Shown here: positions 1 to 64,000 of the stretch, piece by piece
How the letters are laid out: every line of letters starts with the position of its first letter
How positions within the stretch are numbered: the first letter of the stretch is position 1
DNA from: Burkholderiales bacterium
GTDB lineage: Bacteria > Pseudomonadota > Gammaproteobacteria > Burkholderiales > Ga0077523
Assembly (NCBI GenBank): GCA_022843925.1
Contig: JALHMS010000003.1
Location: forward strand, 184,440 to 248,439
Direction of reading: 5' to 3'
Length of the DNA stretch: 64,000 nucleotides
Made by a program: the position numbers and the translations under genes
Notes under the pieces: generated by a model
The model's input: the letters and a program-made list of their open reading frames with translations, nothing else
Database searches by the model: none
What the model was told of the DNA's origin: nothing

Positions 1-635
1 GTGAGGCCACGTTCCGGGAAACGGTCACGGTCGCCGACGGAACGAACCCCAACGCGACCGGCGCCTCGGCCACGTTCGCGGGAAGCGCCAGCTACGATGT
101 CCGCATCGTGCCGGGCGGCGACCTCGGCGGAATGGTCTCCCCGTCCGGCGGCTGGACGGCCGATGACTTCGTCGCCTTTCCCGAAATGTCTTCGCGCTTC
201 CTGTCGCTCTATCCGACAGGCGATCCGCGGAACAACCAGGACGACCGCCACGGCCCCATGGCGGGCGAGGCGCTCTTCGCGGTCCGCGAGGCCGACGTAC
301 TCGGCCGGTTCGAGTTCGGCGTGCCCTTTCCCGAGTTGAACCTGCCCTACGCCCTCCCCTCGGCGGCGTACCGGGTCACGTTCGACCAGCTGGCCACGGC
401 CGGATTCGGAACCTCCGGCTACGGTTCGGGCACCGTCGCCGCGGATTTCGATAACACCGCGCGCACGTCGATCCTCGCCGTTCTGGACCCGACCGGCGAA
501 CTGGAACTCGACCCGTCCATCATCCAGGTCTTCATCACGCCCGTCCCCGAACCCTCCGAGTTCGCGCTGCTGGCCGCCGGACTCGGGGTCCTGGGTGTGG
601 CGCATCGGCGGCGCCGCGTGCGATCAGACACATAG
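1..635 (+). CDS. PEP-CTERM sorting-domain protein, 5' end outside window
   Basis: The frame whose first full codon is base 3 is open from the window edge to the TAG at 633-635, so the true start lies upstream. The visible part (about 210 residues) is a low-charge, Gly/Ala/Thr-rich extracellular type sequence with no family I recognise. The last 30 residues are a PEP-CTERM tag: a VPEP motif, a hydrophobic Leu/Ala/Gly stretch, then the basic cluster HRRRRVR. In known systems this tag is cut by an exosortase in the inner membrane. No exosortase gene is in the window. Confident on the tag; function of the body unknown. Confidence 0.8.
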   Translation, partial: EATFRETVTVADGTNPNATGASATFAGSASYDVRIVPGGDLGGMVSPSGGWTADDFVAFPEMSSRFLSLYPTGDPRNNQDDRHGPMAGEALFAVREADVLGRFEFGVPFPELNLPYALPSAAYRVTFDQLATAGFGTSGYGSGTVAADFDNTARTSILAVLDPTGELELDPSIIQVFITPVPEPSEFALLAAGLGVLGVAHRRRRVRSDT

Positions 636-809
636 GCGACAGCGGCGGCTGCCATCACCAGGGGCACGTGCCGGGCTGGCTGGGTTGGCAGCGATCCGGG
701 TTCGCGCACAACGCCGCGGCGCGAACCGGAGCAGGTCTTGCGCGCCACGCTTCCGCGTCGGACCCGCACAACCCCTGTGTGACGGAAGAGACATCTCCGC
801 GCATCGACC

Positions 810-1313
810 GCTTTCGGGGCCATGGGCCCCTCCTACAAGGGCGGTGGATCCGCCACCGAACGCGGCAATGGGTCGCGCTGCTGTAGGAGCGGGCCACGCC
901 CTCGAAAGCGATCGTTCCGGTCGAGACGTTTCCGTGCATCGATCGCTTTCGGGGCCATGGGCCCCTCCTACAAGGGTGGTGGATCCGGCGCCGACCGCGG
1001 CAATGGGTCGCGCTGTTGTAGGAGCGGGCCACGCCCGCGAAAGCGACTGTTCCGGTCGAGACGTTTCCACGCATCGACCGCTCTCAGGGCTATGGGCCCC
1101 TCCTACAGGGGCTGTGTATATGCCGGCAACGCAGGAATGGGTCGCGCTGCTGTAGGAGCGGGCCATGCCCGCGAAAGCGATCGTTCCGGTCGCGACGTTT
1201 CCGTGCATCGATCGCTTTCGGGGCCATGGGCCCCTCCTACAAGGGTGGTGGATCCGGCGCCGAACGTCGGGATGGGTCGCGCTGTTGTAGGAGCGGGCCA
1301 CGCCCGCGAAAGC
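810..1313. repeat. BIME-like array of alternating REP palindromes, 4 tandem periods
   Basis: Four forward units begin with TGTAGGAGCGGGCC at 882, 1017, 1151 and 1286. Four units on the opposite strand (CTTTCGGGGCCATGGGCCCC then TCCTACA) begin at about 810, 945, 1080 and 1214. Spacing between like units is 134-135 bp, so the array is a tandem repeat of an inverted pair plus linker. The forward hairpin has a GCGGGC/GCCCGC stem and the reverse one a GGGGCC/GGCCCC stem. Both share the GTAGGAG foot and an AAAGCG end. It fills the gap between the PEP-CTERM gene and the convergent gene ending at 1489. Open frames through it are repeat artefacts. Confidence 0.92.
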
Positions 1314-1488
1314 CATCGTTCCCGTCGAAACGTATCCGTGCATCGACCACCTTCGGAACCATCGGTCGGTACCGCACCAGCTGCCGCTTCGCTCACGGCC
1401 CGGCACCGATCTCCGCGGGACGCACCGAAACCGAACGCCGACCCGCTGTTGGAGACACCCAACGCGACGTTGGACGCGTACCACAGGT

Positions 1489-2349
1489 CTATCGATTGCC
1501 GAAGAACCCGCGCGCGCCGTCGGGATCGCCGTGGCGGTCGCCGCGCGTGAAGACATCGAAAAGCACGCGCACCCCGAGCTGCACCGACGGTTCGAGGCTG
1601 CTGCGGCGGCGAAGCTGATCGTCCAATGCAGGCTCGAGTCCGAGCACAAGGTCGAACTGCAGGTAGTCGCTCTGGACACGTCGCACACCGGCCTGGATGG
1701 CGTATGACGGCGCGTGCAGCACCAGCGGGTCACCGCTGAACACCTCCCCCACGAAGCGCGTCTTCTCGAAGGGCGTGTGCGCTTCGATGCCGACGCCCCA
1801 CTGCGCACGCCTTCGCGCGTCGAAGCCGAGACCGCGGTCGTTGCGCAGGCCCAGGTTGACGTGCACGTGGAGGTGATCGTCGAGCAGGCGCCAGGTACTC
1901 ATGCCCAGAAGGACGGAGACGCGCCCAGGCAGGTACATCGAACCGTGGCCATGGTCGAGCACCGTGCTGGCGCTGAACGCCACCCCGGGTCTGCCGTTCA
2001 CTTGCGACGGAAGCAACAGGATCTTGCCCATGACCATCGGGTTCCCCAGCGTGCTGCCGCCCGCGCGGTCGGCGCCCACGCCCCCTCCGGCGAGGATCTC
2101 GAACCAGTCGCTGACGCTGCTGCCGACGATCGCATTGAAGCCCGGCACCGGGTCCCACTGGCCGTCTCCTCGTGTGCTTTCCAGCCAGTTCTCGATCTCG
2201 ACCTGGCCGCGATCGATGATCCGCGCATCATCGGTGACGAAGGGCCGCACGGCCCCGGCGGAACCTGCCAGGGCAAAGAGCAGCAAGGACGAAAGCGCGC
2301 GCACGCACAGGCGTAGAGCGATGCGCGGGATGCGATGAAGGACGACCAT
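1489..2349 (-). CDS. exported outer-membrane/transporter-like protein of unknown function
   Basis: A 286-residue protein if started at the ATG at 2347-2349. This start is chosen because it opens directly into a signal peptide (basic start, hydrophobic core LSSLLLFALAGS, AGA cleavage site near residue 33); the frame extends further upstream without any signal-like sequence. The mature part begins with RPFVTDDARI and goes on with an EIENWLE-type strand pattern and many alternating aromatic and polar residues, as in beta-barrel proteins of the phenol-degradation MetA type or unnamed exported transporter-like families. No strong ribosome site is visible. Identification is by general resemblance only. 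Confidence 0.6.
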   Translation of the reverse strand: MVVLHRIPRIALRLCVRALSSLLLFALAGSAGAVRPFVTDDARIIDRGQVEIENWLESTRGDGQWDPVPGFNAIVGSSVSDWFEILAGGGVGADRAGGSTLGNPMVMGKILLLPSQVNGRPGVAFSASTVLDHGHGSMYLPGRVSVLLGMSTWRLLDDHLHVHVNLGLRNDRGLGFDARRRAQWGVGIEAHTPFEKTRFVGEVFSGDPLVLHAPSYAIQAGVRRVQSDYLQFDLVLGLEPALDDQLRRRSSLEPSVQLGVRVLFDVFTRGDRHGDPDGARGFFGNR

Positions 2350-2680
2350 GGAGAAATCGGGGCTTGCTGCTACGCGCGCGACACGCCCCTGCAATGTCGG
2401 GCGGTAGCACATCGATGCGTGGGTTCGACGGATTGGCGGACTGCAATGCGGTTGCGCGCTGGCTGCCGGCCCAGCCGGCAGCCAGGCGCAGACGTGGGAT
2501 TGCATCAGAACGATTTTCAGCCTTCAAGGCTGCAGCACCTGAGGAGCGACTTCGGCCGCACCTGATGGCAGGCTCTCGCGGATGCGAGCGTCAGTGCTTC
2601 TGGCATCGTGACAGGAAGCGACCACCCCGCCAACTACGACCACCATCACTCCGATCACCGCCGGGGGAGGCACCACGTCC

Positions 2681-2910
2681 TGTAGGAGCGGCCCGCGCCC
2701 GCGAAAGCGATGGTTCAGGGTGAAGCATTTCCAGGGCATCAACCGCTTTCGGGGCCATGGGCCCCTCCTACAGGATCGATGGATGCGTCACCTGCCGCGG
2801 GATTGGGCGACGCCTTCTGTAGGAGCGGCCCATGGCCGCGAAAGCGTTGGTACCGGCCGAAACGTATCCGCTGCATCGACCGCACTCGGGGGCGTGGTCC
2901 CCTCCGACAC
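2681..2910. repeat. short REP/BIME-like cluster
   Basis: Forward REP units start at 2681 and 2818 (TGTAGGAGCGGCCC), about 137 bp apart. A reverse unit with the GGGGCCATGGGCCCC palindrome lies at 2743-2772, and a decayed reverse unit (GGGGGCGTGGTCCCC) at about 2879-2910. Unit type and period match the array at 810-1313. The cluster sits in the divergent gap between the genes starting at 2349 and 3422. The rest of that gap (2350-2680 and 2911-3421) shows no gene I can support. Confidence 0.85.
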
Positions 2911-3107
2911 AGGCCGTCTTTCCAGTGGCGGCAGGTGGATGCGGCACGATCCACGGTTGCCTTCCTCGCCGCGATCCGGCGTCGACTGCGCGTGTGGTCG
3001 GCGCCCGTCAACGTCGCAACTTCCATCGACGTGCGCCATGCGCTTCGCGTCCTGGCTCACGAGTCCACGTGGGTTCCGCGCATGAACCTGACCCGGATGT
3101 TCGCGAC

Positions 3108-3125
3108 CAAATGACCTGACACCCA
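3108..3125 (-). repeat. possible solo copy of the sequence found upstream of the RAYT gene
   Basis: On the minus strand this reads GGGTGTCAGGTCATTT, which resembles the CTGGGGACAGGTCTTGATTT segment 30-50 bp upstream of the RAYT transposase gene at 38967. The match is short and partial, so it may be chance. Confidence 0.25.
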
Positions 3126-3421
3126 CTCGCCTTGCGGGGTGCAAGGTCTCCTCAACAACACCGGCATGGCACCGATAGAGACGGTGTCGAAGCCGTCGGC
3201 GCATGGCCGACTGTCCGTCCATCGAGGCCGGTCAGGTGGCTGGCCGAGGCGGGGCGTCAGGATTCACAGGGCGCGTCAAAGTCGTCGTCCGACGGGCCGC
3301 CGGGCAAGACCCAACGCGGACCATCGGCATCACGGCGTCGCTCCGGGCAGGCTCGGCGTCCGACTCGTTTCCCACTGCCCTTACGCCCTCAGGTTTTTCC
3401 TTTCGTATCGGGAGACTCGAA

Positions 3422-4225
3422 TTGCGCACCACATCGTCGATGCCACGCGGACTCCTGCTGGCCGTGCTGGGGCTTGCTGCGCCCCCCGCCCTTTCCGATT
3501 CATTGCAGCGAACCGCGTCATGGAGCGGGCCGTACCTGAGCGTCCACGGTGTCGGCATCGCGAGCGATGTGCGTGGCGTGTCCACACGCGGGGACGGCAC
3601 TTTCGGCGCGAATGCGAACGTCGAATCGGCGGACGATGCCTTTCGCGGCGCCGGCGCGGGGTTGTTGCTCGGGTATCAGCACCAGTTCGGAGGTGGCATC
3701 CTGCTGGGACTGGAGACCGACTGGACCGGGCTTCGCCATGAGGGTCGCCAGGACACCCTGGTGAACGCCGCCAATGCCTGGAACGGCATGACACAGGCGT
3801 CGATCGTTCGTGAGAACCAGTGGCTCTACACCGCGCGACTCCGCCTCGGTTATGCAGCGGGACCATTCATGTTGAACATCACCGGAGGCCTGGCCATGGC
3901 CTCCCTCGTGGAGACTCGCAGCCAGTACGAGGGACTCACCGGACCGGCACAGACCGTCGCCCGCTTCAGCGAGGTGGATCGCGCGCATCCGATCGGCTGG
4001 ACCTGGGGTGTGGGCGGCGCCTGGCGGATGAGCGACGCCTGGTCCTTGCGGCTGGACTATCTGCGCGCCCAGTTCGATGACGTGGCTTTCACCTTTCCCA
4101 ATGCGCGTGGCGGCGTGGTGTCCGGTTCCGGTTTCGCCTCCGTGCAGGGGCGCAGCGTTACGAACGATGTACATATGGAGATGGTGCGCATCGGGCTGAC
4201 CTACTTCTTCGGGGCCGCTCAATGA
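3422..4225 (+). CDS. outer-membrane beta-barrel protein, OmpA/porin-like family
   Basis: A 267-residue exported protein. TTG at 3422 is chosen as start because a GGGAG ribosome site lies at 3410-3414, about 7 bases ahead; the ATG at 3440 is the alternative. A signal peptide (LLLAVLGLAAPPALS, cleavage near residue 25) is followed by WSGPYLSVHG, the classic first strand of small barrels of the Omp25/porin-like type. Further strand-like repeats follow (LLGYQHQFGGGILLGLE, YTARLRLGYAAGPFMLNITGG, WSLRLDYLRAQFDD), and the end is VRIGLTYFFGAAQ with an aromatic near the C-terminus, as expected for BAM substrates. No partner gene nearby. Confidence 0.75.
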   Translation: MRTTSSMPRGLLLAVLGLAAPPALSDSLQRTASWSGPYLSVHGVGIASDVRGVSTRGDGTFGANANVESADDAFRGAGAGLLLGYQHQFGGGILLGLETDWTGLRHEGRQDTLVNAANAWNGMTQASIVRENQWLYTARLRLGYAAGPFMLNITGGLAMASLVETRSQYEGLTGPAQTVARFSEVDRAHPIGWTWGVGGAWRMSDAWSLRLDYLRAQFDDVAFTFPNARGGVVSGSGFASVQGRSVTNDVHMEMVRIGLTYFFGAAQ

Positions 4226-4334
4226 ACCGAGTCGCGAATCCGGCCTAACGACAGGCCAGCTAGGGAGCCGCTGCAAAGCGAACGGCCCCATGGTTGGCGC
4301 GGTCCGGCGCCCAGACCGCGCGCCGCTCCACCGT

Positions 4335-5309
4335 TCACGGGTTGAGCTTCAGCCCCGCCTCGCGGATGAGGGTCGCCCAGCGTTCCTGGTCAGAGCGAAC
4401 GAATGCGGCAAACGCGTCGGACGGGCCGGCGAGCGAGATGGACTCCGCGAAGATCGGATGTGCCATCGTTTCCGGCGCACTGCGCGCCGCGGCGAACTCC
4501 GCGTTGAGCTTCGCGATGCGGTCCGGCGGGGTGCCGGCCGGGGCGAAGATGCCGCCCCAGGGCGCGCGGATGTCCAGTGCAGCAAGACCCTCCTCCTTCG
4601 CCGTGGGAACGGCCGGCAGCGGCGGAAGACGTTCATCCGCGGTCGTGAGCAACGCGACAAGCTTTCCGGCCTTCACGTGATCGAGCACGCCGAGCGGCAC
4701 CTCGAACCCCATCTGGACCTGCCGACCGATCAAGGCAAGGATTCCCGGCGCGCTGCCCTTGTAGGGCACGTGCACCAGCTCGGTCTGGGTGAGCTTCTGG
4801 AACAGGTGACCCGCGAGGTGCTCCACGCTGCCCACGCCTGAAGACTCGAAGGTGATGGTGCCGGGCTTCGCCTTCGCGGTTGCGATGAGATCGCGCACGG
4901 ACTTGAATCCCAGCGCCGGATGCGTCACCAGCAGCAGGGGCCGGCGACTCACGCCGACCACCGGGACGAAGTCGCGCAGCGGCACGTAGGCAGTGTTTCC
5001 GGTCAGCAGCGGATACAGCACGAAATCGCTCGTCGCGTACAACAGCGTGTAGCCGTCGGCAGCACCGCTGGCCACGGTGGCCGCAGCGATCGACCCGGAG
5101 GCACCCGGGCGGTTCTCGACCACGATGTTCTGTCCGAGGCGCTTCGACACCAGCGTTGCGAGATGCCGTGCCGCAGCGTCGGCCGCACCACCGGCGGCGT
5201 AGCCCACGATCAGGCGGATCGGTTTCGCCGGGTACGGATCGGCGGCGTGGACCGCGTGTGCGACCAGCACCAGAAGGACAAGGAACGCGATGTGAATGAT
5301 CCGGATCAT
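4335..5309 (-). CDS. Bug/TctC-type tripartite tricarboxylate transporter substrate-binding protein
   Basis: A 324-residue periplasmic receptor. The start ATG at 5307-5309 opens a signal peptide (IIHIAFLVLLVLVAHAVHA) followed by the family opening YPAKPIRLIVGYAAGG. Later family landmarks are VENRPGASGSIAA, the VPYKG strand and the LNP C-terminus. Bug receptors bind carboxylates and related small acids and work with TctA/TctB membrane subunits. No tctAB is in the window, which is common because these receptors are often orphans in Burkholderiales-like genomes. Ligand cannot be read from sequence. It converges on the barrel gene ending at 4225. Confidence 0.9.
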   Translation of the reverse strand: MIRIIHIAFLVLLVLVAHAVHAADPYPAKPIRLIVGYAAGGAADAAARHLATLVSKRLGQNIVVENRPGASGSIAAATVASGAADGYTLLYATSDFVLYPLLTGNTAYVPLRDFVPVVGVSRRPLLLVTHPALGFKSVRDLIATAKAKPGTITFESSGVGSVEHLAGHLFQKLTQTELVHVPYKGSAPGILALIGRQVQMGFEVPLGVLDHVKAGKLVALLTTADERLPPLPAVPTAKEEGLAALDIRAPWGGIFAPAGTPPDRIAKLNAEFAAARSAPETMAHPIFAESISLAGPSDAFAAFVRSDQERWATLIREAGLKLNP

Positions 5310-5531
5310 GGTGTAGCTTTCGGCAGGAAGAGTACGGAGGGTATCCGGATTCGCGAGCGAAACGGGTTCCGTCGAAAGCGGAGACGATAGCCCGCCAACC
5401 GGCCACGCCCGAGCTGGTGAATGGTCCCCGTGTATTCGCCGAAGGGCGAGTCCGGCGCTCCGAAGCCCGATTCGAGAATGGTCCGAAACGAAATACGATT
5501 GCCTCATCGCCCACCACCAAGAGGAGAACAC

Positions 5532-5993
5532 ATGAAGAAGGCCCTGCTGCTGGTAGCTGTTCTAGGAAGCCTGGCCAGCGCGGGTCAGACGTGCGCCGCC
5601 GGTCAGGACGGCATCGAGTACCTCAACTCGGGCAAGGTGCTTCCGACGAACCTTCCGTTCTCGGAGGCCGTGCGCGTCGGAAACACCGTCTATCTTTCGG
5701 GCCAGCTCGGCATTGTTCCCGGCACCAGGAACATCGTCGAGGGTGGCATCCGAGCGGAAGCCCGCCAGACGATGGAGAACATCAAGACGTCGCTCGAGGC
5801 GCACGGTTACGCCATGACCGACCTGGTGAAATGCACCGCGATGCTGTTGGACATGTCGGAGTGGGGTGTCTTCAACGAGGTGTATGCGTCGTTCTTCTCA
5901 GGCCGGTATCCGGCGCGCAGTGCGCTCGGAGCGAATGGTCTGGCCCTGGGCGCGCGGGTCGAGGTGGAATGCATCGCGGCTGTGAGCCAGTGA
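5532..5993 (+). CDS. exported RidA/YjgF-family protein
   Basis: A 153-residue protein with a GAGGAGA ribosome site just before ATG 5532. Residues from about 30 form a full RidA domain: LPFSEAVRVGNTVYLSGQLG, EARQTMENIKTSLE, an invariant-type PARSA segment and the GARVEVECIA end. RidA proteins deaminate reactive enamine/imine intermediates in the cytosol. This copy is preceded by MKKALLLVAVLGSLASAG, a convincing signal peptide with a Cys nearby, so it should act in the periplasm or be membrane-attached. It is followed by a REP array and has no operon partner. Confidence 0.88.
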   Translation: MKKALLLVAVLGSLASAGQTCAAGQDGIEYLNSGKVLPTNLPFSEAVRVGNTVYLSGQLGIVPGTRNIVEGGIRAEARQTMENIKTSLEAHGYAMTDLVKCTAMLLDMSEWGVFNEVYASFFSGRYPARSALGANGLALGARVEVECIAAVSQ

Positions 5994-6044
5994 CGCCAGC
6001 GGTGTGGTTTCGCCTGTCCGGCCGAAACGCTTCTTTGCGCCCAC

Positions 6045-6485
6045 CGCTTTCGGGGCCATGGGCCCCTCCTACAGGGCTGGGGGATGCACCACCAATTGTC
6101 GAAGCGGGCGTGCTGTTGTAGGAGCGGGCCATGCCCGCGAAAGCGCCGGATCCGGTTCGGTTGAGACGTTTCCTTGCGCCCACCGCTTTCGGGGCCATGG
6201 GCCCCTCCTACAAGGGCGCTGGATTCACCACCTGACGCGGGAGTGGGTCGCGCTGTCGTAGGAGCGGGCCGTGCCCGCGAAAGCGCCGGATCCGGTTGAT
6301 GCGCTTCCATCGCATCCACCGCTTTCGGGGCCATGGGCCCCTCCTACAGGGCTGGTGGATGCGCCACCAATTGTCGAAGCGGGCGTGCTGTTGTAGGAGC
6401 GGGCCATGCCCGCGAAAGCGTCGGATCCGGTTGATGCGCTTCCATCGCATCCACCGCCTTCGGGGCCATGGGCCCCTCCTACAAG
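6045..6485. repeat. BIME-like array of alternating REP palindromes
   Basis: Seven units alternate: reverse ones (GGGGCCATGGGCCCC core) at about 6045, 6184, 6320 and 6456, forward ones (TAGGAGCGGGCC) at about 6117, 6257 and 6391. Like units are 134-140 bp apart, the same period as the array at 810-1313, and the linkers are also similar (the CGCATCCACCG and CCGGATCCGGTTGATGCG segments recur). It lies between ridA and the amidase gene. From 6486 to 6801 no gene is supported, though the amidase frame stays open back to 6544. Confidence 0.92.
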
Positions 6486-6801
6486 CACCCTCGCCACGGT
6501 CACGGTCGCTACGTGAGCCGCCTTTGGCGTCGGCCCCCCCACCGTGCTCGCCGCCAGCACCATCGTGTCGCCAGGCATGCGCCCGAAGCCCCGAACCTGT
6601 GCGCAGCCCAGACAGCCGCACGCAACCTCGTGGAGCCGACTCCTCGAGAAATCAAACGCCCATGCCCTGACGCGCCCGGTGGCGTGCATGTTGCGAAACG
6701 CTCGCCCGCGATCGGCGCACCCGACTGCCGATCGGTTCTCGCCTCGACGCGCGGCAATCGCCGACATTGCGCGAGATCATGACCCACCCAGGAGACCCGC
6801 A

Positions 6802-8319
6802 ATGACGATTCGCGCACCTTCCGCCGCACAGCTGATCAAGGCCGGCGCCGACCTCGGACTGGATCTCACCGAACAGGACGTCGCCGAGTATCTCGAATGC
6901 ATGGCGCCGCTGCTCGATGGCTACCGGGTCGTCGATTCGCTGCCCGACAACCTGCCGCCGGTGACCTATCCGCGCGGGCCGGGCTACTTCCCGGAAGGCG
7001 ACGAGAACAAGTACAACGCCTGGTACTACAAGGCGCAGATCAAGGGCGCATCGAGCGGCAAGCTCGCGGGCAAGAGGATCGCCATCAAGGACAACATCTG
7101 CGTCGCCGGCATCCCGATGATGAACGGGTCGTCGATCCTCGAAGGCTACGTGCCCGATGTGGACGCGACGATCGTCTCCCGCATTCTCGACGCCGGTGGC
7201 GAGATCGCCGGCAAGGTGCACTGCGAGTACTACTGCTTCTCAGGCGGCAGCCATACGGTGGCGACCGGGCGGCCGGTGCAGAACCCTTGGAAGGCCGGCT
7301 ACAGCACCGGCGGGTCGTCGTCCGGTTCGGCGGCGGTCGTGGCGGCCGGCGAGGTGCCGATGGCGATCGGTTGCGATCAGGCCGGCTCGATCCGCATACC
7401 GGCCTCCTACTCCGGCATCTGCGGCATGAAGCCGAGCTACGGCCTCGTGCCCTACAGCGGCATCATGGCGATCGAGGCCGCCATCGACCACGCGGGGCCG
7501 ATGACCCGGACGGTAGCCGACAACGCCTTGCTGCTCGAAGTGATCGCCGGCGCCGACGGGCTGGATCCGCGTCAGAACTCGCCGCGGGTTGCCGCCTACA
7601 CCGAAGCCTTGACCGGTGAGGTGAAGGGCATGCGCATCGGGGTGCTGAAGGAAGGCTTCGGTCACGCCAACTCCGAGCCCGACGTGGACGCGAAGGTGCG
7701 CAAGGCCGCGGAACTGCTGCGCAAGCTCGGCGCCGAGGTCGTGGAGGTCTCCATCCCGATGCACAAGCTGAGCGTGCAGATCTGGACGCCGATCGGCGTG
7801 GAAGGCACCTCGCAGTACATGATGCACGGCAACGGCTTCGGAACCGGCTGGCGCGGCCTCTACGTCAACAGCCTCGCGAGCGCGCATTCGCAGTGGCGGC
7901 ACCGCGCGCACGAGATGTCGGAGTCCCTCAAGTACGTGATCCTCCTCGGGCAGCACATGATCAATTCGTACCAGGGCCGGATGTACGGCAAGGCGATGAA
8001 CCTGTCGCGCAAGCTCGCCTCGGCCTACGACGCCTCGCTCGAATCCGTGGATCTGCTGCTCATGCCCACCCTGCCGCTCAAGGCCACGCCGATCCCGCCA
8101 CCCGATGCGCCACGCAAGCTGGTGGTGCAACGCGCCCACGAGATGTTCCCCAACACCGCGGCGTTCGACATCACGCCGCATCCGGCGATGTCCATCCCAT
8201 GCGGACTGAGCGAAGGCCTGCCGATCGGGATGATGCTGGTGGGCAGGCAATACGACGAGTCCGCCATCTATCGCGCGGCGTATGCGTTCGAGCAGGCGGA
8301 GGACTGGACGACGAAGTGA
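6802..8319 (+). CDS. amidase signature (AS) family amidohydrolase
   Basis: A 505-residue cytosolic amidase. ATG 6802 follows AGGAGA at 6790-6795; the frame is open further upstream without a ribosome site. The Ser-cisSer-Lys triad is intact: Lys in IAIKDN (K96), the cis-Ser in GGSSSGSA (about S172) and the nucleophile in DQAGSIRIPAS (S196). The N-terminal 85 residues form the extra helical domain seen in nitrile-hydratase-linked amidases, and the length matches that group. Such enzymes hydrolyse small aliphatic or aromatic amides. There is no nitrile hydratase gene beside it, so the substrate is open. Flanked by a REP array upstream and a 550-bp gap downstream. Confidence 0.9.
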   Translation: MTIRAPSAAQLIKAGADLGLDLTEQDVAEYLECMAPLLDGYRVVDSLPDNLPPVTYPRGPGYFPEGDENKYNAWYYKAQIKGASSGKLAGKRIAIKDNICVAGIPMMNGSSILEGYVPDVDATIVSRILDAGGEIAGKVHCEYYCFSGGSHTVATGRPVQNPWKAGYSTGGSSSGSAAVVAAGEVPMAIGCDQAGSIRIPASYSGICGMKPSYGLVPYSGIMAIEAAIDHAGPMTRTVADNALLLEVIAGADGLDPRQNSPRVAAYTEALTGEVKGMRIGVLKEGFGHANSEPDVDAKVRKAAELLRKLGAEVVEVSIPMHKLSVQIWTPIGVEGTSQYMMHGNGFGTGWRGLYVNSLASAHSQWRHRAHEMSESLKYVILLGQHMINSYQGRMYGKAMNLSRKLASAYDASLESVDLLLMPTLPLKATPIPPPDAPRKLVVQRAHEMFPNTAAFDITPHPAMSIPCGLSEGLPIGMMLVGRQYDESAIYRAAYAFEQAEDWTTK

Positions 8320-8873
8320 GGATGCTCAGGCGCCTCCGGGTTTAGGGCTCCTCACGAAGCAGGGTGAGACACCCGAAGGCCGGTTCATGCCGAGCGTGGG
8401 CCCGTCGCAGCAGGGGCGTGCCCGGGCCCCCAAGCCTGTGAACATGTCGGCAGCACTATCGGGAGACTACGCATAGGGCAGTCTAGAAATATGTTCAGTA
8501 CCACTGAAAGCAGGTGACCAATGCGGAAGTACATGCGGAATCGCAAGCAATGTGGGTTCGACGAATGAGCGGTGGCACCCGACCTCGCAGGCGAAGCCTT
8601 GCTCGTGCCTTCCGTCGATCCGTGGCCTTGCCCTTCCGATGACATACTCTGACGTTCTGGCACCATAGCCGAGGTCCGGGACACCTGTGGGGCGTTCGAA
8701 CGACGGGATCGAATCGGGGCACGGCCTGATCGGCTTGTGTTGATGTCAAGAGCCCGCCACGCGTGCGGAGCGCTCGTGGTGCCGGCAGTCGTTCCCGGCG
8801 TGACGTCCGCACGGCGCCCGCCGTCGGGACGCGAGCACAGCAGGTATGCGTAACCATCGTATGGGAGGAACGA
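8320..8873. other. intergenic region, no gene supported
   Basis: About 550 bp between the amidase and the FkbM gene. It has a locally AT-richer patch near 8460-8515 and no REP unit. A long minus-strand frame across it runs antisense to the FkbM gene and is rejected. I see no convincing promoter, RNA or small gene. Confidence 0.4.
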
Positions 8874-9665
8874 ATGATCACTGCAGACGACTATCGCATC
8901 AAGACGGTACGAAGCCTCCTGCGCATCGCTGGCCCCTGGGGACTCCTTCGCTATCTTCTGTCGAAGGTGACAGGACGGGCGGTCGATGCCAGGGTCTACA
9001 TGGCGGCTGCGCCCGGGGTGCCCGCCCCCGTGAGCATCAGGCTGCCGAGCTCCGACGTCCTGACGTTCTGGCAGGTGTTCGTCGACCAGGAGTACGCCAT
9101 CTCGGTGCGCCGGCCGCCCAGGACCATCATTGATGCGGGCGCGAACATCGGACTTGCCTCCATCTACTTCGCGACCCGGTTTCCGGAGGCGCGGATCGTG
9201 GCGATCGAGCCTGAAAAGAGCAACTTCGAGATGCTTTGCAGGAACGTGAAGCCATACCGGAACATCGTGCCCGTCTGCGCGGCCATCTGGAACGAGAACA
9301 AGAGGATCAGCCTGGTCGATCCCGGGTTGGGCCACTCCGGATTCATGACGTTCGACCGCGCCGACGAAGGTGCGGGACAACCTCTGGAGCTGATCGACGC
9401 CGTCACCATTGCCCGGATCATGGACGACCACGGACTCGAGCACGTCGACATCCTGAAGATGGACGTCGAGGGCGCGGAGTCCGAGGTCTTCGAGGATCCG
9501 TTCTGGATCGGTCGCGTGGATTCGCTGATCGTGGAGCTTCATGAACGCATGAAGCCTGGCTCGAGCAGCAGCTTCAACCGGGCCGTGTCCGGATTCGCAA
9601 AGCGGTGGACGATCGGTGAGAACGTCTGTGTCACCCGGCTCGACGGTTGCCTTCTGGGCGCCTAG
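8874..9665 (+). CDS. FkbM-family SAM-dependent methyltransferase
   Basis: A 263-residue protein with a strong GGGAGGAA site just before ATG 8874. The SAM-binding glycine motif is DAGANIG (residues 87-93), then the acidic loop IVAIEPE and the VDILKMDVEGAE motif characteristic of FkbM enzymes. Family members O-methylate sugars or polyketide-type hydroxyls, often in glycan or exopolysaccharide clusters. Here the gene stands alone, so no substrate is suggested by context. The first 60 residues carry a basic, partly hydrophobic helix that may contact the membrane. Confidence 0.88.
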   Translation: MITADDYRIKTVRSLLRIAGPWGLLRYLLSKVTGRAVDARVYMAAAPGVPAPVSIRLPSSDVLTFWQVFVDQEYAISVRRPPRTIIDAGANIGLASIYFATRFPEARIVAIEPEKSNFEMLCRNVKPYRNIVPVCAAIWNENKRISLVDPGLGHSGFMTFDRADEGAGQPLELIDAVTIARIMDDHGLEHVDILKMDVEGAESEVFEDPFWIGRVDSLIVELHERMKPGSSSSFNRAVSGFAKRWTIGENVCVTRLDGCLLGA

Positions 9666-9734
9666 ACACCTGGGGCAGGATCCCCTGTCAGGACCCGGGC
9701 AGGAATGACGCGGACTCGTTTCACCACTTCTGTC

Positions 9735-9755
9735 GTCTGGGGTCAGGTCTCGTTT
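9735..9755 (+). repeat. solo copy of the RAYT upstream sequence
   Basis: TCTGGGGTCAGGTCTCGTTT here matches, with one gap and two changes, CTGGGGACAGGTCTTGATTT at 38915-38934 just upstream of the RAYT gene. It may be a scar of an excised or decayed RAYT-type element. The similarity is clear but short. Confidence 0.4.
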
Positions 9756-9924
9756 CTCGCCTCCGCGTCGTGACCGACTTCGATCGTAGGGCCGTGACGG
9801 GAACGACGCGGGACGGTTTCGCTCCGTGGCCGTGCAGATCGCCATCGGACGTGACACGGGTCGAGGGTGGCCCCGAGCGAGGACGTGCCGGAATCCTGCC
9901 CGCCATCACTGATATCCGAAAGTT

Positions 9925-9959
9925 CCGGCCGCTATCGGGAGTTGCTCCCGAATGGCCGG
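9925..9959. other. strong imperfect palindrome upstream of a PEP-CTERM gene
   Basis: CCGGCC (9925-9930) pairs with GGCCGG (9954-9959), and CGGGAG (9936-9941) with CTCCCG (9945-9950), around a 3-base loop. Between the stems are unequal bulges of 5 and 3 bases. There is no T run, so it is not a standard intrinsic terminator. It is 88 bp before the start at 10047 and could be an operator or a leader hairpin. The remaining gap from 9666 shows only the short repeat at 9735. Confidence 0.45.
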
Positions 9960-10046
9960 ACTTACGTGTCCTTTGTCGCACGTGTCCGGTATGGTGCCAA
10001 GCGTTCCTAAAGGAACCGACACCATCGAAAACGAGGAGACTGTGAA

Positions 10047-10682
10047 ATGACCAAGGACACATGGAGCACGCGCGCCCGTACTGCCGCATTGGCCATCGTC
10101 ATGGCGGCGAGCGTATATCCGGGCGGAGATGTCCGCGCAGGTATCACGTACGACGAAGCGACCAGTGGCGACCTTTCCGGGGACAAGGCGACACCCACCC
10201 CGCTGACATTCGCGGATGGCAGCAACGTGATCAAAGGCACGACGACGCGGAACGAGTTCGATCTGATCGCGGTGACGATCCCCTCGGCACTCCGTCTGAA
10301 CGCCGTCTTCCTCGATGCGATGGTCGGAAATCTGGCATTCATTGCAGTGCAGTCGGGCACGGTATGGACAGAGAACCTCGGTGCTGACATCACCACCGCG
10401 GAGAATCTCCTGGGATGGGCACACTTCGGGCCGCGCAACAACACGCTCGGCACCGACGTCCTGGACGACATGGGGGCTGGTGCGGGTGCAATCGGTTTCG
10501 CCGTGCCACTCGCGGCGGGCGACTACACCTTCCTCATTCAACAGACCGGTGGCTCGCTCGTCACGTACGAGTTCCGGTTCGAAGTCTCGCCCGTTCCGGA
10601 GCCGGCGACCTTCGGGACCCTGGCGGCGGGCCTCCTCGTAATCGGAACCGCGCTGCGTCGTCGAACGACCCGACGTCGCTGA
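10047..10682 (+). CDS. PEP-CTERM sorting-domain protein
   Basis: A 211-residue exported protein. GAGGAG lies 9-14 bases before ATG 10047. A signal peptide (AALAIVMAASVYPGGDVRA) precedes a body rich in Thr, Gly, Asp and Ala with no recognised enzyme motif, resembling small choice-of-anchor surface proteins. The C-terminus is a full sorting signal: PVPEPATF (about residues 182-189), a hydrophobic helix TLAAGLLVIGTAL, then RRRTTRRR. It should be exported by Sec and handled by an exosortase encoded elsewhere. A GC hairpin follows the stop. Confidence 0.88.
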   Translation: MTKDTWSTRARTAALAIVMAASVYPGGDVRAGITYDEATSGDLSGDKATPTPLTFADGSNVIKGTTTRNEFDLIAVTIPSALRLNAVFLDAMVGNLAFIAVQSGTVWTENLGADITTAENLLGWAHFGPRNNTLGTDVLDDMGAGAGAIGFAVPLAAGDYTFLIQQTGGSLVTYEFRFEVSPVPEPATFGTLAAGLLVIGTALRRRTTRRR

Positions 10683-10715
10683 AACCGCGACTCGATCACC
10701 CAGACCGTTGGATAC

Positions 10716-10749
10716 GCCTCCGCCGTCCTCCCTGAATGACGGTGGAGGC
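10716..10749 (+). terminator. GC hairpin downstream of PEP-CTERM gene
   Basis: GCCTCCGCCGTC (10716-10727) pairs with GACGGTGGAGGC (10738-10749), 12 bp with one G-T pair and a 10-base loop, 34 bp after the stop at 10682. There is no T tract, so it is a likely but not textbook terminator. The rest of the gap to 11255 (about 500 bp) holds nothing I can support. Confidence 0.5.
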
Positions 10750-11255
10750 GGCTCGATGGGCAGACAGGGATCGCGAGGCACGACCCCGTGCGCCGCGTGA
10801 CCGAGCCCGACGGCATCGCGCGGTGGACCCGCATCCTGCCAGTCAACCCGACACGCGAACACCGGCGGCGATAAGCCGGCCGGGCACTGCCCTGGTTCGC
10901 GCAGCAGGGAAACGCCGACACGCGGATCATCCGGGCTCGCCGGCATCGCCCCGATGCCGCCCTTGAGCGCGCCCGCAACGTTACCCTGCGCGCCGAACGA
11001 TCGAACGCGGTCTTGCGACGCTCTGAGGCCTTTCGGACGACGCATGCGCCAGCGGTCGTGGGGGCGGCCGGTCCTTCCTGATGGCGTGGGACGCTGTTCG
11101 AGGCGCTTCCTCTCCTGGGGGTCCAGCAGGTTGACCATCGGACGTGCGCCATCGACCATTGCGACCAAAGCCCGTACCCGCCCCATCCCCCAACCCCAAC
11201 GTCGCAAGCCCGCCGGAAGGCGGAACTCGACGCACACCACAGGAGTGTGCCGTTC

Positions 11256-11846
11256 ATGGTTCACCACCGATTTCCCGCCCGCATCGCCGAAACGCTGCAT
11301 GCGTTCGCATCCCTCGCGCTGATCACGGGTCTCGCAGGCTGCGTCACGCCCCCACGAACCGGCTCGAATCCGGTGCCGCCTGAGACGATCAATCTGCCGC
11401 TGATCCAAGGCTGGTTCGAAGGACGCCGCGCCTACTACGTCACCACCGACACATCCGATGCCGCGACGTCGGGCATGATGGGTGCGAACTACGTACCGCG
11501 ACTCGCCAACACCTTGCCGCCCGAACCCAAGGTCCCGGGCACGCCTTCCAGCACGGATCGCATCTACAAGTTCCCCAACGGCGAGCAGGCGAGTGTCCTT
11601 CCGTCGGCGCCCGAGCCCCTCGGCGCCGGCAACACGAGCAATGCGTACAGCCCGCTCTGGCAGGTCGTCAACGTGACGTGGAATCCAGGGGTCGCGCCGG
11701 TCCTGTTGCGGTCCGAGCAGGACGTCCTCGAGGCCGAAGATGCAGGCCGCGTGACCGTCGAACCCACGCGCCTCGTGGTCAACTGCCCGGTGGTGCGGAT
11801 CGAGGGGGAACTGCTTCCCGGTGCCTCGCTCCCGAAGGGGCGCTGA
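11256..11846 (+). CDS. secreted lipoprotein of unknown function
   Basis: A 196-residue protein. ATG 11256 is chosen over the GTG at 11247 because the AGGAG at 11241-11245 is correctly spaced only from the ATG. The N-terminus ends in a lipobox LAGC (Cys 29), so it should be a lipoprotein. The mature part (YYVTTDTSD, MGANYVPRLAN, IYKFPNGEQASVLPSAPEP, YSPLWQVVNVTW) resembles secreted DUF-type proteins with a single beta domain, but I cannot name the family with confidence. It converges on the LysR gene. Confidence 0.75.
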   Translation: MVHHRFPARIAETLHAFASLALITGLAGCVTPPRTGSNPVPPETINLPLIQGWFEGRRAYYVTTDTSDAATSGMMGANYVPRLANTLPPEPKVPGTPSSTDRIYKFPNGEQASVLPSAPEPLGAGNTSNAYSPLWQVVNVTWNPGVAPVLLRSEQDVLEAEDAGRVTVEPTRLVVNCPVVRIEGELLPGASLPKGR

Positions 11847-11967
11847 GGGTGGCCGAACCGCCTCGCGGTCATCTGCGGTGACCGCGACGGACGGGCGAGT
11901 GCATTCCCCGAGGGCGTCTTGGCGGCCAGCACCGCAGCGGCGACGCGGATCGAACCACCGAGTCTCC

Positions 11968-12897
11968 CTAGATCCCCCTGACCCGGCCGCCGCCACTGAA
12001 TGAGGGCTCGAGAAAAATCTGGCGGAAGTAGTCCCGGAATGCGGACATCGTGGGCGCCAGCTCGGCGCCCTTCCTCCAGGCGAGGCCGACCGTCATCGCC
12101 GGTATCGCATCCTTCAGGTTCACCGTCTCGATGCGTTTCCCCTCCAGCGACCACGGGCGGTAGACCATGTCGGAGAGGATGGAGACGCCCCATCCGTTCG
12201 CCACCATGCTGCGCACAGCCTCGACGGACGAGGTGCGCAGCCGGATGTTCGGTTGGAACGGGGTGCGACCCCAATAGCGCAGCGCGGTCTGCGCCGCCTC
12301 GTCCACCGTGAGCATGATGTAGGGCTCGCGCGCGACCTCGGAGAGCGTGATTTCCGGTAGTTCGAGCAACGGATGTCTGGCCGACACCCAAAGCCTTCGT
12401 TGGGACCCGAAGAACGTCTCGCTCGCCAGCTCCGGACTGACCAGATTCGAGGTGAGCAGCACTGCCATGTCGAACCGGTTGCCCAGGAGACCTTCTTCGA
12501 TCGCGTCGCGGCTCAATTCATAGGCATTGACCGTGATGCGGGGGTAGAGCTGGGAGAACCGCTGGAGGTGATAAGGAAGAAAGTACCCCAGCACCGTATA
12601 GGTGGTGGCCACGCTCAGAGTGCCGTCCAGCCGGCTGTCTGCCGTGGGGACCCGCAGAGCCTCGTCCACGGCCGAGAGGATGGTGTACGCATGCCCCAGG
12701 AACTTGCGCCCCGCCTCCGTGAGCTCCATGCCTGAATTGGTTCTCACGAACAACGCACCGCCGACCTCGGTCTCCAGTTCCTTGATGGCTGTCGTGACCG
12801 CCGACTGGGAAATGCTCAGTTGGATCGCGGCCTGCGACACCTGCCCGAGTTCGGCAGTGGCCACGAAGTACTTCAGCTGCCTGATCGATAGAGACAT
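11968..12897 (-). CDS. LysR-type transcriptional regulator, divergent from the pxp/biotin operon
   Basis: A 309-residue LTTR from ATG 12897; a GTG at 12921 would add 8 residues. The winged helix is at the N-terminus (IRQLKYFVATAELGQVSQAA, then SQSAVTTAIKELE), followed by a periplasmic-binding-type effector domain (GTLSVATTYTVLGYFLPYHL onward). It is divergent from pxpA with 265 bp between starts, the usual layout for a LysR regulator and its target. It most likely senses the substrate or an intermediate of the amide/lactam pathway encoded at 13163-21909. The effector is unknown. Confidence 0.92.
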   Translation of the reverse strand: MSLSIRQLKYFVATAELGQVSQAAIQLSISQSAVTTAIKELETEVGGALFVRTNSGMELTEAGRKFLGHAYTILSAVDEALRVPTADSRLDGTLSVATTYTVLGYFLPYHLQRFSQLYPRITVNAYELSRDAIEEGLLGNRFDMAVLLTSNLVSPELASETFFGSQRRLWVSARHPLLELPEITLSEVAREPYIMLTVDEAAQTALRYWGRTPFQPNIRLRTSSVEAVRSMVANGWGVSILSDMVYRPWSLEGKRIETVNLKDAIPAMTVGLAWRKGAELAPTMSAFRDYFRQIFLEPSFSGGGRVRGI

Positions 12898-13024
12898 CAC
12901 ATATTCCAGATTCGCAGCCACCGTTCATCGGGAATCCAGATCGCTGCCGCGCACCACTTTGGCCGGAATCGGGCAACAAACTGACCTTTCGGCACTATTT
13001 TCATGCGGGCGGCGTGCAACCCTT

Positions 13025-13035
13025 CTGAATTTCAG
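13025..13035. promoter_or_regulatory. candidate LysR operator (CTGAATTTCAG)
   Basis: A perfect dyad CTGAA-T-TTCAG lies in the AT-rich divergent gap between the LysR gene (start 12897) and pxpA (start 13163), in a position typical of LTTR sites. It is one of the few symmetric words in this gap. Functional role is inference. Confidence 0.3.
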
Positions 13036-13063
13036 ATACCTGTGCATCGAATAATATTTCTTT

Positions 13064-13091
13064 TTGGTTTGGTGCCACAGGTTTCTAATAG
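13064..13091 (+). promoter_or_regulatory. candidate sigma-70 promoter of the pxpA operon
   Basis: TTGGTT (13064-13069), a 16-base spacer and TAATAG (13086-13091), 72 bp before the pxpA start. The region is markedly AT-richer than its surroundings. Match to consensus is moderate. Confidence 0.3.
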
Positions 13092-13162
13092 GGCGCACGC
13101 GGCTCGCCAATGCAGTCCACGCGCCCTGCGGGATTCCCTGCCGTCATCCGAGGAAGAAGACC

Positions 13163-13921
13163 ATGACACTGGCTATCAATTGCGACATGGGCGAGGCCTA
13201 CGGCCTCTACAGGTGCGGGGACGACGAAGGGATCATGCCGTTCATCACGCTCGCGAACGTGGCGTGCGGCTTCCACGCCTCCGACCCCGTGGTGATGCGG
13301 AAGACCGTCCGCCTCGCAAAGCACCACGGCGTGGGTGTCGGCGCCCATCCGTCGTACCCCGACCTCCAGGGCTTCGGCCGGCGCGAGATGAAGATGACGC
13401 GCGACGAGCTCTCCGCGTGCCTCATCTACCAGGTGGGCGCGCTCAAAGCCTTCCTCGACGCCGAGGGCATGCCGCTCAATCACATCAAGCCGCACGGTGC
13501 CCTCTACGGTGTGGCCGCCCGTGACGAGAGCGTGGCCAATGCGATGGCGGACGCGGCTGAAGTCTTCGGCGTTCCGCTGCTGGGCATGGCGGGTACGAAG
13601 CACGAAGAGGTCTACACGAAGCGCGGCATCCCTTTCCTCGCCGAGTACTTCACCGACCTCGACTACAACGACGACGGTTCTCTGATCATCACCCGGGAGC
13701 ACGTGGGCAAGGACCCCGCGGATGCCGCCAAGCGATCGTTACGTGCCGTACAGCACGGCACGGCAGTCTCGGTGAATGGCAACGAGATCCCGATGCGCGC
13801 CGATTGCGTATGCGTGCATTCGGACACCCCCGGTGCGGTCGACCTTGCCCGAGCCGTGCGGGACGCATTGCGACCCTGGCTCGGCAAGGAAACTGCCGCC
13901 AGCACCTCCGCCGCGCACTGA
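13163..13921 (+). CDS. pxpA: LamB/YcsF family protein, 5-oxoprolinase subunit A-like
   Basis: A 252-residue protein; AGGAAGAAG precedes ATG 13163. Family landmarks are intact: INCDMGEAYG at the N-terminus, LANVACGFHASDP, GVGAHPSYPD and HIKPHGALYG. In E. coli PxpA works with PxpB and PxpC as an ATP-dependent 5-oxoprolinase. Here the same three subunits are encoded together with a biotin carboxylase and a biotin carrier, so the reaction may be biotin-dependent and the substrate may differ from 5-oxoproline. First gene of the operon, divergent from the LysR gene. Confidence 0.93.
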   Translation: MTLAINCDMGEAYGLYRCGDDEGIMPFITLANVACGFHASDPVVMRKTVRLAKHHGVGVGAHPSYPDLQGFGRREMKMTRDELSACLIYQVGALKAFLDAEGMPLNHIKPHGALYGVAARDESVANAMADAAEVFGVPLLGMAGTKHEEVYTKRGIPFLAEYFTDLDYNDDGSLIITREHVGKDPADAAKRSLRAVQHGTAVSVNGNEIPMRADCVCVHSDTPGAVDLARAVRDALRPWLGKETAASTSAAH

Positions 13922-13935
13922 CGCACCTGCCCGCC

Positions 13936-14526
13936 GTGCCGCACGTTCTCTACAACGGCCCCACCAGCCCCTTCGGTCGCATGACCCGTGTCGTCGGTCT
14001 AGAACTGGGCATTGCGGTGGAGGAACGTGCGATCGACGTCTACACCGCGGAGTTCCTCGACAAGTTCAATCCCCTCCGCCAGATCCCGACGCTCCAGACC
14101 GCGAGCGGCGACGTCCTGTACGACAGCCGCGTGATCTGCCGCTGGTTCGACAGCGTCTCGGATCGCGCGAAGCTCATCCCGGTCGACCACCAATGGGAGG
14201 TGGAACGGCGCTGGGCGCTCGCCATCGGCCTGATGGAGGCGGGGCTTGGCCGGCGCATGGAGATCCTGCGACCCGAAGGCGAAAAGAGCCCGGGCCACAT
14301 CGCCAAGCTGGAAGCGCGGATCGATCGCGCGATCGATCAGCTCGAATTGGAAGCGGCTGCGTTGCGTGACGCCGGCATGCGCATGGATGCCATCGCCGCC
14401 GCCGTCGCGCTGGAGTACACCGATTTCCGGTACACGCGCGACTGGCGTGCACGCTGTCCGTCGCTCGAAACGTGGCTCGCGGCTTTCGGCACCCGCCCGA
14501 GCCTCCAGACAACCCGCCCCCACTAG
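13936..14526 (+). CDS. glutathione S-transferase family protein
   Basis: A 196-residue cytosolic protein with GTG start at 13936, 14 bases after the pxpA stop; no good ribosome site is seen, so coupling to pxpA is likely. The N-terminal thioredoxin fold shows VLYNGPTSPFGRMTRVV, RQIPTLQTASGDVLYDSRVICRWFD (cis-Pro and the glutathione-gripping DSR turn). The C-terminal helical domain contains YTDFRY. The normal Cys/Ser at the active position is Ser (TSPF). A GST in a pxp/biotin operon is unexpected; its role is unknown. Confidence 0.85.
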   Translation: MPHVLYNGPTSPFGRMTRVVGLELGIAVEERAIDVYTAEFLDKFNPLRQIPTLQTASGDVLYDSRVICRWFDSVSDRAKLIPVDHQWEVERRWALAIGLMEAGLGRRMEILRPEGEKSPGHIAKLEARIDRAIDQLELEAAALRDAGMRMDAIAAAVALEYTDFRYTRDWRARCPSLETWLAAFGTRPSLQTTRPH

Positions 14527-14548
14527 CCCCCCGCATCAGGAGCAGGCC

Positions 14549-14794
14549 ATGGCCCACCACGAGGTTCTCTCTCCGCTTCCGGGCACGTTCTACCGCAAGC
14601 CCGCGCCCGACGCAGAAGTCTTCGTGCAGGAAGGCGCCAGCGTGAAGGTAGGCGATGTCATCGGCCTGGTGGAGGTGATGAAGCAGTTCAGCGAGGTTCA
14701 CGCCGACGCCGCCGGCCGGCTCGTCCGGTTCATGGTAGAGAACGAGGATGCCGTCGAGCCCGGCCAGCCGATCGCGATGATCGAGATCGGCTGA
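14549..14794 (+). CDS. free-standing biotin carboxyl carrier protein (AccB-like)
   Basis: An 81-residue protein with AGGAGCAGG before ATG 14549. It is only the biotinyl domain: SPLPGTFYRKPAPDAEVFV, SVKVGDVIGLVEVMK, FMVENEDAVEPGQPIAMIEIG. Lys45 in EVMK is the expected biotin attachment site. AccB of fatty acid synthesis normally has about 150 residues with a Pro/Ala-rich linker; this short form lacks it. It sits directly before the biotin carboxylase gene and should be its carrier. Confidence 0.9.
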   Translation: MAHHEVLSPLPGTFYRKPAPDAEVFVQEGASVKVGDVIGLVEVMKQFSEVHADAAGRLVRFMVENEDAVEPGQPIAMIEIG

Positions 14795-14811
14795 CGTCGA
14801 GCGAGCGCATC

Positions 14812-16212
14812 GTGCCGATCCGCAGACTGCTGGTGGCCAATCGCGGCGAGATCGCCGTCCGCGTCATTCGAGCCGCCCGTGAACTCGGCATCCAGGCCGT
14901 CGCGGTCCACAGCGACGCCGATCGCGAGAGCCTCGCCGTGCGCATGGCCGACGTCGTGGTGCCGATCGGCCCGCCCCAGGCCGCGAAGAGCTATCTCAAC
15001 GTCGACGCGCTCATGAAGGCCGCGGTCGATTCCGGGGCCGATGCCGTGCATCCCGGCTACGGATTCCTTTCCGAGAATGCCGCCTTTGCCGAGCGCGTGG
15101 AGGCGGCCGGCCTCGTGTTCGTCGGTCCGACGCCGGAGGCGATCCGCACCATGGGCAACAAGTCCCTCGCGCGCGAGACCGCGGCGAAGGCGGGCGTGCC
15201 CTGCGTACCCGGCAGCGATGGCGTCGTCGAGTCGGTCGAAGAAGCCGTGTCGGTCGCCGGCACGATCGGCTGGCCGATCATGATCAAGGCATCGGCCGGC
15301 GGTGGCGGGCGAGGTATCCGGGTCGCGAACGACGCGGACGAACTGCGCAGCCAGATGGTCACAGCGCAGGCCGAGGCCCAGGCGGCCTTCGGTGACAGGA
15401 GCGTGTACCTCGAACGCTTCATCCGCCGTGCGCGGCACGTCGAGGTCCAGGTGCTCGGGGATGGCAGGGATGCGATCCATTGCTTCGAGCGCGAATGCTC
15501 GCTGCAACGCCGCCGCCAGAAGATCCTCGAAGAGGCGCCGTCACCCGCACTCTCGCCCGAGACACGCGCGCGGCTTTGCGAATCGGCGGTGCAACTGGCC
15601 CGATCGGTGGGCTACCGCGGTGCCGGCACCCTCGAGTATCTCTACGACGACGAATCGCGCGAGTTCTTCTTCATCGAGATGAACACGCGCATCCAGGTGG
15701 AACACCCGATCACCGAAATGATCACCGGCATCGACCTGGTGCGCGAGATGATCCGTATCGCCGGCGGCGAACCGCTCCGGTTCCGGCAGAGCGACATCGT
15801 CATGCGTGGCGTGGCGATCGAGTGCCGCATCAACGCCGAGGATCCCGACCGGAACTTCATGCCGAGCCCGGGGAAGGTGCACGAGGTCATCCTGCCCGGC
15901 GGCCCCGGCGTGCGGATCGACTCGATGCTGTATCCCGGCTACACGGTGCCGCCCTGGTACGACTCGCTGCTCGCGAAGCTCGTGGTGCACGCCGAAGACC
16001 GCCCCGCGGCGATCGCGCGCATGCGGCGAGCGCTCGGCGAACTCCGCATCGAGGGCATCAAGACGACGCGCGGCCTGCATCTCGCACTGATGGACGAAGC
16101 GCGTTTCCAGGCCGCCGATTTCCACACCAATGCCCTCGAGGCCTGGCTCGCGGCTCGCCCGGCCGAGCCGCCCGCCACCACACCCGCCCCCGTTTCGCCC
16201 ACTTCCTCCTGA
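14812..16212 (+). CDS. biotin carboxylase (AccC-like) of the pxp operon
   Basis: A 466-residue ATP-grasp enzyme from GTG 14812, 17 bases after the carrier gene. The N-terminal domain opens RRLLVANRGEIAVRVIRAA; the ATP lid is IMIKASAGGGGRGI (about 156-169); the catalytic segment EMNTRIQVEH (about 289-298) is complete. It carboxylates biotin on the carrier using bicarbonate and ATP. The neighbours PxpB and PxpC correspond to the carboxyltransferase part of urea carboxylase, so this is more likely dedicated to that complex than the housekeeping AccC. A housekeeping accBC pair would be expected elsewhere in the genome. Confidence 0.92.
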   Translation: MPIRRLLVANRGEIAVRVIRAARELGIQAVAVHSDADRESLAVRMADVVVPIGPPQAAKSYLNVDALMKAAVDSGADAVHPGYGFLSENAAFAERVEAAGLVFVGPTPEAIRTMGNKSLARETAAKAGVPCVPGSDGVVESVEEAVSVAGTIGWPIMIKASAGGGGRGIRVANDADELRSQMVTAQAEAQAAFGDRSVYLERFIRRARHVEVQVLGDGRDAIHCFERECSLQRRRQKILEEAPSPALSPETRARLCESAVQLARSVGYRGAGTLEYLYDDESREFFFIEMNTRIQVEHPITEMITGIDLVREMIRIAGGEPLRFRQSDIVMRGVAIECRINAEDPDRNFMPSPGKVHEVILPGGPGVRIDSMLYPGYTVPPWYDSLLAKLVVHAEDRPAAIARMRRALGELRIEGIKTTRGLHLALMDEARFQAADFHTNALEAWLAARPAEPPATTPAPVSPTSS

Positions 16213-16221
16213 GGACCGTCC

Positions 16222-17106
16222 ATGGCAGCCGCAACCGCCCGCTACAGCTTCGGTGCCGACGAGCACGTGTTCGTCGAGCTGTCCGAGGACATGTCGCTCG
16301 AGTCGTTCTTCAAGGGCATGGCGATCACCGACGCGCTGGCGAAGCGCAAGGTGCCCGGCGTGACCGAGATCTGCCCCGCGAACGCGTCGTACCTGGTGCG
16401 CTTCGATCCGGACGTGATCCATCCGGACGAGATGCTCGGGATTCTCCAGCAGCTGGAGCGCGAGCTTGGGGACGCCGAGCTCGAGGTTCCCACCCGGATC
16501 ATCGAAGTACCGGTGTACTACAACGATCCATGGACGCGCGAGACCCTCATGCGCTTCCGCGAGCGGCACCAGGATCCAACTGCCACCGACCTCGAGTACT
16601 CCGCGCGTGTGAATCACCACGCATCGGTGGAATCGTTCATCGACGCCCACGCGGGCAGCCCGTGGTTCGTGTCGATGGTCGGCTTCGTGGCAGGCCTGCC
16701 GTTCCTGTTCCAGATGGTCGAGCGCGCCAGGCAGATCGAGACGCCCAAGTACCTGCGGCCGCGCACCGACACGCCGAAGCTCACCATCGGTCACGGCGGC
16801 TGCTTCGGCGCCATCTACTCCGTGCGCGGCGCGGGCGGCTATCAGATGTACGGCATCACGCCGGCGCCCATCTTCGACCCGGCGCAGAAGCTGCCGTACT
16901 TCCGCGACTTCATGTGCTTCTTCAAGCCGGGCGACATCGTGAAGTACCGGAAGATCGATCGGGACGAATACGACCGCATGAATGCGCAGGTCGAGGCCGG
17001 CACCTTCGATCTGCGGATCCGCCCGGTGTCGTTCTCGCTCACGAAATTCCTGGCCGATCCGACCGGCTACAACAAGCATCTGGAGGGCATCCTCTATGGC
17101 CATTGA
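16222..17106 (+). CDS. pxpB: PxpB/KipI-like subunit (allophanate hydrolase subunit 1 family)
   Basis: A 294-residue protein. It has the AHS1 fold: N-terminal RYSFGADEHVFVELSEDMS, LVRFDPDVI, a strand RIIEVPVYYND, the VGFVAGLPFLF motif and TIGHGGCFGAIYS. It is longer than typical KipI (about 220-240) because of an extended C-terminal part from about residue 215. In urea carboxylase the equivalent domain forms half of the carboxyltransferase. The stop overlaps the pxpC start by 11 bases, a sign that the two subunits are made together. Confidence 0.88.
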   Translation: MAAATARYSFGADEHVFVELSEDMSLESFFKGMAITDALAKRKVPGVTEICPANASYLVRFDPDVIHPDEMLGILQQLERELGDAELEVPTRIIEVPVYYNDPWTRETLMRFRERHQDPTATDLEYSARVNHHASVESFIDAHAGSPWFVSMVGFVAGLPFLFQMVERARQIETPKYLRPRTDTPKLTIGHGGCFGAIYSVRGAGGYQMYGITPAPIFDPAQKLPYFRDFMCFFKPGDIVKYRKIDRDEYDRMNAQVEAGTFDLRIRPVSFSLTKFLADPTGYNKHLEGILYGH

Positions 17107-18070
17107 GATCGTCAAGCCGGGACTGGCGACCACGGTCCAGGACGCCGGACGGCCCGGCTACTACAACGTCGGCATTCCGTTGTCGGGTGCCCTCGACCAG
17201 TACTCCTTCCGCTGCGCGAACCTGCTCGTCGGCAACGACGAGAACGCTGCAGTGCTCGAGTGCACGTTGCTGGCGCCGGAGCTTGCCTTCCATGCACCCG
17301 CCCTCGTGGCGATCACCGGTGCGGAGGCCAATCCGAAGGTCAACGGCGTCGCCATGCCCCGGAACGAGGCCTTTGCCGTGAAGGCGGGCGACACGCTCGG
17401 CTTCGACTTCATGCGGATCGGAGCGCGGGCTTACATCGCGGTGGCCGGCGGAATCGACGTGCCGATGATCCTCGGCAGCCGGTCGACCTACGGACTCGGC
17501 GCCTTTGGCGGCTACCAGGGGCGCAAGCTCGCGACGGGCGACAGGCTGCCGATCGGTGTGCCGACGGCAAAGGCCCGGGCCGGACGGGTGCTGCCCGCGG
17601 ATCTCACGATGCCGCTGCCGAAGGAAACCGAACTGCGCGTCCTGCCCGGCCTCTACTTCCATCGCATCACCGATGCCTCGGCGGATACGTTCTTCGCCGA
17701 CACGTGGGCCGTGGCGCCGGAAGCGGATCGGATCGGCTATCGCTACAAGCAAGGGCGGCCGCTCCAGTGGCGCGAGCGGGCCCAGCCGTTCGGTGCGGGC
17801 TCGGACCCGTCGAACATCGTCGACGCGGGCTATCCATACGGCTCGATCCAGGTGCCCGGCGGGGTCGAGCCGATCATCCTGCATCGCGATGCGGTCTCGG
17901 GAGGCGGCTACGCCATGATCGGAACGATCATCAGCGCCGACATGGACAAGATCGCCCAGATGCAACCCAACTACAAGGCCAGGTTCGTGCGCGTGGACAT
18001 GCATGCCGCGCTCGCCGCCCGTGCCGAGTACAAGGCGCAACTCGCCCGCGTCCGGACCGCGCTCGGCTGA
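17096..18070 (+). CDS. pxpC: PxpC/KipA-like subunit (biotin-dependent carboxyltransferase family)
   Basis: A 324-residue AHS2-family protein starting at ATG 17096 inside the end of pxpB. The N-terminus is the family signature KPGLATTVQDAGRPGYYNVG followed by IPLSGALD. ITGAEA and VAGGIDVP, GSRSTYGLGAFGGYQGRKL and a VPGGVEPIIL segment follow. With PxpB it forms either the ATP-dependent 5-oxoprolinase core or, with the biotin proteins encoded here, a urea-carboxylase-like carboxyltransferase. Context favours the second reading. Confidence 0.9.
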   Translation: MAIEIVKPGLATTVQDAGRPGYYNVGIPLSGALDQYSFRCANLLVGNDENAAVLECTLLAPELAFHAPALVAITGAEANPKVNGVAMPRNEAFAVKAGDTLGFDFMRIGARAYIAVAGGIDVPMILGSRSTYGLGAFGGYQGRKLATGDRLPIGVPTAKARAGRVLPADLTMPLPKETELRVLPGLYFHRITDASADTFFADTWAVAPEADRIGYRYKQGRPLQWRERAQPFGAGSDPSNIVDAGYPYGSIQVPGGVEPIILHRDAVSGGGYAMIGTIISADMDKIAQMQPNYKARFVRVDMHAALAARAEYKAQLARVRTALG

Positions 18071-18129
18071 TCTGCGCGCCGCCGGCATCACGTGTCGTTC
18101 ACCCCCGTCCGCCACACCAGGAGACTCAA

Positions 18130-19203
18130 ATGCAGAAAACCTTCACCAAGTCCGCGCTCGCGCTGTGCGCCTCGGCCCTGCTCAGCGGTGCTGCCTCCGC
18201 TGCCGACTGGTTCCCCTTCAAGGTCGAGGAGATGAAACCCGCGTTCTCCCCTGACGCCACGCCGACGCTGGTCGATTACGTCCCCCTCGCGAAAGCTTCG
18301 AAGAAGTGGGACATCTGCGTGTCCTTCCCCCACATGAAGGACGCCTACTGGCTCGGCGTCGACTACGGCGTGGCGGAGGAAGCCAAGCGCCTCGGCGTGA
18401 AGATGCAACTGGTGGAAGCCGGCGGTTACACCAATCTCGCGAAGCAGATCTCGCAGATCGAGGACTGCGTCTCCCGCGGCGCGCAGGCGGTCATCATCGG
18501 TGCCATCTCGGCCGACGGCCTCAACGGCCTCATCAAGACCATCACCGCCAAGAAGATCCCTGTGATCGACGTGATCAACGGCATCAACTCGCCGGACATC
18601 TCGGCGAAGTCGCTGGTGAGTTTCCAGACCATGGGCGCGCAGGCAGGCGAGTTCATCGCCAAGATGCACCCGAAGGGCGGCGCCGCGGTCAAGGTGGGTT
18701 GGTTCCCCGGCCCGGCCGGCGCCGGTTGGGTGGAAGCCGCGCACAAGGGGTTCATGGATGCGACCAAGGATTCCGCCCTGGTCATCCTCGAACCCAAGTA
18801 CGGTGATACCGGCAAGGAAGCGCAGACGAAGCTGATCGAGGACGTTCTTCAGGCGCACCCGGACGTGGCCTACCTCGTGGGTCCGGCGGTCAACTCCGAA
18901 GCGGCCGTGGCGGTCCTGCGGGAGCGCAATCTCGACAAGAAGGTGAAGGTCGTCGCGTTCCATACCAACCCCGGCGCCGTGGACGGCATCATGAAGGGTC
19001 GTATCCTCGGTGCACCGTCCGACTCGATGGTGATCCAGGGCCGCATCGCGATCGACCAGGCCGTGCGCATTCTCGAGGGCAAGGAGTACATGAAGCACGT
19101 CGGCCCGAAGATCTTCATGGTGGATCAGGACAACATCAAGAAGCTGCCCCGCGAGATCCTGCTGGCCCCGGCGGACTACAAGCCGGTGTTCAAGGTCAAC
19201 TGA
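18130..19203 (+). CDS. TorT-like periplasmic binding protein of a ribose-type ABC importer
   Basis: A 357-residue exported receptor. ATG 18130 follows GGAGACTC; a signal peptide (SALALCASALLSGAASAADW) is cleaved near residue 24. It has the type-I periplasmic-binding fold: ICVSFPHMKDAYWLGVDYGV, IEDCVSRGAQAVIIGA, IPVIDVINGI, VAYLVGPAVNSEAAVAVL. Best family fit is TorT/sugar-binding. It follows pxpC by 59 bp and precedes the ATPase and permease genes, so it should deliver the operon's substrate. TorT senses trimethylamine N-oxide in E. coli, but that ligand is not implied here. Confidence 0.88.
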   Translation: MQKTFTKSALALCASALLSGAASAADWFPFKVEEMKPAFSPDATPTLVDYVPLAKASKKWDICVSFPHMKDAYWLGVDYGVAEEAKRLGVKMQLVEAGGYTNLAKQISQIEDCVSRGAQAVIIGAISADGLNGLIKTITAKKIPVIDVINGINSPDISAKSLVSFQTMGAQAGEFIAKMHPKGGAAVKVGWFPGPAGAGWVEAAHKGFMDATKDSALVILEPKYGDTGKEAQTKLIEDVLQAHPDVAYLVGPAVNSEAAVAVLRERNLDKKVKVVAFHTNPGAVDGIMKGRILGAPSDSMVIQGRIAIDQAVRILEGKEYMKHVGPKIFMVDQDNIKKLPREILLAPADYKPVFKVN

Positions 19204-19360
19204 TCGTCTGACGTCGCTCTTGGTCGCAAGCCCCCTGACCGACCCTGCCCCGATGTTCTCCGAGGATGGTGCGGCGATGTCCGCTCCCAGCCTTGGTACG
19301 GTGTGGCGACGGGCGGTTGGGGGCCCCCAGAAATGCAGTGCCTAGAGAAACCAGTTGCCC

Positions 19361-20869
19361 GTGTCCGCATCCGACCTCATCGAGACCGTCGCACTCACCA
19401 AGCACTATCCGGGGGTGAAGGCTCTCGATGGCGTCGACTTCTCGCTCGCCCCCGGCGAAGTGCATGTGCTCTTCGGTGAGAACGGCGCCGGCAAGTCCAC
19501 GCTGATCAACCTGCTGGCGGGCGTGAACCAACCGACCTCCGGGCAGATCCTGATGGAAGGTCGCGAGGTCCGTCTCCATTCGGTGCTCGATGCCCGGAAG
19601 CACGGGGTGAGCGCAGTCTTCCAGGAGTTCTCGCTCGTGCCCACGCTCACGGTGGCCGAGAACCTGTTCCTCGGGGACGAGTCCCCACGCCACGGTTTCA
19701 TCGATCGCCGGGCCTTGGCGGCCCGGGCACGCGAGCTTCTCGCCGATCTCCAGTTCGATCTCGACCCCGCGCGACGCGTATCGACGCTGAGCCGCGCGGA
19801 ACAGCAGATGGTCGAGATCGCGAAGGGTTTCCGCAGCCGGCTGCGCGTGTTGATCCTCGACGAGCCCACGGCTTCCCTCACCGACCGCGAGACGGAGCGC
19901 CTCTTCACGCTCATCGCACGCATCCAGGCCGAGGGCGCGGGCGTCATCTACATCACCCACCGCATGCAGGAGATCGCGCGCGTCGGCGACCGCGTCACCG
20001 TCCTGCGCGACGGCCGGAAGATCGGCACCGTCGACGCGAAGGCGACGTCGGAGGATCGCCTCATCGAGATGATGACCGGGCGGACCATCTCGGAGATCTA
20101 TCCGACCATTGCCGCGAATCCCGGCGAGATACTCCTCGAAGTTGAAGGTCTCGCGTCAGGGGCCGGCGTGCGCGATGCGAGCATCACGGTGCGCCGTGGC
20201 GAAGTGGTCGGTCTGGCCGGACTCGTGGGCTCGGGCAAGTCGGAACTGATGCGCGCCGTGTTCGGCGTCGACCGGGTCACGGCCGGTAGTGTTCGCTTCA
20301 AGGGCGTGGACGTCACGCACGCACGGCCGGGCGAGATGCTCCGGCGCGGATTGTTCTACCTGCCGCCCGACCGGAAGGCCGAAGGTCTCGTCCTCGCGTT
20401 CACGGCGCGAGCCAACATCGCCCTGCCGGCGTTGCGTTCGAAGCTGAAGGGTCGCTTCGGATTGCTCTCGGGCAAGAGGCGCGAGGCGCTGACACGCACC
20501 GCCGGGCAGCAGGTGGAACTGGCGGAGCGCAACGCCGGGCGCGCCGTCGCAGTACTGTCCGGCGGCAACCAACAGAAAGTGCTGTTCGCGAAGGGTCTCG
20601 GCATCAATGCCGATCTGTACGTGCTCGACGAACCGACCGTCGGCGTGGACGTCGGCACGCGAAGTGCGCTCTACACGCTCATCAAGCGCCTCTGCGAAGG
20701 CGGCGCCGGCGTGGTCCTGGTGTCATCGGACCTGCCTGAAGTGCTTCACCTGTCGCATCGCGTCTACGTGACGCGTCTCGGTACCATCGCGGGCGAACGG
20801 CACGGTGCGGACATCAACGAGGCATCGCTGCTGGGACTCTTCTTCGAGCGCGAGCGTACGGCGGCCTGA
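19361..20869 (+). CDS. ribose-type ABC transporter ATP-binding protein (two ATPase domains)
   Basis: A 502-residue RbsA/MglA-type protein. GTG 19361 is used as start; TTG 19355 two codons earlier is nearly as good (AGAGAAA at 19344-19350). Domain 1 has Walker A GENGAGKST (about 39-47), signature LSRAEQQMVEIAKG and Walker B LILDEPTA. Domain 2 has a degenerate P-loop (GLVGSGKSE) with signature LSGGNQQK and YVLDEPTVGVD. The layout is as expected for carbohydrate-uptake family 2 ATPases. It pairs with the permease at 20896. Confidence 0.93.
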   Translation: MSASDLIETVALTKHYPGVKALDGVDFSLAPGEVHVLFGENGAGKSTLINLLAGVNQPTSGQILMEGREVRLHSVLDARKHGVSAVFQEFSLVPTLTVAENLFLGDESPRHGFIDRRALAARARELLADLQFDLDPARRVSTLSRAEQQMVEIAKGFRSRLRVLILDEPTASLTDRETERLFTLIARIQAEGAGVIYITHRMQEIARVGDRVTVLRDGRKIGTVDAKATSEDRLIEMMTGRTISEIYPTIAANPGEILLEVEGLASGAGVRDASITVRRGEVVGLAGLVGSGKSELMRAVFGVDRVTAGSVRFKGVDVTHARPGEMLRRGLFYLPPDRKAEGLVLAFTARANIALPALRSKLKGRFGLLSGKRREALTRTAGQQVELAERNAGRAVAVLSGGNQQKVLFAKGLGINADLYVLDEPTVGVDVGTRSALYTLIKRLCEGGAGVVLVSSDLPEVLHLSHRVYVTRLGTIAGERHGADINEASLLGLFFERERTAA

Positions 20870-20895
20870 CACCTCAACCGCGAACCGGAGTCCCC

Positions 20896-21909
20896 ATGGC
20901 GGAAGCATCCCCCGGCACCCCCGGAAACGTCCTCGAGAAACTGTTCATCCGCATGGGCGTGCTGCCCGTGCTGATGGTGCTGGCGCTGATCGTGTTCTCC
21001 CTGATGTCGGAGCAGTTCCTGCGCATCGACAACCTCGTGAACCTCGTGCGTCAGTCGGTCTACCTGATCCTGGTCTCCCTGGGGCAGATGCTGGCGCTCG
21101 TCACCGGCGGGTTCGACCTTTCCGTGGGAACCATCCTCGCGGTGACATCCGTCGTATCGGCGATCGTCATGGCGCATTTCTTCGGCGCCGACCCCAACGC
21201 CGTGTGGTTCGCCATCAGCATCGGCTGCTTCGCCGGCCTGCTCGCCGGCGCGGCGGTCGGGGTGGTCAACGGCCTCGGCGTCGCCTACCTCGGCGTCTCG
21301 CCCTTCATCATGACGCTGGGGACGCAGTCCGTCGGCTTCGGGATCGCGCTGCTGATCACCGGCGGCGTGCCGGTGTCCGGGCTCCCGGGGGAACTGAGCG
21401 AGACGCTCGGCTTCGGGCGGATCCTCGGTGTACCGATTCCGATCCTCGTGACGGCGGCGGTGGCGGTCATGTTCTACATCCTCATGACCCGCACGGCGCG
21501 CGGCAGCTATCTCCTCGCGGTCGGGGGCAATCCCAAGGCGGCTGCCCTGTCGGGCGTGAACGTGCGCACGACCCTCCTCGTCGCGTACGTGCTCTGCGCG
21601 TTGGTCACCGCCGTCAGCGGTCTGCTGCTCACCGCACGGGTCGAGAGCGGCGAGGCCAACATCGGCGGCACCATGGCCCTGGAATCGATCGCCGCGTGCG
21701 TGATCGGCGGTGTCAGCCTGCGGGGCGGCATCGGCCGCGTGGAGAACGTCGTCCTGGGCGCAATCTTCATCGTGCTCGTGCAGAACGGCATGAACCTCTC
21801 CGAAGTGGGTTCCTACCTGCAGATGATCGTGCTGGGCACGCTGCTGATCATCGCCGTGATCGCCGATCAGATACGGCACCGGATGATCGCGGGCGGCGTG
21901 GGGCTCTGA
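20896..21909 (+). CDS. ribose-type ABC transporter permease
   Basis: A 337-residue inner-membrane protein with 8-10 hydrophobic helices, among them LPVLMVLALIVFSLM and ALVTGGFDLSVGTILAVTS. The last of these is the GGxDLSVG motif of the RbsC/BPD_transp_2 family. SYLLAVGGNPKAAALSGVNV is the cytoplasmic loop that contacts the ATPase. It follows the ATPase gene by 26 bp and ends the transport block. Its presence next to pxp genes points to uptake of an amide, lactam or nucleobase-like solute rather than necessarily a sugar. Confidence 0.92.
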   Translation: MAEASPGTPGNVLEKLFIRMGVLPVLMVLALIVFSLMSEQFLRIDNLVNLVRQSVYLILVSLGQMLALVTGGFDLSVGTILAVTSVVSAIVMAHFFGADPNAVWFAISIGCFAGLLAGAAVGVVNGLGVAYLGVSPFIMTLGTQSVGFGIALLITGGVPVSGLPGELSETLGFGRILGVPIPILVTAAVAVMFYILMTRTARGSYLLAVGGNPKAAALSGVNVRTTLLVAYVLCALVTAVSGLLLTARVESGEANIGGTMALESIAACVIGGVSLRGGIGRVENVVLGAIFIVLVQNGMNLSEVGSYLQMIVLGTLLIIAVIADQIRHRMIAGGVGL

Positions 21910-22176
21910 CAGGCCGGATTGCCGGGGCACCCGTCCCAAACCGACCCACCTTCGCGCCGGCGCCATTTTCCGCTGACAGCCTGCCCTCGGCGGCTCGAGG
22001 CGTCGCATCGCGATGCCGATCCTGCAGGCGCCCCGGGGTCATTAGGCCTATCTTTCCGGCCGATCGCGTCATCGGGTCGTCACGCGCCTGGGCCAACCTG
22101 CAGTTCCGTGTCGTCGCAGCCCGACGTGACACTCGACCCGTCCTTGCAGCGGTCCAAGAACCGCCGGAGATCCTTC

Positions 22177-23748
22177 ATGACCCACATGCAAATCAAGCTG
22201 TCGGGCATCGCGCTCGGCACCATGCTCGCCATCGGCAGCGTATCGCTGTCCCAGGCGCAGACCATCGTCAACGGCACCGTCTTCACCGTCCAGGAACTCG
22301 TGGGGGTCGGGCGCATCGCCGCCAACCTTCGCGACGAGCACGGCGAGACCTTCGGCTCCATCTCCGGGCTGGTCGCCGACCCGTCGTCCTGGGCTCGCAA
22401 TGGCGACAGCTACAGCGGCATCTTCTACGCTGCACCGGATCGCGGCTACAACATCGCCGGGACCATCGACTACTCCGCGCGCCTCAACCGCCTCGCGGTG
22501 AACTTCACGCCGGCGGCGACCGGCGCCACGGGGCTCGCCCAGAACCAGATCGGTCTCACGCTCACGCAGTCGACCATCCTCTACGAGACGCTGGCCGGCG
22601 GTGGCCAGAGCCCGTTCAGCGGCATCGATCCCAAGCCCGGTGGCGTGGCCACCGGAGGCGCGCGTGCGGCCACCGGCCTGCTGCCAGAACTCCCCCAGGG
22701 CCACAACGGCAAGCTGTCCCTCGACGCCGAGGGCATCGTGCTGCTCGCCGACGGCTCCAGGCTCGTGAGCGACGAGTACGGGCCGTCGATCTACCGCTTC
22801 TCGGCAGGCGGCGAGTTCCTCGGCGCATTGCCCGTGGCAGCGTCAGTGCGTCCGATCCGCAACGGCGTCACGGACTACAGCTCGAACAACGCCACGGTCG
22901 GCCAGCCCGCGCCGACCCCGGGGAATCCGACGTTCGGTCGCCAGAACAACCAGGGATTCGAGGGGTTGTCGATCTCGCCCGACGGCGACACGCTGTTCGT
23001 CGCGCTGCAGAGCGCGGCACGCCAGGACGGCGGTACCGGCGGTGGCAGCTCGACCCGCAACAACACGCGACTCTTCACCTACGACATCCGCGATCTCGAC
23101 GCCATCGCGCTCACCGGCGAGTACGTGGTGCAGCTGCCCAAGTTCCAGCAGGGTGCATCGACCCTGGTGGCCGCGCAGAGCGAGGTGCTGGCACTCTCCG
23201 ACACCCAGTTGCTCATCCTGCCTCGCGACAGCAACGGATTTGCGGTGGGCACGGAGGAATCGAAGCTGCGTCGGGTCGACGTCATCGACATCAGCACGGC
23301 GACCAACATACTCGGCGAGAGCTACGAGGGCACCATCGCGCCGGGCGGCGTGCTGAATCCGGCGATCACGCCGGCGCTGTACACACCGTTCCTCGACATC
23401 AACGACAACGCGCAGCTGGCGCGCTTCGGCCTCGTCAACGGCGTCGTGCCCGGACTGGACAACCTGTCCGAGAAGTGGGAAGGCCTCGTCCTGCTGCCCA
23501 CACTGGAGGCAGATCGCCCGAACGACTACTTCCTCTTCGTGGCCAACGACAACGATTTCGCCACGACGGATGGCTTCCATGCGGGCGCCGCGTACAACGA
23601 CGGCAAGGACATCGACACGATGTTCCTGGCCTACCGCGTGACGATCGGCCCGGTCCCGGAGCCGGAAACGTACGCGCTGATGCTCGTCGGGTTGATCGGA
23701 GTGGCAGGTATCGCGCGGAAGCGCAGGCAGTGCGTCGCCATCGGATAG
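22177..23748 (+). CDS. PEP-CTERM protein with phytase-like esterase domain
   Basis: A 523-residue exported protein; ATG 22177 follows GGAGATCC. A signal peptide ends at QAQ (about residue 28). The body matches the esterase-like-activity-of-phytase family: SISGLVADPSSW, GIFYAAPDRGYN, SLDAEGIVLLADGSRLVSDEYGPSIYRF, NQGFEGLSISPDGDTLF. This is a beta-propeller that binds metal and hydrolyses phospho- or other esters. C-terminus: VPEPETYALM (about 493-502), a hydrophobic helix and ARKRRQ. Possibly acts in extracellular phosphate release with the 5'-nucleotidase-like gene that follows. Confidence 0.88.
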   Translation: MTHMQIKLSGIALGTMLAIGSVSLSQAQTIVNGTVFTVQELVGVGRIAANLRDEHGETFGSISGLVADPSSWARNGDSYSGIFYAAPDRGYNIAGTIDYSARLNRLAVNFTPAATGATGLAQNQIGLTLTQSTILYETLAGGGQSPFSGIDPKPGGVATGGARAATGLLPELPQGHNGKLSLDAEGIVLLADGSRLVSDEYGPSIYRFSAGGEFLGALPVAASVRPIRNGVTDYSSNNATVGQPAPTPGNPTFGRQNNQGFEGLSISPDGDTLFVALQSAARQDGGTGGGSSTRNNTRLFTYDIRDLDAIALTGEYVVQLPKFQQGASTLVAAQSEVLALSDTQLLILPRDSNGFAVGTEESKLRRVDVIDISTATNILGESYEGTIAPGGVLNPAITPALYTPFLDINDNAQLARFGLVNGVVPGLDNLSEKWEGLVLLPTLEADRPNDYFLFVANDNDFATTDGFHAGAAYNDGKDIDTMFLAYRVTIGPVPEPETYALMLVGLIGVAGIARKRRQCVAIG

Positions 23749-23790
23749 ACCCGGGCGATCGTCGGTTCGTCGTCTCGTCCCAGACGGAGT

Positions 23791-23822
23791 GCCGCCGCCG
23801 CGTGTGAAGCGCCGCGGCGGCT
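23791..23822 (+). terminator. GC hairpin between two PEP-CTERM genes
   Basis: GCCGCCGCCGCG pairs over most of its length with GCCGCGGCGGC across a short loop, 43 bp after the stop at 23748. It lacks a T run. Probable transcription end for the phytase-like gene. Confidence 0.45.
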
Positions 23823-24009
23823 CTCCTGCGTCCGCGTTCCGGAAATCCCCTTCGAGTTGTTCCGATGCCGTCATGGTTCGATACACCGCCATGACCATGT
23901 CTGATCTGATCGGCGCATCCCGCGCACCCGCTGCAGTAACTCTCCGCTGGCAGATTCGGGCCTAGAGGGTCCGTCCCGGACCCCGACCAGACTTCGTCGG
24001 AGACCTCGC

Positions 24010-26088
24010 ATGCTGCATCTTCAAACCGCATTCCGGCGCCGCGCCCTCGGCGCCGCCATCACCGCCCTCCTCGCCTCCGCCGGTGCCGCTCAGGCGGCCG
24101 GCATCACACTCCTTCACGTGGGCGACCAGGAGTCCTGGCTCATCAGCGCCGCAGGCAACACGCGTGACGTGGGCGGAGCGACGGATCTGTCCCGCTACGG
24201 CGGCGTCGACCGCCTTGCCGCGGTGATCGAGCGCGAGCGCGCTGCCGCCACGGGCCGCTCGGTGCTCACGCTCAACGCCGGCGATGCCTTCCTGCCCGGC
24301 GCCCGCCTCGGCGCGAGCTTCGCAGCCTTCGGTGGCAGCGCCATCACCGGCACGCCACCCAGCGACTTCTACGACACGATCGCGATGCGTCAGATCGGGT
24401 TCACTGCAGCGGTCGTCGGCAACCACGAGTTCGATCTCGGGCCCGACGTCGCGGCCCGGTTCGCCGAGAAGTCCGGCACGACCTATCTTTCGGCCAACCT
24501 GGATTTCTCCGGGACGAGCGCGTTCGCGTCTCTGGCCACGGCCGGTGTCGTCGCACCGACGAAGCTGGTCACCGTTGACGGCGGTCTGAAGGTCGGTCTG
24601 GTGGGTGCCACGACTCCTCTGCTTCCCGGCATCTCGTCGCCGGGCGCCATCTCGCTCATCGGATTCGACCCGGGCGCGAGCGAAGCTGCCAATCTCCAGG
24701 CGCTGGTCCCGATCATCCAGTTCCAGATCGATGCGCTGCGCGCCCAGGGCGCCGAAGCCATCGTGCTCATGAGCCATCTGCAGAACGCCAACAACGAGAT
24801 CAACACCGTCGTCCCCCAGTTGACGGGCATCGACATCGTGCTCTCGGGCGGTGGACACGAACTGATGGCGGGCGGCACGACGATTCCCGGCAACATTCCG
24901 TCCGCACTTGCCTACCCCACGGCGGTCGCGACGGCCGAGGCCGGCAAGCAGGCGCTGGTGGTCACGTCCAACTTCGGCAACCGGTACGTGGGTGAGCTGA
25001 ACTTCAGCCTCGATCCGACGAGTGGCGAGGTGGTCCGGGACGCTGCCGGCATCCCCGTGATCGATGCGGGCTCGACGCTGCACCGCGTTTCGGGATCCGC
25101 CGCAGATGCGGACCGCGTGACGCCGGTGGCCTCGATCACGAACGAGGTGGTCACGCCGGTCCAGAACTACGTCAACACGCTGAACGCCACCGTGATCGGC
25201 ACCTCCGAAGTCCAGCTCGGACCGGCGTCGGGCAGCGTCAACGGCTCGGCCGGCGCGCCCGGTTCCTTTGTGGCAGGCGTTCGCAACAGCGAGTCGAATC
25301 TCGGCAATCTGGTGGCCGATTCGGTCCGCTGGGCCACCGGGACCACCGTCGCATTCCAGAACGGCGGCGGCATCCGTGCCTCGATCAACGAAGGCGACCT
25401 GACCCTCGGCGAGGTCAACACCACGCTGAGCTTCGCCAACCTGGTCGTGTCGGTGCCGAACGTGAATGCGGCCCAGCTCAAGCAGCTCCTGGAATGGGGC
25501 GTCGGCGCGGCGTCACCCTCCGGTGCAGCCAACGGGCGCTATCCGCAGATCTCGGGCATGACCGTCGTCTACGACACCGAACGCACGGCAGCGAACCTCT
25601 TCTACAACGCCGACGGTTCGTTCAACACCGGCGCGGCGGGCTTCGCCTTCGGAGATCGCATCCGGGAGATCGTCCTCGACGACGGCACTGTCCTGGTCTC
25701 CGGCGGCGCGGTGGTCGACATGACCACGCTGTTCTCGCTCGGCACGATCGACTTCACGGCCCGCGAGAACCCGGCCACGCCGGGCCGCGGGGGGGACCTC
25801 TACCCCTTCGCGGCGATCGGTCTCGACACCTTCGACAACCCGGTGAAGGCCCGCCTCTACGCCGAGGCGCTCGCCGACTTCGTGCAGGCACCGGTGAGCG
25901 AAGGCGGTCTCGGCGGCGTCATCTCCGCCCAGCGCTACGGCATCGACGACTACACGCAGTTCCAGGGCCGGTCGTACGACCTCGCCGTCGCGGTTCCGGA
26001 ACCCACCACCTGGGCGCTGATGTTCGGCGGCCTGGCGTTCGTGGGTCTGCAGGCCCGGCGTCGCACCCGGCAGTTGTCGGCTCGCTGA
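24010..26088 (+). CDS. PEP-CTERM metallophosphatase/5'-nucleotidase-like protein
   Basis: A 692-residue exported protein. A signal peptide (residues 1-30) leads to a metallophosphoesterase domain with NAGDAF (89-94), VVGNHEFD (136-142) and MSHLQ. A C-terminal 5'-nucleotidase domain follows (NLVADSVRWATGTTVAFQNGGGIR). Two sites differ from the usual family: the first motif is LLHVGDQES where D-x-H is normal, and SGGGHEL replaces GH-x-H. So one metal site may be altered. C-terminus: VPEPTTWALM (about 662), a hydrophobic helix, then ARRRTRQ. Substrate may be nucleotides or other phosphoesters. Confidence 0.87.
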   Translation: MLHLQTAFRRRALGAAITALLASAGAAQAAGITLLHVGDQESWLISAAGNTRDVGGATDLSRYGGVDRLAAVIERERAAATGRSVLTLNAGDAFLPGARLGASFAAFGGSAITGTPPSDFYDTIAMRQIGFTAAVVGNHEFDLGPDVAARFAEKSGTTYLSANLDFSGTSAFASLATAGVVAPTKLVTVDGGLKVGLVGATTPLLPGISSPGAISLIGFDPGASEAANLQALVPIIQFQIDALRAQGAEAIVLMSHLQNANNEINTVVPQLTGIDIVLSGGGHELMAGGTTIPGNIPSALAYPTAVATAEAGKQALVVTSNFGNRYVGELNFSLDPTSGEVVRDAAGIPVIDAGSTLHRVSGSAADADRVTPVASITNEVVTPVQNYVNTLNATVIGTSEVQLGPASGSVNGSAGAPGSFVAGVRNSESNLGNLVADSVRWATGTTVAFQNGGGIRASINEGDLTLGEVNTTLSFANLVVSVPNVNAAQLKQLLEWGVGAASPSGAANGRYPQISGMTVVYDTERTAANLFYNADGSFNTGAAGFAFGDRIREIVLDDGTVLVSGGAVVDMTTLFSLGTIDFTARENPATPGRGGDLYPFAAIGLDTFDNPVKARLYAEALADFVQAPVSEGGLGGVISAQRYGIDDYTQFQGRSYDLAVAVPEPTTWALMFGGLAFVGLQARRRTRQLSAR

Positions 26089-26099
26089 CCTGTCAGTGA

Positions 26100-26129
26100 G
26101 CGGTGGATCCGCAGGCGCGGGTCCACCGC
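26100..26129 (+). terminator. hairpin after the 5'-nucleotidase-like gene
   Basis: GCGGTGGA (26100-26107) pairs with TCCACCGC (26122-26129) around a GC-rich loop, 12 bases after the stop. No T run. The remaining gap up to 26421 shows no gene; it is the likely promoter region of the next gene. Confidence 0.5.
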
Positions 26130-26421
26130 GATCCCCGCCGGCCCGGTGAATGCGCAGGGCGCTCTTTCCGTCCTTTGGTCGGGTGCCCGCCTTCCTTCCG
26201 TTGCAAGGGGATTCTTTCCTCAATACCTGACCCCGCTTTTCCTTCCCGGTACGGCGCCCGCCGTCCCGAACCCTGGACAAACCTCGGTGTCCAGCCCCAT
26301 GCATTCGCTCCGGAACCATTCCGCAACGACTCAACTCGGAGTCGCCGGCACGGGGCGGGCCTCGCTTTCAGGATCTCCGCCCCGGCCGTCATCCCGGAAA
26401 CGATCCCATTGGAGAAATGAC

Positions 26422-27684
26422 ATGCCGTCGAAATCGTTCGTGATGCGAGGCGCCGTGGCGCTTGCGCTCGCCGCGCTCGCCGCGACCAGCCAGGCGCAGG
26501 AAGCCAACCTCGAAAAGCTGTCCGCCTTCAAGACCACGGGCACCCCGCTCGACATCCCGACCATTCCGCAGACGGGCGCCCAGGCCGACGCGATCCGCGA
26601 GTCCCTCAAGAAGATCCGCCTGCCCGAGGGCTTCAAGATCGACCTGTACGCCATCGTTCCCGACGCGCGCAACATGGCCGTCGGCCCCACGACCGGCGTC
26701 GTGTTCGTCGGCACCCGCAAGACCAAGGTCTATGCAGTCACCGACCGCGACAAGGACCGCGTGGCGGACGAGGTGAAGGAGTTCTCGCCCTCCCTCAAGT
26801 TCAACGTGCCGAACGGCGTGTGCTTCTCCAAGGACGGCTTCCTGTACGTGGCCGAGCACAACCGTGTGCTCGTCTTCCCGGCCGCCGAGTACTTCTACGA
26901 AGGTCCGGACGTCGCTGCCTTCGTGGTCGTTCCCCAGGGCAAGCTCATCCCCACCAGCGAGGAGAGCTACAACCACGGCGCCCGCGTCTGCAAGATCGGC
27001 CCGGACAAGAAGATGTACGTCACGCTCGGCCAGCCGTACAACGTCTCGCCCACCGACAAGCTCAAGCTGTACGACGAAGTCGGCATCGGCGGCATCATCC
27101 GCATGGACACCGACGGCAAGAACCGGGAAGTCGTGGCGCGCGGCGTGCGCAACTCCGGCGGCATCGCGTTCAACCCGAAGGATGGCGTACTCTGGTTCAA
27201 CGACAACCAGGTCGACGGCATGGGCGACACCATCCCGCCCGGCGAAACGAACCGTCTGACCAAGGTCGGCGCCAACTTCGGCTTCCCGTGGTACGGCGGC
27301 GGCAAGGTGCGGACAGCCGAGTACAAGGACACGACGCCGCCCGCCGATGCGGTGTTCCCGGTCATCGAACACGACGCGCACGCGGCCGACATGGGCGCCA
27401 CGTTCTACACCGGCAAGATGTTCCCCGAGAAGTACCGCGGTGGTTACTTCTGGGCGCAGCACGGTTCGTGGAACCGCAATGACGCGGTGGGCGCGCGCGT
27501 GATGTGGGCGCCGGTCAAGGCGGACGGCACGGCGGGCAAGCCGGAGCCCTTCGCGGAAGGCTGGCTCACGTCCGACGGCGAGTATCTCGGACGTCCGCTC
27601 GACGTGGCGCTGCTGCCCGACGGATCGATGCTGGTGTCCGACGACTACGTCGGCGCCATCTATCGCATTTCGCACGGCAAGTGA
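26422..27684 (+). CDS. exported sorbosone dehydrogenase-like (PQQ-type beta-propeller) protein
   Basis: A 420-residue periplasmic protein. ATG 26422 follows GGAGA; a signal peptide ends at SQAQ (about residue 22). The propeller shows LPEGFKIDLYA, GVVFVGTRKTKVYAVTD, VPNGVCFSKDGFLYVAEHNRV, ARGVRNSGGIAFNPKDGVLWF and VIEHDAHAADMGATFYTGK, typical of the L-sorbosone/soluble glucose dehydrogenase group, which oxidises sugars or alcohols with PQQ. The cytochrome c gene starts 1 base after the stop, so electrons probably pass to it. No PQQ biosynthesis genes are in the window. Confidence 0.87.
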   Translation: MPSKSFVMRGAVALALAALAATSQAQEANLEKLSAFKTTGTPLDIPTIPQTGAQADAIRESLKKIRLPEGFKIDLYAIVPDARNMAVGPTTGVVFVGTRKTKVYAVTDRDKDRVADEVKEFSPSLKFNVPNGVCFSKDGFLYVAEHNRVLVFPAAEYFYEGPDVAAFVVVPQGKLIPTSEESYNHGARVCKIGPDKKMYVTLGQPYNVSPTDKLKLYDEVGIGGIIRMDTDGKNREVVARGVRNSGGIAFNPKDGVLWFNDNQVDGMGDTIPPGETNRLTKVGANFGFPWYGGGKVRTAEYKDTTPPADAVFPVIEHDAHAADMGATFYTGKMFPEKYRGGYFWAQHGSWNRNDAVGARVMWAPVKADGTAGKPEPFAEGWLTSDGEYLGRPLDVALLPDGSMLVSDDYVGAIYRISHGK

Positions 27685-27685
27685 C

Positions 27686-28030
27686 GTGAGTGCCGCGGTG
27701 TGGATGGTTCGCGCCGCGGCATCCCTGTTCGCGACGCTGGCCCTGGTGACAGGGCCGGCGCTCGCCGGGGATGCCGTCCAGGGCAAGCGGAAGGCTATGT
27801 CCTGTCAGGCGTGTCACGGTGCGCAGGGCCTGTCGATGCGCGACGACGCGCCGAGCATCGCCGGCCAGAGCGAGTTCTATCTTTCGAAGGCGCTCCGCGA
27901 ATTCCGGGAAGGCAAGCGCGAGAACGAGATGATGTCCGTGGTGGCCCGGACGCTGAGCGATGACGAGATCAATGATCTCGCAGCGTATTTTTCGTCGTTC
28001 AGGATCGAGGTGGTGAAGCCCAGGCCGTGA
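27686..28030 (+). CDS. class I cytochrome c
   Basis: A 114-residue exported monoheme cytochrome starting at GTG 27686, one base after the sorbosone-dehydrogenase stop. ATG 27704 is an alternative start. A signal peptide (ASLFATLALVTGPALA) is followed by the heme site CQACH (Cys40, Cys43, His44). Met in NEMMSV (about residue 81) is the probable distal ligand, and LSDDEINDLAAYFSSF is the C-terminal helix. It likely takes electrons from the adjacent dehydrogenase to the respiratory chain. Confidence 0.9.
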   Translation: MSAAVWMVRAAASLFATLALVTGPALAGDAVQGKRKAMSCQACHGAQGLSMRDDAPSIAGQSEFYLSKALREFREGKRENEMMSVVARTLSDDEINDLAAYFSSFRIEVVKPRP

Positions 28031-28521
28031 CGCGGTCAGGCATCCGGGACATAGACGCATCACGGTACTGCGGCAAGCGGATCGCGTCGGGCAGGCAGGG
28101 CACCTACCCGCTTGCACTATCGGCGAGTCGATGGGCCGCCCTCCGAGGCCTTGTTGATCACCGCACCAGCTGGTAGCGGTGGTCGAACGGCGGCCGACAC
28201 CGGGCGGAACGCGGCCACCACGGGTGACGTTCCGCCAGCGGCCGCGGGCCCTCAGGGCTGACCCGGACAGGGCGCCGTCGCACCACCGTCCCCTGCAACC
28301 CGGTTGCGCGCCTCGCAGACGGCGCCAGCGCGCCCGATCGGCCCACGCACCTGCCGCCGTTTCGTCACCCGAATGACATGCCGATGTCGTTCCATGGAGT
28401 CTGCGCCTTCCGCCTGAACGTCCGCGGATCCTGCGCGCATCCACCGCATGCACCGGATCTGCATCGCGTTTCCGCGCGCGTCAGGCCGCGGCATCTTCCA
28501 TCGCAACCCCAAGGAGACTCC
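28031..28521. other. intergenic region, no gene supported
   Basis: About 490 bp between the cytochrome gene and a PEP-CTERM gene. The frame of the downstream gene stays open to 28378, but nothing there looks like protein-coding sequence and the ribosome site is at 28511. No repeats or RNA genes seen. Confidence 0.4.
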
Positions 28522-29301
28522 ATGAACCGCCCCATCCGTTTCGTATCGCTGGCCCGCGCCGTGGCGACCCGCCGTCACCCCTGGTCGGCCAGGCGCGCCG
28601 CCATCTCCAGCGCTTTGCTCCTCACCGCCGGCCTCGCCACTTCGGCGACGGCCGCCACGCAGTTCTCGGCATTCATCGAACCGGAGCAGATCGTCGGCAC
28701 GACGCCGACGGCGTCCGGGTACGGCACCGCCACCGCCACCCTGACCGGTGGCCCCGGCACGTGGGTCTTCTCGTACGTCGCCGACTTCTTCGGCTACGAC
28801 TTCGGCGCCTACATGGTGCCGTTCGTCACCACCGGCACCAGCCCCGCCGACGGACAGCCATCGGACAGCGCGACCACGGCCAGCCTGCTCGATGACGTGC
28901 GCAACTTCCACATCCACACCGGCGCCCGCGGTGCCACCGGACCGGTTGCCTACTCCGTCCGAGCCCCCGACCGCGAGAACGGCGTCGAGCCGAACGTGGA
29001 GATCCAACTGCTGGGTCCGACGCACGCCCGCATCACCGGCACCTGGGACATCGCCGACGGGCAGGTGGGCGGCACGAACGAGCAGACGCGGGCCGGCAAT
29101 CTCGACTTCTGGGCACCGATCATGATGGCGGCACAGCCCGGCACGGAGATCGGTCTCTACTTCGACATCCACACCAACGCCTTCCCCGGCAGCGAGATCC
29201 GCGGTCAGATCGTCGCAGTGCCGGAACCCGGGACCTGGGCGTTGATGCTCGGCGGACTGGGGCTCGTGGCCTGCACGACGCGCCGTCTTCGCACGGCCTG
29301 A
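28522..29301 (+). CDS. PEP-CTERM protein with CHRD domain
   Basis: A 259-residue exported protein; AAGGAGA precedes ATG 28522. After a twin-basic, rather long signal sequence (RHPWSARRAAISSALLLTAG) comes a CHRD domain: TQFSAFIEPEQIVG, GTATATLTGGPGTWVFSYVADF, FHIHTGARGATGPVAYSV, GLYFDIHTNAFPGSEIRGQI. CHRD domains occur in secreted and surface proteins of bacteria and in chordin, with no known catalysis. C-terminus: VPEPGTWALM (about 233), a hydrophobic helix, then TTRRLRTA. Confidence 0.9.
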   Translation: MNRPIRFVSLARAVATRRHPWSARRAAISSALLLTAGLATSATAATQFSAFIEPEQIVGTTPTASGYGTATATLTGGPGTWVFSYVADFFGYDFGAYMVPFVTTGTSPADGQPSDSATTASLLDDVRNFHIHTGARGATGPVAYSVRAPDRENGVEPNVEIQLLGPTHARITGTWDIADGQVGGTNEQTRAGNLDFWAPIMMAAQPGTEIGLYFDIHTNAFPGSEIRGQIVAVPEPGTWALMLGGLGLVACTTRRLRTA

Positions 29302-29479
29302 TCCGATCGGAGGCGTCCCCCCGGGCGCGCCGTCATTCGACAGCCCCGGGGGATCTTCGCGCGATGCGATTGCCTTCCGCATAGACTTGCGACTCGCGGT
29401 CGGGCGGGGGCGCTTCGAGACCGCCGGGCAAGGCCTGCGGCCCCTGCGACCCGCACCATCCGACGCCAGGAGGCCCATC

Positions 29480-29860
29480 GTGTCCGCAGTTCCACAGCTG
29501 TCGTTCTTCGCCCTCGTGTCCGTTCTGTCGTCGCCGGCCGCTGCCGGATGCTCTCCCGACGACTTCCCCGTCACGCTGACCCGGTTCGAATGGGTCAACG
29601 CGTGCACCGATAGACCCTGCCCCGTCCTGAAGGCCGAAGGCGAGATCGAGAACCGGTGCGACCTCGCCCTCGGCGCACGCGTGAAGCTGAAGGCGCTGGA
29701 TGCCGCCGGCGAGACGGTGGTGGTGTCGCAGCTCTGGCCGTTCGGCTCGCGGAACATCCCGCCCGGCCGGCACGTGATCTCCTTCGACCAATGGATCGGT
29801 CACGACCCTGCGATCGCGTCGTTCGCGGTCGAGATCACCGAACTGAGGTTCTGGCGTTGA
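29480..29860 (+). CDS. small exported protein of unknown function
   Basis: A 126-residue protein from GTG 29480, with CAGGAGG well placed at 29468-29474. A signal peptide ends at PAAAG (about residue 22). The mature part (FEWVNACTDRPCPVLKAEGEIENRCDLALGARVKLKALDAAGE) has three Cys residues and a pattern like FxLYD-type beta sandwiches that add a minor variant of a strand pair. No partner; sits before the large regulator gene. Family not recognised. Confidence 0.7.
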   Translation: MSAVPQLSFFALVSVLSSPAAAGCSPDDFPVTLTRFEWVNACTDRPCPVLKAEGEIENRCDLALGARVKLKALDAAGETVVVSQLWPFGSRNIPPGRHVISFDQWIGHDPAIASFAVEITELRFWR

Positions 29861-30058
29861 GGTGATGCTGTTGCCGCGGACAGCCCGTCCGCGCTTGCCT
29901 CCTTCCAGGGCGCAATCCGTAATCGATCGGTGTACGGTCCGTAGCCATCCTGACGGAGCAAATCCGGTAGTTGCTTCCAAAGGGTACGGTCGCCGACGGG
30001 GAGCCTCGGTACGGCCTCGACCATCGAACGACAAGACCATCGCTCCGGGGAGGAGCCC

Positions 30059-32998
30059 ATGCCGCCACCTGCCGCGCCACTGCTCGCAAAGCTGACCCGC
30101 CCCCGGCTTCACGACGTGCTTCCGCGGGAACGTCTGTTCGACCTGCTCGACGATGCCCGCGAACGCCGACACGCCATCTGCGTGATCGGCCCGCCGGGCG
30201 CGGGAAAGACGACGCTCGTGGCCACGTGGCTCGAAGAACGAGGCCTCGTCGGCCCGTGGTTCCAGGTGGACCCCGGCGACGCGGACCTTGCCACGTTCTT
30301 CTACTACCTCGGGCTCTCGGTCGCGCCGTTCGATGGCCCGGACCGCCGGCCCCTGCCGCTGCTCACGCCGGAGTACCTCGGCGATGTCGCCGGCTTCAGT
30401 CGGCGCTATTTCCGCGAACTCTTCGCGCGCCTGCCCGCTGGCGCCACGCTGGTGCTCGACAACTACCAGGAGGTCCCTGCCGAGCACGCATTTCACGGCT
30501 TGATCGCGCAGGCGGTCGAGGAAGTGCCGCCAGGTGCCACACTGATCGCGATCAGCCGCCGCGATCCGCCGGATGCCTATGCCCGCATGATCGCTAACGA
30601 GCACGTGGCCCTGGTGGAATGGGACGACCTGAAGGTCACCGCCGACGAGGCGCGCAGCATCGGCGCCCGGAGGGCATCGCTCACCACCGCCGACCTCGAC
30701 CGCATCCACCGGGAGAGTGGCGGTTGGATGGCCGGGCTCACGCTCCTTCTCGAACGCGCGGTCCGTACCGCCTCGTCGGTACCGCTCGATGCCAACGAGC
30801 CGCCGCAGCGCATCTTCGATTACTTTGCCACCCAGATCCTTGCCGAGGCCACGGAGATCCAGCGCCAGATCCTGCGAAAGCTGGCACTCGTCCCGCGCAC
30901 CACCGCACGCATGGCCCAGGCGCTTACGGGGGAGCCCGAGGCCGGTCCGCTGCTCGACCTGCTCTACCGACGCCGCCTTTTCACCGACCGCCGGGGTGGC
31001 GAAGCCGGCAGCTACACGTTCCACGCACTCTTCCGTGCCTTTCTTCGCCACCGCGCGGAAGCCGCGCTGGGTCCTGCCGGCGTCGCGCAGATCCAGCGCC
31101 AGGGCGCGCACCTGCTCGAAGCGGAAGGCCTGGCCGAAGACGCCATGGAGTTGTATCTCGCCTCACCCGACTGGCACGCCGCGGCACGGCTGGTCGTGGC
31201 GCAGGCCGGCGCACTGCTGGCGGCCGGGCGCTGGCAGACGGTGGCGGACTGGGTCCGGGCGCTCCCGGGTGACGTGATGGAGAACGACCCGTGGCTGCAC
31301 TATTGGGCGGGCGCCGCGCAGGTGGCCATCGCACCGCCCGCCGCGCGCGAAACACTGGCAGCGGCGCATCGGACCGCCGTGGTCCACAGCGACGCCATGT
31401 GCCAGATCCAGTGCGCCGCCGCGATCATCGAATCGTGCTGCATCGAGTGGTCGCGCTTCAGCCTGATGGACCCGTGGATCCCCGTGCTCGAACGCGCGTT
31501 CGACGACACGCTTCCGTGGCCCTCGTCGGATGCGCGATTGCGGGCGATGAACGCGCTGCTGAGCGCGCTCGCGTACCGTGCGCCGGAGCATCCGCTCCGA
31601 CCGCTGTGCGTCGAGCGGACGCTGGCCTTCATCCCCGCGGCCACAGACGCCAACATCAAGGTCGTCGCGGCCTCGACGCTCGTCAACCACGGCGGACATT
31701 CCGCGCAGCCGCGGATCACGCGTGACGGGATGGCGGTGCTGGAGAAATGGATCGACGACCCGGCGGTGACCATGCCCAATCGCGCTGCGGGATTGTTCTC
31801 TCTGCTCTGGGGGCGCTACAGCACGCGGGACTTCCGGGGTGCGAACGCCGCTGTGACCGCCCTGGAGCGACTGACGGAAGACACCGGGCTCGCCTACGCC
31901 GGCACGTTCTCGGCCTTCCTCGCCACGTTCGTGGAGGGCGCCCGGGGCCACGGGATAGCGGCGCGCCAGTGGTTCGAGAAGCTGGTGCAGCGGGCCGGAC
32001 CGGGTCGCTGGTACGACCGATCCATCGTCTGCTGCGCCGCCAGCGGGGTCGGCATCCATGACCGCAACCCCGACCTCACGCTGGAGTACGGGGACGAAGG
32101 CATCGCGCTCATTGCCGACGGCGTGGTCAACAGCGCGATCCAGTGGCGGTGGCCGGTGGCTGCGGCCTACGCGCATCGCGGCGACGCCGCGCAGGTGCAT
32201 CAGCGACTCGCGGAAATCCGCGTTTTCATCGACAAGCACCAGATGCACCACTGGGAGCCCATGTGCCGAGCCATCGAGGCACTCCTGGCCTTCTCCACGG
32301 GCGATCGAATCGCCGTGTCGCAAGCCCTGGCCGACATGCTCCGACTACACCGCGGCGTCGAGGAGTCGAACCTCTGGTATCTGAGCGCCTACCTGTCGGA
32401 TCTCTTCGCGGTCGCTCTGGACGAATCGATCGACCCGGACGAAGTCCGCCGCCTGATCCAGCTCTACCGTTTGCCGGCGCCGTCACCGCTGGCAGAGTCG
32501 TGGCCGTGGCCGGTCCGCGTCCGGCTCTTCGGACGCTTCGCTCTCGAGATCGACGGCGCGCCGGCACCGTTCCCGCGGAAGGTGCCCCGCCGCCCGCTGA
32601 TGCTGCTGAGAGCGCTCGCGTGCTTCGGCGGGCAGGACGTTCCGATTGCGAAGCTCGCCGACGCGCTGTGGCCGGACCTGGACGGCGACGACGCGATCCG
32701 CTCGTTCCAGACCACGCTCTTCCGGCTGCGCCACCTCCTCCAGGTCGAGGATGCCGTGGTGCTCGCGGATGGACGCCTGAGCCTCGATCGGCACCGGGTC
32801 TGGGTCGACACCCTCGTCTTCGAAGACCTGTGTGCGGCAGCAGAGACCGGGGACGTGCACGCGACCGCACGGGCCAGGCATCTGTACGGCGGTCCACTGC
32901 TCGACGGCGAGGACGACGAACCGTGGGTCATGGCGGCACGAGAACGTTGCGCGCGTGCGCATTCGAAACTCGGCGCAGCCGGCCGGGCGCATCCGTAA
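30059..32998 (+). CDS. STAND-type ATPase regulator with C-terminal SARP/BTAD-like domain
   Basis: A 979-residue cytosolic regulator, GGGGAGGAG before ATG 30059. N-terminus like MalT: LTRPRLHDVLPRERL, Walker A GPPGAGKT (44-51), a LDNYQEV Walker B region, and ISRRDPP. The middle 500 residues are helical and TPR-like. Instead of the LuxR helix-turn-helix of MalT proteins, the last 160 residues (from about 820) are an OmpR/SARP-type winged helix (VRLFGRFALEIDG, LMLLRALACFGGQDVPIAKLADALWP) plus a short BTAD remnant. Probably an activator responding to a small ligand; the epoxide-hydrolase-like gene 77 bp downstream is a plausible target. Confidence 0.85.
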   Translation: MPPPAAPLLAKLTRPRLHDVLPRERLFDLLDDARERRHAICVIGPPGAGKTTLVATWLEERGLVGPWFQVDPGDADLATFFYYLGLSVAPFDGPDRRPLPLLTPEYLGDVAGFSRRYFRELFARLPAGATLVLDNYQEVPAEHAFHGLIAQAVEEVPPGATLIAISRRDPPDAYARMIANEHVALVEWDDLKVTADEARSIGARRASLTTADLDRIHRESGGWMAGLTLLLERAVRTASSVPLDANEPPQRIFDYFATQILAEATEIQRQILRKLALVPRTTARMAQALTGEPEAGPLLDLLYRRRLFTDRRGGEAGSYTFHALFRAFLRHRAEAALGPAGVAQIQRQGAHLLEAEGLAEDAMELYLASPDWHAAARLVVAQAGALLAAGRWQTVADWVRALPGDVMENDPWLHYWAGAAQVAIAPPAARETLAAAHRTAVVHSDAMCQIQCAAAIIESCCIEWSRFSLMDPWIPVLERAFDDTLPWPSSDARLRAMNALLSALAYRAPEHPLRPLCVERTLAFIPAATDANIKVVAASTLVNHGGHSAQPRITRDGMAVLEKWIDDPAVTMPNRAAGLFSLLWGRYSTRDFRGANAAVTALERLTEDTGLAYAGTFSAFLATFVEGARGHGIAARQWFEKLVQRAGPGRWYDRSIVCCAASGVGIHDRNPDLTLEYGDEGIALIADGVVNSAIQWRWPVAAAYAHRGDAAQVHQRLAEIRVFIDKHQMHHWEPMCRAIEALLAFSTGDRIAVSQALADMLRLHRGVEESNLWYLSAYLSDLFAVALDESIDPDEVRRLIQLYRLPAPSPLAESWPWPVRVRLFGRFALEIDGAPAPFPRKVPRRPLMLLRALACFGGQDVPIAKLADALWPDLDGDDAIRSFQTTLFRLRHLLQVEDAVVLADGRLSLDRHRVWVDTLVFEDLCAAAETGDVHATARARHLYGGPLLDGEDDEPWVMAARERCARAHSKLGAAGRAHP

Positions 32999-33075
32999 AC
33001 GATCGGTGCACGGCGGGTCCCTATCTTGTCAGCGCGGGCGGATCGGCCGCTCGTCAACTCAAGAGGAAGACCGTC

Positions 33076-34059
33076 ATGCACCAGCTGCTGCGTCATCTCG
33101 GACAAGTGCTCGCCCTGTTGTGCCTCGTCGTCACCACGAAGGCAGATGCGGCCACGGCCGTCATCGAATCGAAGTTCGCCGACGTGAACGGCGTCCGGCT
33201 CCACTACGCAACGGCGGGGTCGGGGAAGCTCGTACTGTTTCTCCACGGATTTCCGGAGTTCTGGTACCAGTGGAAGGCCCAACTGGAGGATCTCGGCCAG
33301 GACCATCTCGCCGTCGCACCCGACATGCGGGGTTACCACCTTTCATCCATCCCGACCGACGTGAATGCCTACCGCATCCGCACGCTGGTGGAAGATGTGC
33401 GCGCGCTGGCGGACCATCTCGGACAGAAGAAGATCGTGCTCGTCGGACAGGACTGGGGCGGCATCGTGGCGTGGGCCTTCGCGCTCTACCACCCCGACCG
33501 GCTGGAGAAGCTGGTGATCATGAACGCGCCGCACCCGGCCGTGTTCGAGCGTGAACTGCGCGACAACCCGGCGCAGCAGCACGCGAGCCAGTACATGCTG
33601 CTCTTCAACACGCCCGATGCCGAGAAGGTGCTCGCCGATCAGGACTACGCCGGCCTTGCGTGGCACGTGCTGAGCGACGGCCTGGCGAAGGGCTACGTGT
33701 CGGAGGAAGAGAAGGCGAAGTACCTGGCCGTCTGGAACGACGGCCGGACCATCACCGGCGGTCTCGCTTACTACCGCGCCGCCCGCATCGGCCCGCCGCC
33801 GACACCCGGCGACGCGTGGGTCGCGCGCAAGCACTTCGCCAGCGACTTCCCCACGATGACGGTGAAGGTCCCGACGATGCTGATCTGGGGCATGCAGGAC
33901 ATGTATCTGCTCGCCGGCAACCTGAGCGGCCTCGCCCGATACGTGCCGGACATGCAGGTGAAGCTCTTCCCGGACGCGCCGCACTGGATCAATCGCGCGA
34001 AGGCCACGGAAGTGAACACCGCCATCCGGGAGTTCATCGCAGCGCCTGCGAAGCGCTGA
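33076..34059 (+). CDS. exported alpha/beta hydrolase, epoxide hydrolase-like
   Basis: A 327-residue enzyme; AAGAGGAAG precedes ATG 33076. A signal peptide (VLALLCLVVTTKADA, to about residue 25) places it in the periplasm. The core has the oxyanion motif HGFPEFW (57-63), the nucleophile elbow VGQDWGG with Asp126, and the catalytic His303 in DAPHWIN. An Asp nucleophile identifies the epoxide-hydrolase/haloalkane-dehalogenase branch; tyrosines in the cap (LAYYRA) fit epoxide hydrolases best. Follows the large regulator gene closely. Confidence 0.85.
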   Translation: MHQLLRHLGQVLALLCLVVTTKADAATAVIESKFADVNGVRLHYATAGSGKLVLFLHGFPEFWYQWKAQLEDLGQDHLAVAPDMRGYHLSSIPTDVNAYRIRTLVEDVRALADHLGQKKIVLVGQDWGGIVAWAFALYHPDRLEKLVIMNAPHPAVFERELRDNPAQQHASQYMLLFNTPDAEKVLADQDYAGLAWHVLSDGLAKGYVSEEEKAKYLAVWNDGRTITGGLAYYRAARIGPPPTPGDAWVARKHFASDFPTMTVKVPTMLIWGMQDMYLLAGNLSGLARYVPDMQVKLFPDAPHWINRAKATEVNTAIREFIAAPAKR

Positions 34060-34260
34060 TCCCTCCGACCGGGGGCGGGTGGAACGCCGGCGCCGCCCGC
34101 CCCCGGCCCGACGGAAACGTGGCGACGCCGCAAGGCGTCGTGCGTGTCCAGCGCGCCCCGTGCAGTAACATTCCGCCCTTCGCGAAGCAGCCCAGCGAGG
34201 CAGCGCCCGGGGTTCTCCCGGCGTGCGCCCGAGGTCGCGAACTCACGGGAGGGGAACGGA

Positions 34261-35016
34261 TTGCAGATCGATCTCGGCGGCAAGCGGGTGGTCGTGTGCG
34301 GTGGAAGTCGCGGCATCGGACGCTCGATCGCGCTGGCGTTCGCGGCGTGCGGAGCGTCGGTCTCGACCTGCGCGCGCGGGGGCGATGCGCTGGACGCCGT
34401 CCGCGCCGAGCTCTCGCAGCACGGCACGACGATCCACGCGGCGGTGTGCGATCTGGCAAACGCGGCCGACATCGAGCGCTACATCGCGGCGGCCGAAACA
34501 GCCCTCGGCGGGATCGACATCCTCGTCAACAACGCCTCCGGTTTCGGCCTCGGTAACGACGAGACCGCGTGGGCGGCGAGCATCGACGTGGACCTGATGG
34601 CCACCGTGCGCGCATCTTCGGCTGCAGAAGCATCGTTGATCGCCTCGGGGACCGGGGCCATCGTCAACGTGTCGTCCATCTCCGGCTACCGTCCGTCGGC
34701 CCGGACGCCCGCCTACGCGGCAGTGAAGGCGGCGGTCATCCAGTACACCACGTCGCAGGCTGCGCTCCTCGCTCGGAAGGGCGTCCGCGTGAACTGCGTG
34801 GCACCCGGCTCCATCGAGTTCCCCGGCGGGCTTTGGGAACAGCGCAAGACCTCCGCGCCGCCGCTCTACGATGCAGTGCTGAAGAGCCTGCCTTTCGGGC
34901 GCATGGGCACACCGGAGGAAGTCGCGAGTGCGGTGGTTTTCCTCGCCTCGCCGCTCGCGCGGTGGATCACCGGACAGACGATCTGCGTCGACGGCGGGCA
35001 ACTGCTCGGTGCGTGA
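34261..35016 (+). CDS. short-chain dehydrogenase/reductase (SDR)
   Basis: A 251-residue NAD(P)-dependent oxidoreductase from TTG 34261; GGGAGGGG lies just ahead. Classical SDR motifs are complete: cofactor loop CGGSRGIG (13-20), NNAS (90-93), catalytic Ser139, Tyr152 and Lys156 (YAAVK), and the PFGRMGTPEEVAS/VDGGQ end. The gene is followed 94 bp later by an IlvD-family dehydratase. The pair could act together on a sugar acid or hydroxy acid. Confidence 0.9.
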   Translation: MQIDLGGKRVVVCGGSRGIGRSIALAFAACGASVSTCARGGDALDAVRAELSQHGTTIHAAVCDLANAADIERYIAAAETALGGIDILVNNASGFGLGNDETAWAASIDVDLMATVRASSAAEASLIASGTGAIVNVSSISGYRPSARTPAYAAVKAAVIQYTTSQAALLARKGVRVNCVAPGSIEFPGGLWEQRKTSAPPLYDAVLKSLPFGRMGTPEEVASAVVFLASPLARWITGQTICVDGGQLLGA

Positions 35017-35110
35017 GCCGCCCCACTCCCGCGAACATCAGACCGGCGCGGCCACGAGCTGCGTCCGCTTTCCGCAGACATCCCTCAACCCCGACGACAC
35101 GGAAGACCCG

Positions 35111-36817
35111 ATGAGCTTCGATCCCAGACACAAGAGCCGCACGATGTTCGAAGGCCCCGACCGCGCTGTGGCACGCGCGATGATGAAGGCCGCGGGTTTC
35201 ACGGACGACGACATCGTGAAGCCGCAGATCGGCGTGGCCCATTGCTGGATCGGCACCATGCCCTGCAACCTCAATCATCGTGAACTCGCGCAGCGCGTGA
35301 TGGACGGCATCCGTGCAGCCGGCGGAAACCCGGTCGAGATCAACACCATCGCGATCAACGACGGGATGACGACCGGCCTGGAAGGCATGAAGACGTCCCT
35401 GGTGAGTCGCGAGGTGATCGTCGACTCCGTGGAGCTGGTGGCGCGCGGCCACGTGCTCGACGCCATCGTGACCATCTCGGGCTGCGACAAGACGATCCCC
35501 GCGATGGCCATGGTGCTGGGGCGCCTCGACATCCCCGGCCTCACGCTCTACAGCGGTTCGATCGCCAGCGGTCGTTGTCACAAGCCCAACCGCGTCTTCG
35601 CCGACCGCAAGCTCACCATCCAGGATGCCTACGAGTCCATCGGCGCGTTCAACGCGGGCCGCATCGATGCCGAGGAGTTCAAGGACGTCGAGGATCACGC
35701 CTGCCCGGCGGCCGGCGCCTGCGGCGGACAGTTCACGGCCAACACGATGGCCACGGCCTACGAGATGCTGGGCATCTCGATGCGCGGCACCAACGACGTT
35801 CCGGCGCTGCATCCGTCCAAGGGGGACGTGGCGTACGCCTGCGGCACCCGGGTGATGGAACTCCTGAAGGCCGGCATCACCCCGCGGTCGCTCGTGACCC
35901 GGCGCAGCTTCGAGAACGCGATCACCGGCGTGATGGCGACCGGCGGTTCCACCAACGCCGTGCTGCATCTGCTGGCCACGGCGCACGATTTCGGTGTCGA
36001 ACTCGCGCTCGACGACTTCGACCGCATCTCGCGCAAGACCCCCGTGGTCGCGGACATGCGCCCCTGGGGAACGTACACCGCCCCCGAGATGTTCGAAGCG
36101 GGCGGCATGGCGGTCGTCGGCAAGCGGCTGCTCGCGGCGGGCCTGCTGAGCCCCGACGAAAAGACGGTGAGCGGCCGCACGATCGGCGAGGAGATCACCG
36201 CCGCCGCCGAGCCCGCCGGACAGGACGTCATCAAGCCGCTCGCGCAGGCACTCAAGCCAGAGGGCGGTCTCGCGATCCTGCGCGGCAACCTCGCTCCGGG
36301 TGGCTGCGTCATCAAGGTGTCCGGGCAGAAGAAGGACGTGCATCGCGGTCCGGCGCGCGTGTTCGAGAACGAGGAAGAGGCATTCCACGCGATCAAGGCC
36401 GGGCGCATCCGACCGAACGATGTCGTTGTGATCCGCTACGAGGGCCCGATCGGCGGCCCCGGCATGCGGGAGATGCAGCTCGTGACGGGCGCCATCCAGG
36501 GTGCAGGCCTCGGCGAGACCGTGGCCCTCATCACCGACGGTCGCTTCTCCGGCGCGACACGCGGCTTCGTGATCGGCCACATCGTGCCCGAGGCCGCGAA
36601 GCGGGGTCCCATCGCGGCACTGCGCGACGGCGACACCGTCGTGATCGACGTCGAGAACCGCCGCCTGGACGTGGACCTCACGGACGCGCAGCTCGCGGAG
36701 CGCCTCGCCGCGTGGAAAGCCCCCGCGCCTCGCTACACGACGGGCGTGCTGGCGAAATACACCCGGCTGGTGTCCGATGCGTCGGTCGGCGCGGTGACGG
36801 ATCTGCCGGCGGGTTGA
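35111..36817 (+). CDS. ilvD: IlvD/EDD-family dehydratase (dihydroxy-acid dehydratase-like)
   Basis: A 568-residue Fe-S dehydratase starting at ATG 35111. The cluster cysteines are in place: C52 (MPCN), C125 (SGCDKT) and C198 (ACPAAGACGG), with 73 residues between each. Other landmarks are GSTNAVLHLLA, GGLAILRGNLAP and TDGRFSGATRGFVIGH. Enzymes of this fold dehydrate dihydroxy-acids (branched-chain amino acid synthesis) or aldonic acids. The partner SDR and absence of other ilv genes leave room for a sugar-acid role. The gene symbol denotes the family. Confidence 0.88.
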   Translation: MSFDPRHKSRTMFEGPDRAVARAMMKAAGFTDDDIVKPQIGVAHCWIGTMPCNLNHRELAQRVMDGIRAAGGNPVEINTIAINDGMTTGLEGMKTSLVSREVIVDSVELVARGHVLDAIVTISGCDKTIPAMAMVLGRLDIPGLTLYSGSIASGRCHKPNRVFADRKLTIQDAYESIGAFNAGRIDAEEFKDVEDHACPAAGACGGQFTANTMATAYEMLGISMRGTNDVPALHPSKGDVAYACGTRVMELLKAGITPRSLVTRRSFENAITGVMATGGSTNAVLHLLATAHDFGVELALDDFDRISRKTPVVADMRPWGTYTAPEMFEAGGMAVVGKRLLAAGLLSPDEKTVSGRTIGEEITAAAEPAGQDVIKPLAQALKPEGGLAILRGNLAPGGCVIKVSGQKKDVHRGPARVFENEEEAFHAIKAGRIRPNDVVVIRYEGPIGGPGMREMQLVTGAIQGAGLGETVALITDGRFSGATRGFVIGHIVPEAAKRGPIAALRDGDTVVIDVENRRLDVDLTDAQLAERLAAWKAPAPRYTTGVLAKYTRLVSDASVGAVTDLPAG

Positions 36818-37093
36818 AGCGGTAACAGGTGGGCGCCCGGACGCGATGACCGGCCCCGCCGCGGAGTGCGCGCCCGCCGTTGACCGGATAGCCGCGGACC
36901 CCGTCGACCGCCGCCTCCTCGCGAACCTGGACGCGATGGTGGTCCCGGGTCAGGCAACGGGAAAAGTGTCAGGGCGCTTTACGGATGCACGGCCTGTCGC
37001 CGGACGCGTCCATTGAAATCATTCTCTTACCGTCGTGGAATCCGCATTGCTTTCGCGTGCTGAAACCCAACCCCAGCGATGATGGTGGCCACG

Positions 37094-37921
37094 ATGAAAC
37101 TGTCTCCCCTCCTCCTGTGTGCGACGCTTCTCGGTGCTCTCTTCCCGGGGGCGGCCTCCGCTGCGCCCCCCGTTCCGGTGGCGACCTGGCAGTTCAACAA
37201 CACACTTGCGGCAGACGAATCCGGTGTTCCTGCCCTGACGGCCATCGATCCCCTCGGCGCAAGCGGATTCGTACTCGACGACGTCTTCGGGGAAACGCGC
37301 GCCGTCTATCGCTTCGATGGCAACGCCAACCCGACGAGCGCCCAGGCGGGCCTGGTGGTGTCGACGTTGGGTCTGCTCGACGATGACGACGCCTACTCCA
37401 TCGACATCGTCTTCCAGTTCGAGGCCAATGACGCCTCCTGGGAGAACATCTTCGGAGTCTCCAACCGCCAGAGCGACAACGCGTTCTACGTGTCGCCCGG
37501 CGATCAGCTCCAGGTCTGGCCGACCTCCACAGGTCCGACACTGTTCACTTTCGGCGAGTACCACCGCGTCACGCTCACCAACCGCGGCGACGGCACCGTC
37601 ACGGCCTACATGGACGGCATCCTCCAGTTCGACCTCACGACGAACTCCATGGATTTCAGCGCGTACTCCCTGGCGAACCCCGAGCGATTCATACACTTCT
37701 TCGCCGACAACGTCGTCGGAGGCGGTCAGTTCGAGTATGCCGACGGACGCGTGGCGCTCATCCGCCTGTACGACGTCGAACTGACCGGGGACGACGTCGG
37801 CGGACTCGTCGTCCCGCCGCCGCCCGTACCGGAACCGGGCTCCGTCGTGCTGATGGCGCTCGGCTTTGCCGCCCTCGCCTTGATGGTGCGCCGTAGCGCG
37901 GCGCGCGCCCAACCGGCCTGA
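37094..37921 (+). CDS. PEP-CTERM protein with LamG/concanavalin-like fold
   Basis: A 275-residue exported protein from ATG 37094; ATGs at 37079 and 37082 are possible earlier starts. A signal peptide (LLLCATLLGALFPGAASA) precedes a body with WQFNNTLAADESG, YSIDIVFQFEAND, VTLTNRGDGTVTAYMDGILQFD and RVALIRLYD. This is the jelly-roll pattern of LamG-like sugar-binding domains. The C-terminal tag is VPEPGSVVLM (about 245), a hydrophobic helix and VRRSAAR. A strong surface-protein candidate that may bind polysaccharide. Confidence 0.87.
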   Translation: MKLSPLLLCATLLGALFPGAASAAPPVPVATWQFNNTLAADESGVPALTAIDPLGASGFVLDDVFGETRAVYRFDGNANPTSAQAGLVVSTLGLLDDDDAYSIDIVFQFEANDASWENIFGVSNRQSDNAFYVSPGDQLQVWPTSTGPTLFTFGEYHRVTLTNRGDGTVTAYMDGILQFDLTTNSMDFSAYSLANPERFIHFFADNVVGGGQFEYADGRVALIRLYDVELTGDDVGGLVVPPPPVPEPGSVVLMALGFAALALMVRRSAARAQPA

Positions 37922-38060
37922 CGACCGTCAATTCGGACGCCGCCGACCGCCGGGATGTGATCGACTTCGGTGAAGGGCGGCACGGCGGGCAACGGTTTGC
38001 CAGTTCGATGCCACGTCTGACCCGGGCAGGGCTCATGGCGATCTGCGTGGATTTGCGGGT

Positions 38061-38301
38061 GCTTCGCGGGCATGGCCCGCTCCTACAGGTTGTGCAACTG
38101 TCGGCGGTTCCATGACCGTCCGCGGTCGGTGCCATTGTAGGAGGGGGCCACGCCCCCGACCGGCGGCGGTTCCGGGCGATGTGCTTGCCTTCGTTCGTCG
38201 GTGCTTCGCGGGCATGGCCCGCTCCTGCAGGTTGTGCAACTGTCGGCGGTCCCATGACCGTCCGCGGTCGGTGCCCTTGTAGGAGGGGGCCATGCCCCCG
38301 A
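38061..38301. repeat. REP/BIME-like repeats next to the RAYT gene
   Basis: Two near-identical 140-bp blocks. Reverse units GCTTCGCGGGCATGGCCCGC lie at 38061 and 38201; forward units TTGTAGGAGGGGGCCA begin at about 38135 and 38278. The linkers, including TGTGCAACTGTCGGCGGT and GACCGTCCGCGGTCGG, are also repeated. Stem types are the same two seen in the distant arrays, but in opposite orientation. They lie about 670-900 bp upstream of the RAYT transposase gene. No gene between 37922 and 38363. Confidence 0.9.
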
Positions 38302-38363
38302 ACGGCGGCGGTTCCGGGCGATGTGTGTACGTTCATCCGCCGCGGGGGGGCGGGTCGGATCCG

Positions 38364-38708
38364 CTACGGCACCTCGTCCTCGCCGACGGGTTCCTTTCCG
38401 GTGGACAGCATTGCGCCCTTCGACGATTCGTTCCACTGGAAGAACACCGGCTTCTCGTGTCTCAGCAGGTCCACGATGTCGCGAAGCTCCGCCTGCCCGT
38501 AGCGAGCATAGTAGTTCGTCTGCCCGCCGAAACCGACCGATCCGTTCGCCGGGATTGTGGTCACGCTGAGGCGATGGAACCAGAGCGTTCCGCGTTGCCT
38601 GCCTTGCCAGTGGAGACGGATGAACGCATGGACGCCAGGGTAGCCGGCGGTATTCTGCGCGACCATGCAGACCTCGTACTGCTCGATGCCGAACGATTCC
38701 CAGGCCAT
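38364..38708 (-). CDS. hypothetical protein
   Basis: A 114-residue cytosolic-looking protein with a perfect AGGAGG 7 bases before ATG 38708. That is the main reason to call it real. Composition is balanced, with many aromatic residues (SFGIEQYEVCMVAQNTAGYPGVHAFIRLHWQG, FHRLSVTTIPANG, NYYARYGQAELRDIVDLLRHEKPVFFQW). It may be a small beta-rich protein; I do not recognise a family. It lies between the REP cluster and the RAYT gene, on the opposite strand. Confidence 0.75.
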   Translation of the reverse strand: MAWESFGIEQYEVCMVAQNTAGYPGVHAFIRLHWQGRQRGTLWFHRLSVTTIPANGSVGFGGQTNYYARYGQAELRDIVDLLRHEKPVFFQWNESSKGAMLSTGKEPVGEDEVP

Positions 38709-38914
38709 GGGCTGTCCTCCTGTGATTCGATGCGCTTCAGCTGCGCGAAGTGACCCATCGAACTGAATCGAGCCAACCTGCTGCGGGGCAAGTCAGCCCT
38801 CCCGCACGGGAGCAAGCGAGTGCGCCCATGCAATGCGTTCTTCAGCGCACCCGAGCGGACCGTACAGCAAATCCAGAGTACGCGTGTGGACCCTCCACAT
38901 GTCCGGAGAACCCG

Positions 38915-38950
38915 CTGGGGACAGGTCTTGATTTCCTGCATCCATAGAGC
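38915..38950 (+). promoter_or_regulatory. conserved-type upstream element of the RAYT gene
   Basis: CTGGGGACAGGTCTTGATTT then TGCATCCATAGAGC, ending 17 bp before the RAYT start. A closely similar word occurs alone at 9735 and weakly at 3108. I recall this GGGG-ACAGGTCTTGATTT type of lead-in from other genes of this transposase group, so it may be the element's end or a leader; no search could be run. Confidence 0.4.
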
Positions 38951-38966
38951 GCACAGTATCGCCATC

Positions 38967-39854
38967 ATGGCCCGCCCTCTCCGCATCGAGTTTCCAGGCG
39001 CCGTCTACCACGTGACTTCCCGTGGCGACGGAGGTGAGACCGTCTTCAGGGGCGACGCCGACCGGCGGTTGTTCCTCGAAGTGCTCGGCGAGGCGATGGA
39101 TCGCTTCGACGCCGAGGTGCTGGCCTACTGCCTGATGGACGACCACTACCACCTGGTGCTGCACACGCGCCGCGCCAACCTCTCGCGCCTCATGCGCCAT
39201 GTCAACGGGGTGTACACGCAGAGCTTCAACCGGCGCCACGACACCGGGGGGCATCTCTTCCAGGGGCGCTTCAAGGCCATTCTGGTCGATCGAGACGCCT
39301 ACCTCCTCAAACTGTGCCGCTACGTGGAACGCAATCCGGTGGCCGCGAAGATGGTGAAGTCGCCGGGCCAATGGGTCTGGTCCAGCTACCTGGCGCACGC
39401 CGGTGAGGCGCAGGCGCCCGTGTGGCTGGACACGCAGGGGCTCCACGGTTACCTGCTCGGCCGCGCTCCCGCGACTGCCCGTGATCGCGCGACGGCCGCG
39501 CGCCGATACGTTGCGCTGGTGGCGCAGCGGGCGGCGGAAGACGCCACGCTTTGGAAGGATGGGTTACGCCGACAGATCTTCCTCGGGGACGACGCCTTCG
39601 CCGATCGGATGCTCGCACAGGCAACTTCGCATGGTCCGCGGCTGCGCGGTATTCCCAGGGCTCAGCGCGCCCGCATCCGCACCCTGCAGCAGTGGATAGC
39701 CGAAGCCGGCAATCGTGAGGAAGGGCTGTGGCGCGCTTATCGGGATGGCGGGATGACGATGACGGCCATGGCAGACGAAATGGGGCTCTCGGTATCGCGC
39801 ATCAGTCGGTTGATCGCAGCGGCCGACCGCACGGACACCACCGGCGAGACCTGA
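38967..39854 (+). CDS. REP-associated tyrosine transposase (RAYT, Y1/HUH family)
   Basis: A 295-residue single-domain transposase with a C-terminal extension. N-terminus MARPLRIEFPGAVYHVTSRG is the family signature. The HUH metal site is H60-Y61-H62 in MDDHYHLVLHT; the catalytic Tyr is probably Y112 in DAYLLKLCRYVERNP. Residues from about 250 (MTMTAMADEMGLSVSRISRLIAA) form a helix-turn-helix like the DnaA C-terminal domain found on long RAYTs. RAYTs cut and move REP palindromes; in E. coli the enzyme recognises a GTAG foot, which all the repeats here carry. No terminal repeats of an IS flank it. Confidence 0.93.
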   Translation: MARPLRIEFPGAVYHVTSRGDGGETVFRGDADRRLFLEVLGEAMDRFDAEVLAYCLMDDHYHLVLHTRRANLSRLMRHVNGVYTQSFNRRHDTGGHLFQGRFKAILVDRDAYLLKLCRYVERNPVAAKMVKSPGQWVWSSYLAHAGEAQAPVWLDTQGLHGYLLGRAPATARDRATAARRYVALVAQRAAEDATLWKDGLRRQIFLGDDAFADRMLAQATSHGPRLRGIPRAQRARIRTLQQWIAEAGNREEGLWRAYRDGGMTMTAMADEMGLSVSRISRLIAAADRTDTTGET

Positions 39855-39947
39855 CGGGCACCACGCCCGGTCGCGCCGTCTCGCAACCTGGCGAGAGCCC
39901 CGAGGCAACGCCACCTCGAGCGGCCATTCGGTTCCGTGGGCGTTTCC

Positions 39948-41546
39948 CTAGATCCGATGCGCCCCGCGGATCAGATCCGCCGCCTTCTCGCCGATCAGCA
40001 CGCAGGGCGCCATCGTGTTGCCGGTCGTGATCGTCGGCATGATCGAGCCGTCGGCGATCCGCAGTCCTTCGATGCCGTAGACCCGGAGCGTGCCGTCGAC
40101 GACCGACATCGCGTCACGCCCCATCTTCGCGGTGCACGTCTGGTGGAAGTACGTGCCGGCGGCGTCGCGCAGGAAGGTCTCCAGTTCGGCCCCGCGCAGC
40201 GGCCCCGGCATCAGTTCGCGCTTCACGAACGGACGTAGCGCCGGCGCATTGCCGATCTCGCGGCACAGCTCGATGCAGCGGACCAGCGCCTGCACATCCT
40301 GCGCCGTGCCGAGGAAGTTCGCGTGGATCGCGACGGGGTCCGAGGCCCGATTGCCGGTGAGCGCGACATGGCCTCGACTCGTCGGCTGGACGAGTCCCGG
40401 AGCGAGCGTCCATGCGCTGGCGCGATCCGCAGGCAGCCCGAAGCGAGGCCCCGTGATCTCGCTGCCGAAGGCGCACTCCTCGAGCACCGGCTGCAGGTCC
40501 GGCGTCGGCAACGACGGATCGCTCTTCGCAAAGAACGTGAACTCCGCCGAGTTGTTCCGCGGCGGCTCGGGCGACCGGTACTCCCACACGCAGCCCGCGA
40601 CGAGGATGTGATCCTGGAAGTTCTGACCGACGCCAGGCAGGTGATGCGCGACGGGGATGCCGAACGCCTTCAACTGCCGCTCGTCGCCAATGCCCGAGAA
40701 CATCAGGATCTTCGGCGTGTGGATGGCGCCGGCCGACAACACGATCTCCGCGGATGCGAACGCACATCGCTGCCCGCCGTCGTGCACGTAGTCGACGCCG
40801 ACGGCCCGCCGCCCGTCGAGCCGCACGCGCTCCACGCGCGCGCCGAGGAGCACCGTGAGATTGGATTGCGCCATCACCGGCCTGAGGTACGCGTTCGCCA
40901 TCGACACCCGGACATTGCCGTCACGCACCGTGACATTGGGGATGCCGCAACCGCTCTCGGACTCCATGGTCTCCGCGTTGAGGTCATCCACCGCGGGGAT
41001 GCCCACGGCCGCCGCAGCCTCCATCAACGCGTGTGCCACCGGGACGGGATCCTTCGGGAGTGTGACGTAGACCGGACCGCCGACACCGCGCAGCCGCGCG
41101 TTCGCCGGGCCATCCCAGTCCTCGGCGCGCTTGTACAGATCGAGAACGGCTTCGTAGCGCCATCCTGGATCCCCCGCCGCCTCCGCCCACGAATCGAAAT
41201 CGTTCTTGTGCCCCCGCGCCCAGATGAGCCCGTTCACGCTGGAGCCGCCGCCCAGGACCTTGCCCATGGGCAGTGGCGGCGTCCGGCCGTTGAGGGTTGC
41301 AGACGGCTCCGCACGGAACTGCCAGTCCCGCTCGCTCCCGATGTTGGACATCCAGACACGCGAATCGCCGACGGCCGGCACGCGTTCGTCGCCGCCGGCT
41401 TCGAGCAGGAGAACACGCACGGATGGGTCCTCGGCCAGACGGCGGGCGACGACGCATCCGGCCGTGCCGCCCCCGCAGACGATGAAGTCGTAGGTGGCGC
41501 GGTCGACGTCGGATGGCATCGGTGTCGCGTTCGTGTCAGTGGACAT
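39948..41546 (-). CDS. GMC-family FAD oxidoreductase (choline dehydrogenase-like)
   Basis: A 532-residue flavoenzyme. ATG 41546 follows AGGAGCC; the frame continues upstream into a repeat region and is not coding there. FAD motif CGGGTAGCVVARRL (24-37), GMC signature 1 around GKVLGGGSSVNGLIWARG, signature 2 at SAGAIHTPKILMFSGIG, and the C-terminal TNTMAP-type motif (TITTGNTMAP) with active-site His in FHQTCTAKMG. Such enzymes oxidise primary alcohols. It stands alone, converging on the RAYT gene. Confidence 0.92.
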   Translation of the reverse strand: MSTDTNATPMPSDVDRATYDFIVCGGGTAGCVVARRLAEDPSVRVLLLEAGGDERVPAVGDSRVWMSNIGSERDWQFRAEPSATLNGRTPPLPMGKVLGGGSSVNGLIWARGHKNDFDSWAEAAGDPGWRYEAVLDLYKRAEDWDGPANARLRGVGGPVYVTLPKDPVPVAHALMEAAAAVGIPAVDDLNAETMESESGCGIPNVTVRDGNVRVSMANAYLRPVMAQSNLTVLLGARVERVRLDGRRAVGVDYVHDGGQRCAFASAEIVLSAGAIHTPKILMFSGIGDERQLKAFGIPVAHHLPGVGQNFQDHILVAGCVWEYRSPEPPRNNSAEFTFFAKSDPSLPTPDLQPVLEECAFGSEITGPRFGLPADRASAWTLAPGLVQPTSRGHVALTGNRASDPVAIHANFLGTAQDVQALVRCIELCREIGNAPALRPFVKRELMPGPLRGAELETFLRDAAGTYFHQTCTAKMGRDAMSVVDGTLRVYGIEGLRIADGSIMPTITTGNTMAPCVLIGEKAADLIRGAHRI

Positions 41547-41724
41547 GCGCAAGGCTCCTGTGGATCGGTACGGGCGCGCAGCCGGTCCTTCGCAGCGCCA
41601 GTATCGGGAAGATAGCGACGCGGCGCGACCGTTCCCAGCGATGCCTGGCTTTGGCGCGCGGCTTGCGGAGTTGCATCGAAATGGGGCGGAGATGGCGATC
41701 GCTGCGTCGCCACGCCGCGATGGG

Positions 41725-41945
41725 CGTCGGGCGAAGCCCGACCCACGCGGTTGCGCTGCACGCCTCGCCATCGCCACGTCCGCAGGTCTTCGTGGGTCGG
41801 GCTTCGCCCGACACGGCGCCTCCACATCCGACCCGGCGACCACGCCACGACGGGCGACGGGCGAAGCCCGACCCACGGGGTTCTAATGCGCACCTCGCCA
41901 TCGCCACGTCCGCAGGTCTTCGTGGGTCGGGCTTTGCCCGACGCG
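41725..41945. repeat. second palindromic repeat family in two direct copies
   Basis: Words of the type GTCGGGCGAAGCCCGACCCA and their reverse complement occur four times (about 41725, 41790, 41850 and 41920). Two 95-bp direct copies starting CGCCTCGCCATCGCCACGTC (41760) and at 41891 lie 131 bp apart. Sequence and foot differ from the GTAG-type REPs, so this is another short interspersed family. The gap 41547-42020 holds this and no gene. Confidence 0.8.
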
Positions 41946-42020
41946 ACGCGTCCACATCCAACCCCGCGACCACACCACGGCTGTGTACGACCGCGATGAC
42001 GACCTACGCGACTGCGGGCG

Positions 42021-42905
42021 TCACCCGGCCGCCGCAGGGAGCGGAAAGCGCGTCGCCTGCAGTGACGTGAGCCCGAAGGTCTCCAGCAGCGCCGTGAGCC
42101 GTCGCGCGGACGCCGGGTTCGTTTGCCCCGTGTGCCGCGCGATGATGAGTTCGTTCTTCATGCTGTGCTCCCAGCCCACCAGCTCGGTCACGGTGACCTG
42201 GTAGCCCCACGCTTCCAGCAACAGGCAGCGGAGCACGTTCGTGATCTGGCTGCCCAGTTCCCGCGTGTGCAGGGGGCGCCGCCACAGCTCGGCGAGCGGC
42301 GTACGTGCGAGGGCGTGGGCCTTGTCCGCATTGAGAGCCCGCGAGATCTCGGCCTGACAGCACGGCACGAGCACCATCGCCTTCGCGTGCTTCTTCAGGC
42401 CGAAAGCGATGGCATCGTCGGTGGCGGTGTCGCACGCATGCAGCGCCGTGACGATGTCGATCTCGTCGGGGATGGCATCCGCGTGCGCCGACTCGGCCAC
42501 GCTGGTGGCGAGGAACGACATCCCGTCGAAGCCGAGACGCGCTGCGAGTTCGCGGGACGCCTGGGCCAGCGCCGCGCGGGATTCGATGCCGTAGATGTGA
42601 CCCTTCCGACCGGAGTCGCTGCCGCGGAAGAAGAGGTCGTGAATGATGAATCCGAGGTACGACTTGCCGGCGCCGTGGTCTGCGAGCGTGATGCCGCGCC
42701 CGGCGGTCGGCAGTTCCAACAGCAGCTTTTCGATGAACTGGTAGAGGTGGTAGACCTGCTTCAGCTTGCGACGGGAGTCCTGATTCAGCTTGCCGTCGCG
42801 CGTGAGGATGTGGAGTTCCTTCAGCAGCTCGATGGACTGGCCGGGACGGATCTCCGATGCCAGCGCATCCGATGCCGCGGCCCTGCCCCTTGCCTTAGCG
42901 CCCAT
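42021..42905 (-). CDS. class I SAM-dependent methyltransferase (type 32 domain)
   Basis: A 294-residue cytosolic protein; AAGGTGATCG lies before ATG 42905, which overlaps the end of the preceding gene by 11 bases. The SAM-binding segment is ITLADHGAGKSYLGFIIHD (72-90); later HACDTATDDAI and LVPCCQAE are typical of the Methyltransf_32/GSTCD-like family, thought to modify RNA or protein. It is last in the catabolic operon but need not share its function. Confidence 0.85.
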   Translation of the reverse strand: MGAKARGRAAASDALASEIRPGQSIELLKELHILTRDGKLNQDSRRKLKQVYHLYQFIEKLLLELPTAGRGITLADHGAGKSYLGFIIHDLFFRGSDSGRKGHIYGIESRAALAQASRELAARLGFDGMSFLATSVAESAHADAIPDEIDIVTALHACDTATDDAIAFGLKKHAKAMVLVPCCQAEISRALNADKAHALARTPLAELWRRPLHTRELGSQITNVLRCLLLEAWGYQVTVTELVGWEHSMKNELIIARHTGQTNPASARRLTALLETFGLTSLQATRFPLPAAAG

Positions 42906-43776
42906 CGATCACCTTGCTGATCACCGGATGGTACTGGTCGCCCATGCCCTCCTCGATCGCGCGATCGAAGAGGCGGTCGACGCGTCTCGCACCGTCGACG
43001 TCCACACCGAAGTCCGCGGCCAGTTCGAGCGCATACGCGAGATCCTTCTTCGCGTACTCGACGGAGAAGCTCCGCTCCGGGAACCGCTGGGGGATGATCG
43101 CCTTCAGCCCGTGGTTGCGGAGGGCGAAGCTGTCGGCAGAGCCCTTCGTGAGCGTGTCGAACAGCAGTGCCGGATCGAGCCCCGCGCGCCGCGCGATCGC
43201 CGCAGCCTCGGACAGGGCCGCCACGGTCTCGAAGAGGACCATGTTGTTGAGGATCTTCGTCACCTGCCCATTGCCGACGCCGCCGCAGTGGGTGATATCG
43301 GATGCGAAGCACGCGATGACCGGCTCGACCTCGCGGAAGGTGTCAACATCGCCGCCCACCATCACCGAGAGCGTGCCGTCTTCCGCCGCCTGCCGGGTCC
43401 GGGCAACCGGGGCATCGAGGTACCGCGCGCCACGCGCCGCCACCGCATCGGCGAGCTGCCGCGTGAGGGCGACCGGCGACGTCCCGAGATCGACGAACAT
43501 CTGCCCCTCGCGGAGATTGTCGAGCACACCGTCGCGGCCGTGCAGGAGTGCCTCGAGCACGCGACCGGACGGCAGCGATGCGAACACGATGTCGCTGCCG
43601 CGCACGACGGCGCCGACATCCGACCCCGCCTCGACCCCGTGCACGCCGAGGCGCGCGATCGGTGCCGCGTCAAGGTCGGTCGCGATCACGCGATAGCCGC
43701 CGCGCACCCGGACGTTCCTGCACATGGGCTCGCCCATCACGCCGAGGCCGACGAAACCGATCACAGGCTTGTTCAT
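42895..43776 (-). CDS. NAD(P)-dependent beta-hydroxyacid dehydrogenase (3-hydroxyisobutyrate type)
   Basis: A 293-residue enzyme; AGGGAGA precedes ATG 43776. The Rossmann motif is GFVGLGVMGEPM (7-18); the substrate loop is VDLGTSP, then DAPVARTRQAAEDGTL; catalytic Lys174 lies in GNGQVTKILNN. All residues of the family are present. It oxidises a 3-hydroxy acid to a semialdehyde, a fitting supplier for the aldehyde dehydrogenase gene 25 bp upstream in the same operon. Confidence 0.9.
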   Translation of the reverse strand: MNKPVIGFVGLGVMGEPMCRNVRVRGGYRVIATDLDAAPIARLGVHGVEAGSDVGAVVRGSDIVFASLPSGRVLEALLHGRDGVLDNLREGQMFVDLGTSPVALTRQLADAVAARGARYLDAPVARTRQAAEDGTLSVMVGGDVDTFREVEPVIACFASDITHCGGVGNGQVTKILNNMVLFETVAALSEAAAIARRAGLDPALLFDTLTKGSADSFALRNHGLKAIIPQRFPERSFSVEYAKKDLAYALELAADFGVDVDGARRVDRLFDRAIEEGMGDQYHPVISKVIDGR

Positions 43777-43801
43777 GCGATGTCTCCCTGCGGGATGAAG
43801 C

Positions 43802-45235
43802 TCACCCGCCCAGCCCGAGATAGAGGCTCTTCGCCTGCTGGTACAGCCGCAGACCGCCGATGCCCTTCTCGCGCCCGAGCCCGCTGTCCTTGTAGCCGCC
43901 GAAGGGCGCCGCGATCGAGAGCTGCTTGTACGTGTTGATCCACACCGTGCCGGCTTCCAGCCGTCGCGCCACGCGCCACGCCCGCCGGAAGTCCGCAGTC
44001 CACAGACCCGCGGCCAGGCCATAGACGGAATCGTTCGACTGCCGCACGAGATCGTCCTCGTCGTCGAACGGGAGGACGCACAGCACCGGCCCGAAGATCT
44101 CCTGCCGGCAGACCGTGGCGTCGTTCGTCAGGCCCGCAACGACCGTGGGCAGGCAGAAGGCCCCGGCGGCGAGATGCGCGTCGCCGGGCCGACCGCCGCC
44201 CGCGACGATCCGTCCTCCCTCGGCCCGCGCCGTCTCGATGCACTGCTCGACACGCACGCGATGGGCGAACGTGGCAAGCGGTCCCACCTGCGCGCCGGGC
44301 GCATCGGGCAGATCGAGTCTAAGGCGACGCGCGCGCTCCGCCACCAAGGCCAGCACACGGTCGTGAATGCGTCGTTCGACGAACAGGCGCGAGCCTGCGA
44401 CGCACGATTGCCCGGTGCCCTCGAAGATGCCATCTGCCACCGACGCGACGGCCGCGTCGATGTCCGCGTCGGCGAACACGATGTGCGGCGACTTGCCGCC
44501 GAGTTCGAGCGCGACCGGCATCAGCTTCTCCGCCGCGATGGCGGCGATGCGCCGACCACTGCCGGTGCCGCCCGTGAACGACACGCACTTCACGCCGGGA
44601 TGTCGCACCAGCGCATCGCCCGCCACGGCGCCGGTCCCGGGCAGGATGCTGAGCAGGCCCGGCGGAAGTCCCGCTTCGAGCGCCACCTCGCCGAGGGCGA
44701 TCGCGCCCGACGGGGTGACCTCCGAGGGCTTCAGGATCACCGCATTGCCGGCGGCGAGCGCGGGCGCGACCTTCTGCGCCTCCATCGTGAGTGGCGAGTT
44801 CCACGGCGTGATCGCGGCGACGACCCCGTAGGGCTCGTGGAGCGTCATCGAAAGGTATGGCCCTCGCGCGGGGTTCACGTCGTCACCGAGGGTCTCGCAC
44901 ACCGCCGCGTAATAGCGGAACGTCGCTGCCGCAGACGCCGCCTGGGTGCGGCACTCGGCGAGCACCTTGCCGTTCTCGATCATCTGCAGGCGTGCGAACT
45001 GTTCGCTGCGCGCCTCGATGCCGTCCGCGATCTTCGCGAGCACTCGCGCCCGCTTGTGCGGCAGCATGTCGCGCCACGCGCCGGCTGCCGCCGCGGCTGC
45101 CTCCACCGCGGCGCCGACATGGCGCACACCCGCGGCGGCCACCTCGTGATTCGTCCGTCCGTCGGCGGGGTTGACGGAGACGATCACGTCATCGGCGTCT
45201 GTGCGCCACTCGCCGCCGATCAGCATCGGCTTCAT
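43802..45235 (-). CDS. NAD(P)-dependent aldehyde dehydrogenase
   Basis: A 477-residue enzyme from ATG 45235, whose first bases overlap the stop of the flavoprotein gene (ATGA). The active site is complete: Asn146 (PWNSP), Glu244 (LELGGKSP) and Cys278 (GQSCVAGS); the cofactor loop is SFTGGTGSGRRI. It oxidises an aldehyde to an acid. In this operon the aldehyde may come from the ThDP enzyme (a decarboxylase-type reaction) or from the hydroxyacid dehydrogenase. Confidence 0.93.
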   Translation of the reverse strand: MKPMLIGGEWRTDADDVIVSVNPADGRTNHEVAAAGVRHVGAAVEAAAAAAGAWRDMLPHKRARVLAKIADGIEARSEQFARLQMIENGKVLAECRTQAASAAATFRYYAAVCETLGDDVNPARGPYLSMTLHEPYGVVAAITPWNSPLTMEAQKVAPALAAGNAVILKPSEVTPSGAIALGEVALEAGLPPGLLSILPGTGAVAGDALVRHPGVKCVSFTGGTGSGRRIAAIAAEKLMPVALELGGKSPHIVFADADIDAAVASVADGIFEGTGQSCVAGSRLFVERRIHDRVLALVAERARRLRLDLPDAPGAQVGPLATFAHRVRVEQCIETARAEGGRIVAGGGRPGDAHLAAGAFCLPTVVAGLTNDATVCRQEIFGPVLCVLPFDDEDDLVRQSNDSVYGLAAGLWTADFRRAWRVARRLEAGTVWINTYKQLSIAAPFGGYKDSGLGREKGIGGLRLYQQAKSLYLGLGG

Positions 45236-46710
45236 GCCGCGGCCCGACCCGCCGCCGCGCCGGCAATGCGTCCGAAGACGGCGCCATTCGTGAGTCCGCT
45301 GCCGCCGGGATAGTTGAAGTAGAAAATGCCGCCGACGAGTTCCCCCGCCGCGTACAGCCCAGGAATCGGTGGCCCGTCGGTCGACAGGACGCGCGCGCCG
45401 GTATCGATGCGCAGGCCGCCGAACGTGAACGTGATGCCGCAGGTGACGGCGTAGGCCTCGAACGGCGGCTCGTCGATGGTGTTGGCCCAGTTCGACTTGT
45501 TCACGGCGAGACCGGTGGTGCCGCGGCCGTCCTTCACGTTCGGGTCGAACGGCACGTCGCGCTTCACCGCTCCGTTGTAGCGCCGGATCTCGTCGAGCGC
45601 TGCCGCACCGTTCACGTCGTCGAGCTTCGCGACCAAGGCCTCGAGCGAATCGGCGGTGACCTTCGTCACCTGCCGGATGCGGTACTCGTCGCGCAGCAGA
45701 TGCACCACCTTGCGATCGAAGACCTGCCACGCGAACTGACCCGGCTGCGCGAGGATCACGCGGCCGTACTTCGCGTACGTGTAGTTGCGGAAGTCGGCGC
45801 CTTCGTCGACGAAGCGGCGGCCGTCGGCATTCAACATGATCCCGAACGGATACGAGTGCTTCTGGAAGGCATCGCCCACGGCGAGATCCCCGAACTCGGG
45901 CGCGTTGCGTTCCCAGCCGACGGCGTGACAGCCGGACCAGTTGCCGGCAGGCGAGGCACCGATATCGAGCGCCATGCGAATGACGTCGCCGGTGTTGAAC
46001 CGCGTGCCGCGCACCTTCGCCAGTTCCCAACCGGGGCCGAGGTAACGCGCACGCCATTCCGGGTTCGCCTGGAAGCCACCGCCAGCGAGGACGACGCTCC
46101 GGGCGCGCACTTCGGTCGTCCGCCCTTCACGCTTCACCCGCACGCCCCGCACACCATCGTCGCCGTGCAGCAGCGCGAGCGCGGGCGTCGAATACCAGAT
46201 GTCGATGCCTGCCTGGCGGGCCGCCTGCGTGAGCGCGTCAACGAGACCGGGCCCGCCGCCCCACGCCTCGACCGTGAGTCCCCCCCAGAACTTGAACTTC
46301 CCGTCGACCTTGAAGGCCTGGCGACCGTAGATCGGCACGAAGCGGACACCCTTCGAGCGCATCCACTGAAGCGTGTCGAGGCTGCGCTTGACCAGGACCT
46401 CGGTGAGATCCGGATCGCAGCGGTACTGCGTGACGCGCGCGATATCGTCGAGGAACTGGTCCTCGGGGTACGTTCCGAAATCCGTCCGCGCGATCTCGTC
46501 GTCGGTCAGATCGGGCATCAACTGGCGGAGATCGTCGACGCCGCGGTAGGCCACGCGCATGGCGCCGGCGGTGAATCTCGAGTTGCCTCCGGACTCGTCC
46601 TCCGGGGCGCGCTCCAGCACGAGCACGCGCTCGCAGTGCTCCCTCGCGGACAGCGCCGCGCAGAGCGCCGCGTTGCCTCCCCCCACCACGATCACGTCGT
46701 AGTCGTGCAC
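45232..46710 (-). CDS. FAD-dependent dehydrogenase, TcuA/fumarate-reductase flavoprotein family
   Basis: A 492-residue flavoenzyme from GTG 46710 with GGAGAG ahead. The N-terminus DYDVIVVGGGNAALCAALSARE, then GGNSRFTAGAMR, closely fits tricarballylate dehydrogenase TcuA. The C-terminal FAD-binding part is GGLRIDTGARVLSTDG, LYAAGELVGGIFYFNYPGGSGLTNGAVFG. It should oxidise a saturated carboxylate to an enoate. No TcuB Fe-S partner is present in the window. The frame runs far upstream through the next gene, but that extension is antisense-like noise. Confidence 0.9.
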   Translation of the reverse strand: MHDYDVIVVGGGNAALCAALSAREHCERVLVLERAPEDESGGNSRFTAGAMRVAYRGVDDLRQLMPDLTDDEIARTDFGTYPEDQFLDDIARVTQYRCDPDLTEVLVKRSLDTLQWMRSKGVRFVPIYGRQAFKVDGKFKFWGGLTVEAWGGGPGLVDALTQAARQAGIDIWYSTPALALLHGDDGVRGVRVKREGRTTEVRARSVVLAGGGFQANPEWRARYLGPGWELAKVRGTRFNTGDVIRMALDIGASPAGNWSGCHAVGWERNAPEFGDLAVGDAFQKHSYPFGIMLNADGRRFVDEGADFRNYTYAKYGRVILAQPGQFAWQVFDRKVVHLLRDEYRIRQVTKVTADSLEALVAKLDDVNGAAALDEIRRYNGAVKRDVPFDPNVKDGRGTTGLAVNKSNWANTIDEPPFEAYAVTCGITFTFGGLRIDTGARVLSTDGPPIPGLYAAGELVGGIFYFNYPGGSGLTNGAVFGRIAGAAAGRAAA

Positions 46711-46730
46711 TGGCTCTCTCCGGGCACGCA

Positions 46731-48269
46731 CTAGATGCGGAACTCGATCAGGAAGGGACCGCGCCTGGCGGCAGCCGCCTTGAAGACGTCGGCGAACCCT
46801 TCCAGATCCTCGACGCGACGCGCCTCGACACCGAGGCTCCCGGCCAGCGCGACCCAGTCGATCTCGGGCCGCGCGAGGTCGAAGAGTTCGTTCGACGCCG
46901 GGCCGGGCTGCGCGCCCACGTTGAGGAGTTCGCCGTGGAGGATCTTGTAGACGCGGTTCGCAAAGACGACATTGATCACGTCGAGCTTCTCGCGCGCCTG
47001 CGTCCACAACGATTGCACGGTGTACATGCCGGCACCATCGGCCTGGAGACAAACGACCTTGCGATCCGGGCAGGCGATCGCCGCACCCGTCGCGCACGGG
47101 AAGCCGTGTCCGATGGCGCCGCCCGTGATCTGCAGCCAGTCGTGCGGTGCCGCGCCGAAGGTCGGGGACAGCAACTCGCGGCCGGAGGTGACGGCGTCCT
47201 CGGCGACGATACAGTTCTCCGGAAGCAGCGCGCCCAGCGTGCTGGCGAAGGCCACGGGATCGAAGGCCCCGCGCACGAGCTGTGGCGCCTGCTGGATCGG
47301 GATCCGCGTGTCGCGGGGCGCGCCGAGTTCGTCGGCCAGCCATTCGAGCGCACCGACGACGTCCTGCTCCGGGCGGGCCAGGACGTGCGTGATCGCGTCG
47401 GGCGCAGCGAGCAGACTCGGCTTGCCCGGATACGCGAAGAACGAGGCCGGCGTCTTCGCGCCCACGAGGATCACGTGCCGGAAATCGGAGAACAGCTTCA
47501 ACGCGCGATCGACGGCGTACGGAATGCGATCGACCGCCGGGCGACCACGGCCGCGGACGATGCGCGGGAGCTGCGTAGGTGCCCGCAGGTGCGTCCCCGT
47601 GAGCTGAGCGATGCGATGGGCCGCGGTGATCCCCGCTTCGAGCAACGCCGGGCCCGACAGCACCATCAACGCACGCTCGCCGCTTCGAAGCACCTGCGCG
47701 ATCGACCGCAACGTGTCGGGCGCGACCGCGGTACGCGCGGGCACCGACAGTCGTTCGCCGACCACACCGCCGTCGCTCCAGGCCGTATCGGCAGGGAGGA
47801 TCAGCGTGGCGATCTGACCCGGCGGGGACAGCGCCGCCTGCGCAGCCGCCGCGCCGTCGGCGCCGACCCGCGCCGAGGACTCGGTGGTGTGCACCCAGTG
47901 CGACACCGCCCGCGCGAGTCCCTCGACATCGGACGTGAGCGGCGTGTCGTACTGGCGGTGGTGGGTCGCGTGATCGCCCACGATGTTGAGCATCGGAACG
48001 TTGGCCCGGCGGGCGTTGTGCACGTTGGCGATGCCGTTGGCGAGGCCGGGGCCGCAGTGCAGCAGCGTCGCGGCGGGCCTGCCGGTCATGCGCGCGTAGC
48101 CGTCCGCACAACCGGTGACCACCGTCTCCGCGAGCCCGAGCACGCAGCGCATGCCGGCAACCTTGTCGAGCGCGGCCACGAAGTGCATCTCGGAGGTGCC
48201 GGGGTTGGCGAAGCAGGTGTCGATGCCGCTCGCGAGCAGCGTACGGACGAGGCTTTCGGCGCCATTCAT
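46731..48269 (-). CDS. thiamine-diphosphate-dependent enzyme, acetolactate synthase/benzoylformate decarboxylase type
   Basis: A 512-residue enzyme from ATG 48269 (AGAGGA ahead), first gene of the operon. The N-terminal Pyr domain has FANPGTSEMHFVAALD and the ThDP-activating Glu48 in LAETVVTGCADGYAR. The cofactor site at the C-terminus is QADGAGMYTVQSLW with FAN, so the usual GDG is ADG. Overall closest to benzoylformate-decarboxylase-like members that lack the AHAS regulatory pairing. It probably decarboxylates a 2-oxo acid to the aldehyde used by the dehydrogenase downstream. Confidence 0.87.
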   Translation of the reverse strand: MNGAESLVRTLLASGIDTCFANPGTSEMHFVAALDKVAGMRCVLGLAETVVTGCADGYARMTGRPAATLLHCGPGLANGIANVHNARRANVPMLNIVGDHATHHRQYDTPLTSDVEGLARAVSHWVHTTESSARVGADGAAAAQAALSPPGQIATLILPADTAWSDGGVVGERLSVPARTAVAPDTLRSIAQVLRSGERALMVLSGPALLEAGITAAHRIAQLTGTHLRAPTQLPRIVRGRGRPAVDRIPYAVDRALKLFSDFRHVILVGAKTPASFFAYPGKPSLLAAPDAITHVLARPEQDVVGALEWLADELGAPRDTRIPIQQAPQLVRGAFDPVAFASTLGALLPENCIVAEDAVTSGRELLSPTFGAAPHDWLQITGGAIGHGFPCATGAAIACPDRKVVCLQADGAGMYTVQSLWTQAREKLDVINVVFANRVYKILHGELLNVGAQPGPASNELFDLARPEIDWVALAGSLGVEARRVEDLEGFADVFKAAAARRGPFLIEFRI

Positions 48270-48369
48270 GGGAGATCCTCTGCCGCGGTGTCGGTCGGGG
48301 CCCGAAAATAGCACAGGGCACCGTGGGACTGCGCCCTGAACAGGTGGTCCCGCGCCGCGCGCGACCGCA

Positions 48370-50091
48370 TCAGGGCGATGGCGGCGCGTGCGGTTCCTGG
48401 GCCTTCGCCATCGCCTCCGTCAGCAGCACGCGCCACTCCGCCGAGCTGTCGGCGCCGTCGGCGGAATCGAGCCGGCGACTGTGCACCGCCTGCGCCGAGA
48501 TCGTCTCCCCGGAGATGGTGTGCTGGTTCACCAGGTCGGGAATGGCGGCGAGCAGGGCCTTCACGTCGCCCTCGACCTGCGCCGTCTCGTCGGCGTCGTC
48601 GTGGCGATACAGCCACGTCACCACGAGCGTCGATTCGAGAAGGCGCCAGATGCCTCGCTGTCGGCCCTTGATCAACTCCACTTCGCGCTCACGCTGGCTG
48701 ATGCGGGCGATGTCCTTCGCCATGCGACGCAGGAAGATCGCGAGGGAGGTCTCGTCGGGCCCGGTCGCGTGGAACACGGCGACCACGCCGACGTGGCCGC
48801 CCTGCCCGCGGAGGCTCTCGGCGACGAGGTTGCGCTCGAGCGCCGTCGCGGTGGCCATGGCGTAGACCTTCGCGACCGAGAAGTACACGAAACCGACGAA
48901 CACCGGCCCGGCCAGGTTGAAGTAGAAGTTCGTGAGGTTGATGGTGAGGTATGAGATCACGAGCAGCGCGACCTGCGACACACCGTAGATGCGCGCGAAA
49001 CGGTCGGCCTCGACATCGCGATAGAAGCCGAGTGCCGTGGCCCACAGGATCGCGAACGTCGCGAGGAGCGCAGGCAGATGACTCTCCGGAATGCGGATGA
49101 AGTCGTTGTGCTTCACGTTGTCGATGGCGGTCGCGAGGATCTCGACCCCGGGAAAGTGCCTGTCCATCGGCGTGGGCTTGATGTCGAAGAGCCCCGCCGC
49201 CGACGAGCCCACCACCACGATCTTCCCGGTGAACTCGTCCTGCGGCCGCTTCTTCTCGGATGACAGCAGATCGAAGTAGACGTCGCTGAAATCGACGTAG
49301 TGATAGCTGAAGGGCTTGCCGCGCCAGTTGATGAGTTGATCCTGTGCGACGGGGGGCTTCCAGCCGAGCACCTCGCCGATGCGCGTGGGCAGTGACGGCA
49401 GGCGCCAGCCGCCGATGTCCATGTAGAGCAGGTACGCGCGCGCCGTGCCGTCGGCGTCGAGTTCGATGTTGAACGTGCCGAGCCGTCCGCTCTTCAGCGC
49501 GGAAGCGAAATGGGGCACGACCAGCGCGGCCGTCCGCGCGGGATCGGGGCTCGCGTCGGGCATGGGAGTGACCCCGGGGAGCAGGCCCACGCGCACGCTG
49601 CTTGTCGCATCCCCGGACTCGTGGAGGCGGAGGATGGGGAAGAACGTGTTGTTCGAAGCGGCGATCGCGGCGTCGAAGTACTCGTCGCTCCCGGGGTTGA
49701 AGACATCGGGATCGCTGAAGAGGATGTCGAAGACGATCGCGGCGGGCTTCTGCGCGTTGATCTGCTCGACGAACTCGCCCAGCACCTGGCGGGGCCAGGG
49801 CCAGCGTCCGTAGTCCTTCGCCATCGTCGAGAGGCTGGCCTCGTTGATGTCGACGATCACGATCTGCGGATCGGGCGCCGGCTCGATGAAGCGGCTGCGG
49901 ATCACGAGGTCGTAGGCGCGCTCGCGCATGTCGACGATCTTCTCGAACACGAAGGCATCGAGAGTGGCGAGACCCGAGAAGATCAGCGCCAGGTAGACGT
50001 AGAAATTGCGGCGCAGCCGGCGTGCCAGGAACCCGGTGAGGCCGCGATAGAGCCGCAGGAAGTAACGCAGCAACGTGACTCCGGCCTTCAT
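48370..50091 (-). CDS. membrane protein with extracytoplasmic CHASE2 sensor domain
   Basis: A 573-residue protein; GGAGG precedes ATG 50091. One membrane helix near 29-47 (FYVYLALIFSGLATLDAFVF) leads to a periplasmic CHASE2 domain (about 50-330: YDLVIRSRF, IVIVDINEASL, GRWPWPR, AAIVFDILFSDPD, GKIVVVGSSAAGLFD). Two or three helices follow (LPALLATFAILWATALGFY, ALLVISYLTINLTNFYF, GPVFVGFVYFSVAKVYAMA). The cytoplasmic 150 residues show no cyclase, kinase or GGDEF motif. So the sensor lacks a known output domain. The MarR gene starts 64 bp upstream. Confidence 0.83.
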   Translation of the reverse strand: MKAGVTLLRYFLRLYRGLTGFLARRLRRNFYVYLALIFSGLATLDAFVFEKIVDMRERAYDLVIRSRFIEPAPDPQIVIVDINEASLSTMAKDYGRWPWPRQVLGEFVEQINAQKPAAIVFDILFSDPDVFNPGSDEYFDAAIAASNNTFFPILRLHESGDATSSVRVGLLPGVTPMPDASPDPARTAALVVPHFASALKSGRLGTFNIELDADGTARAYLLYMDIGGWRLPSLPTRIGEVLGWKPPVAQDQLINWRGKPFSYHYVDFSDVYFDLLSSEKKRPQDEFTGKIVVVGSSAAGLFDIKPTPMDRHFPGVEILATAIDNVKHNDFIRIPESHLPALLATFAILWATALGFYRDVEADRFARIYGVSQVALLVISYLTINLTNFYFNLAGPVFVGFVYFSVAKVYAMATATALERNLVAESLRGQGGHVGVVAVFHATGPDETSLAIFLRRMAKDIARISQREREVELIKGRQRGIWRLLESTLVVTWLYRHDDADETAQVEGDVKALLAAIPDLVNQHTISGETISAQAVHSRRLDSADGADSSAEWRVLLTEAMAKAQEPHAPPSP

Positions 50092-50155
50092 CGGGTCGCC
50101 TCCGGGATCGGAAGTGGTGGGCGGTGCGATCGCACGGGGCGACCGTCCGGAAGCT

Positions 50156-50653
50156 TCACGCAGTGCTCCGGCGCCGGCGTCCGGCGGGGGGCCGGGTGCC
50201 TGTCGGCGGGGCAGCGACATCGTCCGTCGCGGCGCGACCGGCTTCCAGCGACGTGATCCGGTCGAGCATCGCGTGGAGCGCCTCGACGGTGTCGGCACCC
50301 CAGTCGGCGTCGAGCCGGCGGTACTCGGCCTCGATGCGTGGAATCAACCGTTCGATGATCCCGCGGCTACGCGCCGTGAGGTCGACCGACTGCCGGCGCT
50401 GGTCGGACGAAGACTGGGTGCGCGTGACGAGATCCACGGACGCCATCCGCGCGAGGATGCCGGTGAGGCTGGGCGGGAGAATGCTGCAGGCGTCCGCGAT
50501 CTGCCCGGGTTCCTGGGGACTGCGCTCGGCCAGCACGCGCAGGATGCGCCACTGCTGTTCGGTGAGACCCTCCTCGGCGATGAGTGGCCGGAACCGGCGC
50601 ATCACCGTCTCGCGGGCTTCGAGCAGCCGCAAGGCGAGATTGCGGCGCGGCAT
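50156..50653 (-). CDS. MarR-family regulator, HpaR-like
   Basis: A 165-residue regulator from ATG 50653 (GTG 50659 is possible). MPRRNLALRLLEARE is the HpaR-type N-terminus; the winged helix is LTEQQWRILRVLAE, IADACSILPPSLTGILARM, TRTQSSSDQRRQSVDLTARS. HpaR represses homoprotocatechuate degradation and related aromatic operons in response to an aromatic acid. Here it follows CoA-transferase and enoyl-CoA hydratase genes, so an aromatic or acyl-CoA inducer is plausible. C-terminal 25 residues are a Pro/Arg-rich tail. Confidence 0.87.
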   Translation of the reverse strand: MPRRNLALRLLEARETVMRRFRPLIAEEGLTEQQWRILRVLAERSPQEPGQIADACSILPPSLTGILARMASVDLVTRTQSSSDQRRQSVDLTARSRGIIERLIPRIEAEYRRLDADWGADTVEALHAMLDRITSLEAGRAATDDVAAPPTGTRPPAGRRRRSTA

Positions 50654-50804
50654 CTTCACGGCGTGCCCCGCGGGTCCGCATCGGCATGCACGGCGGAGGG
50701 GCGGATGGGGTTCCTGCTGGCGTGCATCATCGTTCGAGCGTGACTCCGGCCTTGTCGGTCGAGTGTCGCACGATCGCCGCGCCGACGAAATCCTCCGCCT
50801 GCCG

Positions 50805-52016
50805 TCAGTGCCGGGAGACCACGCCTCGCGTTTCGAGGTCGTCGATGCGAGCGCAGTCGTAGCCGGCCACCTCGGCGAGGATCTCGCGCGTGTGCTCGCC
50901 GACCTCGCGCGGCGCGGCCCCGGCGGGATGCACGGGCTGGCCGTCGACGTGGAACGGCGAGGCCGTCACGCGCACGCTGCCGCGCGCCGCGTGGGGCACC
51001 TCGGGGAAGGCCTGCCGTGCGGCCATCTGCGGGTGGATCACGACCTCCTCGGGGGACAGCATGGGCACCGTCGGGATCCGCGCACCCGACAGTGCGCGCA
51101 CGGCGTCATCGACACTGGCGTAGCCGTCGAGCCATTCGCGCAGCACCGGGAGCAACTCGTTCCAGTGGTCGCGCCGCGCGGGGGCTGTGGCGAATCGCGG
51201 ATCGGTGGCGAGTTCGGGGCGACCGGCGAGCGCGACGATCCGACCCCAGAGGTGCGCCGCGCCCGCCGTCTGCAGCGCGATATGCCGGCCGGCGATCTCG
51301 TGCACCACCATGCCGACGCGTGCGCGCCGCTCGACGACGCCACCGTTCAGCAGCGCCGCGTAGTTGATGTCGTCGGCGCCGACCAGGCACTCCAGCATCG
51401 ATACATCGAGCCACGCGCCCTCCCCGGTCCGCCCGTGCCGGACGAGCGCCGCGCAGATCGCACCGAAGGCATGGGTGCCGGCAAGCACGTCGGCCGCCTG
51501 CAGATACGCGGCCCGGGGTTCGGGACCGCCTGCGCGTTCGAGGTCCATCATCCCCGAGATCGCATTGATGAGATGGGCGTACGCCTGCATGCCGGCGAGC
51601 GGACCCGTCTGACCGAAACCCGAGATGGAGCAGTAAACGAGGTCGGGGCGCAACGGTGCGAGGGTGGCGTGATCGAGCCCGTACTTCGCCATGACGCCCG
51701 GCGAGAAGTTCTCGACGAGGACATCCGCGCGACGCACCAGATCGAGGATCACGGCGCGCGCGTCGGGATGCGCGAGGTCGACGGCGATGCTGCGCTTGCC
51801 GGCGTTCAGCCGGATGAAGTAGCTGCTCTGGTCCGTGCGTCCGGGATCGAGCTGCAGCACGATGTGGCGCACCTCATCGCCCTCGATCGGGCGTTCGACC
51901 TTGATGACATCCGCGCCCTGGTCGGCCAGGAGGCGCGTGCAGTACGGGCCCGCCAGCACGCGGGTGAAGTCGAGGACGGTGATGCCGGACAGCAGCTTTT
52001 CTCTGGATGGGGGCAT
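50805..52016 (-). CDS. CaiB/BaiF-type (class III) CoA-transferase
   Basis: A 403-residue enzyme from ATG 52016; a good ribosome site is not visible. It begins LSGITVLDFTRVLAGPYCTRLLADQGADVIKVE, the family signature. The catalytic Asp is probably D176 in AADVLAG. FGQTGPLAGMQAY and the C-terminal REILAEVAGYD fit the family. It moves CoA between an acid and an acyl-CoA. The enoyl-CoA hydratase gene lies 66 bp upstream, suggesting activation and beta-oxidation-like steps on one acid. Confidence 0.93.
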   Translation of the reverse strand: MPPSREKLLSGITVLDFTRVLAGPYCTRLLADQGADVIKVERPIEGDEVRHIVLQLDPGRTDQSSYFIRLNAGKRSIAVDLAHPDARAVILDLVRRADVLVENFSPGVMAKYGLDHATLAPLRPDLVYCSISGFGQTGPLAGMQAYAHLINAISGMMDLERAGGPEPRAAYLQAADVLAGTHAFGAICAALVRHGRTGEGAWLDVSMLECLVGADDINYAALLNGGVVERRARVGMVVHEIAGRHIALQTAGAAHLWGRIVALAGRPELATDPRFATAPARRDHWNELLPVLREWLDGYASVDDAVRALSGARIPTVPMLSPEEVVIHPQMAARQAFPEVPHAARGSVRVTASPFHVDGQPVHPAGAAPREVGEHTREILAEVAGYDCARIDDLETRGVVSRH

Positions 52017-52082
52017 GGCGCGGGCCGGTGCGTTTCAAGGGAGCTGAGGGTAACGCACCCGCGCCTGCGGCGACCCTGCCGT

Positions 52083-52850
52083 TCAGAACTTCGAGAAATC
52101 GGCCGGTCGCTTCTCGAAGAACGCGGCCACCGCCTCCTTCACTTCGCCGGAGGCAAGCTGGGCGCGGAAGTGACGACTCTCCTCGGCCATCTGCTCGGCC
52201 ACGGGCCCCGCCATCGCGCGCTTCATGAGCGCCTTCGAGAGCTGCACCGACTTCGGCGGGAGAGCGGCGATGGCCAACGCGACATCGTTGGCATGCGCGA
52301 GGAGTTGGTCGGCGGGCACGATCGCCGTCACGATGCCGGCGGCCAGGGCCTGCTCCGCGGAGAACGGACGCCCGAGGAGCAGCAACTCGGCCGCGCGCTG
52401 ATAGCCCGCGATCATCGGCAGCAGCAGGCCGGAGGCAGCCTCGGGGACGAGCCCCAGACGCACGAACGGCAGCTGGAAGCGTGTCCCGGGCGCTGCGTAG
52501 ACGAAGTCGCAATGGAGCAACATCGTGGTGCCGATACCCACGGCCGGCCCCCCGACGGCAGCGACGAGTGGCTTGGCCGCTGTCGAGACCGCGCGCAGAA
52601 ATTGTGCGACGGGCGCATCGTCCCCCTGGTCGGGCCGTGCCGCGAAGTCGGCGAGATCGTTGCCGGCACTGAAGCAGTCGGGCTCACCGTGGATGAGCAC
52701 CGCACGGACTGCAGGATCCGCATCGGCACCGCGGAGTGCGTCGGCGAGCGCCTGGTACATGGCGACCGTGAGCGCGTTCTTCTTGTCCGGCCGGTCGAGG
52801 CGGATCCGGGTGATGCGGTCTCGCGTTTCGACGAAGACGGGGACGGTCAT
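52083..52850 (-). CDS. enoyl-CoA hydratase/isomerase family protein
   Basis: A 255-residue crotonase-fold enzyme; GGAGTTCTCC lies before ATG 52850. The oxyanion-hole peptides are DCFSAGNDLADF and AVGGPAVGIGTTMLLHCDF; FQLPFVRLGLVPEAAS carries the position of the second catalytic residue. Length is typical. The acid and base residues vary in this family, so hydratase or isomerase cannot be told apart. Forms an acyl-CoA module with the CoA-transferase. Confidence 0.92.
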   Translation of the reverse strand: MTVPVFVETRDRITRIRLDRPDKKNALTVAMYQALADALRGADADPAVRAVLIHGEPDCFSAGNDLADFAARPDQGDDAPVAQFLRAVSTAAKPLVAAVGGPAVGIGTTMLLHCDFVYAAPGTRFQLPFVRLGLVPEAASGLLLPMIAGYQRAAELLLLGRPFSAEQALAAGIVTAIVPADQLLAHANDVALAIAALPPKSVQLSKALMKRAMAGPVAEQMAEESRHFRAQLASGEVKEAVAAFFEKRPADFSKF

Positions 52851-52909
52851 GGAGAACTCCGAAAGAAAGGGGCGCGGGGCCTGGCCAGCCCGCCCCGCGC
52901 GACGGACGG

Positions 52910-53389
52910 TTACTTCAGATCAGCCGCGGCCGCATCGAGCCCCGCCTGTGCACACATGCCGTCCTGCTCGGCCGTCACGCCGCTCACGCCGATGGCACCG
53001 ATGGCCTCGCCGGCGGCGGTCTTGATCGGCAGCCCGCCTTCGAACGTGGCGACACCGGGCACGTGGGCGATACCGGGCACGCTCTTGGCGATCTCGCCGA
53101 CGGCCTTCGTCGGGAACGGGAACATGGTCGAGGTGTTGGCCTTCAACTGGGCGATCTGGATGCTGCCGCGGAAGGCGCCATCCATGCGCTCGAAGTACTT
53201 CAGGTTGCCGCCGTCGTCGAGGATGGCGATGTTCACGCGCCAGCCCTCGGCCTTCGCCTTCGCGACGCAGCCGGCGGCGATCTTCTTCGCGGTGTCGAGG
53301 TTGAGGGTGGTCTTCTTGTCCTGGGCGGAAGCCGGGGCGGCCAATGCGAGGGCGACCGTGGTGGCCGCGGCGAGAATGAAGGTCTTCAT
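52910..53389 (-). CDS. exported GlcG/HbpS-family heme-binding protein
   Basis: A 159-residue protein; AGGAGAACCCC precedes ATG 53389. A signal peptide (TFILAAATTVALALAAPASA) is cleaved near residue 22. The GlcG/HbpS domain follows: LDTAKKIAAGCVAKAKAEGW, VNIAILDDGGNLKYFERMDGA, GLPIKTAAGEAIGAIGVSG. Such proteins bind heme or corrinoids or are found with catabolic operons, with exact roles often unknown. It precedes the acyl-CoA genes by 59 bp and may be in the same operon. Confidence 0.88.
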   Translation of the reverse strand: MKTFILAAATTVALALAAPASAQDKKTTLNLDTAKKIAAGCVAKAKAEGWRVNIAILDDGGNLKYFERMDGAFRGSIQIAQLKANTSTMFPFPTKAVGEIAKSVPGIAHVPGVATFEGGLPIKTAAGEAIGAIGVSGVTAEQDGMCAQAGLDAAAADLK

Positions 53390-53474
53390 GGGGGTTCTCC
53401 TGGGTCGGATCGGGGCGCGCTCCTGCCTGCGAGACGCCTCATGACGATAGCAAAGTTCCTGAACGATGTTCATT

Positions 53475-54428
53475 TCAAACATCGACCGCATCGTCCGGAC
53501 CGATCGATTCCCCGCATTGATGGCAGAACCTTGCGCCCACCGGATGCTCGGGATGTCCGCAGGAGGCGCAGCGCGCCGCCTCGTCCGAGGCGAATCGCAT
53601 GCTGGTCATCTCGGCTGTGACGATGCCGGTCGGCACGGCGAGCACGCCCCAGCCCATGAGCATCATGGCGGAGGCGATGAGGCGTCCGAGATCGGTGTGG
53701 GGCGTGATGTCGCCGAAGCCGACGGTGGTCATCGTCGTCACGGCCCAGTAGACGGAGATGGGGATGCTCGAGAAGCCGTTCGTCTCGCCTTCCACCACGT
53801 ACATCACGGTGCCCATGATCACGACGATCATGCCGACGGCCGAGAGGAACACGAGGATCTTCCGGCGGCTCGCCCGGAGCGCGCTGCCGAGAAAGCGGAA
53901 CTCCGCGAGGTACGCCGCGAGCTTGAGGATCCGGAACACGCGCAGCAGGCGCAGTACGCGCACGTCGATGAGCGCGTGGAGTTCCGGCACGAAGATCGCG
54001 AGATACGTGGGCAGCACCGACAGCAGATCGACCACACCGTAGAAACTGCGGGCGTAGCGTAGCGGTCGGTCGACGCAGGCGAGCCGGGCCACGTACTCGA
54101 GCGTGAAGAACAGTGTGATGGCCCATTCCATCACGTCGAAGAGGTCCCGGTGCTTCCCACCGATCTCGCGGACGCTGTCGAGCATCACGACCGCGACGCT
54201 CCCCGCGATGACTGCCAGCAGCGCGAGATCGAAGGCACGGCCGGAGGGCGTGTCCGCCTCGAAGATCACTTCATACCATCGCCGCCGCCAGCCACCGGCC
54301 GGACGACCGAACATCTCGGCATCGCGCTCGGTGGCGCGGTGCATGGCGGGGTGGAGCGCGGTGGCCGTTCGATGCCCGGACCGGGGCGGTGGCGCTGCGC
54401 CCTGCGCCCGATTGCGTCGTCGCGTCAT
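53475..54428 (-). CDS. voltage-gated-type potassium channel with C-terminal zinc ribbon
   Basis: A 317-residue membrane protein. ATG 54428 overlaps the aldolase stop (ATGA), but a start nearer MFGRPAGG (residue 39) is possible. Six helices: S4 has spaced arginines (RVLRLLRVFRILKL, 157-170), the pore helix is YWAVTTMTTVGFGD with the K+ filter TVGFGD (235-240). After S6 the tail is short and ends with two CxxC pairs (Cys287, Cys290, Cys302, Cys305), a zinc-ribbon fold. That tail is unusual for the Ion_trans family. Confidence 0.9.
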   Translation of the reverse strand: MTRRRNRAQGAAPPPRSGHRTATALHPAMHRATERDAEMFGRPAGGWRRRWYEVIFEADTPSGRAFDLALLAVIAGSVAVVMLDSVREIGGKHRDLFDVMEWAITLFFTLEYVARLACVDRPLRYARSFYGVVDLLSVLPTYLAIFVPELHALIDVRVLRLLRVFRILKLAAYLAEFRFLGSALRASRRKILVFLSAVGMIVVIMGTVMYVVEGETNGFSSIPISVYWAVTTMTTVGFGDITPHTDLGRLIASAMMLMGWGVLAVPTGIVTAEMTSMRFASDEAARCASCGHPEHPVGARFCHQCGESIGPDDAVDV

Positions 54429-55216
54429 CGTCGGTAGTCGATGCCCTTGCGGTCGAGCATCCGGGTGAGGGCCGCCCACGCCTTGATGTTCTCGGCGCCG
54501 CCGTCGCCCAGGAACTGCTCGTAACCTTTCCGCGCGACGTCCTCGGGAATCAACGTCAGATCGACCCGCCCGGACGCCATGGCATCGATCTGGATCTGGC
54601 AGGAGGTGTCGAGGTAGTACATCGTCTCGAAGGCGTCGCCCACGGAACTCCCCAGGGCCAGCAGGCCGTGGTTGCGGAGGATCATCGCGTTCGACGTGGG
54701 GCCGAGATCGCGGGCGAGGCGCTCGCGTTCGTCGAGTTCGAGGGCGATGCCTTCGTAGTCGTGGTACGTGAGGATCCCGTAGTGGCGGAGCGAATGCTGG
54801 CTGATCGGCAGCAGACCGCAGGCCTGCGCCGACACCGCCACGCCCGCACGCGTATGCGTGTGGATCACGCAGTTCACCTCGGGGCGCGCCTGGTGGACGC
54901 AACCGTGGATGACGAATCCGGCGTAGTTGATGCCGAGCCCGGTCTCGTCCTCGATGACGTTGCCGGCGTGGTCGATCTTCACGAGCGAGGATGCCGTGAT
55001 CTCGTCGAACATGAGACCGTACGGGTTGATCAGCATGTACTCGCTACCGGGCACGCGCGCGGTGAAGTGCGTGTAGATGAGATCGGTCCACCGGAAGTGC
55101 GCCGCGAGCTGATAGGCCGCCGCGAGATCGCAGCGCACCTGCCATTCCTCCTCGCTCACGCGCTCGCGCAGGCTGCCCTGCGCCACTGCGCGAAGTCGTG
55201 GTGTCTGGTCTGCCAT
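54425..55216 (-). CDS. class II aldolase/adducin family protein
   Basis: A 263-residue enzyme; AGGAGGCAGGACC lies before ATG 55216. The metal site shows as VIHTHTRAGVAVSAQ (two His) and LRNHGLLALGSSV (third His); IYTHFTARVPG and LINPYGLMFDE are standard. It is close to the adducin-head/FucA-like group that includes many uncharacterised bacterial members without a known sugar-phosphate substrate. It overlaps the K+ channel gene by 4 bp and follows the phytanoyl-CoA dioxygenase by 33 bp. Confidence 0.92.
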   Translation of the reverse strand: MADQTPRLRAVAQGSLRERVSEEEWQVRCDLAAAYQLAAHFRWTDLIYTHFTARVPGSEYMLINPYGLMFDEITASSLVKIDHAGNVIEDETGLGINYAGFVIHGCVHQARPEVNCVIHTHTRAGVAVSAQACGLLPISQHSLRHYGILTYHDYEGIALELDERERLARDLGPTSNAMILRNHGLLALGSSVGDAFETMYYLDTSCQIQIDAMASGRVDLTLIPEDVARKGYEQFLGDGGAENIKAWAALTRMLDRKGIDYRR

Positions 55217-55248
55217 GGTCCTGCCTCCTGTGGGGCCTGTTCCGGGGT

Positions 55249-56097
55249 TCAACCGACGCTGCCGGACGCGACCGCGAGGCCGCGCGCGTAGCGTTGCCAC
55301 CAGAGCTGGTGGCCGTGGACGAAATCGTTGCGACCGTCCGTGCGATCGGCGCCGCGCACCAGCAGCAGGGGCTGGTCGGCGATGTCGAACGCACTGCCGC
55401 TGCTCCGCTTCACGAGCGATCGATCGTAGTGGGCGGAGGCCGGCATGTATCGCAGGATGAGCGCCGCACGGCGCTGGCCCGAGCGGTTCGCGAGCGAACC
55501 GTGGATGAGGCGCACATCGTGCAGCGACACCTGTCCGGGATCGAGTTCGACGTTCACCGCGTCGGCCTCGTCGAACTGGTCGCGATCGAGCTCCAGCTTC
55601 AGCACGACGTCGTCGCGGTCGGTCACGTGGTGCCGGTACAGCGTGTCACGGCGGTGCGAGCCGGGGATGAATCGCATGCAGCCGTTGCCGGTGGAGACCG
55701 GGTCGATGGCGATCCATACCGAGCACGTCGAGAGCGGACGCATGGGCCAGTACTCGCCGTCCTGGTGCCACGGGACTTCGCGGCCGATGGTGGCCGGCTT
55801 GCACAGCACGCGCGTGATCCAGAGCACGAGGTCCGGACCGAGCACGCTTTCCACGCAATCGAGCACGCCAGGATGGGTGGCGGCCTCGAGGAACGGGTTC
55901 GGGCGACCATCGGGGGACGGTGGGAGCATGTGCGGATTCGCGAGGTCCTCCTGCGGGACGTCGGTGTAGCCGGCCAGCAGGCCGTCGACGCCCAGCCGCA
56001 GACGTGCAAGCAGATCGTCCGGCAGCCGGAACGACGGGATCACGTAGCCTCGCTCGCCGTAGTGCGCCAATTCGTGGGTGTCCAGACCCTTCGTCAT
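55249..56097 (-). CDS. phytanoyl-CoA dioxygenase (PhyH) family oxygenase
   Basis: A 282-residue Fe(II)/2-oxoglutarate oxygenase; GGGGAGGGG precedes ATG 56097. The iron triad is His111 and Asp113 (HQDGEYW) and His199 (LIHGS), with a 2-oxoglutarate-binding Arg about 10 residues on (GQRRA). MRFIPGSHR is the typical jelly-roll turn. It hydroxylates an acid, CoA ester or natural product. Substrate unknown; the class II aldolase could cleave a hydroxylated product. Confidence 0.92.
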   Translation of the reverse strand: MTKGLDTHELAHYGERGYVIPSFRLPDDLLARLRLGVDGLLAGYTDVPQEDLANPHMLPPSPDGRPNPFLEAATHPGVLDCVESVLGPDLVLWITRVLCKPATIGREVPWHQDGEYWPMRPLSTCSVWIAIDPVSTGNGCMRFIPGSHRRDTLYRHHVTDRDDVVLKLELDRDQFDEADAVNVELDPGQVSLHDVRLIHGSLANRSGQRRAALILRYMPASAHYDRSLVKRSSGSAFDIADQPLLLVRGADRTDGRNDFVHGHQLWWQRYARGLAVASGSVG

Positions 56098-56171
56098 GCT
56101 CCCCTCCCCGGTCGATACCGTTCGGAAGTCCGATGGTACGGCAGCCCGCGCGACGTCGACACCCTCTGCGC

Positions 56172-56699
56172 TCACACCCAGCCGAGCGCGCCGAGCGCGG
56201 CACCCGCTGCGATCATCGCGAGCAGATGCACGCGCGTGCGCCACGCGAGAAGCGCGGCGACAAGCGTCAGCACGACGTGCGACCAGCCCGGTGCCTGCAC
56301 AGTGAGGATCCATCCCGTCGCCACCAGCAGTCCGATCACGAGGGGCGCCATCCCGGCCTTGAACGCCCGGACGGCACGCCAGTCCTGCCGCGCATGGCCC
56401 CAGCGCGAGACGACGAGCGCGAGCGTTGTCGCAGGCAGCATGATCCCGCAGAGCGTTGCCGCGACGCCGGCGAGGCCCGCCGCCTGGTACCCCATCACCG
56501 CGACGAACAGGATGTTGGGTCCGGGCGCGGCCTGCGCGATCGCGATCGATGCCGTGAACTGCGCATCGGTGAGCGCGCCCATGTCGGACACGAGCACCCG
56601 GTGCATCTCCGGCGCGACGGTGATGGCCCCGCCGATCGAGAGCAGCGAGAACACGAGGAAGTGGCCGAACAGCGCGAGGAGATCCGGACCGGCGTTCAT
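56172..56699 (-). CDS. chromate transporter, short-chain CHR half (second gene)
   Basis: A 175-residue membrane protein from ATG 56699, overlapping the upstream half by 4 bases (ATGA). It has about 5 hydrophobic helices and the CHR motif FSLLSIGGAITVAPEMHR near the N-terminus and AQAAPGPNILFVAVMGYQ. Short-chain CHR proteins are encoded in pairs and together replace one full-length ChrA; they move chromate, or possibly another oxyanion, by proton exchange. Confidence 0.92.
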   Translation of the reverse strand: MNAGPDLLALFGHFLVFSLLSIGGAITVAPEMHRVLVSDMGALTDAQFTASIAIAQAAPGPNILFVAVMGYQAAGLAGVAATLCGIMLPATTLALVVSRWGHARQDWRAVRAFKAGMAPLVIGLLVATGWILTVQAPGWSHVVLTLVAALLAWRTRVHLLAMIAAGAALGALGWV

Positions 56700-57277
56700 G
56701 CACGCGCCTCGCCATCGAGGCGCCGCCAGGCGAATGCGCAGGCAAGCACCCCGAAGCCCGGCAGCACCACGAGCAGCGGCCATCGCATGACCGCGACCGC
56801 GGCGAACGTCGCCACCAGGAGCCCGACGGACACCGGGACGCCCATCGGATTGCGGCGCAGCGCGTCGGCGAGCTTGAGCCCCGTGCCGACGATCAGCCCC
56901 GCCGATACCGCTCCCATGCCGCGCAGCGCGCCTGAGACTGCCGGATGCACTGAGAACTGCGCATAGAGCGCGGTGAGCGCGAGAACGAGCACGAGCGGCA
57001 CGACCAGCATCCCGGCCATGGCGGCGAACGCACCGCGCCATCCGAAGAACCGGTCACCCACCATCAACGCGACGTTGACCACATTGGGGCCGGGCAGCAC
57101 CTGGGCGACGGCCATCGATTCCACGAACTGATCGACCGTGAGCCAGCGCTTCTCGTCGCACAGGACGCGCTGCGTGATGGCGAGCACGCCGCCGAAACCC
57201 TGGAGCGCGAGCCAGTTGAAGGTGAGGAAGAGATCGCGCGGCGACGCCGGCCGCGCGAGTTCGTCGACCTCAGCCAT
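56696..57277 (-). CDS. chromate transporter, short-chain CHR half (first gene)
   Basis: A 193-residue membrane protein from ATG 57277. The CHR motif is FLTFNWLALQGFGGVLAI with VAQVLPGPNVVNVALMVG in the first half, then helices GMLVVPLVLVLALTALYA and GMGAVSAGLIVGTGL. With the gene at 56172 it forms the two-part transporter. A third gene is not needed. No chromate-reductase or regulator gene is linked. Confidence 0.92.
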   Translation of the reverse strand: MAEVDELARPASPRDLFLTFNWLALQGFGGVLAITQRVLCDEKRWLTVDQFVESMAVAQVLPGPNVVNVALMVGDRFFGWRGAFAAMAGMLVVPLVLVLALTALYAQFSVHPAVSGALRGMGAVSAGLIVGTGLKLADALRRNPMGVPVSVGLLVATFAAVAVMRWPLLVVLPGFGVLACAFAWRRLDGEARA

Positions 57278-57345
57278 GGATGTCCCGACGCTTGCCGGCG
57301 AAGACCGAAACCACCGGTCGAACGGGTGACACGGAGTGCGCGGGT

Positions 57346-57813
57346 TCAGCTCTGCGCGGGGAGGCGCGTCGCCTGCCACGAGACGAACCGGAGACCGGAT
57401 GCCCGCTTCACCCAGAGCGCGTGGAACAGGAGGTCCATCGACATGGCCTGTCCGCGCGCCGTCACCTCGAACGCAGTGCGTCCGCTGATGACGGCAAGCC
57501 CGCCGTAGCAGCGCACGGTCACGTCGCCCAGCGTCATCCGGTGATAGCGGACGGCGCCGGAGCGCATCGATTCGATGAAGCTCGCCTTGGTATCGACGGC
57601 CGTGCTCGAGTGGATGTACACGAGGTCGTCGGCGAAAAGCTGCGCCATCGCGGCGAAGTCGTTGGACGTCTGCGCCGCGTACCGGGCAGCTTCGGCAGCC
57701 AGCGCCTCCTCGACGGTGACCTCGGCATCGCAAGGCACCGGTCCGCTACCCGGCTGCAGCACGTGCAGGCGGAGCATCGACCAGACCGACTGCATGAGGC
57801 GCGTCCACATCAT
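57346..57813 (-). CDS. SnoaL-like/NTF2-fold protein (DUF4440 type)
   Basis: A 155-residue cytosolic protein. GGGGAGACGAGA precedes ATG 57813. The NTF2-like cone is seen in VEEALAAEAARYAAQTSNDFAAMAQLFADDLVYIHSS, FIESMRSGAVRYHRMTLGDVTVRCYGGLAVISGRTAFEV and MDLLFHALWVKRASGLRFVSWQATRL. This fold hosts small isomerases, hydrolases or ligand binders. No catalytic residues can be assigned with confidence. No operon partner. Confidence 0.85.
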   Translation of the reverse strand: MMWTRLMQSVWSMLRLHVLQPGSGPVPCDAEVTVEEALAAEAARYAAQTSNDFAAMAQLFADDLVYIHSSTAVDTKASFIESMRSGAVRYHRMTLGDVTVRCYGGLAVISGRTAFEVTARGQAMSMDLLFHALWVKRASGLRFVSWQATRLPAQS

Positions 57814-57886
57814 TCTCGTCTCCCCGTTCGCCGCGGCATCGTGCCTTTCCGAATATGCCGGAGGGCCCGTCGAAGCGTCAATGCGA

Positions 57887-58465
57887 TCAGCCGAACGGAC
57901 TCACCCCGATGAGGCGGAGGTGCAGCACGGCCGCGAAGACACCGTACGCGACGAGCCCCACCGCAATGGTGATGATGCTGCGACTCGCCCCCGCCACCGC
58001 GTAGCGACGGCCGTCGGCGCGATCGCGACGACGCGACGCGCTGAAGTCCAGCACCGCCCAGACGAGGAAGGCGCCGAAGAGGACGATGTCACCCAGGCGA
58101 CCATTGGAGAGCAGGTGCGCGATCGCCCAGACCTTCGCGCCGAGCACCATGGGATGCCCGACCGCCGCCTTGATGCGGTTCCCCGGCACATAGGCGGCCA
58201 CGACCAGGACGAACGAAGGGATCATGAGGAGCGCGGCCAGATGCCGCGTCCAGATGGGCGGATTCCAGACAACGACGGGATCGATGCGCGTCTGCCCGTA
58301 GCCCCACACGAGGAGGACGAATCCGGCGACCGAAGCCACCGAGTACAACCCCTTCCAGGCGCCCTCCCCGATCCGCGCGATCTGTCGGTTGCGCCAGTTC
58401 TCCGCGAAGATCCGGGTCGAGTGGACACCCAGGAAGAGGACAAGTCCGAGGACGAGGAAGATCAT
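57887..58465 (-). CDS. NnrU-family integral membrane protein
   Basis: A 192-residue inner-membrane protein from ATG 58465. The start MIFLVLGLVLFLGVHSTRIFAENWR and the pattern WGYGQTRIDPVVVWNPP, HPMVLGAKVWAIAHLLSNG fit NnrU, a family with five helices linked to nitrogen-oxide metabolism in denitrifiers and also found as an isolated gene. It is 87 bp after dnaB on the same strand. No nir or nor genes are seen, so the nitrogen link is only by family. Confidence 0.9.
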   Translation of the reverse strand: MIFLVLGLVLFLGVHSTRIFAENWRNRQIARIGEGAWKGLYSVASVAGFVLLVWGYGQTRIDPVVVWNPPIWTRHLAALLMIPSFVLVVAAYVPGNRIKAAVGHPMVLGAKVWAIAHLLSNGRLGDIVLFGAFLVWAVLDFSASRRRDRADGRRYAVAGASRSIITIAVGLVAYGVFAAVLHLRLIGVSPFG

Positions 58466-58552
58466 GATCGGCGCATCCGCAATGAGGTTCGTGGAGGAAA
58501 GCCTGGATCGGCACGCGGCGGGAAACGAGGCGCCCGACGTTGCACCGACCGC

Positions 58553-59941
58553 TCAATACTTGTTCGGGTTCGCGTAGTTCTCGAAGCGCGTGTTCTCGCC
58601 GCGGAACGTGAGCCGCACCGTCCCGATGGGACCATTCCGCTGCTTGCCGATGATGATCTCCGCGACGCCCTTGTCCGGGCTGTCCGGGTTGTACACCTCG
58701 TCGCGGTAGATGAAGAGGATCACGTCGGCATCCTGCTCGATGGCACCGGACTCGCGAAGGTCCGACATCACCGGTCGCTTGTTCGGGCGCTGTTCCAGGC
58801 TGCGGTTCAACTGCGAGAGCGCCACGACCGGCACGTTGAGTTCCTTCGCCAGCGCCTTCAGTCCGCGGGATATCTCGGAGATCTCGGTCGCGCGGTTCTC
58901 GCCCTGCGAACTGGAGGACATCAGTTGCAGGTAGTCGAGCACGATGAGACCGAGCTTGCCGTACTGCCGGTGCAGGCGACGGGCACGGGCCCGCACTTCC
59001 AGCGCGTTCAGCGCGGGGGTCTCGTCGATGTGCATGGGGCAGTCGTTCAGACGCCCGACAGCCTGCGTGAGGCGCTGCCAGTCGTCGTCCTGCAGGCGGC
59101 CGGTACGCAGGCGGTGCTGATCGAGCCGACCGATGGAGCCGATGAGACGCATCACCAGCTGCGTCGCCGCCATTTCCATGCTGAACACGGCAACCGGCAG
59201 GCCCGCCTCGAGCGCGACGTTCTCGGCGATGTTGAGCGAAAGCGCCGTCTTGCCCATCGACGGGCGGCCCGCGACGATGACGAGGTCGCCGGGCTGCAGA
59301 CCGGAGGTCATCTCATCGAGATCGGTGTAACCCGTCGGCACGCCGGTGACATCGCTTGCGTTGTCTCGGTTGTAGAGCATGTCGATGCGCTCCACCACCT
59401 GCGTGAGGAGCTGCGGCATCGCCAGGAACCCCTGCTTGCCGCGCGATCCCGCCTCGGCGATCTCGAAGACGCGCGACTCGGCCTCGTCGAGCAACTGCCC
59501 CGGTTCACGACCGCCGGGGTTGTAAGCGGAGTCGGCGATGGCCGTCCCCACCGCGGCCAACTGGCGCATCACGGCGCGCTCTCGCACGATCTCGGCATAC
59601 CGCCGGATGTTGGCTGCAGACGGTGTGTTCTGCGCGAGCGCTGCGATGTACGCGAGGCCGCCGACCTCTTCGAGCTCGTTGCTGCGTTCGAGGCTCTCGG
59701 CGACGGTGAGCGCATCGGCCGGACGCGACAGCTCGATCATCTTCGAGATGTGGTGCCAGATCAGCCGATGGTCCGCGCGATAGAAATCGGACTCGCCCAG
59801 GAAGTCGCCGATGCGGTCCCAGGCACCGTTGTCCAGCAGCAGACCGCCGAGCACCGACTGCTCCGCCTCCACGGAATTCGGAGGGACGCGGATGCTGTCG
59901 ATGGCAGGGTCGGAATGCAGATGACTGACGGCTTGCGCCAT
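58553..59941 (-). CDS. dnaB: replicative DNA helicase
   Basis: A 462-residue helicase from ATG 59941, the normal length. The N-terminal domain begins PPNSVEAEQSVLGGLLL; the RecA core has Walker A GRPSMGKT (225-232), Walker B LIVLDYLQLM and the DnaB arginine-finger region LNRSLEQRPNKRPVMSDLRESG. It forms the hexamer that unwinds the replication fork. It follows rplI on the same strand, separated by a terminator, as in many beta- and gammaproteobacteria. Confidence 0.97.
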   Translation of the reverse strand: MAQAVSHLHSDPAIDSIRVPPNSVEAEQSVLGGLLLDNGAWDRIGDFLGESDFYRADHRLIWHHISKMIELSRPADALTVAESLERSNELEEVGGLAYIAALAQNTPSAANIRRYAEIVRERAVMRQLAAVGTAIADSAYNPGGREPGQLLDEAESRVFEIAEAGSRGKQGFLAMPQLLTQVVERIDMLYNRDNASDVTGVPTGYTDLDEMTSGLQPGDLVIVAGRPSMGKTALSLNIAENVALEAGLPVAVFSMEMAATQLVMRLIGSIGRLDQHRLRTGRLQDDDWQRLTQAVGRLNDCPMHIDETPALNALEVRARARRLHRQYGKLGLIVLDYLQLMSSSSQGENRATEISEISRGLKALAKELNVPVVALSQLNRSLEQRPNKRPVMSDLRESGAIEQDADVILFIYRDEVYNPDSPDKGVAEIIIGKQRNGPIGTVRLTFRGENTRFENYANPNKY

Positions 59942-60063
59942 GGGATGTGGTCTCGGAGTGCCGACGCTTTGCGCGTCTGGGCATGGATTCTACGGCGCGG
60001 CCGAGGCGCGCGGGAACACGATTCGACGCCCCCGCCTGCCCGTGGGGAAGAGGAACGGAGACG

Positions 60064-60092
60064 AAAAAAAAGCCACGCTTTCGCGTGGCTTT
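60064..60092 (-). terminator. intrinsic terminator of the rpsF-rplI operon
   Basis: On the minus strand, GCCACGC / GCGTGGC (7 bp, loop GAAA) followed by an unbroken run of T residues (complement of A at 60064-60071). It lies 36 bp after the rplI stop and before dnaB. A textbook rho-independent terminator; read-through could still feed dnaB. Confidence 0.93.
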
Positions 60093-60127
60093 CTCCGGGC
60101 CTCCGAACCGCGGGAGGCTGCGCGATA

Positions 60128-60577
60128 TCAGTGCTCTCCGAGCACCGACACCGTGATCGTTGCGGTCACATCGGTGTGCAACACCACCGTGAGGCTGTGA
60201 TCGCCGACCATCTTGAGCGGACCGTCGGGCATGCGCACCGCGCCTTTCTCCAGTGCGAAACCCTGGGCCTGCAGCGCTTCGGCGATGTCGTGGTTCGTGA
60301 CCGAGCCGAACAGACGCCCGTCGACACCGGCCTTCTGCGCGATCTGGATCGTGAGACCTTCGATGCGCGTGGCGGTGTCGGTGGCCGCGGAAAGCGCTGC
60401 AGCCTGCGCCTTCTCCAGCTCCGCGCGCTTCGCCTGGAACTCGGCCAGATTGGCTTCGTTCGCGCGCTTCGCCTTGCCCTGCGGGATGAGGTAGTTGCGA
60501 GCGTAGCCGTCCTTCACCTTCACGACATCGCCCAGCTGCCCCAGATTGACGACCTTCTCGAGGAGGATGATCTGCAT
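60128..60577 (-). CDS. rplI: 50S ribosomal protein L9
   Basis: A 149-residue protein, normal length. [19 protein letters not shown] and [16 protein letters not shown] form the conserved N-terminal RNA-binding domain; a helix joins it to the C-terminal domain ([14 protein letters not shown]). It starts 6 bp after rpsR. L9 binds the L1-stalk base of 23S rRNA and limits frameshifting. A terminator follows. Confidence 0.97.
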
Positions 60578-60583
60578 GTCGAA

Positions 60584-60874
60584 TTACCTCCCGGAATGCA
60601 GGTCGGTGTACGGAAGAAGCGCAAGGAAGCGCGCGCGCTTCACGGCCGCCGACAGCTGGCGCTGGTAGTGCGCCTTCGTGCCGGTGATGCGGGCCGGGAT
60701 GATCTTTCCGTTCTCGTTGATGAAGTCCTTCAGGATCTCGACGTCCTTGTAGTCGACTTCCGCGATCTTCTCCGCCGTGAACCGGCAGAACTTGCGACGC
60801 TTGAACAGCGGACGCGAGGCCTTGTCGTCCTTCTTGCGATCCTTGCCATTCTTGCCACGATTTCCGAATGCCAT
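60584..60874 (-). CDS. rpsR: 30S ribosomal protein S18
   Basis: A 96-residue protein: a basic N-terminal extension of about 20 residues ([20 protein letters not shown]) before the core [41 protein letters not shown]. coli S18 has 75 residues, so the extension is notable, though seen in betaproteobacteria. The AAGGAATACCGAC segment before ATG 60874 acts as ribosome site. It binds S6 on the small-subunit platform. Confidence 0.97.
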
Positions 60875-60901
60875 GTCGGTATTCCTTCTTTCCTGGGTTC
60901 T

Positions 60902-61198
60902 CTAGATCCGTCTGAGATCCGTTGCGTGCAATGCGGGCCAGCTGCTCCGGCTGCTCGACTGTGCGAGGAAACCTTCCACGCTGACATCGGCGCCGGCCTC
61001 CATGCTGGCCGCCACCTCGGCGAGCTCACCTATCACCGCCACCCGGAACACGAAGTCCACCTGCCTGGGGTGCCCAGCCTCGGTCTGCGTGGACCGATGC
61101 CGGAGGGTGAAACGCACCGAGGGAACGCCCGCGGGGGAGACCCGCCGCGCGTCGATCGTCTCGATGTGACCGGTGAGCCTGACCCGGTTGTCCGCCAA
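60902..61198 (-). CDS. priB: primosomal replication protein N
   Basis: A 98-residue OB-fold protein from TTG 61198, 8 bases after the rpsF stop. DNRVRLTGHIETIDARRVSP, AGVPSVRFTLRHRS and QVDFVFRVAVIGELAE mark the PriB/SSB-like fold. It binds single-stranded DNA and helps restart forks. TTG is chosen because no ATG or GTG precedes the conserved LTGHIE within the gap; the frame continues upstream inside rpsF as non-coding sequence. Position between rpsF and rpsR is diagnostic. Confidence 0.9.
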   Translation of the reverse strand: MADNRVRLTGHIETIDARRVSPAGVPSVRFTLRHRSTQTEAGHPRQVDFVFRVAVIGELAEVAASMEAGADVSVEGFLAQSSSRSSWPALHATDLRRI

Positions 61199-61206
61199 CG
61201 GGTCCG

Positions 61207-61599
61207 TCAGGCCGCCGCTGCCGGAGCGGCCGGCTTGGCCTCGCCTTCGCCCTCGGACTGCGGCGTGAGCGACTTGGACTTCTCTTCCTTCATCATCGGC
61301 GACGGCGCGGTGTCGGGACCGGGACGGCTGATGGTGAGGTGGCGGAGGACGGCGTCGTTGAAGCGGAAGGCGTGCTCGAGCTCGTCGAGGACTTCCTGAT
61401 CGCACTCGATGTTCATGAGAACGTAGTGCGCCTTGTGGATCTTCTGGATCGGGTACGCCAACTGCCGGCGGCCCCAGTCTTCCAGACGGTGGATCGCGCC
61501 GTTCTTGGCGGTCACCATGGTGCGGTACCGCTCGATCATCGCGGGCACTTGCTCGCTCTGATCGGGGTGCACGATGAAAACAATCTCGTAGTGCCTCAT
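61207..61599 (-). CDS. rpsF: 30S ribosomal protein S6
   Basis: A 130-residue protein; AAGGAGAG precedes ATG 61599. [19 protein letters not shown] and [27 protein letters not shown] are the conserved core; it ends with a Glu/Lys/Ala-rich tail instead of the Glu repeats of E. coli. Partner of S18 in the small subunit. First gene of the rpsF-priB-rpsR-rplI operon, with a strong promoter at 61666-61693. Confidence 0.97.
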
Positions 61600-61665
61600 G
61601 AACTCTCCTTGTGGATGAAGCCCTCCGGCATGGGCGTACCGGTAGAGCAAGGAAACCAACCGCGC

Positions 61666-61693
61666 ATTATAGAAGTAACGCGTTGTCGATCAA
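61666..61693 (-). promoter_or_regulatory. sigma-70 promoter of rpsF-priB-rpsR-rplI
   Basis: On the minus strand TTGATC (61688-61693), a 16-base spacer and a perfect TATAAT (61666-61671), 67 bp before the rpsF start. It overlaps the last 4 bases of rlmB. It gives the ribosomal block its own transcription separate from rnr-rlmB. Confidence 0.75.
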
Positions 61694-62529
61694 GTCTTTT
61701 TCGGACTTTTCGCGCTTGCAGCCCGCCGCTGCCGTGCCGCCTCGTACAGGCAGATGCCCGCCGTGACCGACACGTTGAGGCTTTCGACGGAGCCGGACAT
61801 CGGGACGCGGACCAGCGCATCGCACCGCTCCCGCGTGAGTCGTCGAAGGCCATCGCCCTCCGCGCCGAGCACGAGTGCGAGGGGCCCGCTCAACGGTGCC
61901 GCATGCAGATCGGTGTCGGCCTCACCGGCCAGGCCCACCACATAGAGACCACGCTCCTGCAGTTCGACGAGCGTGCGCGCGAGATTCGTGACCATCACAT
62001 AGGGTGTCGTTTCCGCGGCACCGCTCGCAACCTTCTCGACGACCGGCGTCATGCCCACGGCGCGGTCCTTCGGGGCCACGACTGCATGCGCGCCCATGGC
62101 GTCCGCAGAACGCAGGCAGGCGCCGAGGTTGTGGGGGTCCTGGACGCCGTCCAGCACGAGCAGCAGCGGGTCACCCTCCACGCTGTCGAGCACGTCGTCG
62201 AGGTCGAGGGGCCGCTCGCTGGCGTCGACCGAGCAGGCGACGCCCTGATGGCGGATGCCGGGGAGCATGCCGTCGAGCCGCTCGGGGGAGACATCGGAGA
62301 CACGCACCCCCTGACGGGCCGCGACATCGAGGAGAGACTGCATCCGCGGATCGCGCCGCGCCGAGGCGGCGAACAGCTCGAGGATGGACTCCGGCCGCTG
62401 GCGCAGTCGGGCGCTCACGGCGTGAAAGCCGTAGACGAGCCTCGGCGCGCCGGACGACACGGGGATCGATTGTCCGGATGATCTCGGTCCGCCGCGGGCG
62501 TCGCGCCGGCCACCATCGCGTCGACTCAT
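61690..62529 (-). CDS. rlmB: 23S rRNA (guanosine-2'-O-)-methyltransferase RlmB (SpoU family)
   Basis: A 279-residue enzyme from ATG 62529, overlapping the rnr stop by 4 bases. An N-terminal basic segment of about 28 residues precedes the substrate-binding domain (RLVYGFHAVSARLRQRPESI). The trefoil-knot SPOUT motifs are DPHNLGACLRSADAMGAHAV, LVLGAEGDGLRRL and GSVESLNVSVTAGICLYE. It methylates G2251 in the P-site loop. rnr-rlmB is the usual pair. Confidence 0.95.
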   Translation of the reverse strand: MSRRDGGRRDARGGPRSSGQSIPVSSGAPRLVYGFHAVSARLRQRPESILELFAASARRDPRMQSLLDVAARQGVRVSDVSPERLDGMLPGIRHQGVACSVDASERPLDLDDVLDSVEGDPLLLVLDGVQDPHNLGACLRSADAMGAHAVVAPKDRAVGMTPVVEKVASGAAETTPYVMVTNLARTLVELQERGLYVVGLAGEADTDLHAAPLSGPLALVLGAEGDGLRRLTRERCDALVRVPMSGSVESLNVSVTAGICLYEAARQRRAASAKSPKKT

Positions 62530-64000
62530 CGGTCGCGGCCGTCCACCGGGACGAAGTCGAGGCGCGAGCGTTCGAGATCGACACGCACCAGCTTCACGCG
62601 GAGACGATCGCCCAGCCGGTACCGCTTGGCCGTGCGCTCGCCGAGCATCTGGTGACGGGCCGCATCGAACTTGAAGTAGTCCTCGCCGAGCTCGGACACG
62701 TGCACCATCCCTTCGACGTAGACGGCGTCGAGCGCGACGAAGATGCCGAAGGACGCCACACCGCTCACGGTCCCGTCGAACACCTCGTTCACGCGGTCGC
62801 GCATGTAGTAGCACTTCAGCCACGACTCGACGTCGCGCGAAGCCTCGTCGGCGCGGCGCTCGGTCTGCGAGCAGTGGCGGCCGAGCTCGACGAGATCCCG
62901 GGAGCGGAGTCGATCGCCCGCGAGCACGGCGCGGATGGCACGATGCACGACGAGGTCCGGATAGCGACGGATCGGCGACGTGAAGTGCGTATACGACTCG
63001 TACGCCAGTCCGAAGTGGCCCTTGGGCTCGGGGCTGTACTGCGCCTGCTGCAGGGATCGCAGCATCACGGTCTGCAGCAGTTCGCGATCGGGCCGCCCCG
63101 CGAGGGACGCGAGGAGCTTCGCGTAGTCCTTCGCGTGCGGCTCGTCGCCACCGCCGAGTTGCAGACCGAACTCCGCCAGGAACTCGCGCAGCCGGGTCAG
63201 CTTCTCCTCGGTCGGACCTTCATGCACCCGGTACAGCGCCGGGTGTTCGTGACCCTGCAGGAAGTCCGAGGCGCACACGTTCGCAGCGAGCATGCACTCC
63301 TCGATGATCCGGTGCGCGTTGTTGCGCTCGACGCGGAGGATGTCCTTGATCTTGCCGTCGTCGCCGAACTCCATGCGCGTTTCGATCGTCTCGAAGTCGA
63401 TCGCTCCGCGCCGCTCACGCGCCTTCAGCAGCACATGGAAGAGCCGCTCGAGCGCCTGCAGATGCGGCAGCAGCGGCGCCAGTTGCTTCGCCGCGTCGGA
63501 GGCCGGATCGCTCAACGCGGCCCACACCTGGTTGTACGTGAGGCGCGCCTTCGAATGCATCACCGCGGGATGGAAGGCGTACTTGACGATGTCGCCCTTC
63601 GGACCGATGTCCATCTCACAGACCATGCACAGCCGGTCCACGGACGGGTTGAGAGAGCAGATCCCGTTCGACAAGGCCTCGGGGAGCATCGGAATCACGC
63701 GGCGCGGGAAATAGACCGAGTTGCCACGCTCCTCGGCCTCGACATCGAGGGCGTCGCCGGGACGGACGTAGTGGCTGACGTCCGCGATCGCGACGTAAAG
63801 CTTGAATCCCTTCCCCTGGACCTCGCAGTACACCGCATCGTCGAAGTCCCGCGCGGTCTCGCCGTCGATGGTGACGAGCGGCAGATCGCGCAGGTTCACG
63901 CGGCCGCGGATGTCGCGCTTGCCGACGACGTCACCGACGCCCTCGGCCTGTGCCAGCGCCGCGGCGGAGAACACGTGGGGCATCTGGTGCTTGCGCACCG
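62526..64000 (-). CDS. rnr: ribonuclease R, 5' part outside window
   Basis: The frame is open to the window edge; about 490 C-terminal residues are seen, starting within the cold-shock/RNB border. The RNB active site DGETARDFDDAVY is complete, followed by EERGNSVYFPRRVIPMLPEAL, SICSLNPSVDRLCMV-type conserved blocks and HFTSPIRRYPDLVVHR. An S1 domain (GTVSGVASFGIFVAL) is near the end. The protein stops about 30 residues after S1 (DFVPVDGRDR), without the long basic tail of E. coli RNase R. It is a 3'-5' exonuclease for structured RNA. Confidence 0.95.
   Translation of the reverse strand, partial: VRKHQMPHVFSAAALAQAEGVGDVVGKRDIRGRVNLRDLPLVTIDGETARDFDDAVYCEVQGKGFKLYVAIADVSHYVRPGDALDVEAEERGNSVYFPRRVIPMLPEALSNGICSLNPSVDRLCMVCEMDIGPKGDIVKYAFHPAVMHSKARLTYNQVWAALSDPASDAAKQLAPLLPHLQALERLFHVLLKARERRGAIDFETIETRMEFGDDGKIKDILRVERNNAHRIIEECMLAANVCASDFLQGHEHPALYRVHEGPTEEKLTRLREFLAEFGLQLGGGDEPHAKDYAKLLASLAGRPDRELLQTVMLRSLQQAQYSPEPKGHFGLAYESYTHFTSPIRRYPDLVVHRAIRAVLAGDRLRSRDLVELGRHCSQTERRADEASRDVESWLKCYYMRDRVNEVFDGTVSGVASFGIFVALDAVYVEGMVHVSELGEDYFKFDAARHQMLGERTAKRYRLGDRLRVKLVRVDLERSRLDFVPVDGRDR

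Follow-up and report, generated by a model that had tools for sequence, protein, structure and literature searches.

A probable urea-carboxylase-type carboxyltransferase encoded with its own biotin carrier and AccC-like biotin carboxylase: a candidate lactam-opening operon in Burkholderiales

The window, i.e. the whole 64,000-nucleotide stretch of DNA from a Burkholderiales bacterium analysed here, includes a row of genes for PxpA, a GST, a biotin carrier, a biotin carboxylase (BC) and two KipI/KipA-like proteins, flanked by a regulator gene and transporter genes:

11968..12921, minus strand: LysR-type regulator, divergent (PF03466/PF00126)
13163..13921, plus strand: PxpA (LamB/YcsF; PF03746, 307 bits), the proposed ring opener
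13936..14526, plus strand: GST-like protein, accessory (GST_N_2, 48.6 bits; GTG start set by eye)
14549..14794, plus strand: stand-alone biotin carboxyl carrier, 81 aa, with EVMK and biotin Lys45 (PF00364)
14812..16212, plus strand: AccC-like BC of the PRK12833 type, 466 aa, with all three BC domains
16222..17106, plus strand: KipI-like carboxyltransferase subunit (CT-CD) with Lys176 (PF02682, 125 bits)
17096..18070, plus strand: KipA-like carboxyltransferase subunit (CT-AB; PF02626, 300 bits)
18130..19203, plus strand: TorT-like periplasmic binding protein (NF008185, 405 bits against a cut-off of 200)
19355..20869, plus strand: sugar-type ABC transporter ATPase (PF00005)
20896..21909, plus strand: ABC transporter permease (PF02653)

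The open reading frames and domain matches bear out the original prediction of six consecutive genes from pxpA to the KipA-like gene, including an 81-residue carrier with the EVMK motif, a full-length BC with three BC domains, and an 11-bp overlap of the last two genes at 17096-17106. The unit is larger than first described, as some of the relatives share the LysR gene and the TorT-like and ABC transporter genes (18130-21909). The GST gene was found within the operon only in L012, L013 and partly L016, and adjoins pxpA in L065. A promoter scan gave one promoter-like site, the same number as in shuffled sequence, and a terminator scan gave none, below the number in shuffled sequence.

PxpA belongs to the family of that name (NF003814, 283.3 bits; cut-off 226). 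The KipI-like protein scored 75.7 bits against the PxpB equivalog TIGR00370 (cut-off 145.55) and higher, 102.3 bits, against the urea carboxylase model, and the KipA-like protein scored 221.7 bits against the PxpC equivalog NF045499 (cut-off 500). Because both fall under the equivalog cut-offs, the names PxpB and PxpC given originally are loose.

K176 of the KipI-like protein is conserved as Lys across relatives (93/93) and urea carboxylases (13/13), whereas ordinary PxpB proteins have Arg there (29/29). Similarly, Y207 is Tyr in the relatives and urea carboxylases and Trp in all 29 PxpB sequences; the window protein thus lacks the PxpB-type Arg/Trp site, a distinction derived in this analysis and not from the literature. 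When counted along the alignments, K176 corresponds to Lys1605 of the Kluyveromyces lactis enzyme (KlUA), which the available text of the study of that enzyme gives as the likely general base, the K1605A substitution being severely inhibiting (PMC5770610). The KipA-like protein is colinear with residues 477-787 of urea carboxylase 3va7 and carries the urea-carboxylase-type residues R228, G235 and D243; at the last of these positions, 99% of 90 relatives and 18 urea carboxylases have Asp, against Ser in 34/34 ordinary PxpC proteins. In phylogenetic trees, the window group and urea carboxylase fall together, apart from PxpB for KipI (SH-aLRT 100) and apart from PxpC for KipA (SH-aLRT 95). For the residue and tree counts, groups were assigned by locus, after removal of the window copies L002, L005 and L128, of L135 (taken as the same record as L036), of L001 (the gene of L157), of BC rows L008 and L150, and of matches under the coverage limits. 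Since K176 is kept as in urea carboxylase and replaced by Arg in PxpB, the KipI-like/KipA-like pair is very likely a biotin-dependent carboxyltransferase. Plain PxpABC was rejected as an identity on the equivalog scores and on Lys176 in place of the invariant Arg.

The carrier and the BC scored above the cut-offs of NF005457/PRK07051 (129 bits; cut-off 87) and NF009471/PRK12833 (808 bits; cut-off 686), respectively, and NCBIfam names both acetyl-CoA carboxylase. Database labels place parts of the operon under fat synthesis and 5-oxoproline breakdown. The BC is of the AccC type (TIGR00514, 657.4 bits; cut-off 626.5), and the carrier falls below the AccB cut-off (TIGR00531, 81.3 bits; cut-off 115.2). 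The biotin Lys is present in 88/88 carrier rows, which include AccB of the same genome (L006) and of E. coli (L141). Eleven AccC positions, which we take to be the BC active site, are conserved in 94/94 BC rows, among them five other BCs of the same genome, L129 and E. coli AccC (L141). The marks of the superfamily, a biotin-carrier Lys and a complete BC active site, are both present. In the BC tree, 27 BCs of the operon type (support 92) group beside AccC (84), and the 17 urea carboxylase BCs form a separate clade (100) that excludes the window BC. In one genome, G357 (L129), a BC of the operon type lies among acyl-CoA genes and without KipI or KipA. The genome under study has a separate AccB-AccC pair at L006, the BC of which groups with E. 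coli AccC, so that the original concern that these genes might be the only accBC of the genome does not hold. A domain scan of the operon and its neighbours, ten genes in all, found no AccA/AccD-type partner. The operon thus shares the BC and carrier families and the current database names of bacterial AccBC, but differs in the missing AccA/AccD among the scanned genes, the carrier score below the AccB cut-off, and the separate BC subclade. Plain AccBC of fatty-acid synthesis was rejected given the pair at L006.

With a BC of the AccC type, only the carboxyltransferase answers to the description of a split urea carboxylase. Both carboxyltransferase subunits are colinear with those of urea carboxylase (TIGR02712; K. 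lactis enzyme, PDB 3va7/5i8i), with which they share the general-base Lys, the KipI insert with R115, and KipA R228/D243, and carboxylation of an amide-type nitrogen would be the common chemistry. However, urea carboxylase is one chain of about 1200 aa that includes BC, carboxyltransferase and carrier, whereas the window encodes four separate proteins, its BC lies beside AccC, PxpA is a partner, and some relatives have a lactam-gene context. The strict form of a split urea carboxylase was rejected on the grouping of the BC with AccC. That the operon encodes a true split enzyme acting on urea or guanidine is extremely improbable: the carboxyltransferase is indeed closest to that of urea carboxylase, but such an enzyme would leave PxpA without a role, the neighbours in relatives are lactam-type, and the genome already has a urea carboxylase in fused form (L004/L008, L003), seemingly a single gene interrupted by the ends of contigs.

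A scan of relatives kept 80 loci, many of them short or cut, of which 73 have the carrier, 77 the BC, 79 the KipA-like gene and 73 pxpA; as these genes recur in most of the loci, the gene set is not a chance assembly. A LysR-like gene (at least 45% identity) is present in 62/80 and a TorT-like gene in 23/80. The survey of co-occurrence proposed originally came out in favour of linkage: carrier and BC are found in 70/72 loci in which pxpA and the KipI-like gene share a strand, and in a draw of 250 genomes a KipI gene lies beside 10/11 BC sites and an operon-type BC beside 10/10 stand-alone urea-carboxylase-type KipI genes. The locus counts are not independent because the loci are related by descent. 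A BC above the cut-off occurs in 4/150 genomes of a phylum draw, 1/185 of a class draw and 11/250 of an order draw, with the genome under study counted each time; the operon is sparse yet spread across Proteobacteria.

Two loci speak against a strict need for this BC. L077 has genes for PxpA, a KipI-like protein with K176 and a KipA-like protein, and a profile search of its genome found neither carrier nor BC above the cut-offs; in L021, which comes from a metagenome bin, the carrier is present and no such BC exceeds the cut-off. Either AccBC serves in these genomes, or the system runs biotin-free, or the loci are decayed or ill assembled. They bear on a reading in which PxpABC acts alone and without biotin, the acc-type genes being a linked fatty-acid or acyl-CoA carboxylase pair, for which the BC of G357 and the NCBIfam names of carrier and BC can also be cited. 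This reading is very unlikely given Lys176 instead of Arg, the linkage in 70/72 loci and 10/10 genes, the separate AccBC and the lack of AccA/AccD among the ten genes scanned, and the biotin genes near some loci, where BioY was found in 5/80 and BioD in 10/80 (one example of each confirmed).

PxpA residues N6, D8, E11, H38, D41, H62, K109 and H111 are common to at least 95% of 114 rows (29 ordinary PxpA). The relatives include two PxpA subtypes, with 58-87% and 41-48% identity to the window PxpA, which may correspond to two substrates. Like E. coli pxpABC (5-oxoprolinase), the operon combines the PxpA hydrolase with a KipI/KipA pair, and lactam opening is the expected overall reaction; it differs in Lys for Arg and Tyr for Trp in the KipI-like protein and in its own carrier and BC. 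The same machinery might therefore open 5-oxoproline itself, by carboxylation instead of phosphorylation, to give glutamate. The shared PxpA core residues fit such a biotin-dependent 5-oxoprolinase, as do 3/10 sampled genomes with the biotin type in which no ordinary PxpB was shown. However, ordinary PxpB is present in the other 7/10 and an ordinary PxpABC is encoded elsewhere in the genome under study (L157), which argues against plain 5-oxoproline as the substrate, and the GabT/GabD and caprolactamase neighbours described below are ill-suited to a glutamate product; this alternative is considered unlikely.

A CapB-like gene occurs in 14/80 related loci, and 10/10 of those tested, including L073, scored over the caprolactamase-beta cut-off; in L013, a near relative, CapA is also above its cut-off. 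GabT is present in 8/80 loci, with 6/6 tested above TIGR00700, and was probably recruited more than once because the best models differ between loci (PRK08088, PRK07495 and PRK06777). GabD (succinate-semialdehyde dehydrogenase) was found at half length or more in 3/80 loci, a count that leaves out L030 and L045 (partial) and L051, L076 and L079 (weak, 27-31%). None of GabT, GabD, CapA, CapB, BioY, BioA, BioD and TorT was found at 20 ordinary pxpBC control loci, all from one order; for GabT the contrast of 6/59 with 0/20 is not significant (p 0.33). The ten genes scanned in the window include no lactam genes, and specifically no CapA/CapB (HyuA/HyuB). Most of the 80 loci lack lactam genes as well, and the CapB-like genes of the same genome score under the cut-off and lie on different contigs. 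As CapAB opens lactams itself, its neighbour could be a system for a different substrate. Nevertheless, of the amide or lactam proposed originally, the context of some relatives favours a lactam, and from these neighbours we infer that the substrates are lactams yielding GABA or 5-aminovalerate, which narrows what had been left undefined.

The NCS1 permease family transports cyclic amides, and a weakly matched NCS1-like permease (15.7 bits; cut-off 23.5) lies beside 29/80 loci. Together with HyuA/HyuB-type genes of a non-CapAB type beside L068, L080, L083, L084 and L094 (the CapA-like protein of L084 scored 520 bits against a caprolactamase cut-off of 1000), this would suit a biotin-dependent carboxylase whose substrate is a different amide, cyclic or open, such as hydantoin, succinimide or a creatinine derivative, with PxpA as the hydrolase. 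With caprolactamase and GABA transaminase as the neighbours of strongest annotation, such a substrate appears improbable, to about the same degree as 5-oxoproline.

The operon probably encodes a four-protein biotin-dependent carboxylase and a hydrolase that together open a lactam. In the proposed reaction, the AccC-like BC would carboxylate the biotin of the 81-aa carrier with bicarbonate and at the expense of ATP, and carboxybiotin would swing to the KipI-like/KipA-like carboxyltransferase, where, with Lys176 as the base, the carboxyl group would be passed to the lactam's ring nitrogen, in the manner of urea carboxylase acting on urea. PxpA, to judge from its family, would hydrolyse the N-carboxylated and hence activated ring, and the carbamate would lose CO2 to give an omega-amino acid, with 2-pyrrolidone yielding GABA and valerolactam 5-aminovalerate, for use via GabT/GabD where present. 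The ABC transporter may take up the substrate. Biotin-dependent carboxyl transfer as the chemistry of the first two steps is supported by sequence, and the multi-subunit biotin-dependent carboxylase predicted originally has strong backing in K176, the biotin Lys, the BC residues and the operon linkage. The narrower proposal, a biotin-dependent lactamase in which the urea-carboxylase-type carboxyltransferase and its own AccBC-like pair N-carboxylate stable 5- and 6-membered lactams for opening by PxpA, is given an even chance.

Like caprolactamase CapAB/OplAB, the operon would open lactams at the expense of ATP and with a need for bicarbonate. CapAB/OplAB are ATP- and bicarbonate-dependent, with carboxyphosphate under discussion, but belong to other protein families, and in the excerpts of these papers they activate the substrate with phosphate or carboxyphosphate rather than through biotin (PMC8453981, PMC11033972); OplAB is described there as having trace action only on gamma-butyrolactam (PMC11033972). 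No description of the operon system was found among the literature matches listed. By gene names, the same operon type is represented by P. aeruginosa PA0492-PA0496, the sequence compared being that of strain PA7 (L089). In the available text of the reports on it, this cluster comprises a biotin-requiring enzyme, a BC and two 'allophanate hydrolase' genes, is treated under fatty-acid synthesis, and has a precise function called unknown (PMC6249292, PMC5521831, PMC8768829).

A 2011 study of BC, in the part available, left two possibilities open for the wider urea-carboxylase-type carboxyltransferase family, partnership with other BCs or an origin in a different reaction (PMC3199775). The window operon ties such carboxyltransferase proteins to an AccC-type BC, and Lys versus Arg provides a one-residue marker that parts biotin-type KipI-like proteins from ordinary PxpB. 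Should the substrate prove to be a lactam, a class of genes that currently carries the names acetyl-CoA carboxylase, allophanate hydrolase or 5-oxoprolinase would need new annotation, and an enzyme for gamma- and delta-lactams would be on offer; in the excerpt of a 2023 paper, no earlier enzymatic cleavage of these lactams was known to its authors (PMC11033972). The proposed reaction, if true, would add a third ATP-driven way of opening lactams to those of PxpABC and CapAB/OplAB, would possibly supply the missing gamma-butyrolactam (2-pyrrolidone) hydrolase, and would give P. aeruginosa PA0492-PA0496 a function.

The row of genes that had been claimed, PxpA, GST, biotin carrier, biotin carboxylase (BC), KipI-like and KipA-like, with an 11-bp overlap between the last two ORFs, was confirmed by coordinates and family matches (NCBIfam scores in brackets).

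11968-12921, opposite orientation to the operon: LysR gene
13163-13921, +: PxpA
13936-14526, +: GST
14549-14794, +: biotin carrier, 81 aa (PRK07051, 129 bits, cut-off 87)
14812-16212, +: BC (PRK12833, 808 bits, cut-off 686)
16222-17106, +: KipI-like protein (urea carboxylase 102.3, PxpB 75.7)
17096-18070, +: KipA-like protein
18130-21909, downstream of the KipA-like gene: TorT-like binding protein, ABC ATPase and permease

Acetyl-CoA carboxylase is the NCBIfam name of both PRK12833 and PRK07051. The KipI-like protein falls short of the PxpB cut-off of 145.55 and scores higher against urea carboxylase. The GST gene (13936-14526) has counterparts within the operons of the nearest relatives, and in Lichenifustis (locus L065) one adjoins PxpA. 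Elsewhere in the window, several predicted exported proteins (10047-10682, 21919-23748, 24010-26088 and 28378-29301, +) have PEP-CTERM-like tails (VPEP...R); one of these resembles a 5'-nucleotidase and another a CHRD protein (families by eye; starts unsettled), and a MalT-like ATPase/regulator of 979 aa (30059-32998, +) lies near an epoxide-hydrolase-like gene (by eye).

In K. lactis urea amidolyase, Lys1605 is described as probably acting as the general base in carboxyl transfer; its replacement by Ala severely inhibits the enzyme (PMC5770610). Counted along the alignment with the K. lactis chain, this residue falls in the TKYN motif of one bacterial urea carboxylase, which corresponds to TPKYL at Lys176 of the window KipI-like protein. 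With alignment groups assigned by locus, position 176 is Lys in 93/93 relatives and 13/13 urea carboxylases and Arg in 29/29 ordinary PxpB, and the Arg at the base position fits a biotin-free reaction in the latter. Position 207 is Tyr in the relatives and urea carboxylases and Trp in all 29 ordinary PxpB. Similarly, position 243 of the KipA-like protein is occupied by Asp in 99% of 90 relatives and 18/18 urea carboxylases but by Ser in 34/34 ordinary PxpC, which have a gap at the positions of Arg228 (34/34) and Gly235 (33/34).

The trees were quick ones with single support values and with long branches for ordinary PxpB and PxpC. In the KipI-like tree, 46 relatives formed one group (support 99) and 12 urea carboxylases another (100), jointly separated from 11 PxpB (100). 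In the KipA-like tree, 38 relatives (99) were placed next to urea carboxylase, the join being supported at 95. As judged from residues and trees, the carboxyltransferase of the operon is very likely biotin-dependent.

The BC has a different affinity. In the BC tree, 27 BCs of the operon type (92) were neighbours of the AccC proteins from E. coli and the own genome (84), and 17 urea carboxylase BCs formed a separate group (100), joined by one further BC of the own genome, L007 (98). On this tree, the BC is not derived from urea carboxylase. Hence, the original description of a split urea-carboxylase-like system holds for the carboxyltransferase and not for the BC, and the system is a mosaic, in which a urea-carboxylase-type carboxyltransferase is fed by an AccC-type BC. 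E. coli AccC residues K116, K159, E201, H209, K238, E276, E288, N290, R292, E296 and R338, which form the active site, are conserved in 94/94 BC rows (seven of them not from this operon). The own genome has six further BC sites, one of which is a urea carboxylase and another (L006) a BC with an adjoining carrier. In genome G444, the gene order is KipI-KipA-carrier-BC (L130, 6259-9727); this KipA-like protein lies at the base of urea carboxylase with a support of 95, the KipI-like protein at the same place with only 56, and this split biotin arrangement may be an independent one.

When public genomes were scanned with the KipI-like protein, at least 597 pattern matches and at least 587 relatives were obtained; the best 80 of these relatives were analysed further. 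The genome survey for co-occurrence proposed with the original prediction bore the linkage out: carrier and BC were present in 70 of the 72 loci among these 80 that have PxpA and KipI-like genes on one strand. The two exceptions are L021, with a carrier and no BC, and L077, with neither; no BC above the PRK12833 cut-off was found in either genome, and no carrier above the PRK07051 cut-off in that of L077. L077 (9168-11799, Pseudomonas sp. WS 5079) has PxpA, KipI-like (Lys kept) and KipA-like genes.

The operon is conserved yet sparse. In even genome draws, a BC above the PRK12833 cut-off was found in 4/150 genomes of the phylum, 1/185 of the class (the own genome) and 11/250 of the order. KipI-like and KipA-like genes adjoin the BC at the three other phylum sites (L136, L137 and L138), and a KipI-like gene lies no more than ~2 kb from it at 10/11 order sites. 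The eleventh (genome G357) is surrounded by genes for acyl-CoA synthetase, thiolase and acyl-CoA dehydrogenase (by eye); its BC (L129, 8163-9542), 77% identical to the window BC and without KipI/KipA genes, is of the same type with another role. The order sample contained 121 PF02682 places (counted by hand), 72 of which, at ≥165 bits, were taken as ordinary PxpB. The remaining 49 comprised 37 in open frames of ~800-1400 codons, taken as urea carboxylase, and 12 shorter ones, two being urea carboxylase pieces (genome G478 and own contig C45). All ten stand-alone non-PxpB KipI genes adjoin a PRK12833-type BC, whereas the 72 ordinary PxpB places all lie away from the 11 BC sites.

Neighbouring genes were compared with those of 20 control loci of ordinary pxpBC, taken from the order sample and spanning 18 kb apiece except for one of 12.7 kb. 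Among the best 80 of at least 587 relatives, loci that share descent, which bears on all neighbour counts, genes were found nearby for CapB-like proteins (caprolactamase beta subunit) in 14, GABA transaminase (GabT) in 8, succinate-semialdehyde dehydrogenase in three (downstream in L020 and L026, upstream and on the opposite strand in L056; confirmed in L026 and L056), BioY in 5, BioD in 10 and BioA in 8. None of the six was found in the controls, one of which (L150) has a BC, grouping with AccC, and a carrier. For full-flank loci, CapB was present in 12/59 versus 0/20 controls (p 0.03) and GabT in 6/59 versus 0/20 (p 0.33), so the control by itself is no proof of a link to GabT; what speaks for GabT is its location inside the operon, between transporter and PxpA in L021, and the differing GabT types between loci (6/6 tested were above TIGR00700, with different best submodels).

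All ten CapB-like proteins tested, including that of L073, exceeded the caprolactamase-beta cut-off of 1000 bits. In L013, the KipI-like protein of which is 88% identical to that of the window, CapB and CapA follow directly after the operon, both above cut-offs. HyuA/HyuB genes of the non-CapAB type lie near five loci, and the sole CapA-like protein of this type tested (L084) scored 520, far below the cut-off. L066 (15-7502) has a tandem pair of CapA/CapB-like pairs immediately upstream of the operon. None of these caprolactamase, GABA and biotin genes was among the ten genes scanned in the window. The substrate is probably a lactam; narrowing it further to a C4 or C5 lactam is a tentative suggestion. 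5-Oxoproline, the substrate of ordinary PxpABC, is less likely, since the own genome carries ordinary PxpABC and 7/10 sampled genomes with the biotin type have ordinary PxpB.

The P. aeruginosa operon PA0493-PA0496 is treated under fatty-acid synthesis, its precise function unknown, in PMC6249292; in PMC3199775, urea-carboxylase-type carboxyltransferases in the wider family are presented as hypothetical genes with no known function, which might pair with other BCs. The component families are known, and among the matches listed from the open-licence literature there was no description of such an operon system, either of the assembly or of the proposed reaction.

In a reaction analogous to that of urea carboxylase, the ring nitrogen of the lactam would receive the carboxyl group, giving an N-carboxylactam expected to be hydrolysed more easily than the parent. 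PxpA, the core residues of which are identical to those of ordinary PxpA, would then open the ring, and the carbamate formed would lose CO2. CapAB and OplAB require bicarbonate, and the proposed mechanism would parallel what is discussed for them in PMC8453981 and PMC11033972, but would proceed via biotin.
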